Below are positions 1 to 26,011 of a DNA stretch of 26,011 bases, in pieces (position 1 is the first letter of the stretch; each line of letters starts with the position of its first letter). The notes beneath the pieces were generated by a model. The model was not told the origin of the DNA and made no database searches. It worked only from the letters and a program-made list of their open reading frames with translations. This DNA is from a virus. Both the position numbers and the translations under genes were made by a program. The stretch covers positions 1-26,011 of IMG/VR virus record IMGVR_UViG_3300010331_000036. The stretch is one strand, 5' to 3'.

Positions 1-1
1 A

Positions 2-3000
2 ACCGCTATTGCTACTCGTGAAATAATTATTGGTGGAGGGAATGGTGGCAGTTGGGTAAATGGTTCAATTAGCGGTATTAGATTTACCAAAGATAGATGT
101 AGGCATACAGCAAACTTCACGCCACCAACCCAATTCGACATAGACGGTGCTGATGTAGTGTTCTGCACTAACTTTGATACCATATATGATGACAACTACG
201 TTATGGTACAACATATGGGAGACAGTTTGGTAGATGCTACTGGTAATGGGAATAACGGTGTTGCTACGGGAACTACTGTAGTTGACACGGTGTACGGTAA
301 AGCTAGGAACTTTAACAACAATCTTATTACAATACCAAGTTTAAACCTAAGTGCAACTGACAAAATATCAATTTTAACAATGTTTAGGGATTCCTATAAA
401 ACTGCAATACAGATTATCATGGAGCACAGTTCGAATTTTAACTCTAATAACTCATTTCTGCTTACAGAAGATACCACGGGCGTAATTTCGTTCACTAGTC
501 ACACGATGCCTGTTAGTAAATACAATGGTTCAGGCACAACTGTAGACAGGACAAATTCCTGGAATTGTTATGGCGTAACTTCTGACCGAAGTTTAGCGTT
601 TGCAAATGAGAATAAATTATATGCAAATGGTGTATATGATACATTGCTAGGGGTATCTAGAGATGAATCATCGGGGGTATATGGTAACTTTCCTTTATAT
701 ATAGGTAGGAGAGGTGCAGATAACTCAACACCTGCTTACATGGATATGGGTGAAGTTCGTATTTCAAACATAGCCCGTTCAGACGCTTGGACTAAAGCAG
801 AGTCGCTGGGACTTAAAAATAGTCTAGTAACTATTGCGGATGCTACATTCTACAGCTACTACGGAACAGGAACGTTCGAAACAGCGGTGCTGGACTTCAC
901 TGGAGTTATCGCTCCAGAGATAGGAACAGAGACGTTAGTAAAAACTTTAACTATACCAAGCGGTACTACAGCGTCAATCGAGTATAAGACCTCGGCTGAT
1001 AACTCTGCTTGGTCGGCTTATGCGACGCTTTCAACAGCAACGCTACCCTGGGCAAAGTATATGAAATTCAGAGTAAACTTTGCTACGGACGTAACACTAA
1101 AACTCACACCAGAGTTTAAAGAGCTTACTCTAGCCTACAAAACAGGGTACTTCTCCGAGGGGTACTGGACATCTGACGTTGTAACCCTTGCAATGGGCGG
1201 GCTTACTGCCGAGAGCATCGGGTATACTCTTGATGATTTGACTCCGACAGGCACGGCTACAGCGTTACAGACAAGGACTTCTGTGGATAATATCACTTGG
1301 ACAGCCTGGGTAAATACTACCTTTGCAACACTTCCAGTTGCCAATTATTTACAGTACAGAGTGAAGCTGACACCTAATACGGCGTTGACGTTATCCCCTA
1401 TACACAAGAAATCCTATGTAGGGTATACGGTTGGGTTCCAATCAACAGGGTCTTGGACAAGCCCAGTATACGACTTGACGTCCTACAAGCAAGACACAAT
1501 CGAGTTTGAGATGGCGGGAGCCTTTGCAGACTTCATAGTCTTAAACCCTGTAACCAAAATCACAGCCTGGATTAAGACGTCCTACAACAATGACACGTGG
1601 ACGGCTTGGCAGAAGTTTGATTTTGACAACGTGGCTTGGGATTATAGCGATTTGACTATGAACCCATATATCCAGCTCAAGATTGATTACGTCTCCACAA
1701 ACGAGATGCAGACTCCAATCATAAACAGCTTCACGTTCAGAGAAGCAGACGACTTAAAGCTTGCTGTGTGGACATCTGCACCGATTGATGTGTCGATGGC
1801 TAAGACGCTGAACTCTGGCAAGGTATTGGCTCAGTATACTAACGGAGGCGGTTCTCTTGCACTTATGAGTAGAACGTCGCCAGACGGAATAACAGGCTGG
1901 TCTTCGTGGTCGAACGTGGACGCTAGTTACAACATAGTTAGCCCACCAAATAACTTCGTACAGATAAAGGCGTTGTTCTATGGATACAACTCAAAGCTTA
2001 CCGAACTCGTTCTATCAATGGACGGGAACGCCAGTGTCAAGGTACTGGGAACGGGGCTATCACTGGGAACAGATTATAGCTTTACGGTACTGAGAGACAA
2101 GCTGATAATAGCCAATGGTAAAGACCCGCTAAAGAAGTGGGACGGTACCACAGACACGTTATTGGCAGTACCTAACTCTCCGCCTACGCTAAAGCACGTG
2201 ATTACCCATCACAACAGAGTATGGGGCGTAGATGCTGAGAACCAGTCAAGAGTACGTTACAGCAACATCTTAGACCCAGAGAAGTGGGATGCGTTTGACT
2301 TTATCGACTTCAACCCAGAGGACGGGGATTATATCCTTAGCATACTGAAATACGGGCAGAACGTGTTAGTTTCCAAACAGAGGTCAATGGCGTTGCTTAC
2401 AGGAAACAAGACGTCCAACTACTCGGTATCGTGGCTAGAGTCCGAACAGGGCTGTTCTTCTGCAAGAGGGATATGCCAGGCAGACAAGTACGTGGCTTAT
2501 GTGGCTCAAGACGGTGTCAGATTTACGGATTTAGCCAACAGTATCGTAGCCACAGAGCGTGTGTTACCTAACTGGAATATGATAAACAAACGTAGGTTAT
2601 CGCAGTCCGCTATCGTATACTGGAGAAACAAGTTATTCGTAGCGTTACCGACAGAAGAAAGTCTTGTCAACAATGTAGTTTGGGTGTATGATTTCCTTAG
2701 AAATTCTTGGGCAATTAGAGAGGGCTGGTCAGTTTCTTCGTGGCTCAAGTTTAATCAGTACGGAGAAGATATACTACTAGCTGGCTCTAGTGAGACAGGA
2801 CAGATACACGAAGTCGACGTTACTGACTACGATGACGCTATACCAGTAGCGTACAAATGGAAGTCAAAAGACTTTAACTTCAAGGCACCAGAACGGTACA
2901 AGCTGTTTAGGAATATATTCCTGGACATCGCAGGAACGTCAGATACGACGCTCTTGTACGTGGACTTGATAGTAGACGGCGTCATAACTGGAACGTATAC

Positions 3001-3172
3001 TACTGAGATACCAGCTGGTGCTGGGTCTAAACATAGCCGAAGAATACTGCCACCGTTATACGGAGCTGTACTCGGAAGCACTCTGACAATACAATTACGG
3101 GGTAGATGTGCTATACAAGGTATCACAATCGAGTACGTAATGAGAGGGGCTATCCCAGGAGGGAATATGTAA
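2..3172 (+). CDS. Large tail/receptor-contact virion protein (5' end outside window)
   Basis: The frame is open from base 2 with no stop before 3170, so the gene starts upstream and only its last 1056 codons are here. A GTG at 158 is internal: the codons before it encode a typical LamG end (ISGIRFTKDRCRHTANFTPP). A second LamG-like domain follows at about 158-790, ending in GEVRISNIARSDA. Next come three or four repeats of about 75-100 residues sharing a pattern of S.D...W..W followed by YLQYR/YIQLK (about 960-2010), which look like beta-sandwich units. The last third (about 2030-3172) has WDGT, NRVWGVD and DFLRNSWAIREGW repeats that suggest a beta-propeller plus a C-terminal beta-sandwich. 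LamG domains commonly bind sugars, so a role in host contact at the tail is inferred. A propeller-like part could instead mean a podovirus-style tail nozzle. The stop overlaps the next start (TAATG). Confidence 0.75.
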   Translation, partial: TAIATREIIIGGGNGGSWVNGSISGIRFTKDRCRHTANFTPPTQFDIDGADVVFCTNFDTIYDDNYVMVQHMGDSLVDATGNGNNGVATGTTVVDTVYGKARNFNNNLITIPSLNLSATDKISILTMFRDSYKTAIQIIMEHSSNFNSNNSFLLTEDTTGVISFTSHTMPVSKYNGSGTTVDRTNSWNCYGVTSDRSLAFANENKLYANGVYDTLLGVSRDESSGVYGNFPLYIGRRGADNSTPAYMDMGEVRISNIARSDAWTKAESLGLKNSLVTIADATFYSYYGTGTFETAVLDFTGVIAPEIGTETLVKTLTIPSGTTASIEYKTSADNSAWSAYATLSTATLPWAKYMKFRVNFATDVTLKLTPEFKELTLAYKTGYFSEGYWTSDVVTLAMGGLTAESIGYTLDDLTPTGTATALQTRTSVDNITWTAWVNTTFATLPVANYLQYRVKLTPNTALTLSPIHKKSYVGYTVGFQSTGSWTSPVYDLTSYKQDTIEFEMAGAFADFIVLNPVTKITAWIKTSYNNDTWTAWQKFDFDNVAWDYSDLTMNPYIQLKIDYVSTNEMQTPIINSFTFREADDLKLAVWTSAPIDVSMAKTLNSGKVLAQYTNGGGSLALMSRTSPDGITGWSSWSNVDASYNIVSPPNNFVQIKALFYGYNSKLTELVLSMDGNASVKVLGTGLSLGTDYSFTVLRDKLIIANGKDPLKKWDGTTDTLLAVPNSPPTLKHVITHHNRVWGVDAENQSRVRYSNILDPEKWDAFDFIDFNPEDGDYILSILKYGQNVLVSKQRSMALLTGNKTSNYSVSWLESEQGCSSARGICQADKYVAYVAQDGVRFTDLANSIVATERVLPNWNMINKRRLSQSAIVYWRNKLFVALPTEESLVNNVVWVYDFLRNSWAIREGWSVSSWLKFNQYGEDILLAGSSETGQIHEVDVTDYDDAIPVAYKWKSKDFNFKAPERYKLFRNIFLDIAGTSDTTLLYVDLIVDGVITGTYTTEIPAGAGSKHSRRILPPLYGAVLGSTLTIQLRGRCAIQGITIEYVMRGAIPGGNM

Positions 3173-3714
3173 TGGGCTGGTTAAATTCAGAAAAGGCTCC
3201 CGAAAAATGGAGCCCAGCATTTTTCAAGATGTTTGTGGAGCGTCTTAGGACAGCTCTTAACAACATAGATGAATCCAACCTCCCCGACGGCTTGTCGGGG
3301 GGTTTGATAAAAGCACATACTGTTTCGACAGGGGCGTTGGCAAATTTCTCTCACGAGCACTCGATATTTGCACAAGCGACGCCGTACACTACCGTTAGCA
3401 TAACTGCTGTTGTGGTAGGGACACTAATTCAATGGACTCCATCAAATTGGGGTACAGGGAATGTAAAAATAATGTTAGAAGTAATTGGTGGCGTTTCAAA
3501 CGCCACCGCTACTGCCACATTTGAGCTTTGGGGGTCTGTTTCGGGTAAACTAGCGACTGTAACGACTCAAGCAGTTTCTCTAGGCTTATTACGCTCAAGT
3601 GTAATCTCCCCACCAGGGCAAAGTGAGAACCTATTTTTAAAGGCGTATACGAGTAATGCGACCTATTCAGCACAGGCACTATCAGCTAAAGTGATAATCG
3701 TGCCTAGTTACTAA
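3172..3714 (+). CDS. Small fibre-like virion protein (180 aa)
   Basis: The start is ATG 3172, which shares its A with the upstream stop (TAATG) and has AGGAGG eight bases before it. The frame is open further back to 3106, but an earlier start would lie inside the tail gene and lacks a ribosome site. Residues 1-45 are helical and charged (FFKMFVERLRTALNNIDESN), followed by a glycine hinge (DGLSGG). The rest is Ser/Thr/Ala-rich beta-type sequence (for example NATATATFELWGSVSG). This anchor-plus-beta layout is common in short phage tail fibres and accessory baseplate proteins, but I do not recognise a specific family. Tight coupling to the tail gene supports a virion role. The hinge is encoded by a strong DNA hairpin. 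Confidence 0.65.
   Translation: MGWLNSEKAPEKWSPAFFKMFVERLRTALNNIDESNLPDGLSGGLIKAHTVSTGALANFSHEHSIFAQATPYTTVSITAVVVGTLIQWTPSNWGTGNVKIMLEVIGGVSNATATATFELWGSVSGKLATVTTQAVSLGLLRSSVISPPGQSENLFLKAYTSNATYSAQALSAKVIIVPSY
3277..3305 (+). other. GC-rich hairpin inside a coding sequence
   Basis: CCCCGAC and GTCGGGG pair perfectly around a GGCTT loop, and a G-U, a G-C and two A-T pairs extend the stem past one mismatch. It encodes the hinge LPDGLSGG of the fibre-like protein. Only three T residues follow, and it lies 400 bases before the stop, so an intrinsic terminator is unlikely. Confidence 0.6.
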
Positions 3715-3728
3715 CGGAGGTATAAATT

Positions 3729-5210
3729 ATGTCAAGTGCACAAACCAGACAAATGCAAGCGTTATTGGACGCTAAAAAGAACAAAACCTATGACACAGGG
3801 GGCAAACAAAAACTGACTCCATTCGTATCAAACAAGCCAAACACGTCAAACTTAAAATCGTTTGACGTCAACAAGTACGCCACAGACGGAAAAGCTTCGG
3901 GGGCGGCAGCCATCACAGCCCCAGGAGCAATAACAACGGGAGCTGGGGCTAATTTGACTAAGCCATCCCCAACTATCTTGGGTACTGGGTCTAATCCTGG
4001 GTATACACCAACGCCACTGGGCAACACGAAAGCGGCACCAAGCACAGGCGGTGGATACACTCCGCCTAGAAATACTGGCGGCGGCGGAAGTCCTAGTCCA
4101 CAAGCACCTCAAGCGTCACAGCAGTCTACTGACTCTAGCACTACGCTAATAGGCGGACAGGAAGTACCTCAAGACCAGCCTCAGCTAGAGACTAATGTGG
4201 GCAGTGGCGGTGGTGGAGGAAGTGTAGGACAGTCCGTAAGCCAAATCAGAAATGATTACGCTAGTGCGTCTGTGCAAGACCAGGCAACAATGGCGGCGAT
4301 GATGGAGGGTATGCTATCCTACATAGATAAGATGGGTGGAGACTTAACCGCTCAAATCAGAGGACAAATGGGAATGGACGACCCAGAGACAGCTAACGCT
4401 ATTGCAATGATAAGAAGAGAAGCCGAAGGGTTCCATAAAGAGATGCTAGAAGACCTTAACTCTAAAGGGTTAGTGCAGTCTGGTATCTACGCTGAGGCTA
4501 AATCGAGACTTGCAGAGTCCCAGGGAATGAACGTAAGTAACTTTGTGGCACAGCGTTTCGGAGACCTACAGAGTCAACTTAACAGTGCTATGATGAACAT
4601 AGGACAAATGAGAACGGGTGCAATGTCTAGCGGTATGGGTATGGTAAATCAGAACCTTATGGCAGATAGAAGCACACAAGCCCAATTAGGTATGCAAGGA
4701 TTGTCCGCTGAATTGACAGCACGAGGACAGGATATGCAACAGAACCAATGGGGACAGACCTTTGATTGGCAGAAGTCCACAGATACAAGAAACTTCGGCT
4801 ATCAGCAAGCTACCGATACAAGAAACTTCGACTACACTCAGCAAAGAGACGCTGTTGGAGACAAGCAATTCGGTCAGAGTCTCTCAGCCTCAAGAGCGTC
4901 GTCCGGAGCTGGTAACTCTCTTGGGTGGGCACAATTCGGAGCTCAGCAAGATGCAAGCAAGAGATACGACCAGCAATATGCTTATGACGCCGGCAATCAG
5001 TTTGTGGCTAGTTATGGCTCGCCAAAGACTCCACAGGAATATCAAAGCACACTAGCTATGCTAGATGCTAACCCAATGTTCCAAGACCCAGCGACTAAGG
5101 ACTATATCGTAAGCCAGATTGTTAAGCCTCAAGTGGCACAGCCTATGTCTAGGACTCAGCCTAGCCAGATGGCTGGGGCGTCAAGGTTCTTCGTACCAGG
5201 TAGAAGATAG
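3729..5210 (+). CDS. Low-complexity/coiled virion protein (493 aa), possible internal or ejection protein
   Basis: ATG 3729 follows a GGAGG at 3717-3721. Residues 1-170 are rich in Gly, Pro, Ser, Thr and Gln with Gly runs, so probably disordered. Residues about 175-345 are predicted helical, rich in Met, Gln and Ala (MMEGMLSYIDKMGG, MIRREAEGFHKEMLEDLNSK). Three 11-residue repeats follow at residues 345-377 with core TDTRNF. Gln/Met-rich, repeat-bearing proteins of this kind beside a giant protein are often internal or ejected virion components. That role is inferred from position and composition only. The gene sits between the fibre-like protein and the 1480-aa protein with gaps of about 12-14 bases, so the three are probably co-translated late genes. 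Confidence 0.6.
   Translation: MSSAQTRQMQALLDAKKNKTYDTGGKQKLTPFVSNKPNTSNLKSFDVNKYATDGKASGAAAITAPGAITTGAGANLTKPSPTILGTGSNPGYTPTPLGNTKAAPSTGGGYTPPRNTGGGGSPSPQAPQASQQSTDSSTTLIGGQEVPQDQPQLETNVGSGGGGGSVGQSVSQIRNDYASASVQDQATMAAMMEGMLSYIDKMGGDLTAQIRGQMGMDDPETANAIAMIRREAEGFHKEMLEDLNSKGLVQSGIYAEAKSRLAESQGMNVSNFVAQRFGDLQSQLNSAMMNIGQMRTGAMSSGMGMVNQNLMADRSTQAQLGMQGLSAELTARGQDMQQNQWGQTFDWQKSTDTRNFGYQQATDTRNFDYTQQRDAVGDKQFGQSLSASRASSGAGNSLGWAQFGAQQDASKRYDQQYAYDAGNQFVASYGSPKTPQEYQSTLAMLDANPMFQDPATKDYIVSQIVKPQVAQPMSRTQPSQMAGASRFFVPGRR
4761..4859 (+). repeat. Three tandem 33-bp (11-codon) repeats
   Basis: Units start at 4761, 4794 and 4827 and encode FDWQKSTDTRN, FGYQQATDTRN and FDYTQQRDAVG. The stretch GATACAAGAAACTTCG is identical in the first two units. 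The third has diverged in its second half. The in-frame period points to a repeated helical or extended protein element, not to a DNA element. Confidence 0.75.
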
Positions 5211-5222
5211 AGGAGGTGCTGT

Positions 5223-8200
5223 ATGGCACAGTTTGATTATCAAAAGTACAATGGCTACACGCCACAACAGAAGATGCCTAAGCCCCCTAAGTACAGCTTA
5301 GCGGGTCAAGGGTACAAACTGCCTACAGCGTCCAATCCTTTAATCCCTATGAACAACCCATACAAATCTATCGAGAATTACAAAACACGCTTAACTGGGG
5401 TGGGAGCACCCGTCCCAGAGCGTGATGCCGATGGAGATGGTGGGTTGCTTAATGGGGTTTTAAGAGTATTGCAGATGACGGGTAGTGCTTCAACTAACGT
5501 CATTCACGACGTTGTAAAGGGTATCCAGACACCAGGTAAACAGAACACGCTAGGAAGTCTAGGCAAGTCCTATGTGGATAGTTTCACAGGGAAACGCCAA
5601 GACACAATGACTGACGTGTTTGATACAATGGGCTGGAAAGCAGACGAGAACCCCGACGGAAAATGGTACAAACCCTGGACTTGGGACGGAAGCAACACCA
5701 TCAGAAACATCGCCACACTGGGAGCCGACATCGTTGTCGACCCTCTTTCATGGGTTTCTTTTGGGGCTCTCGGACTTGGTAAGAACGTTGCAAAAGGCGT
5801 AACTAAAGAGGCTCTAGGCAAGCTTGCAACCACTCAAACAGGGCACATAGACGACATAGCTACGGCTATTGCGAAAGAGTTTGACACGGCTGACTTTGTG
5901 TTAGAGCCCGCAAAGGTTCTCGCTCAAGCGATGAAAGTGACTAAAGATAAAGACCAAGCCGAGTTGTTAATGCGTACAGCGTATTCATTGACTAAGACAA
6001 GCAAAGCCACAGACCTAAAGACGCTTGAGTATTTGATGGATAAGGGCTTTAACGGGCTGAATGAGGACATCATAAACAACTTCGCAAAGTCAAGTAGTAA
6101 GTCTCAAGAGGGCATTATCACTGGGTTTGACGGTATGAGCGAGCTGACTAAAGCTATAAAAAGTCGTTCGGGTTCCCTGTCAAGTGCTCTGGGAAAAGGT
6201 CTCTCTGGTGCAACTGGTGGAGCTAACCTATACTCAGCTATCAAGGGTGCTAAGAGCTTAGACGAGTTTGACACAATGGTAGGTGGAGTAAAAGGCGTTC
6301 TTGAGGGCTTAAACAAGAACACTGGTTGGGATTTAATCCCAGACTGGAAAGCGGGTATGACTAAGCCAGAGTTTGAATTAGCCAAAGATGAAGTCCGTAC
6401 TATGCAATTAAAACGTATCTACCCGAATATGGACGACGCTCAGATAGGGACTAAACTACTGGACAAGACCCTAGACATAAGAGAATTAGACGTTCTTGAG
6501 TCTCTGTATGCTGGCTTTAAGTCTATGGATTCTACAAAGCTTGAAATACTATCTAAAGATATTATATCATTTAGGTATGGCAAGAAAGCACCAAAGCTAG
6601 ATGACGCACGAGTAGCCAGCGTTCTACAACGATTTGACTCAGAACGTGGACTAAGGAGCCAGGTCAAAGAGCTTGGAGATGGAATTGAATTTGCCAATGG
6701 ATTGCAACGTGCTTACGATGCGTCTAAGGGGCGGTTCTTCTTTAGATACCACAACCCGTTCAATAACAAGGTGCTACCTATTGTGGAACTTACTAACGTA
6801 GCCAAAAACCCAGCAATGAAAAAAGCTGGGGAAGTAGCCTTTGGACTGCCTGGTATCAGACAGGGAAGAGACATTTTGGGGTACATATTCCAGCCAGAGT
6901 ATATGGGTAAGAAGTCTAAACTGGTAAGAACACGTAACGATGCTTTAATGAAAGTGGACAGCGATGTAAAGTCGGCAAAGATAACCCCAGAAAAGGCAAT
7001 AGCTAAGCGTGCTGAAATCAACGATAAATTTGACTACGCTATAGACGCCCGAAACGACTTTGCAAAGAAGATGTCAAAGTACCTACATCTGGAGACGGCT
7101 ATACCTTATAAGACAGCAGAGTCAGCGACCAATATATTTTGGGACGAGACACATACGCTGGATAAGGCGTTCTTAAAGAGTGAGACGCTAATGAAGGGCG
7201 TAAGCTATTACAGACAGCGTAACAACTCCGATGCGTCTAGGGTAGGATGGGAATTACTACGAGGCAGAGAACTTGAGGACGTTCTGGACGAGGTTATGGG
7301 AACCGACGACGCTTTAGAACTAATTGATGATAGTATGCTAGAATTAGCTGAGGCGTCTCGAGAGATTCTAAGGCAGGCATTTTCAGACCCTAAGATGCAG
7401 AAGTTTATAAAGAACAACCAGGTTAAGGACGCAGAGATGGAAATTATAGAACGTGCATCGGGAAAAGTTACGATGTACTTCGGTGCACTCAAAGACTTTG
7501 ATGAAACCAGAGGAACGATATTTTCCAATGTGGAACAGTCCGACAAATCAAAGGGGGTATTCGGGTTTGGTGTAGACTCAGACAAGCCTATAAAGAACAT
7601 AGTAACCCCAGAGAATTACGTTCACGCTGTATACAAAAACACAGACAGAGACACAATGAAAATCAGCAGTATGGACAAGAGTGACGTTGACAACATCAAG
7701 ACCAACACCTCCCAGCAGTCATTTTCAGCAGACGAGAAACAAATCGAGTCTATGTTTGACGCTCGAATATACGGCAAAGAGCCTGTAGACAATATCATTA
7801 TGTCTATGGCACTAAGAAACACGGAGAGTTTGCGTGTAGACCTTAATAGGCGTCTAGTAGCAGACATTCAGAACGCTATAAGGCTAGAGCCTGGGTTCAG
7901 TAGTTTGATTAATACTAAGATGATGTACGGAGCCACGCCAATCAAAATAGGCAAGGACGAGTTTTTTGCAATGCCAGAGGTTGTCAATCAGCTAAACAGG
8001 ATTGTGGATACGTTCTCAACCAACCTGGGTGTAGCTCAGCTAGTAAGTTATATGGACAATGTAACTAACGCTATGAAGAGGTTACAGACTTCCTTGAACC
8101 CAGCGTTCATACTGAGAAACGCCATAGGCGAGCCGGCAATGAATTTCTTTGACGGCGTAAAGGCTATCTCTTGGAGCAAGGCGGTTGAGGTTCTTACAGG

Positions 8201-9665
8201 GTCTAAATCCGAGGGGTTTGTGAGAGTCGGAGACACGATGTTTCACAAGGGCGAGTTTGCCTATAAGAACCCACCAGATTTTAAAGCTAAGCCACAACTC
8301 AACTACAAACAGCGAATGAAAGCTGACGCTAGTTTTGCAAAGGGTTTAGATGACTTCTTGAAGAATTCCACAGAGCCCCCTAGAGCTGGAGAGACACCAT
8401 ACAAGTACAACCAAAGGCTGTCACGGCAGTACGCTAGAGAGAACTCCGCAGTCCCTATGCAACCTCACGAGAGCATACGTGCTGTAGACCCCGAAACGGG
8501 TTCTGTGGGAAACTACTCGAAAGAGTTTAACTCAGAGCAGAGTATCAGAGAGGGTATCATAGGGGGTAAAGGTATAAGTACCATAACACTTGGTAACAAC
8601 ACCTATACTCACATAGAACTGCTAAACCATTTCAGAGACTTAGGCTTAGGCTGGTCGGGTGTTAGTAAGGGAAATCTGATACAGAATTCTTCAAGTACCA
8701 TCAGAAATGAAGTAGCTGGGCAAGTAGGAAATCCTGTACTTAACGCTGTAGCCAATATGGGCGATGGCGTAGAGACACTCACAAGGCTTTCCCACTTCAT
8801 AGACAAGCTCGACCAGGGCTTTGGACTAGAAGAGGCAGCGAGTGCCGTTAGAGCGTATCACGTCGATTACAGGGACTTGACGCTACCAGAACGTAACGTG
8901 TTCAGAAGATTAGCTCCCTATTACACATATATGAGGAAAAATCTTCCAATACAGGTAAAAAATGTGTATACTAATCTTGGTAAAGTAAATATGGTATCAG
9001 AGCTAGTTAGGTCGTCTTATGACGCTATTGAGGTAAACAACAATGGCAATGCTCCCGTCACTGACGACTATCTAAAAGAGGGACTCGCTATTCCACTAGG
9101 GATAGACCCACAAGGTAATGTCCAGTATCTTAACTGGAACTTGCCTATTATAGACATAGGACGTTTACGCCTTGACTTAGGAGAGTCCTTTGATATGAAC
9201 ATATTAGAGATGTTACACCCAGCGATAAAGGCGGCGTTTGAAATACCCGCTAACACGTCGTTAGGATTTAACCAGCCAATCGAACAATTCCAGGGTCAAG
9301 AGACTCCCCTCTTACCAGGAACAGATACGTTTGGTATCCCAAAGGTCGCCAACTACTTTATACAACAACTAGGTGTTGCAGAAAGTGCGAGGAAGATGCT
9401 AGGAACTGGGTACAACGCCCTCACAGGGGCAGAGCCAGACCCAATGAAACCTACTCAGATGCCGTTGTTCCAGAGTCTTGTACCAGTGAAAAACCAGTAT
9501 AACACGCTGAATAACCAAGCATACCAGTATCGAGACCAACTGCAAGAGTACGTGAATTACCTTGAACAAGAGGGACTACCCGTACCATCAATGGCAGAGC
9601 TTGAAAAGATGCAGTATACCCCAGGGGGTAGAAAGCCGAAATACAGTGCATACACGCCTAGATAG
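5223..9665 (+). CDS. Giant virion protein (1480 aa), possible DNA-ejection/internal protein
   Basis: ATG 5223 is preceded by GAGGAGG, 12 bases after the previous stop. At 1480 aa it is the largest gene in the window. Residues about 155-200 hold a Gly/Ala-rich amphipathic stretch (LGADIVVDPLSWVSFGALGLG). Most of 200-900 is charged and helical. Near residue 957 is LNPAFILRNAIGEPAMNFF and near 1213 DYRDLTLPERNVFRRLAPYY followed by TYMRKNLP. I remember such Arg/aromatic segments from large polyvalent or internal proteins of many uncultured phages, but I cannot name the family with certainty. The C-terminus is Pro/Gln-rich. No lysozyme, transglycosylase or polymerase catalytic motif was found by eye. 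Its place just before the lysis genes and after virion genes supports a structural, possibly ejected, protein. A very long tape measure is a less likely alternative because strong coiled-coil periodicity is not evident. Confidence 0.6.
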   Translation: MAQFDYQKYNGYTPQQKMPKPPKYSLAGQGYKLPTASNPLIPMNNPYKSIENYKTRLTGVGAPVPERDADGDGGLLNGVLRVLQMTGSASTNVIHDVVKGIQTPGKQNTLGSLGKSYVDSFTGKRQDTMTDVFDTMGWKADENPDGKWYKPWTWDGSNTIRNIATLGADIVVDPLSWVSFGALGLGKNVAKGVTKEALGKLATTQTGHIDDIATAIAKEFDTADFVLEPAKVLAQAMKVTKDKDQAELLMRTAYSLTKTSKATDLKTLEYLMDKGFNGLNEDIINNFAKSSSKSQEGIITGFDGMSELTKAIKSRSGSLSSALGKGLSGATGGANLYSAIKGAKSLDEFDTMVGGVKGVLEGLNKNTGWDLIPDWKAGMTKPEFELAKDEVRTMQLKRIYPNMDDAQIGTKLLDKTLDIRELDVLESLYAGFKSMDSTKLEILSKDIISFRYGKKAPKLDDARVASVLQRFDSERGLRSQVKELGDGIEFANGLQRAYDASKGRFFFRYHNPFNNKVLPIVELTNVAKNPAMKKAGEVAFGLPGIRQGRDILGYIFQPEYMGKKSKLVRTRNDALMKVDSDVKSAKITPEKAIAKRAEINDKFDYAIDARNDFAKKMSKYLHLETAIPYKTAESATNIFWDETHTLDKAFLKSETLMKGVSYYRQRNNSDASRVGWELLRGRELEDVLDEVMGTDDALELIDDSMLELAEASREILRQAFSDPKMQKFIKNNQVKDAEMEIIERASGKVTMYFGALKDFDETRGTIFSNVEQSDKSKGVFGFGVDSDKPIKNIVTPENYVHAVYKNTDRDTMKISSMDKSDVDNIKTNTSQQSFSADEKQIESMFDARIYGKEPVDNIIMSMALRNTESLRVDLNRRLVADIQNAIRLEPGFSSLINTKMMYGATPIKIGKDEFFAMPEVVNQLNRIVDTFSTNLGVAQLVSYMDNVTNAMKRLQTSLNPAFILRNAIGEPAMNFFDGVKAISWSKAVEVLTGSKSEGFVRVGDTMFHKGEFAYKNPPDFKAKPQLNYKQRMKADASFAKGLDDFLKNSTEPPRAGETPYKYNQRLSRQYARENSAVPMQPHESIRAVDPETGSVGNYSKEFNSEQSIREGIIGGKGISTITLGNNTYTHIELLNHFRDLGLGWSGVSKGNLIQNSSSTIRNEVAGQVGNPVLNAVANMGDGVETLTRLSHFIDKLDQGFGLEEAASAVRAYHVDYRDLTLPERNVFRRLAPYYTYMRKNLPIQVKNVYTNLGKVNMVSELVRSSYDAIEVNNNGNAPVTDDYLKEGLAIPLGIDPQGNVQYLNWNLPIIDIGRLRLDLGESFDMNILEMLHPAIKAAFEIPANTSLGFNQPIEQFQGQETPLLPGTDTFGIPKVANYFIQQLGVAESARKMLGTGYNALTGAEPDPMKPTQMPLFQSLVPVKNQYNTLNNQAYQYRDQLQEYVNYLEQEGLPVPSMAELEKMQYTPGGRKPKYSAYTPR

Positions 9666-9687
9666 CAAATAAGGGAGGACAAAAACT

Positions 9688-9759
9688 ATGACAAGAACGT
9701 TATTAACAACAGAAAGGGTGGTGGCTTTATGCAAGACTGCACAATGGAAATGCAACTAA
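9688..9759 (+). CDS. Possible 23-codon leader peptide before the lysis genes
   Basis: A GGGAGG at 9673-9678 is followed ten bases later by ATG 9688 and an open frame of 23 codons (MTRTLLTTERVVALCKTAQW plus KCN) ending at TAA 9759. It overlaps the first 31 bases of the XhlA-like gene in another frame. Its ribosome site is better than that of the XhlA-like gene, so ribosomes may load here and be handed on. It may instead be non-functional; nothing in the peptide is recognisable. Confidence 0.35.
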   Translation: MTRTLLTTERVVALCKTAQWKCN

Positions 9760-10154
9760 AACATACCGAGCTTTTAGCCACCTTAGCGACAGATATGGAC
9801 AATATGAAAAGGACTCTAAGCAACCTTGACGCTATAAAAGACACCCTTACAGAACTAAAAGTGCTTAACGTACAAGGTATGGAGTTTAACAAGAGACAGA
9901 TTACGTCTAACGAGGAGGTTAAAACAACCTTATCTGCTATAGATAAGAACTTATCCGCCTTAAATGACAGAGTCGGGTTAATTGAAAAGACCGATGTTCA
10001 ACAAGACCTGGCTGTAAGAGACGAGAAAAAAGAAGTTAATCGAGTATTTGTGGAACGGTATAAGGCAAATATGACATTTTGGGGAGTAATCGTGAGCTGT
10101 TGCGTATCCCTAATCAGCTTGTTTGTAGCCTTTGCTTTAAGAGGAGGGGTCTAA
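9729..10154 (+). CDS. XhlA-like lysis-associated membrane protein
   Basis: It encodes 141 aa. Residues 1-115 are charged and predicted coiled coil (MKRTLSNLDAIKDTLTELKV, LSAIDKNLSALNDRVGLIEK). One C-terminal membrane helix follows (MTFWGVIVSCCVSLISLFVA) with a short tail. This order matches the XhlA/hemolysin-type family that works beside the holin XhlB in Bacillus PBSX-like lysis cassettes. The next two genes are a holin and an amidase, which supports the call. ATG 9729 has a GGGTGGTGG just before it; the frame is open upstream to 9666 but has no ATG, GTG or TTG there. The stop overlaps the holin start by one base (TAATG), so the two are translationally coupled. Confidence 0.75.
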   Translation: MQDCTMEMQLKHTELLATLATDMDNMKRTLSNLDAIKDTLTELKVLNVQGMEFNKRQITSNEEVKTTLSAIDKNLSALNDRVGLIEKTDVQQDLAVRDEKKEVNRVFVERYKANMTFWGVIVSCCVSLISLFVAFALRGGV

Positions 10155-10378
10155 TGAATAAAATATCAAGAGGAACAATCATAAGAACCGTTGTACTAGC
10201 CCTTGCGTTAGTCAACCAGCTATTAGTAAGCTTTGGGTATGCCCCGTTTCCAGTTGGTAGCGAGGAATTAACCGAGATACTGTCGACCATCTTCACGTTG
10301 GTAACAGCTATCATAGCCTGGTGGAAGAATAACTCTTTCACGCAAAAGGCTATCGAGGCAGACGCTACATTCAAATAA
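10154..10378 (+). CDS. Phage holin, SPP1/XhlB-like
   Basis: It encodes 74 aa: MNKISRGTIIRTVVLALALV, then a first membrane helix, a short loop (FPVGSEELTEI), a second hydrophobic segment (LSTIFTLVTAIIAWWKNN), and a charged tail. The opening ISRGTIIRT, the order helix-loop-helix and the AWWKNNSFT ending match the SPP1-type holin family (XhlB). Holins form lesions in the cytoplasmic membrane that set lysis timing and let the endolysin reach the wall. ATG 10154 has GAGGAGGGG upstream and overlaps the XhlA-like stop by one base. The frame extends back to 10079, but that part lies inside the XhlA-like gene. This is the best host-group clue in the window. Confidence 0.9.
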   Translation: MNKISRGTIIRTVVLALALVNQLLVSFGYAPFPVGSEELTEILSTIFTLVTAIIAWWKNNSFTQKAIEADATFK

Positions 10379-10396
10379 CAGAAAGGGGGAGTTACT

Positions 10397-11668
10397 ATGC
10401 TAGGATATACCATTACAGCGTCGGATTTATCCGTGTCTGTGTGTGGGGGAAGCAAGAGCTCCCCCTTAGTTTTATCAGCCAATCCGTACAGCATTACCAC
10501 AAAGAAGCCCATAGGATTTATGGCAGTAAGCGGAGACGTTTATAATACCATTCCAGAGGGTCTTCCTGTGCTGATGGTTTACAAAGACGGTGGGGTAGAA
10601 ATCACAGAGGACTATAATATGCTTGATGTAGCAGACGCTCGATTTGTCGTGTCTGGAAGTGCTATGCTTATCCGTAATCGAGAAAAGTGTGAAATCGGCT
10701 CTACGCTCAATATACGCCCTCAGACGGCTATGCCACGTATGGGTGTCGGGCATCTTATGACGGGAGAATTACTGTTTCTCGTTTTAGAGGACGGCACAGC
10801 CGAAGATTTACAGAGAGCATTTGGATTTTATAGAGTATATGATGCGATGATGCTAAGTTATGCAGACATATATGTTCAAGACAACATAGGAGGAATTACT
10901 ATGGGAACACAACCTATTACAGTGCTAGAAGCAAAGAAATTTAAGAGCTTACCACACCCAATTATCGTGATAGATATTGGACACGGGGGAGCTGACCCAG
11001 GAGCAATAGGATTAGGCAAGAAAGAAAAGGACGTCAATCTAAAGATGGGGATGGCGATGCGGGAATTCCTGGTTAGAAATTATGAGGGCACGTTCTTAGT
11101 CACAAGGTCGGATGACAGCACGCTGTCACTCAAGGAGCGTACGGATATGGCAAAGGCAGTCGGGGCAGACTTCGTCTTCTCCAGCCACGTCAATGCCTTT
11201 AATATACCCGAAGCAAATGGGTATGAGTCTTGGATATTCACAACGCCAAGAGGTAACTCCGCAGAGGTTAGAAACGCTGTGCACGACGAGGTTATGGCGT
11301 TCTTAGCCCCTTATGGTATTACCGATAGAGGACGTAAGAAAGGTAATCTGCATATGGTACGAGAGCCTATCAACTCTATGCTTGTGGAGAACTTGTTCAT
11401 TACCAATCCAGGCAATAACAAGCTGTTATCTGACACCAACTTCGTGATGAAGCTGGCAGACGTTACAGCAAAAGGACTCGCCAAAGGGTTAAAGCTCAAG
11501 ACAAAGCTTACCACAGTACCCTCGGAAGCGGTTCCTACGGCTGGGTGGGCGTTACAAACGGGGTTCTACACCTATAAAAAAGGTGCGTTAGATGAACAAG
11601 CACGTCTAAAGACGCTCGGTATCAACACGATACTGGTGCCCAAGACGGTAGCGGTAGTAAAGAAATAA
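10397..11668 (+). CDS. Endolysin: NAGPA-like domain + N-acetylmuramoyl-L-alanine amidase + short SPOR-like tail
   Basis: It encodes 423 aa from ATG 10397 with AAGGGGGAG upstream. Residues 1-165 look like a diverged phosphodiester-glycosidase (NAGPA-type) domain: VSGDVYNT, then LPVLMVYKDGG, RPQTAMPRMGVGHL, LLFLVLEDG and YDAMMLSYADIYV. The usual LDGGGS-like end is absent, so activity there is doubtful. Residues 187-365 are an Amidase_3 domain with zinc and catalytic residues in the expected places: H196 (DIGHGG), E210, H264 (SSHVNAF) and E331 (VENLF). The enzyme should cut the amide between muramic acid and L-alanine of peptidoglycan. Residues 383-416 resemble only the first half of a SPOR domain (GWALQTGFYTYKKGAL). 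A strong internal start lies at codon 169. The gene follows the holin by 18 bases and ends at a terminator. Confidence 0.85.
   Translation: MLGYTITASDLSVSVCGGSKSSPLVLSANPYSITTKKPIGFMAVSGDVYNTIPEGLPVLMVYKDGGVEITEDYNMLDVADARFVVSGSAMLIRNREKCEIGSTLNIRPQTAMPRMGVGHLMTGELLFLVLEDGTAEDLQRAFGFYRVYDAMMLSYADIYVQDNIGGITMGTQPITVLEAKKFKSLPHPIIVIDIGHGGADPGAIGLGKKEKDVNLKMGMAMREFLVRNYEGTFLVTRSDDSTLSLKERTDMAKAVGADFVFSSHVNAFNIPEANGYESWIFTTPRGNSAEVRNAVHDEVMAFLAPYGITDRGRKKGNLHMVREPINSMLVENLFITNPGNNKLLSDTNFVMKLADVTAKGLAKGLKLKTKLTTVPSEAVPTAGWALQTGFYTYKKGALDEQARLKTLGINTILVPKTVAVVKK
10887..10903 (+). promoter_or_regulatory. Internal ribosome binding site and in-frame ATG in the endolysin gene
   Basis: TAGGAGG at 10887-10893, a seven-base spacer and ATG 10901, in frame with the endolysin. 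Starting here would give a 255-aa product holding only the amidase and SPOR-like parts. The site resembles the gene's own start region (GGNGGANTTACTATG in both). Confidence 0.65.
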
Positions 11669-11670
11669 AA

Positions 11671-11698
11671 AAAGAGTAGGGCTTACGCTCTACTCTTT
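11671..11698. terminator. Bidirectional intrinsic terminator between convergent operons
   Basis: AAAGAGTAGGGC and GCTCTACTCTTT form a 12-bp stem (one G-U) around TTAC. An A-rich run precedes it and a T-rich run follows, so it can end transcription from both sides. The stop codon of the minus-strand VRR-NUC gene lies in its loop. Confidence 0.9.
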
Positions 11699-12048
11699 CT
11701 TATTAGGAGCTGTCTCAGTATTGCAAGCACCATTTCGGGGTTATCGGCTGTACCACAAGGTATGCTATTAGCCCACAACTTCTCCAGGAAACGCTTTTGT
11801 AACGCTGTAGTATCTGAGCCAGGTCGTTTCATTTCTACCCACAAACCCTCGCCATCTACCGCTATATACAAGTCGGGAATCCCAGCTGACTGGAACCCCC
11901 CACCGTGTATCTTTACCACTACGCTGTTAGGATACTCTTTCCTAACAGCTTTAACAGTGGCGTTGACTATAGAGGTTTCGGTTGGCTGATTAGGTTTTCC
12001 GCTATACTTTCCTGTGCCGTCTCCAAACTTCCATAAGCCTGTTTCCAT
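11683..12048 (-). CDS. VRR-NUC domain nuclease
   Basis: It encodes 121 aa. The core KIHGGGFQSAGIPDLYIAVD followed by LWVEMKR gives the PD-(D/E)XK nuclease pattern of VRR-NUC proteins: D59, E72, K74 and Q84, with E24 in the first helix. Stand-alone VRR-NUC proteins are common in phage replication blocks and are thought to cleave branched or flapped DNA. The start ATG 12048 is one base after the stop of the DUF669-type gene and has only a weak ribosome site, so translational coupling is likely. It is the last gene of the minus-strand operon, and its final codons are part of the terminator stem. Confidence 0.85.
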   Translation of the reverse strand: METGLWKFGDGTGKYSGKPNQPTETSIVNATVKAVRKEYPNSVVVKIHGGGFQSAGIPDLYIAVDGEGLWVEMKRPGSDTTALQKRFLEKLWANSIPCGTADNPEMVLAILRQLLIRKSRA

Positions 12049-12049
12049 C

Positions 12050-12514
12050 CTACAGCTCTATCTCGTCGTCTAAGTCCATAACAACGTCGATGTCTATGTC
12101 ATTATCGGGCTCTACTGCTTTAGCCGTTGCCTTAGTTGTAGTAGCTCCTACTGGGAATACTTTCTTGATATTGCTGTACTCTTTACCCTCAGACTCCTTT
12201 AGGAATACTTCGATACCAAGACTCTTACCTCTTAGAGCGTCTGGGTCAAATGTGATAGCTGACTTAGGAACAGTAACCCCAAGAGCGGTTAAGGTGTTTC
12301 TAAGGTTGAACAGTGCTGATGGCTTCAAGCTGGTAATGTGGTTGATGTGCAGACCTTTTGAGATATTCGACGTTATTACCAAGTCCCATTTAAGATAAGG
12401 GAACTCGCCCTGTCCAGGCTCTTTGGTTACGGATACTACTTTGGCTGTATGGTTTCCAACAGCTACTCCACCATTATCTTCTACTCCACTAAAATCTACG
12501 TTAATCTTACTCAT
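12050..12514 (-). CDS. DUF669-type protein, probable ssDNA-binding/recombination partner
   Basis: It encodes 154 aa. The opening MSKINVDFSGVEDNGGVAVG, the later segment FPYLKWDLVITSN and NLRNTLTALGV match the DUF669 pattern of phage proteins found beside Sak4/RecA-like ATPases and Cas4-like nucleases. The C-terminal 20 residues are strongly acidic (DNDIDIDVVMDLDDEIEL), like the protein-docking tail of bacterial SSB. I infer a ssDNA-binding role in replication or single-strand annealing. ATG 12514 has GGAAGAGG upstream. A small dyad lies at the upstream gene boundary. Neighbours on both sides (Sak4-like ATPase, VRR-NUC) fit a recombination cassette. Confidence 0.75.
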   Translation of the reverse strand: MSKINVDFSGVEDNGGVAVGNHTAKVVSVTKEPGQGEFPYLKWDLVITSNISKGLHINHITSLKPSALFNLRNTLTALGVTVPKSAITFDPDALRGKSLGIEVFLKESEGKEYSNIKKVFPVGATTTKATAKAVEPDNDIDIDVVMDLDDEIEL

Positions 12515-12529
12515 TTTGTACCTCTTCCT

Positions 12530-12542
12530 GTCCTATTAGGAC
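12530..12542 (-). repeat. Dyad just upstream of the DUF669-type gene
   Basis: Plus strand reads GTCCTATTAGGAC, a perfect 6-bp palindrome about one base. It sits between the Sak4-like stop and the ribosome site of the DUF669-type gene. A close relative lies at 13531-13542 before the Sak4-like gene. Confidence 0.45.
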
Positions 12543-13516
12543 TACTTAAATACTAAGTTATACAACTTATCTAAACTAGGGTTAGCGATTACACCACTTA
12601 GCTTTGTGGTTCTGTCTTTGGTTACGTACTTGGAATTAGGTAGAGCTGACATTCTGAATTGCATTCCCTTGTCTGTCTTAGCTATAGATAATCTTGCGAT
12701 TATATCAGCTTCGGATAGAACGTATTTACGCAATCCTTGATTTAGAGCTGGGTAGATACCGAATTCATCGGAGTCAACGTCTTCGGAGTTGCTACCCTCT
12801 TGGCATAACATTATACGCTGTACTGGTAGCTCCTCGAATTGCTGTAACCAAAACTTCATTTTCTCTCCCATATCGCCCCAATTCCTAAGCGTTTTCTTGA
12901 GTATGTCTTTGTCGGCGTCTTTGGCTTTCTCGCCTAATACGACGTTTCTCATACATACCTCAGCTAGTCTATCCACAGTATCAAAACCGATGGACTTAAC
13001 TAGGAATTTGCCCCCTTTAACTGGTATCTCGATGCCGAGTATCTTACCTGTTTTCTTGTCTTTTTTAATAGGGGATTGTGCCAATAACCAATATACTTGT
13101 TCAAGTTTTTCCCAAGTGTCAATCCTCAGCTTTTTAGCCTTGTCTTTCGACTTGTCCTTGATAGCTAGGGTGCCATCTTCCGATGCCAATACCAACATAC
13201 CCTCTGTCGTGCTTAACAACGTCGTTTTACCCGTACCATTTTTACCATAGATACACCAGGTTAAAAATTCTACGTTGTCGTCAATGTCGGTAATGAGGTC
13301 TGATATGTCACTACTTGGACTGACACTAGCCGTTCTTGGTTCAATGAATACATCGGGTGCTACTGTAAAGTCTGCCACAAACAAGTCCTCTTCAACGGGC
13401 TTAGTAGCGTTAAGCACTACTGCTTCAAAGTCGTCCTCGCTGTCTAGGTCAAGGCTGTCATTAAGTATGTCTAACTCAAATATGTCCTCAACCGCAACGT
13501 CTTTTTTACTCGCCAT
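12542..13516 (-). CDS. Sak4-like RecA-fold ATPase (AAA_24 type)
   Basis: It encodes 324 aa. Residues 1-82 are acidic and low in predicted structure. The Walker A loop is G91-KNGTGKTT, followed by a compact P-loop ATPase core (VLASEDGTL, then SIGFDTVDRLAEVCM as the Walker B region, D in FDTVD). Phage proteins of this form next to DUF669 and Cas4-like genes are Sak4-type recombinases, which pair single strands during recombination-dependent replication. The acidic N-terminal 80 residues are longer than the minimal family core as I know it and may be a docking arm. ATG 13516 has GAGGAG upstream, and the gene starts inside the last 11 bases of the nuclease gene. Confidence 0.75.
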   Translation of the reverse strand: MASKKDVAVEDIFELDILNDSLDLDSEDDFEAVVLNATKPVEEDLFVADFTVAPDVFIEPRTASVSPSSDISDLITDIDDNVEFLTWCIYGKNGTGKTTLLSTTEGMLVLASEDGTLAIKDKSKDKAKKLRIDTWEKLEQVYWLLAQSPIKKDKKTGKILGIEIPVKGGKFLVKSIGFDTVDRLAEVCMRNVVLGEKAKDADKDILKKTLRNWGDMGEKMKFWLQQFEELPVQRIMLCQEGSNSEDVDSDEFGIYPALNQGLRKYVLSEADIIARLSIAKTDKGMQFRMSALPNSKYVTKDRTTKLSGVIANPSLDKLYNLVFK

Positions 13517-14522
13517 CGTTGTTCTCCTCAGTCCTATTGGACTTACGCTCTTGATAATCAGAGGCTATTATATCCTCTATGTGCATTCCCGCAAGTTCTG
13601 CATAGCATAGCTTTTGGTACGAACAATCCCAAGAACATCTTTGCTTTAACGTGTTTCTTACAAATCGTGTTTTCTCAAAAGCACTAGGGTCTGCCATATA
13701 ACAATCATACTCGTCTAAAGTGGCAATGATTTCAGCTTTTATAATGTCTATAGTACGTCTATTAGCTGGCAATTTCATACGCTTGAAATACACGTTCTTA
13801 CTTAGCTTTTCTACCATATCCTCGTAGTCTTTTGGGTCTAAGCCATATTTCTTAACTGTCTCGAAGTAGGTAGTAACATCGGTGTCTATCTGTGCTTTTG
13901 ATAGTGCTCCACTTTTCAGTAGTGCGGGTTCTTTAGGTGCTTTGGTCTTTACGTGATTGAACATAAAGCCCGAGAGTGTTCCACCTAATTTTGCTATCTT
14001 GTCCATCAAGGCTTTGTCATTCATAACAGCGTCAAAGTACATCACTAACTGCAAATCCATATACAAGTCACGTTCCTCTGGTAGTACCTTAACGGTTTTG
14101 TGGTCTACTATCCACACTCTCTTGTCGGAGTCCATCACAATCCAATCTATGTATCCGATGTAGGTATGGTTCTCATTCAGCTTATACTCAACCTTGTATT
14201 CCGTTTCTAGTGTGGTAGCTCCAGCGTCTATTCCCTTGAAAGCGTTGATATAACTCTTTGCTATCCTATACAACTCTTTCGGTAAGTACGCCCATTCCTC
14301 ACGTTCTTCATCAAACACGTTCTCCATATCTATTACCAGGTTCTTGATAGGGTCTGTCCAATCCTTTCCCCTGTAATAGTTGGTTAAGCATTCGTGAAGT
14401 ATTGTGCCCTTTTGTGGTGCTATAGACTTTATTACAGGCTCAATTCCCATCACGTCACTGTAGTAACAAGCGTGTTTGCAACGTCTCCATCTGTTTATCT
14501 TACTTGCACTTCCTACTGCCAT
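13506..14522 (-). CDS. Cas4/RecB-like PD-(D/E)XK exonuclease with Fe-S cysteines
   Basis: It encodes 338 aa. Nuclease motifs are in order: GTILHE (H43), GYIDWIV (D126), VDHKTVK (D140, K142) and QLVMYFD (Q158, Y162). Cysteines C15/C19 near the start and C296, C300, C306 near the end are placed as in Cas4/AddB-type proteins, where four of them hold an iron-sulfur cluster. The likely role is 5' or 3' end resection feeding the neighbouring Sak4-like recombinase and ssDNA-binding protein. ATG 14522 has AGAGGAAAAG upstream, which settles the start. The start region overlaps the small membrane protein gene, and the 3' end overlaps the Sak4-like gene, so all are probably translated together. Confidence 0.85.
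   Translation of the reverse strand: MAVGSASKINRWRRCKHACYYSDVMGIEPVIKSIAPQKGTILHECLTNYYRGKDWTDPIKNLVIDMENVFDEEREEWAYLPKELYRIAKSYINAFKGIDAGATTLETEYKVEYKLNENHTYIGYIDWIVMDSDKRVWIVDHKTVKVLPEERDLYMDLQLVMYFDAVMNDKALMDKIAKLGGTLSGFMFNHVKTKAPKEPALLKSGALSKAQIDTDVTTYFETVKKYGLDPKDYEDMVEKLSKNVYFKRMKLPANRRTIDIIKAEIIATLDEYDCYMADPSAFEKTRFVRNTLKQRCSWDCSYQKLCYAELAGMHIEDIIASDYQERKSNRTEENNDGE
13531..13542 (-). repeat. Dyad just upstream of the Sak4-like gene
   Basis: Plus strand reads GTCCTATTGGAC, pairing GTCC with GGAC, placed about 15 bases before the Sak4-like start and within the last codons of the nuclease gene. It matches the 12530-12542 dyad in 9 of its first 10 bases. Confidence 0.4.
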
Positions 14523-14643
14523 ATCTTTTCCTCTCTTCCTTTATCATAAGCTCTCGTTTAAGCATAGCGTACGCCACATACCCAGCCAATAGAGATGCAA
14601 AAGCTAACATAAGTGCTAACCAAATGCCTAGCAAGTCCGCCAT
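14500..14643 (-). CDS. Small single-helix membrane protein (47 aa)
   Basis: ATG 14643 has GAGGGGGCG upstream and begins four bases after the previous stop. The product starts MADLLGIWLALMLAFASLLA, followed by GYVAYAMLKR and a highly basic tail (KEERKRYGSRKCK). This is one membrane helix with a positive, probably cytoplasmic, C-terminus. The gene overlaps the nuclease start by 23 bases. No family is recognised. Its spacing, ribosome site and overlap with real genes on both sides suggest a true gene. It could anchor early replication proteins to the membrane, but this is speculation. Confidence 0.6.
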   Translation of the reverse strand: MADLLGIWLALMLAFASLLAGYVAYAMLKRELMIKEERKRYGSRKCK

Positions 14644-14646
14644 TGC

Positions 14647-14958
14647 TTACGCCCCCTCTACTGGTGCTGGTATGTCATACTCTACGTCCTTAGCGTACTC
14701 CCAAGTTGGTTCGTTGTAGTGAAGTCTCCAACGTCTTAGGAAATCTTCGGGAGGCTCTTTTACTTCGGTTACTTTCAAGGTAGCCAAATCTGCTAAGTAC
14801 AAGGCGGTTACTCCGTGATTCTTATGTGCATACACTAACCCACCGTGACTCATTCCTACGTGCATTGTCGTTCTACTGACCGCTAAGAAAAAGTATCTTA
14901 TCTTGTAAGGTCTTCTTCTGAGTTTATCAGAGCGTTCTTTCTTTGCTACTACTGCCAT
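14647..14958 (-). CDS. Hypothetical protein (103 aa), first gene of the recombination operon
   Basis: ATG 14958 is chosen because AAAGGAG lies eight bases upstream. The frame runs back to 15045, but that part contains the promoter. Residues 1-25 are basic (KKERSDKLRRRPYKIR). Then come YFFLAVSRTTMHVGMSHGG and a region with VTALYLADLATLKVTEVKEP, ending in acidic and Pro-rich residues. The basic start may bind nucleic acid. I do not recognise the family. It is the first gene after a clear promoter with an inverted repeat, so it is probably expressed early and could be a regulator or accessory of the nuclease-recombinase genes below it. Confidence 0.6.
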   Translation of the reverse strand: MAVVAKKERSDKLRRRPYKIRYFFLAVSRTTMHVGMSHGGLVYAHKNHGVTALYLADLATLKVTEVKEPPEDFLRRWRLHYNEPTWEYAKDVEYDIPAPVEGA

Positions 14959-14978
14959 TTCGTTTCTCCTTTCTTTTA

Positions 14979-15045
14979 TTGACAAACTCCGCCGAGTTGC
15001 TTTGCTTGTAAAACCATTGTAACATTTCATTGCGGAGCTTGTCAA
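14979..15045 (-). promoter_or_regulatory. Sigma-A promoter flanked by a 14-bp inverted repeat
   Basis: On the minus strand TTGACA (15040-15045) is followed after 18 bases by TACAAT (15016-15021), with an A/T-rich run just upstream of TTGACA. The arms TTGACAAGCTCCGC (minus strand, 15032-15045) and GCGGAGTTTGTCAA (14979-14992) are inverted with one G/T wobble. One arm covers the -35 box, the other lies in the transcribed leader, 53 bp centre to centre. This looks like a repressor operator pair. Transcription would begin near 15009 and drive the genes down to 11683. Confidence 0.75.
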
Positions 15046-15063
15046 GAGGTTTTTTAAATATTT

Positions 15064-17463
15064 TTATTTCGTTGGAATTTCAACGATTCTGCCGATTCCC
15101 CAAGCCGAGCCGAGCTCAACTTCTGCCACAAGGGGTACGTCTAAAGTAATGCCAAAATACTTAGTCAGTACCTTTGGTACGCTCTCCATACACTCTTTAA
15201 CGAGTAGAGCCACTTCCTCGCCTATGTCTTCATCACACTCAGCCATTATAGCGTCGTGTACTTGCCCGACTAAGCACGCTCTAGTATCTCCGTATAGCTT
15301 TTGTAGTTTACCGTCTATCAATATCATTGCCAACATTGTGATGTCGCTTGCAAAAGACTGAACAGGAGTGTTGATGGCTTGGCGTTCTGCACCGCTTCGC
15401 ACTTCGTTGTCGGGGCTATGAACGTTTGGTAGGTGCCTTATTCTACCAGTAGCCGTCTTTACATACCCAAGTCTTCTTACCTCTTTACGCTGTCTTTCGT
15501 GCCAGGGTAGTAGTCCAGGATACGTTGTAAAATAGGTGTCACGGGCTATTTTGGACTCTTCTTCCGTGAATATTGCCCCATAACTGTCAAATGCGTAATC
15601 TTTGAACCCTCGCTCCCCCATTCCGAAGAGGAACCCGAAGTTTACCGCTTTGGCATTACTCCTCTGTTGCTTGGTAACATCGGCTATGTTTACCTTTGCA
15701 ACGTTAGAGGCAGTTAGAGCGTGTAAGTCACGTCCCATTCGGTATGCCTCTTTCATCACGTCTTCCCCTGCAACGAAAGCCCCTATACGTAATTCGATTT
15801 GGGAATAGTCAGCTTCGATGAACACTCTGCCAGGCGGAGCGGATATGAGCTGTCTCACATTGGCGTCTCTTGGTACTTGCTGTAGGTTAGGGTCTTCGGC
15901 TGATAGTCTACCAGTAGCAGTCTTGGCTATGTTGTATGTGGTATGTAGCCGTCCATCACGCTTTAGGTATGCAACCCACGGAGTTAGGAACCCGTTAAGT
16001 GACTTCTCCAGTTTCTTGTACTTTAGCACCATCGCTGGCAGCGGACTGTAATCCGCAAGTCTCAAGAGCGTCGCCTTCCCCGTTGCGGGAGTCCCCGACG
16101 GTGTCACACTGATGATTGGCAGTTTTAACTTCTCGAAGAATAACTCGGCTAACTGCTTTGTGGAGTTGAGGTTCATCAGCGTCATATCCGTAGGAAGCAT
16201 CGCTCGGATATCCGCATCCAGTATCTCTTTGTCTTTGGTGTATTGCTTTGTCACACTCTCTAGCTCTTCCTGGTTTACATATATGCCCCTGTTCTCTATA
16301 CGCTGTAGCACACGTTCTCCGTGCATTATGATGTATTGGAACACCTTTGTAAGTCCTGGGTCTGCTAGTATATCTGCCTTAATTATGTGGTAGAGCTTCA
16401 ACGTGTAGTAACAGTCAAGAGCACAATACTTAGCCATAGCTTCAAACTCAGCTTTTGTGAGGTCTCCTTTAAACACTATCCCCTCGTCGTAATCCTCAGC
16501 ACCACAGTAAGTCTTGGCAAGCCACTTGAGTCCGTGAGGTGTGTTGACGTTGAGTAGATACGCTCCTAAGTAGGTGTCAAAGTCGATGTGCGGGTTAGGT
16601 ATACCCCTGTTTCGTAGCCATCTATTGTCAAATTTACCATAATGTGCCACTTTCTTAATCTTGTTTTTAGAGAGTATCTCATTTATCCTGGCATAATACT
16701 CAGCTACGGGTACGCTATTGTTTCTAAAATGCTCTGTTTCAAGTGGTATTATGTAAACCCCTTTCTCAGTAGCAATGCCCATCATATACAGCTTCTCGCC
16801 TTTCTTGTACGGGTCTAATCCTGTGCACTCGATGTCATACGCTATAACTTCCTCGCCCTGTAGATGCACGCACAGTTTCTCCAGCATTTCTAACGACTGT
16901 ATAATCTTGTACTTAAAATCACTAGGGTCAGCTTTCTTGCCCCACATCACTCGTGAGAAGTACGTCAAATCGGCTCGGAACTCGATTGCAAGGTGGGGCT
17001 GTCTTATAAAGGCACTAGGATTGTATGTGGATATTACCGTTATGCCTTTATAGTCAAAGACTTTCCCGTGATTGGTTCCAACGTTGGTCTTCCCCAGAAG
17101 CACCGCCAGAGACGCTGAACCCAGAGTAAGGATATACTTTGGGTTCACTATGCTAATCTCTTCTTCGAGTATCTCTCTACACGCCTTAATCGCCTTGCTG
17201 TTGGGTTTTTCGTTATGGGCGTTACACTTTATCGCTTTCGTAGTATAACACTGTGAGAGGTCAATTCCGACGTCGTAGAGCTCCCTGTATAATTGCTTGC
17301 TCGCCGTGTCGCAGAATAGCTCGCCCTGTATAATCTCGAACCCAGTAGGTATATCGCCTATTACCATTATGTCTGCTTGATATGGGTTTGTGGTAATGTG
17401 CTCGCTTATCTCTCTTGGACAGCCACTACATTGTCGATACAAGCTCTTCCACCCCCTCTGCAC
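15064..17463 (-). CDS. DNA polymerase, family A, with N-terminal UDG-like domain
   Basis: It encodes up to 799 aa. Residues 1-175 resemble an iron-sulfur uracil-DNA glycosylase (family 4/5): cysteines C12, C15, C80 and C95, VIGDIP, and TYNPSAFIRQP. The key H of the usual HPS motif is N and the GEAPG loop is changed, so glycosylase activity is doubtful. The 3'-5' exonuclease follows: D210/E212 (AYDIECTG), HYGKFD and CALD. Polymerase motifs: A, FIEADYSQIELRI (D552); B, RSNAKAVNFGFLFG (K605, F609); C, GQVHDAIM (H736, D737). This is the replicative polymerase. Start: GTG 17463 has no ribosome site, whereas TTG 17442 has AGAGGGGGTGG six bases upstream and may be the true start. The gene overlaps the 113-aa gene upstream. 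Confidence 0.95.
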   Translation of the reverse strand: MQRGWKSLYRQCSGCPREISEHITTNPYQADIMVIGDIPTGFEIIQGELFCDTASKQLYRELYDVGIDLSQCYTTKAIKCNAHNEKPNSKAIKACREILEEEISIVNPKYILTLGSASLAVLLGKTNVGTNHGKVFDYKGITVISTYNPSAFIRQPHLAIEFRADLTYFSRVMWGKKADPSDFKYKIIQSLEMLEKLCVHLQGEEVIAYDIECTGLDPYKKGEKLYMMGIATEKGVYIIPLETEHFRNNSVPVAEYYARINEILSKNKIKKVAHYGKFDNRWLRNRGIPNPHIDFDTYLGAYLLNVNTPHGLKWLAKTYCGAEDYDEGIVFKGDLTKAEFEAMAKYCALDCYYTLKLYHIIKADILADPGLTKVFQYIIMHGERVLQRIENRGIYVNQEELESVTKQYTKDKEILDADIRAMLPTDMTLMNLNSTKQLAELFFEKLKLPIISVTPSGTPATGKATLLRLADYSPLPAMVLKYKKLEKSLNGFLTPWVAYLKRDGRLHTTYNIAKTATGRLSAEDPNLQQVPRDANVRQLISAPPGRVFIEADYSQIELRIGAFVAGEDVMKEAYRMGRDLHALTASNVAKVNIADVTKQQRSNAKAVNFGFLFGMGERGFKDYAFDSYGAIFTEEESKIARDTYFTTYPGLLPWHERQRKEVRRLGYVKTATGRIRHLPNVHSPDNEVRSGAERQAINTPVQSFASDITMLAMILIDGKLQKLYGDTRACLVGQVHDAIMAECDEDIGEEVALLVKECMESVPKVLTKYFGITLDVPLVAEVELGSAWGIGRIVEIPTK

Positions 17464-17767
17464 GCTGTCGTAACAGCTCTGCCTTTTGGCTATTCTCTAT
17501 AAACATATCTTTCGTCAAGATTGTTTTGAGAGTATTGTCTTTAGCAATGATGCCGAGTAGCACTTCGGCTGTGTTATGGTCATACATCTCCACATAAATA
17601 TCACGTCGTATTAGTTTAGTCAGCTTAAAGCCTAGCTCTATAGCTCGCTTTGGCGTTATTATCGTGCCTTGCTCCACCATAGTTATCACTTGCTTTTCTA
17701 TGCCGGGAGAGAACGACACGCCCATTCTAGTCATATAACGTGTCATTGCGTGATTGCTTATCCTCAT
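17426..17767 (-). CDS. Hypothetical protein (113 aa), weakly DUF4258-like
   Basis: The start ATG 17767 overlaps the upstream stop by one base (TAATG), so translation is coupled. The opening ISNHAMTRYMTRMGV, with H and R in an HA..R pattern, followed by a helix and three beta-type stretches (IYVEMYDHN, VLLGIIAKDN, LKTILTKDM), recalls DUF4258/RelE-like small folds. This is a weak likeness and no function is implied. It lies between the SNF2 helicase and polymerase genes and overlaps the polymerase start. It is most likely an accessory replication protein or a host-directed effector. Confidence 0.55.
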   Translation of the reverse strand: MRISNHAMTRYMTRMGVSFSPGIEKQVITMVEQGTIITPKRAIELGFKLTKLIRRDIYVEMYDHNTAEVLLGIIAKDNTLKTILTKDMFIENSQKAELLRQRAEGVEELVSTM

Positions 17768-18051
17768 TAGATTTTCCCCTCCGCTCTACCTTTGGCTATA
17801 GTCTCTAACACATTGTCTTGGATACGTAGAGTTACACATCTCAGTATTTCGTCTGCAACGTCGTCTTCAAGCTTAAATATAGTGGTTAGTTGCTCTTTCA
17901 TAAAGACGTGTTTAGACACACTCTCTAAGATACTGGCGTGTAAGAAGTCCACCGTTAAATGCTCAGCCATTTCAACTCTTAATGTCTTTGGCATACTATC
18001 CATTAAGCTACCAAGTTTACCAACTAATTTCTCTAAATCTTCTCTTTTCAT
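17767..18051 (-). CDS. Hypothetical helical protein (94 aa)
   Basis: ATG 18051 has AAGGAAG upstream, right after the SNF2 stop, and the gene ends one base into the next start. The product is highly helical by composition (MKREDLEKLVGKLGSLMDSM, later DDVADEILRCVTLRIQDNVL) and has no recognisable catalytic motif. Tight packing between SNF2-like and polymerase genes suggests a replication accessory protein. No family is recognised. Confidence 0.6.
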   Translation of the reverse strand: MKREDLEKLVGKLGSLMDSMPKTLRVEMAEHLTVDFLHASILESVSKHVFMKEQLTTIFKLEDDVADEILRCVTLRIQDNVLETIAKGRAEGKI

Positions 18052-18052
18052 A

Positions 18053-19468
18053 CTAAATACTTCCTTTCAAAACTGCCTTATAGGCGTCAGATACAGAACT
18101 AGCGAAGTCTTCGTTGTTCTTTAACGTGTTAATCAGTTTCAAGTCTATTGATTTGTCTATAGCCAGGTAGTAATTCGTCACTACCTCACTCGTTTGGTTA
18201 CGCCCCATCACTCTATCTTTAGCCTGTAGATAATTCATCAAGCTAAAATCGAGAGAGTAAAAGACGTTGATATGAGCCGTGTCAAACGATACGCCCATAG
18301 CTCCCGTCGCAATTTGAACTACAATAGCGTCAAGTTTTCCCGCCTGGAAATCTTTTCTAACCTTGAGCCGTTCATCTTCGGGAACCGAGCCGTTGTAATA
18401 ACCGACGTTGAATTTCCTAAGTACGTGTTGGAGCAATACCGCCTCTGCCTTGAACCGATGGAATATTACCATCTTCTCATTACCACATTGCTTTGTGGTT
18501 AATAGGTCTCGCAATACCTCTGCTTTTGCACTACTTATCTGCTCAACGACGCCCTCACTTGACGTTGCAAATCCTCCACAGAACTGCTGGAGTCTCATAA
18601 GCCTTGTAACTGCAAGGTCTCCCTCGACTACTGCACCAGAGTTAAGCTCAGTTACCCACGTCTTTTTCAGCTCGTCGTACCTCTTCTGAGCTGATGGCTC
18701 GAATGGGATTTTGAGTATAATCTCCTCTATTTCGGGCTCTTTCATTACCGACTTCCTCAGCACTCTTACCGAGTGGTCTTTCACGATTGCTTTAATATCG
18801 TCAATGTCGGTACACCCAACTACTTGCTTGTTCATATAGCCACCCATTATAGCGTACTTCTCACGGAATGCTACCCATCTACTACCGAATATTTCGGGGT
18901 TCATCACTTTAAACTGGCTGAATATGTCCGTCCAACTCTTCGTGATTGGGGTTCCCGTAAGCAAAAGCACCATATCCTTATTTTTAGTAATAGATGCTGA
19001 TGCCTTAGAACGTTTGCTATTGTGGTGTTTGACTAAGTGGCTCTCGTCGAAGATTACAATGTCGGCGTCCCACCAGAGAATACGTTCTCTCTGGGTTGTC
19101 AGCTTGTCATAATTGACAACCAGGAATACGAGCGGTGCTATAGGTTTCTTAGTGCATTTAAGTAGCTCATTAATCTTCATATCTTTATCGGGATACATAA
19201 ACACCAATCTAGGTATCTCGTCGGGTAAGTGGTCGTCTACTTGAGCTTCCCACTCACTCCGCACTGATAATGGACACACTATTAAAACCTTTCTAGCGTT
19301 CTTCTTGAAGTAGTTTACCCCACAGAAGTCTATTGCCACTTTTGTTTTACCTACACGCTGTTGAAAGAAGATGCCATACTTACCTTGCTTTAAGGCACTC
19401 TTTAGGGCGTAAGTCTGTTCAACGGTAGGCGTTGTCTTATACTTGTACGTCCTCTTTGCTGTCGTCAT
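18053..19468 (-). CDS. SNF2-family DNA helicase/translocase
   Basis: It encodes 471 aa. Motifs in order: VEQ near residue 18; GIFFQQRVGKTKVA (Walker A, G40-K41-T42); VLIVCPLSV; DESH at 141-144; LLLTGTP at 170-174; KMVIFHRFKAEAV; QIATGAMGVSFDTAHINVFY; and QAKDRVMGRNQT. The order and the QAKDR..R pattern are those of SNF2/DEAD helicases. At 471 aa it is a compact phage version without a separate HIRAN or SNF2-associated domain. Such proteins are usual in phage replication blocks and probably move along duplex or forked DNA and help strip proteins or restart forks. ATG 19468 lies inside the last 32 bases of the primase-helicase gene and is the only ATG upstream of the first helicase motif. Confidence 0.9.
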   Translation of the reverse strand: MTTAKRTYKYKTTPTVEQTYALKSALKQGKYGIFFQQRVGKTKVAIDFCGVNYFKKNARKVLIVCPLSVRSEWEAQVDDHLPDEIPRLVFMYPDKDMKINELLKCTKKPIAPLVFLVVNYDKLTTQRERILWWDADIVIFDESHLVKHHNSKRSKASASITKNKDMVLLLTGTPITKSWTDIFSQFKVMNPEIFGSRWVAFREKYAIMGGYMNKQVVGCTDIDDIKAIVKDHSVRVLRKSVMKEPEIEEIILKIPFEPSAQKRYDELKKTWVTELNSGAVVEGDLAVTRLMRLQQFCGGFATSSEGVVEQISSAKAEVLRDLLTTKQCGNEKMVIFHRFKAEAVLLQHVLRKFNVGYYNGSVPEDERLKVRKDFQAGKLDAIVVQIATGAMGVSFDTAHINVFYSLDFSLMNYLQAKDRVMGRNQTSEVVTNYYLAIDKSIDLKLINTLKNNEDFASSVSDAYKAVLKGSI

Positions 19469-21371
19469 CTTTATCCACGAACCTTTCTTTCAAGCTATAC
19501 AGCGTCTTGCCACCTTTGTTACCACCTTTTCTCTCTAGCAAGTCTGCTGTTTCAAGTGTTTTAAGTGTTTCTACTAGCTCTCTTCTCGTCATACTTACAA
19601 GCGTTCTCATTTCCTCAAAGCTACGATGTGATGTGGCTAACAAGTTAATGATTTGCTCTTGCTTCGCATCGGTTCCTTTTGTATCGTCCGTCTGCTCCAT
19701 ACTTATCCTGTAATAAAGCTCTCCTGGAGCCCCCATATCCACCCTCATAGTTAATTCTTCCATACTTGGGTAGGCTCTGAACTCACGCTCTATCTTCACG
19801 GTGTTAGGCTCTGCTGTCGATTTGATGTATAATGCCGACTCTACCCAAGCGTGAAATGCCGATGAACCTCTTACACGTTGTCCACCTCTTGCACTCGAAC
19901 CGCCTTTGTTATAATGGTGGCATATCATTAATGCGACGCCATACTCATTTCTTATGTAGGTCAGCCATCTTAGAATGTCGCCAACCTCTTTGGCACTATT
20001 CTCGTCCACTTGTCCTAGCATCATATACAGTGGGTCTAAGATGATAAGAACGGGCTTTAGCTTGATTATGGTGGCTTCAATCAGCTCTCTGCTATCCTTT
20101 GTGGTTAAGTCTACACCGTAGTTATTGGAGAAATACAAGGGTAAATCGTCTGCCAATGCCCAACCACAAGGAGTTGCGGTTAACATACCTTTTGCATACG
20201 CTGTCTTGAATATCCTGTCCTGTACCGTTTGAGCGTTGTTTTCCTCTTGGATATACAACACGGCTCCCGATATACCTATTGGGAACTGCCCAACGTAAGG
20301 ACGTCCTGTCGCTACTGATAAGGCTATGTCCGTTGCTTGAACTGACTTGTACGTCTTAGGCTCTCCAGCAATCATTCCGTACGTTCCACTTTGCCAGATG
20401 CCCTCCACAAGCCACTTTGGAGCTTCTATTCTTGTGGAAACGAACGTATCGAACGGTATAGCCCACATATCTTTTCGTATGCGGTCTTCTACTGGAGATA
20501 ATACTTTCTTTTCTTCTTCAACTCTTGTCTTAACGTGCTTATCCGCTTTCATTACCTCGTGATAGATTTGCTCGGCTTCATTACGTCTGCCCTTAAACTT
20601 GTTCCAGGCACACATCAATATCACGTCTACTATGTCCATCAAAGGCACTCCCGACTCTATGAGTGATGTCTCTATCTCCCACAATCTATCGGAACGTTCT
20701 CCTTGTTCTACCTCTTCGGGCTTAGTCAAGAGTAAGTCTCGTGTTCTTGGTGGTATTGTCCACTCTGAAAGAACCATTTCAATAACGTTCTTTGTACTAG
20801 AGCCCTCGACGCTCTCCGTAGCCACTACCTGCTCTTGCACTTTCTCAAGCACATAAGAGTTTTTCTCAGCCCATAGGAACGTGCCTTGTTGCGGTGGGTC
20901 ATACTTGAAATTAGGACTTCCAGGTACTCTTAGCACTTGGGTTACGTCCCAACCACCCTTATCAGCTCCTATGTGGTAGGTTAAATCTTTATTCACTTGC
21001 TCTACAACATCAATATCGTGTTTGCTATCAAGAGACCATAAGCATTGATAACGGTTTTCCGAGGATGCCCACGCTATAGAGGGTCTTAAATTTCCTAAAT
21101 CTTTAGGGTCGACTTCGTCCAAGTCCGCCCACAGAATACCTTGTTCTCGTTTGGCGTTCTCCTTGAGTCTCTTGGGCTTATCGAAGACCATAGGACACCA
21201 ATAAGTATCCCAATCGTCGTCTGCTGACTTGATAATGCGGGATTGAATAGCAACCCAATCGGCTGGATACTCAAACGCTCTACCCTCGTCCCATACTTTA
21301 CCCTTACGTCTAGGAACAAATACATAACCCTCTTGTGTGTTCCAAACTGCTTTTAGAACATTCAATTTCAT
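19437..21371 (-). CDS. Primase-helicase: AEP/RepB-type primase fused to RepA-like AAA_25 helicase
   Basis: It encodes 644 aa. The N-terminal third is an archaeo-eukaryotic-type (RepB-like) primase: ILWADLDEVD gives D83/D85, then SSENRYQCLW near 103-112 and GGWDVTQVLRVPGSPNFK at 139-156 (D142). The middle is a RecA-fold helicase: Walker A G336-EPKTYKS, VLYIQEE, Walker B VLIILDPLY (D446), and MICHHYNKGGSSARGGQRVR near 482-500. A winged-helix-like C-terminus (about 566-630) ends in a charged tail. It should both prime and unwind at the fork, as in other phages with no separate DnaG or DnaB. ATG 21371 has GGGAGG upstream, and the gene follows a ribbon-helix-helix gene by 15 bases. Confidence 0.85.
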   Translation of the reverse strand: MKLNVLKAVWNTQEGYVFVPRRKGKVWDEGRAFEYPADWVAIQSRIIKSADDDWDTYWCPMVFDKPKRLKENAKREQGILWADLDEVDPKDLGNLRPSIAWASSENRYQCLWSLDSKHDIDVVEQVNKDLTYHIGADKGGWDVTQVLRVPGSPNFKYDPPQQGTFLWAEKNSYVLEKVQEQVVATESVEGSSTKNVIEMVLSEWTIPPRTRDLLLTKPEEVEQGERSDRLWEIETSLIESGVPLMDIVDVILMCAWNKFKGRRNEAEQIYHEVMKADKHVKTRVEEEKKVLSPVEDRIRKDMWAIPFDTFVSTRIEAPKWLVEGIWQSGTYGMIAGEPKTYKSVQATDIALSVATGRPYVGQFPIGISGAVLYIQEENNAQTVQDRIFKTAYAKGMLTATPCGWALADDLPLYFSNNYGVDLTTKDSRELIEATIIKLKPVLIILDPLYMMLGQVDENSAKEVGDILRWLTYIRNEYGVALMICHHYNKGGSSARGGQRVRGSSAFHAWVESALYIKSTAEPNTVKIEREFRAYPSMEELTMRVDMGAPGELYYRISMEQTDDTKGTDAKQEQIINLLATSHRSFEEMRTLVSMTRRELVETLKTLETADLLERKGGNKGGKTLYSLKERFVDKDDDSKEDVQV

Positions 21372-21386
21372 TCGTACTTGCCTCCC

Positions 21387-21545
21387 TTATTTATAGCGTC
21401 TTCTTAGCATATCATTAATTATTTCTGCCATAGTCTTTTTCTTTTCATCTGCTTCTTGCAATAATCTGTCTTTTAACGTCGGGTCTATTCTGACGTTAGT
21501 AGCCTGTTTATCATCATACTTCTTTGTGTTTTCCTCAATAGCCAT
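21387..21545 (-). CDS. Ribbon-helix-helix (CopG/Arc-like) DNA-binding protein (52 aa)
   Basis: ATG 21545 with GGGGGTGGAG upstream gives MAIEENTKKYDDKQATNVRI followed by DPTLKDRLLQEADEKKKTMA and EIINDMLRRRYK. The pattern is the RHH fold: a short strand (ATNVRID), helix 1 (TLKDRLLQEADEK), a turn (KKKT), and helix 2 (MAEIINDMLRRR). Such dimers bind short inverted DNA sites. It is made from the same operon whose promoter carries a perfect inverted repeat, so it is a good candidate for an autoregulator, though that link is inferred. Confidence 0.8.
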   Translation of the reverse strand: MAIEENTKKYDDKQATNVRIDPTLKDRLLQEADEKKKTMAEIINDMLRRRYK

Positions 21546-21576
21546 TTCTTCTCCACCCCCTTTCACTTAGTAATCA

Positions 21577-21735
21577 CTATTTATCGAGTTTTAAACCTCG
21601 TTTGGCAAACTCCGCCATTTCATCAACCAATGCCTTAAATTGCTCGATAGTCTTGCAATTATCATAGTCATTGGCAATATCCGCAATTAATTCTAATGCT
21701 TCGTTTTTAGTTTTGATTATTACTTCATCATTCAT
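21577..21735 (-). CDS. Hypothetical protein (52 aa), first gene of the replication operon
   Basis: ATG 21735 has AAGGAGG upstream. The product reads MNDEVIIKTKNEALELIADI, ANDYDNCKTIEQFKALVDEM and AEFAKRGLKLDK: two amphipathic helices, acidic first half and basic end. No family is recognised. It is the first gene after a strong promoter, so likely expressed early and in quantity. Its stop is 31 bases before the RHH start. Confidence 0.75.
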   Translation of the reverse strand: MNDEVIIKTKNEALELIADIANDYDNCKTIEQFKALVDEMAEFAKRGLKLDK

Positions 21736-21769
21736 AAAACTACCTCCTTAGTAGAAACTAAGCAAGCAC

Positions 21770-21804
21770 AGTATACAAGGGGTTGAACACACTGTCAACC
21801 CCTT
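21770..21804 (-). promoter_or_regulatory. Strong sigma-A promoter with a perfect inverted repeat (operator)
   Basis: On the minus strand TTGACA (21793-21798) and TATACT (21770-21775) are 17 bases apart. AAGGGGTTGA and TCAACCCCTT (21777-21786 and 21795-21804) form a perfect 10-bp inverted repeat with an eight-base centre that covers the -35 box and most of the spacer. A protein bound there would block the polymerase. No T-run follows the repeat on the minus strand, so it is not a terminator for the vWA gene. Confidence 0.85.
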
Positions 21805-21815
21805 ATTTGTCACTA

Positions 21816-23912
21816 TTACTCGAAAGTCTTTGCAATTTGTTGTTTTATGTATTTTGCTACGACAGGAACCATAGTGCCTGGTGTGTTAATGTTCGCAAAG
21901 TCCTTGCCAAAACACAGTTGTTCACACTTTAAGGCTCTAGGGTCTTTATAGTCAGTAGCGTAAACCCCCATCAAGGCGACACCCTTTTTTCTAATGTCTC
22001 TAATAGCTTCCGCAGTATCATCTAAGCCGTCTTTTCCGTTGAACAGATAGTTGAGGGGTTTTGACTTGTCTATCACTCCATATTCGTCGTGTTGGTTTTC
22101 ATAGCTATTAGACCCACCAGCACTACGAATAAGGTGGCTTGAACCACTTGGCTGTCCGTCAGAGAAGCATATCATTATGTGGTTAAGGCTAGGGTCTTTA
22201 TCAGATAATTCATATACCGAACGGTAAGCCAACCCGTCTCTGTTCGCTCCATCGGCATTGTACCCAAGCACGTCTTCGGTCTTTTTCATAGGGTCGTGAT
22301 AGTCTCTCATACGCTCTAGCACCGTACCGCCCTTATAAGTTCTAAAAGACACGACTCTGATTGGAATACCTACTAGATTAAATGCTTTTGCGATTACATA
22401 ACACGCTTGTCCTACCATTATTTGTTGCCCCGAATTGGAACCACTAGCGTCAACTACCAGGTCAACTATGAACCCGCCCTCTTCGGTCTGTTCCTTTTGT
22501 GTAAACACGTGAGGATTGTCGCAATGAGTGGCTTTCCATATCTTGTTAGGTTTAATGTGTCCTATTGTTGAGGTAGAGAAGCTTTCCGTGTCTCTTGCAG
22601 TAAGGCTTGTCCTTATCTCGTTTGCTAACTGGAGTGCTTGTCTATCCAGTCTCTTAATTGATGCCATATTGTAGCTTTTACAACTTTTTTGTCCGCTAGA
22701 AGTCCTATTTAGTGTCTCGGATATATCAGTGTAGTGAACTAACGCTCCTTTGTTCATCCCTACCCCTACAGCGTCCTCTAAACGTTGTGCTTCGATAGGT
22801 GTTAATATGGGTTTTCCGTAGACTTTAATACATTCTTTACGTGCATCTTCACGGTTTCTAGTGCTTGTATCCTCAGTAATCGCTAAAGCCTTTGCATTAT
22901 CTATCGCCTTTTTAACTTTTCCATCAACCTCAGTATCCACAAGTTTATCGAGTGAGCTTTTTTCCATACTTTTCTTTATCATTTCCGTAAGCTCTTTTTC
23001 CGTAAGCTCTTTGGTTACAGCGTCATTACACTCATTTTCCTTATCAGCATCACTCTCGGAGTCACTATCGTCATCATTATCAGAGTCACTATCCTCGTTA
23101 TCCTCACTATCGTCAGTATCATTACTATCAGCGTCGTTACTGTCCTCGTCGCCACCTTTTTCCTTGCTATCGTTCTCCTTGCTTTCAGCGTTAGGGGCTT
23201 TAGTGCCTGTGCTATCTCCGTCTCCCTCTCCACCATCTTCCTCGTTAAGGTCTGGATTAGGATTTTTGCTCTTGGACTCACTAGGGTCTGGTAAGCCATA
23301 GTATTTAATATACATATTAGCGGCGATGTCGGCACTTTCTTTGGAGCTTGTTGCCTTTGTGGAACGTTGCATTATCTCAGTTGCCATAGCCCGTACTCTA
23401 GTCCAATCAACTGCTTTATCCCACCCGGGATACTTGGATAAGTCCAACCCGTAAGGCAAACAGCCAAGTGCTTTTGTCTCCACAAACAACTTATCGGCGG
23501 TCTTAGGAAACTCCGAAAACACACCAGATAACACTTTTAGCGAGCGTTCACTCAAATCTTTGTAGCCGGGTCTATGGCGTGCTATCTCTGTATCAATACG
23601 ATAGTCCTCAACAATCTGCATAAGGTCATTTGCTTGGGCAAGGTCGGCTCCTAACGTCTGCATCTTCTTCATATAGTCCGTCATATCTTCCATCTTAGAG
23701 TAGTTAAGGTGCCCTGCTTCGTGTGCACTAGCAGAAAGCTGAAGGTCCATAATGTCTTTTGGGCTCATACCGATTTGCTCTAACACGCTGTCACTATGGA
23801 TTGAAACGTTCTTAGTGTCGGTACAGGAGTTTTCTCCCCCCTCTACCTTGAAGTCATACCGTCCAGTTACGGTGTACGCCATATTGGCGACACGGTTTTG
23901 ATTTTTTAACAT
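21816..23912 (-). CDS. vWA-domain protein with HEAGH metallopeptidase-like region (CobT-like)
   Basis: It encodes 698 aa. Near the N-terminus is SASAHEAGHLNY (HEAGH at 64-68) and then VEDYRID (101-107), which may supply the third metal ligand. A long acidic, Ser/Asp-rich linker covers about 210-295 (DSDSDNDDDSDSESDAD). The vWA domain (about 480-690) has the metal-ion site DASGS (D488, S490, S492) and FSDGQPSG (D585). CobT-like vWA proteins work with MoxR/CobS-type AAA+ ATPases, and the ATPase gene lies just upstream. The phage pair is known from other genomes, but its substrate is not known to me. ATG 23912 has GGGGGTG upstream; an ATG ten codons later lacks a ribosome site. Confidence 0.8.
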   Translation of the reverse strand: MLKNQNRVANMAYTVTGRYDFKVEGGENSCTDTKNVSIHSDSVLEQIGMSPKDIMDLQLSASAHEAGHLNYSKMEDMTDYMKKMQTLGADLAQANDLMQIVEDYRIDTEIARHRPGYKDLSERSLKVLSGVFSEFPKTADKLFVETKALGCLPYGLDLSKYPGWDKAVDWTRVRAMATEIMQRSTKATSSKESADIAANMYIKYYGLPDPSESKSKNPNPDLNEEDGGEGDGDSTGTKAPNAESKENDSKEKGGDEDSNDADSNDTDDSEDNEDSDSDNDDDSDSESDADKENECNDAVTKELTEKELTEMIKKSMEKSSLDKLVDTEVDGKVKKAIDNAKALAITEDTSTRNREDARKECIKVYGKPILTPIEAQRLEDAVGVGMNKGALVHYTDISETLNRTSSGQKSCKSYNMASIKRLDRQALQLANEIRTSLTARDTESFSTSTIGHIKPNKIWKATHCDNPHVFTQKEQTEEGGFIVDLVVDASGSNSGQQIMVGQACYVIAKAFNLVGIPIRVVSFRTYKGGTVLERMRDYHDPMKKTEDVLGYNADGANRDGLAYRSVYELSDKDPSLNHIMICFSDGQPSGSSHLIRSAGGSNSYENQHDEYGVIDKSKPLNYLFNGKDGLDDTAEAIRDIRKKGVALMGVYATDYKDPRALKCEQLCFGKDFANINTPGTMVPVVAKYIKQQIAKTFE

Positions 23913-23924
23913 ATATTACACCCC

Positions 23925-25436
23925 CTAAAATGTTACTGAGATAGAACCTGGTAGACTGAATAAGTCTAGGCTAGTCCAACTCTTTGGTATTAACGTGTTT
24001 ACTACGTCTCTAACAAGTGTTTTCTCGTATTCATCAAAGGCTTTGTTGATGATACACACTTCGACAGCTTCATAAGGACTAACGTTCCCTACCTCAACTA
24101 TCTCAATAGCGTCCTGTATTCCTCGTAAGTCCACTGATTTTGTGGATATTTCGGAGCTCTTTGCCTTAGCTTGTAAGTCGCAGAATAACTGTGCAAAATA
24201 ACCAAGTGTTGATGCATTAGCACTAGGATACATCGCTTGTAAATGCTTGAGCAGACTTGCTTTCGGCATACTCGTAACGTGTATTACCACAAACCTTGAG
24301 ACAAGAGCCTCGTTTAACTCACGAGTACCAGCATATCCCGAATTCATCGTTCCAATAAAGCGGGTAGCTTGGTTAAGGTTAAGACGCTGATAACCAGGAA
24401 CATCAAGGACTCTTCTACGGTCAGTTATACTGTGCAATACTGCAAGAGCATCGGCTTTTGCCATATTGATTTCGTCTAGGACACCAAAACCACCAAACTT
24501 AGCTACGTTATAAACACTACCAGGTCTAAACTCAACTTGTCCGTCTCGGAATGTTTCTCCACCGATAAGAGACTCGGCGTTTGTGTTAGTATGACAGGAT
24601 ATATCCCATATTGGTCTACCAAACAAATAAGCAAGACATTCAGCAAACACGTTCTTACCAGTCGCTTTATCGCCCTCTAACAAGATGTTCTTACCAGCTA
24701 ATATAGCCGATATTGCCAAGCTCCATTCTTTTCCCACATACCAACTGTTAGGCTTATTAATACGTTCTAGCAAGGAAGCTTCTCCACTATCGAGCTTGTT
24801 TTCATTTCTAAATTCCTGTATTTTCTTTATTAATGTGTCACTTACTCCCTGTTCATTAAGGAAGTGGGATAAGGTATTTTTCTTTGGATATGTTGTCATC
24901 TTCACGCTCTCTTTCTTTACTACGGGTGCAATAGTGTCTGCTACATAGGTTGCATTACTAAAAGTATGAGGCATTACAGTAGCCTTAGATGGTGTAGTGC
25001 TTGCTCCTATAATACCACCGCCACCGCCAGCATAAAAAGAACCGGTTATTGTACTACTACTACTAGGAAAGGAACCGCTCAGTATACTTTCTACTACACT
25101 AGCGTCCATACCAAGCATATCGGCGATTTCTTTAGAGGTACTTCCTATAGACGGAGTTTTAAGGTTTATTAACCCCGAGTCAGTACACGTTGTTACGTCA
25201 GAGCCTTTAATAGCAAGGCTTCCATAAACGTGGACTACTGTTGTTAGCACGCCAGGATACTGTTTAAAGTTTTTAACGCCATATTTGCTCCACTTACGCT
25301 CCTCGTTAAGCACTACCAGACCACCTTTGTCGTTTATGTACCCGAAGTAATAACTACCATTTATCAAAGCCGATGTGCTGTGCCCTTGATATAGCACGCT
25401 AAAGTGCCTTTTATCTAGTCTAAATCTCTTTTCCAT
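23925..25436 (-). CDS. MoxR/CobS-like AAA+ ATPase
   Basis: It encodes 503 aa. The first 180 residues are unusual and unrecognised, with a Ser/Gly-rich spacer at about 120-150. The ATPase core follows: Walker A EGDKATGKN (K261), RPIWDISCHTNTNAESLIGG, Walker B VLDEINMAKAD (D321/E322), sensor IGTMNSGYAGT (N365), and an arginine finger in EALVSRF (R381). This is the MoxR/CobS style of AAA+ protein, which remodels or loads metal into targets together with a vWA partner. The partner gene follows after 12 bases. ATG 25436 has GAGGAG upstream. The start of the protein may be a substrate adaptor. Confidence 0.85.
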   Translation of the reverse strand: MEKRFRLDKRHFSVLYQGHSTSALINGSYYFGYINDKGGLVVLNEERKWSKYGVKNFKQYPGVLTTVVHVYGSLAIKGSDVTTCTDSGLINLKTPSIGSTSKEIADMLGMDASVVESILSGSFPSSSSTITGSFYAGGGGGIIGASTTPSKATVMPHTFSNATYVADTIAPVVKKESVKMTTYPKKNTLSHFLNEQGVSDTLIKKIQEFRNENKLDSGEASLLERINKPNSWYVGKEWSLAISAILAGKNILLEGDKATGKNVFAECLAYLFGRPIWDISCHTNTNAESLIGGETFRDGQVEFRPGSVYNVAKFGGFGVLDEINMAKADALAVLHSITDRRRVLDVPGYQRLNLNQATRFIGTMNSGYAGTRELNEALVSRFVVIHVTSMPKASLLKHLQAMYPSANASTLGYFAQLFCDLQAKAKSSEISTKSVDLRGIQDAIEIVEVGNVSPYEAVEVCIINKAFDEYEKTLVRDVVNTLIPKSWTSLDLFSLPGSISVTF

Positions 25437-25450
25437 TGTGGTTCTCCTCT

Positions 25451-25774
25451 CTATTTCAAACTATCTAAGTATTCCTGTATACTAATTTGGTTTTCGTGCA
25501 TTTGCTTCGTCTTAGCAAGAACATCAGAAAGTCCTGTTGTTGTAACATCAACAAGGTCTTGTAATTCTTTATTAATTCTTAACTGACGTGCTAAGCGACG
25601 TCTTAAAGTCTTATTTTCTTCTAGTAAATCAGTGACTTTATCTCCATAATAACTCATGCTTAATCCCCTTTCTATACACTTAACTTGTTTAGTACACACT
25701 TTACACATAGACTCTAGTGGATTATGTTTACCAAAACAACTACCAGCTAATTCCCTAAACACCTTATATTTCAT
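25451..25774 (-). CDS. Cys-cluster and coiled-coil protein (107 aa)
   Basis: ATG 25774 has GAGGTG upstream; the GTG at 25783 overlaps that ribosome site and is not used. Residues 13-33 hold four cysteines (SCFGKHNPLESMCKVCTK, then KC), as C13, C24, C27 and C33, a likely zinc or Fe-S site. Residues 45-100 are a charged coiled coil (DKVTDLLEENKTLRRRLARQ). No family is recognised. An internal start at 25657 could give the coiled coil alone. It is the first gene of the operon with the MoxR and vWA genes, so it may be their small partner, which is inference. Confidence 0.7.
   Translation of the reverse strand: MKYKVFRELAGSCFGKHNPLESMCKVCTKQVKCIERGLSMSYYGDKVTDLLEENKTLRRRLARQLRINKELQDLVDVTTTGLSDVLAKTKQMHENQISIQEYLDSLK
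25655..25672 (-). promoter_or_regulatory. Internal ribosome site and in-frame start in the Cys/coiled-coil gene
   Basis: GAAAGGGG (25665-25672 on the minus strand) is seven bases before an in-frame ATG at 25657. This would give a 68-aa product with the coiled coil but without the cysteines. Confidence 0.45.
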
Positions 25775-25928
25775 ATATAACACCTCACTTTCTTTTTCGT
25801 GGTTTCAGCGAACCTTTCCTGTTACATATAAGGCTTGGTCGAGCCATTCAGCAATGCAACTGTGCTTTCATACACCTAGCGTATGAATACTTCAATACTA
25901 TAAAATTAACTTGTTTCAAAGTGTTGGG

Positions 25929-25957
25929 ATTGTTCAACCACTTCGGCTCCGAGTCAA
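25929..25957 (-). promoter_or_regulatory. Candidate early promoter (weak)
   Basis: On the minus strand TTGACT (25952-25957) and AACAAT (25929-25934) are 17 bases apart, five and four of six matches to the sigma-A boxes. Placement upstream of the first early gene is sensible, but the -10 box is poor. Confidence 0.3.
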
Positions 25958-25958
25958 A

Positions 25959-26007
25959 AGCCATCGGTTTGTTGCTCAGCCCAAGACTGACACTTCAAAC
26001 GATGGCT
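25959..26007 (-). ncRNA. Long imperfect stem-loop, possible small RNA or leader structure
   Basis: Minus strand AGCCATCGTTTG pairs with CAAACCGATGGCT, 12 bp with one bulged base. Inside, TCAGTC and GGCTGA form a second stem around TTG. One inner pair is G-U on the minus strand but would be C-A on the plus strand, so the RNA, if real, is made from the minus strand. Confidence 0.35.
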
Positions 26008-26011
26008 CTAT

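Follow-up and report, generated by a model that had tools for sequence, protein, structure and literature searches.

The window analysed here is a 26,011-nt stretch of viral DNA (IMGVR_UViG_3300010331_000036, positions 1-26,011) containing three adjacent minus-strand open reading frames at 21816-23912, 23925-25436 and 25451-25783. The last of these starts with GTG; position 25774, given as the end of the region in a preliminary description, is an ATG three codons inside it. The genes and promoters of this region are as follows.

19437-21371, minus strand: RepB-type primase/AAA_25 helicase, the downstream syntenic neighbour, also present at the related loci L023 and L024
21770-21798, minus strand: sigma-70-like promoter (11/12, from sequence), directly after the vWA stop and before the replication genes
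21816-23912, minus strand: vWA (CobT-like) protein, 698 aa (open reading frame; CobT_C, 7e-8; AF2 model; NorD vWA, Z 22.3)
23925-25436, minus strand: MoxR-type AAA+ ATPase, 503 aa (AAA_5, 8e-23; phrog_249; best folds CbbQ2 and NorQ)
25451-25783, minus strand: 110-aa protein (open reading frame call) with C16, C27, C30 and C36 and a predicted coiled coil
26010-26011, minus strand: extended -10 promoter (12/12; TTGACA-N17-TATAAT), of which only the downstream end is inside the window; the remainder lies beyond the edge and was read in contig L009 (5399-5427)

Contig L009 is nearly identical to the window (99.97% over 3,667 nt) and runs beyond its edge, placing the sigma-70 extended -10 promoter (12/12) directly upstream of the three genes. 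This perfect promoter agrees with the earlier reading of a first early operon, but L009 carries further genes upstream in the same direction, and that reading is only partly upheld. From the sequence context, the MoxR ATPase and vWA genes are probably early genes. A DNA-level search of phages with a MoxR-vWA pair gave no match, and a literature search on N4-like or early-gene MoxR/vWA proteins found nothing.

The 110-aa protein had been presented as a third partner. Its four clustered cysteines were confirmed; its status as a conserved partner was not, and the candidate was rejected, since no relative was detected in the phage collection at E 1 and no counterpart is present at L023 or L024. 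The conserved upstream gene at those two loci is a different open reading frame of 235 aa.

The other two genes form a MoxR AAA+/vWA pair, as first described: an AAA_5 ATPase with Walker A and B motifs adjoins a CobT_C protein with a MIDAS motif. The ATPase matched AAA_5 at 8.4e-23 (Pfam) as well as phrog_249, and the best folds for its model were CbbQ2 and NorQ (both 3e-17). Its first 180 residues, unrecognised in the preliminary description and suggested there as a target-binding part, do not form a large domain in the model. They are predicted to comprise a small five-strand barrel (strands 12-16, 29-34, 40-43, 49-52 and 57-59; pLDDT about 75-80) and a disordered tail. The vWA protein consists of a helical N-terminal domain, an acidic linker and a C-terminal vWA domain, with the CobT_C match at residues 469-536 (Pfam). 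The acidic linker noted earlier is real, spans about residues 206-300 and is predicted to be disordered. The vWA model aligned with the NorD vWA domain (Z 22.3, 265 aligned, rmsd 4.2) and with the Rea1/MDN1 MIDAS domain (Z about 20). Foldseek and VIA matches with the full model were all to the vWA domain, which dominated these searches. The features within the two proteins are listed below.

22437-22451, minus strand: MIDAS motif DASGS, vWA residues 488-492 (D488, S490 and S492 invariant in 17 sequences)
23013-23297, minus strand: acidic, repetitive, disordered linker with short tandem repeats, about vWA residues 206-300 (pLDDT <50 at 210-302)
23592-23609, minus strand: EDYRID at vWA residues 102-107, within a helix predicted for 91-113 (D103 in 16/16 with HExxH vs 3/14 without)
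23709-23723, minus strand: HEAGH, vWA residues 64-68, in predicted helix 51-71 (H64, E65 and H68 invariant in 16 mobile-element homologues)
24651-24674, minus strand: Walker A GDKATGKN, ATPase residues 255-262 (K261 and N262 invariant)
24876-25256, minus strand: disordered ATPase linker, residues 61-187 (pLDDT <50)
25257-25409, minus strand: small five-strand beta barrel, ATPase residues 10-60, SH3-like by appearance (model; conserved in L023 and L024)

HEAGH and EDYRID had been proposed to form a gluzincin metal site. The motif is present and proved to be general among mobile-element relatives. HExxH arises in about 1.3% of shuffles of the vWA protein, and is therefore weak on its own. Across 16 aligned HExxH-bearing vWA partners from diverse phages and plasmids, however, H64, E65, H68, D103 and an acid at position 107 occur in 16/16, and invariance of the first four residues in so diverse a set makes chance not credible. 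Covariation bears on the third ligand: D103 is present in all 16 homologues with HExxH vs 3/14 of those without (Fisher 7e-6, with related sequences treated as independent), and E102 is found in 12/16 of the HExxH proteins. This favours D103 over E102, so that the site stands and the gluzincin label is not established. Based on the alignment, D103 is proposed as the third metal ligand and D107 as a second-shell residue. In the AF2 model, HExxH lies within one helix and D103 in a later long helix. The glutamate of HExxH in zincins is not a metal ligand; E65 is invariant all the same, favouring catalysis over mere metal binding. A profile search of solved structures with the N-terminal domain yielded no significant peptidase match (nothing beyond ACE at E 0.26 and M32 carboxypeptidase at E 0.9), and the putative metallopeptidase DUF2201 (PF13203) had no match in the window.

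Among the pairs compared, the metal site is confined to mobile elements. An N-terminal HExxH was found in none of the vWA partners at 17 chromosomal loci. Relatives occurred in 9 of 398 Bacillota genomes and only one of the nine had HExxH, this sole copy sitting in a MoxR-vWA-exonuclease-primase cassette. The closest ATPases (42-54% identity) belong to clostridial and spirochaetal chromosomal pairs (L031-L046 and Acetoanaerobium L025), which share the gene order seen here and keep E102 and R114. Unlike the pair in the window, they lack HExxH, have mostly lost D103, have no acidic linker of such length and, in the aligned ATPases, no N-terminal barrel. Four faecal sequences considered as the nearest phage relatives (MT839881, MT837820, MT836279 and MT838859) were rejected, as they resemble the clostridial chromosomal type and have a vWA protein without HExxH. 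A scan of viral contigs with alignment A3 returned only three phages, all already found.

A link to replication, raised in the preliminary description, was strengthened by synteny in most relatives. Polymerase, primase, helicase or clamp genes lie near most of the sampled mobile-element pairs (counted without a background rate). Such synteny was seen in the window, L023, L024, ICP2, T5S1, Cantare, DalanDe and BS162P1; DNA polymerase III lies near the pair in Klebsiella pJN2-26 and Cyrano, a clamp and clamp loader in S-ShM2, and primase genes near plasmid pairs. In Sixama and N4 the replication genes are not adjacent to the pair. Taken together, the compared relatives suggest a tie to DNA replication, not to vitamin B12.

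Phage pairs of this kind are already known, both as MoxR-vWA pairs with an N-terminal metallopeptidase in jumbo phages and as widespread phage cobST. According to Iyer and colleagues 2021 (PMC7824862), group 2.2 jumbo phages encode a MoxR ATPase beside a vWA protein that carries a metallopeptidase-like domain at its N-terminus. The arrangement typical of this phage MoxR-vWA-metallopeptidase kind, with MoxR adjoining a vWA protein whose N-terminal domain contains HExxH, is likewise present here. Differences from the jumbo-phage version are that the phage here is small (relatives about 44.5 kb), that the context is replication and that the ATPase bears an SH3-like barrel. The viral cobST clusters, namely ICP2 gp41/gp42, Cobavirinae and the cyanophage 'peptidase'/cobS (PMC8651126), share HExxH, D103, an acidic residue at 107, the acidic linker, the CobT_C vWA domain and the adjacent AAA_5 ATPase, and T5S1 CobT has HEAGH at the same residue 64. 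Identity to the vWA protein here is only 13-21% over the aligned N-terminal region, and the order is ATPase-vWA here as opposed to vWA-ATPase in ICP2 and cyanophages. NorQ and NorD form a ring-vWA complex in which NorD has an N-terminal domain and disordered linker (PMC13036017); by model similarity both subunits (9qh6, 9qhd) resemble those here, including the C-terminal vWA domain, although the job of NorD is iron insertion into nitric oxide reductase. The pair had been likened to chelatases or remodelling chaperones. The model matches to CbbQ/NorQ and NorD uphold the latter comparison and make a NorQD-like remodelling machine likely, while the CobT family test failed (below).

The reading we favour, to which we give about an even chance, is a MoxR-vWA motor joined to a metalloprotease and most likely acting on a protein that sets up phage DNA replication; for it we infer complex formation, metal binding, proteolysis, target and timing. 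The pair would represent a mobile-element branch of MoxR-vWA machines, for which CobS/CobT is the usual annotation. As NorQ does with NorD, the ATPase ring would drive the vWA subunit, with the vWA domain docking on the ring and binding the target via its MIDAS, and the disordered acidic linker would transmit the movement. In the N-terminal helical domain, a divalent metal may be held by H64, H68 and D103, with E65 as putative catalytic base, and this domain would most likely cut the target presented by the motor. The machine would be produced alongside the replication genes from host-type promoters, and its target, most likely a protein for replication set-up, could be phage- or host-encoded.

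What the comparison contributes is evidence, for this branch, against cobaltochelatase and virion-assembly readings. In the published proposal for viral cobST (PMC8651126), viral CobS/CobT would use host CobN to insert cobalt, raising the B12 supply for nucleotide synthesis. The CobT_C and phrog_249 matches fit this, and canonical CobT/CobS share the vWA family and a MoxR-type partner, yet the CobT equivalog TIGR01651 scored 22.8 and 24.8 bits vs a cut-off of 759. Sphingomonas CobT has HDTALH and VETARIE, without HExxH or D103, which means that the chelatase subunit lacks a site present in the phage form; in a profile comparison with the N-terminus of a true CobT, alignment was confined to the EDxRIE region (E 0.009, probability 5%). 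CobN is absent from the 26-kb fragment, and the pair occurs in E. coli phages such as Cyrano, whose host is not known to synthesise B12 de novo. Cobalt insertion is a highly improbable role. For the jumbo-phage pair, a role as virion-assembly chaperone and maturation peptidase has been proposed, with reference to the MoxR-vWA pair that serves tail assembly in Acidianus two-tailed virus (PMC7824862). Here such a role seems very unlikely: the pair shares its strand and module with the replication genes and follows host-type promoters, and no annotated virion gene was found in the regions fetched around isolate-phage pairs, where many genes are hypothetical.

Three further readings are each unlikely, though less so. 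The HExxH-D site might load metal for insertion into a target enzyme, as NorQD does with iron, and metal insertion is a frequent job of known MoxR-vWA machines (PMC13036017); the invariance of E65, no ligand in such sites, and the lack of the site in the metal-inserting relative CobT speak against it. As a host-directed or anti-defence protease, the same machine might be aimed at a host protein early in infection rather than at replication. Its early position and its confinement to mobile elements would suit this, and conflict systems include MoxR-vWA modules with peptidase parts (PMC7159879), but PADLOC families were unmatched and the replication-gene link recurs in relatives. The Pfam and PADLOC models scanned, a set apart from the VMAP models themselves, returned no VMAP or iSTAND domain, the third component of ternary conflict systems. 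Finally, the N-terminal domain could be non-catalytic, or hold metal for stability only, in a pure remodelling chaperone. Chromosomal relatives keep the corresponding region without HExxH, indicating that the machine is able to work without catalysis, whereas the catalytic-type glutamate is strictly conserved in all aligned mobile-element copies.

The genes cobS and cobT are counted as phage auxiliary metabolic genes. In T4-like cyanophages, cobS is among the core genes (PMC3037559), and as late as 2024 phage cobS was described as uncertain in function (PMC11288001). It is possible, if somewhat short of probable, that most phage and plasmid 'cobST' encode an ATP-driven metalloprotease machine (HExxH...D-x3-[DE]) in mobile-element replication and are not B12 auxiliary metabolic genes, the metal site having been lost in chromosomal relatives and true CobT. 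If an intact metal site does denote a replication-linked protease machine, many cobS/cobT annotations would have to be revised, as would the B12 inferences based on them.

The 26,011-base viral record carries virion and lysis genes on one strand (2-11668) and a replication module on the opposite strand. All three open reading frames of the preliminary description were recovered, together with HEAGH (residues 64-68) and EDYRID (102-107) of the vWA protein, the Walker A lysine of the ATPase (K261), the acidic linker and the group of four cysteines. The features concerned are:

5223-9665, plus strand: 1,480-aa ORF of the virion module, no PHROG match at E 0.01
15064-17463, minus strand: family A DNA polymerase with an N-terminal family 4 uracil-DNA glycosylase domain
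21816-23912, minus strand: vWA protein, 698 aa, matching CobT_C (Pfam)
23925-25436, minus strand: MoxR AAA+ ATPase, 503 aa, matching AAA_5 (Pfam) and phrog_249, 'porphyrin biosynthesis' (PHROGs)
25451-25783, minus strand: Cys/coiled-coil ORF, 110 aa

The polymerase-glycosylase fusion looks common among phages, with at least 1,086 phage records matching at least 80% of its length.

Phage MoxR-vWA pairs with an N-terminal metallopeptidase-like part have already been reported, and the present pair is another of that sort. In jumbo phages, Iyer and colleagues (PMC7824862) describe such pairs, the metallopeptidase being N-terminal, and propose a role in virion assembly. A second account (PMC8651126) describes viral cobST as widespread, proposes a CobN-hijack role and calls the 'peptidase' annotation of cyanophage cobT a mistake. 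As late as 2024, phage cobS was described as being of uncertain function (PMC11288001), and MoxR-vWA pairs are also found in a haloarchaeal virus, IncP-7/IncH plasmids and SXT-type elements (PMC7911831; PMC2642839).

HEAGH becomes HEGAH and HEGGH, and EDYRID becomes EDYRVD and EDCRID, in the related phages L023 and L024, respectively. HExxH-bearing vWA partners are also encoded by ICP2, cyanophage S-ShM2 (with 'peptidase' as its annotation), Klebsiella pJN2-26, Cyrano, T5S1 (where residue 64 starts HEAGH), DalanDe, Cantare, BS162P1, Sixama and N4 (gp25), and the motif recurs in vWA proteins of Bacillota plasmids and one IncHI2 plasmid. In an alignment of 16 HExxH-bearing mobile-element proteins, H64, E65, H68 and D103 were invariant and residue 107 was always acidic. 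Among 14 chromosomal relatives, none had HExxH, all retained E102 and only 3 had D103 (Fisher 7e-6 for the D103-HExxH association, the sequences not being independent of one another). Since D103 tracks HExxH and the acid at 107 is constant, while E102 is kept without the motif, the better candidate for a third ligand is Asp103, together with the acid at 107, rather than Glu102. The recurrence of HExxH in mobile-element relatives supports the proposed metal-site motif. AlphaFold places HEAGH within helix 51-71 and D103 within helix 91-113 (pLDDT ~80-90). True CobT of Sphingomonas has HDTALH and VETARIE and so lacks both HExxH and D103.

Chromosomal ATPases 42-54% identical to that of the phage occur at loci in Clostridia, Acidaminococcus, Olsenella and spirochaetes, and N-terminal HExxH was absent from all 17 vWA partners found there (the start of one, L048, is possibly cut). 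A survey of 398 genomes of a single phylum yielded relatives in nine, eight of them lacking the motif. In the ninth, G255, the gene row (MoxR, vWA with HEAGH and IIEDARVE, PD-(D/E)XK exonuclease, CHC2 primase) looks like a mobile-element replication cassette. Elsewhere, a faecal scaffold (L003, 264-2897, plus strand) holds the MoxR ATPase and vWA domain in one 878-aa open frame, an apparent fusion of the pair. Two HExxH-bearing Bacillota plasmid vWA proteins (L027, L028) adjoin group II intron reverse transcriptases, the intron gene of L028 lying just upstream of a MoxR-like fragment.

The Cys/coiled-coil ORF, previously suggested as a third partner, had no relatives in 50,697 phage records or at the L023 and L024 loci, and that role was not upheld. 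The near-identical contig L009 (99.97% over 3,667 nt) extends beyond the window edge. Its sequence places a sigma-70 extended -10 promoter (12/12) immediately upstream of this ORF, with more same-strand genes further upstream; a second promoter (11/12) follows the vWA stop codon. In L023 and L024 (phage contigs of ~44.5 kb) the order ATPase, vWA, primase-helicase is retained with different small ORFs in between. One of the additional L009 genes (4658-5365, plus strand), upstream of the window, encodes a 235-aa protein that had no family match and is kept at ~30% upstream of the ATPase in both related phages; for the role of conserved third component it is a stronger candidate than the Cys/coiled-coil ORF. 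On an IncHI2 plasmid (L069, 76-4693) a DUF3150 gene lies between the MoxR and vWA (HEAGH) genes, followed by a toprim protein; the phage yielded no DUF3150 gene.

Genes for a polymerase, primase, helicase, clamp or clamp loader are close neighbours of the pair in ICP2, S-ShM2, Klebsiella pJN2-26, Cantare, BS162P1, T5S1, DalanDe, Cyrano and two plasmids, Sixama and N4 being exceptions, and no annotated virion genes were present in the regions fetched around the pairs. This linkage to replication is suggestive rather than statistical. In L024, a 266-aa ORF of many Cys-rich repeats (SDCRGCIGCID...; 12085-12885, plus strand) adjoins the primase.

Both a chelatase and a virion-assembly role are disfavoured for this branch by the D103-HExxH covariation, by the lack of the site in CobT and in chromosomal pairs, and by the replication context, though none of this proves a protease. 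The vWA model is nearest to the NorD vWA (Z 22.3, 265 residues, rmsd 4.2) and also near the Rea1/MDN1 MIDAS (Z ~20). The ATPase model is nearest to CbbQ2 and NorQ. Ahead of its AAA core, the phage ATPase has an additional predicted five-strand barrel (residues 10-60) followed by a disordered segment (61-187). In NorQD, ring and vWA are coupled via a finger in the pore, and a disordered linker between the N-terminal domain and vWA is proposed to be stretched (PMC13036017). NorD and the phage protein share this three-part layout of N-terminal domain, disordered linker and vWA. We infer proteolysis and a target; most likely, the pair would form a NorQD-like motor that, early in infection, presents this target to the zincin-like N-terminal domain.
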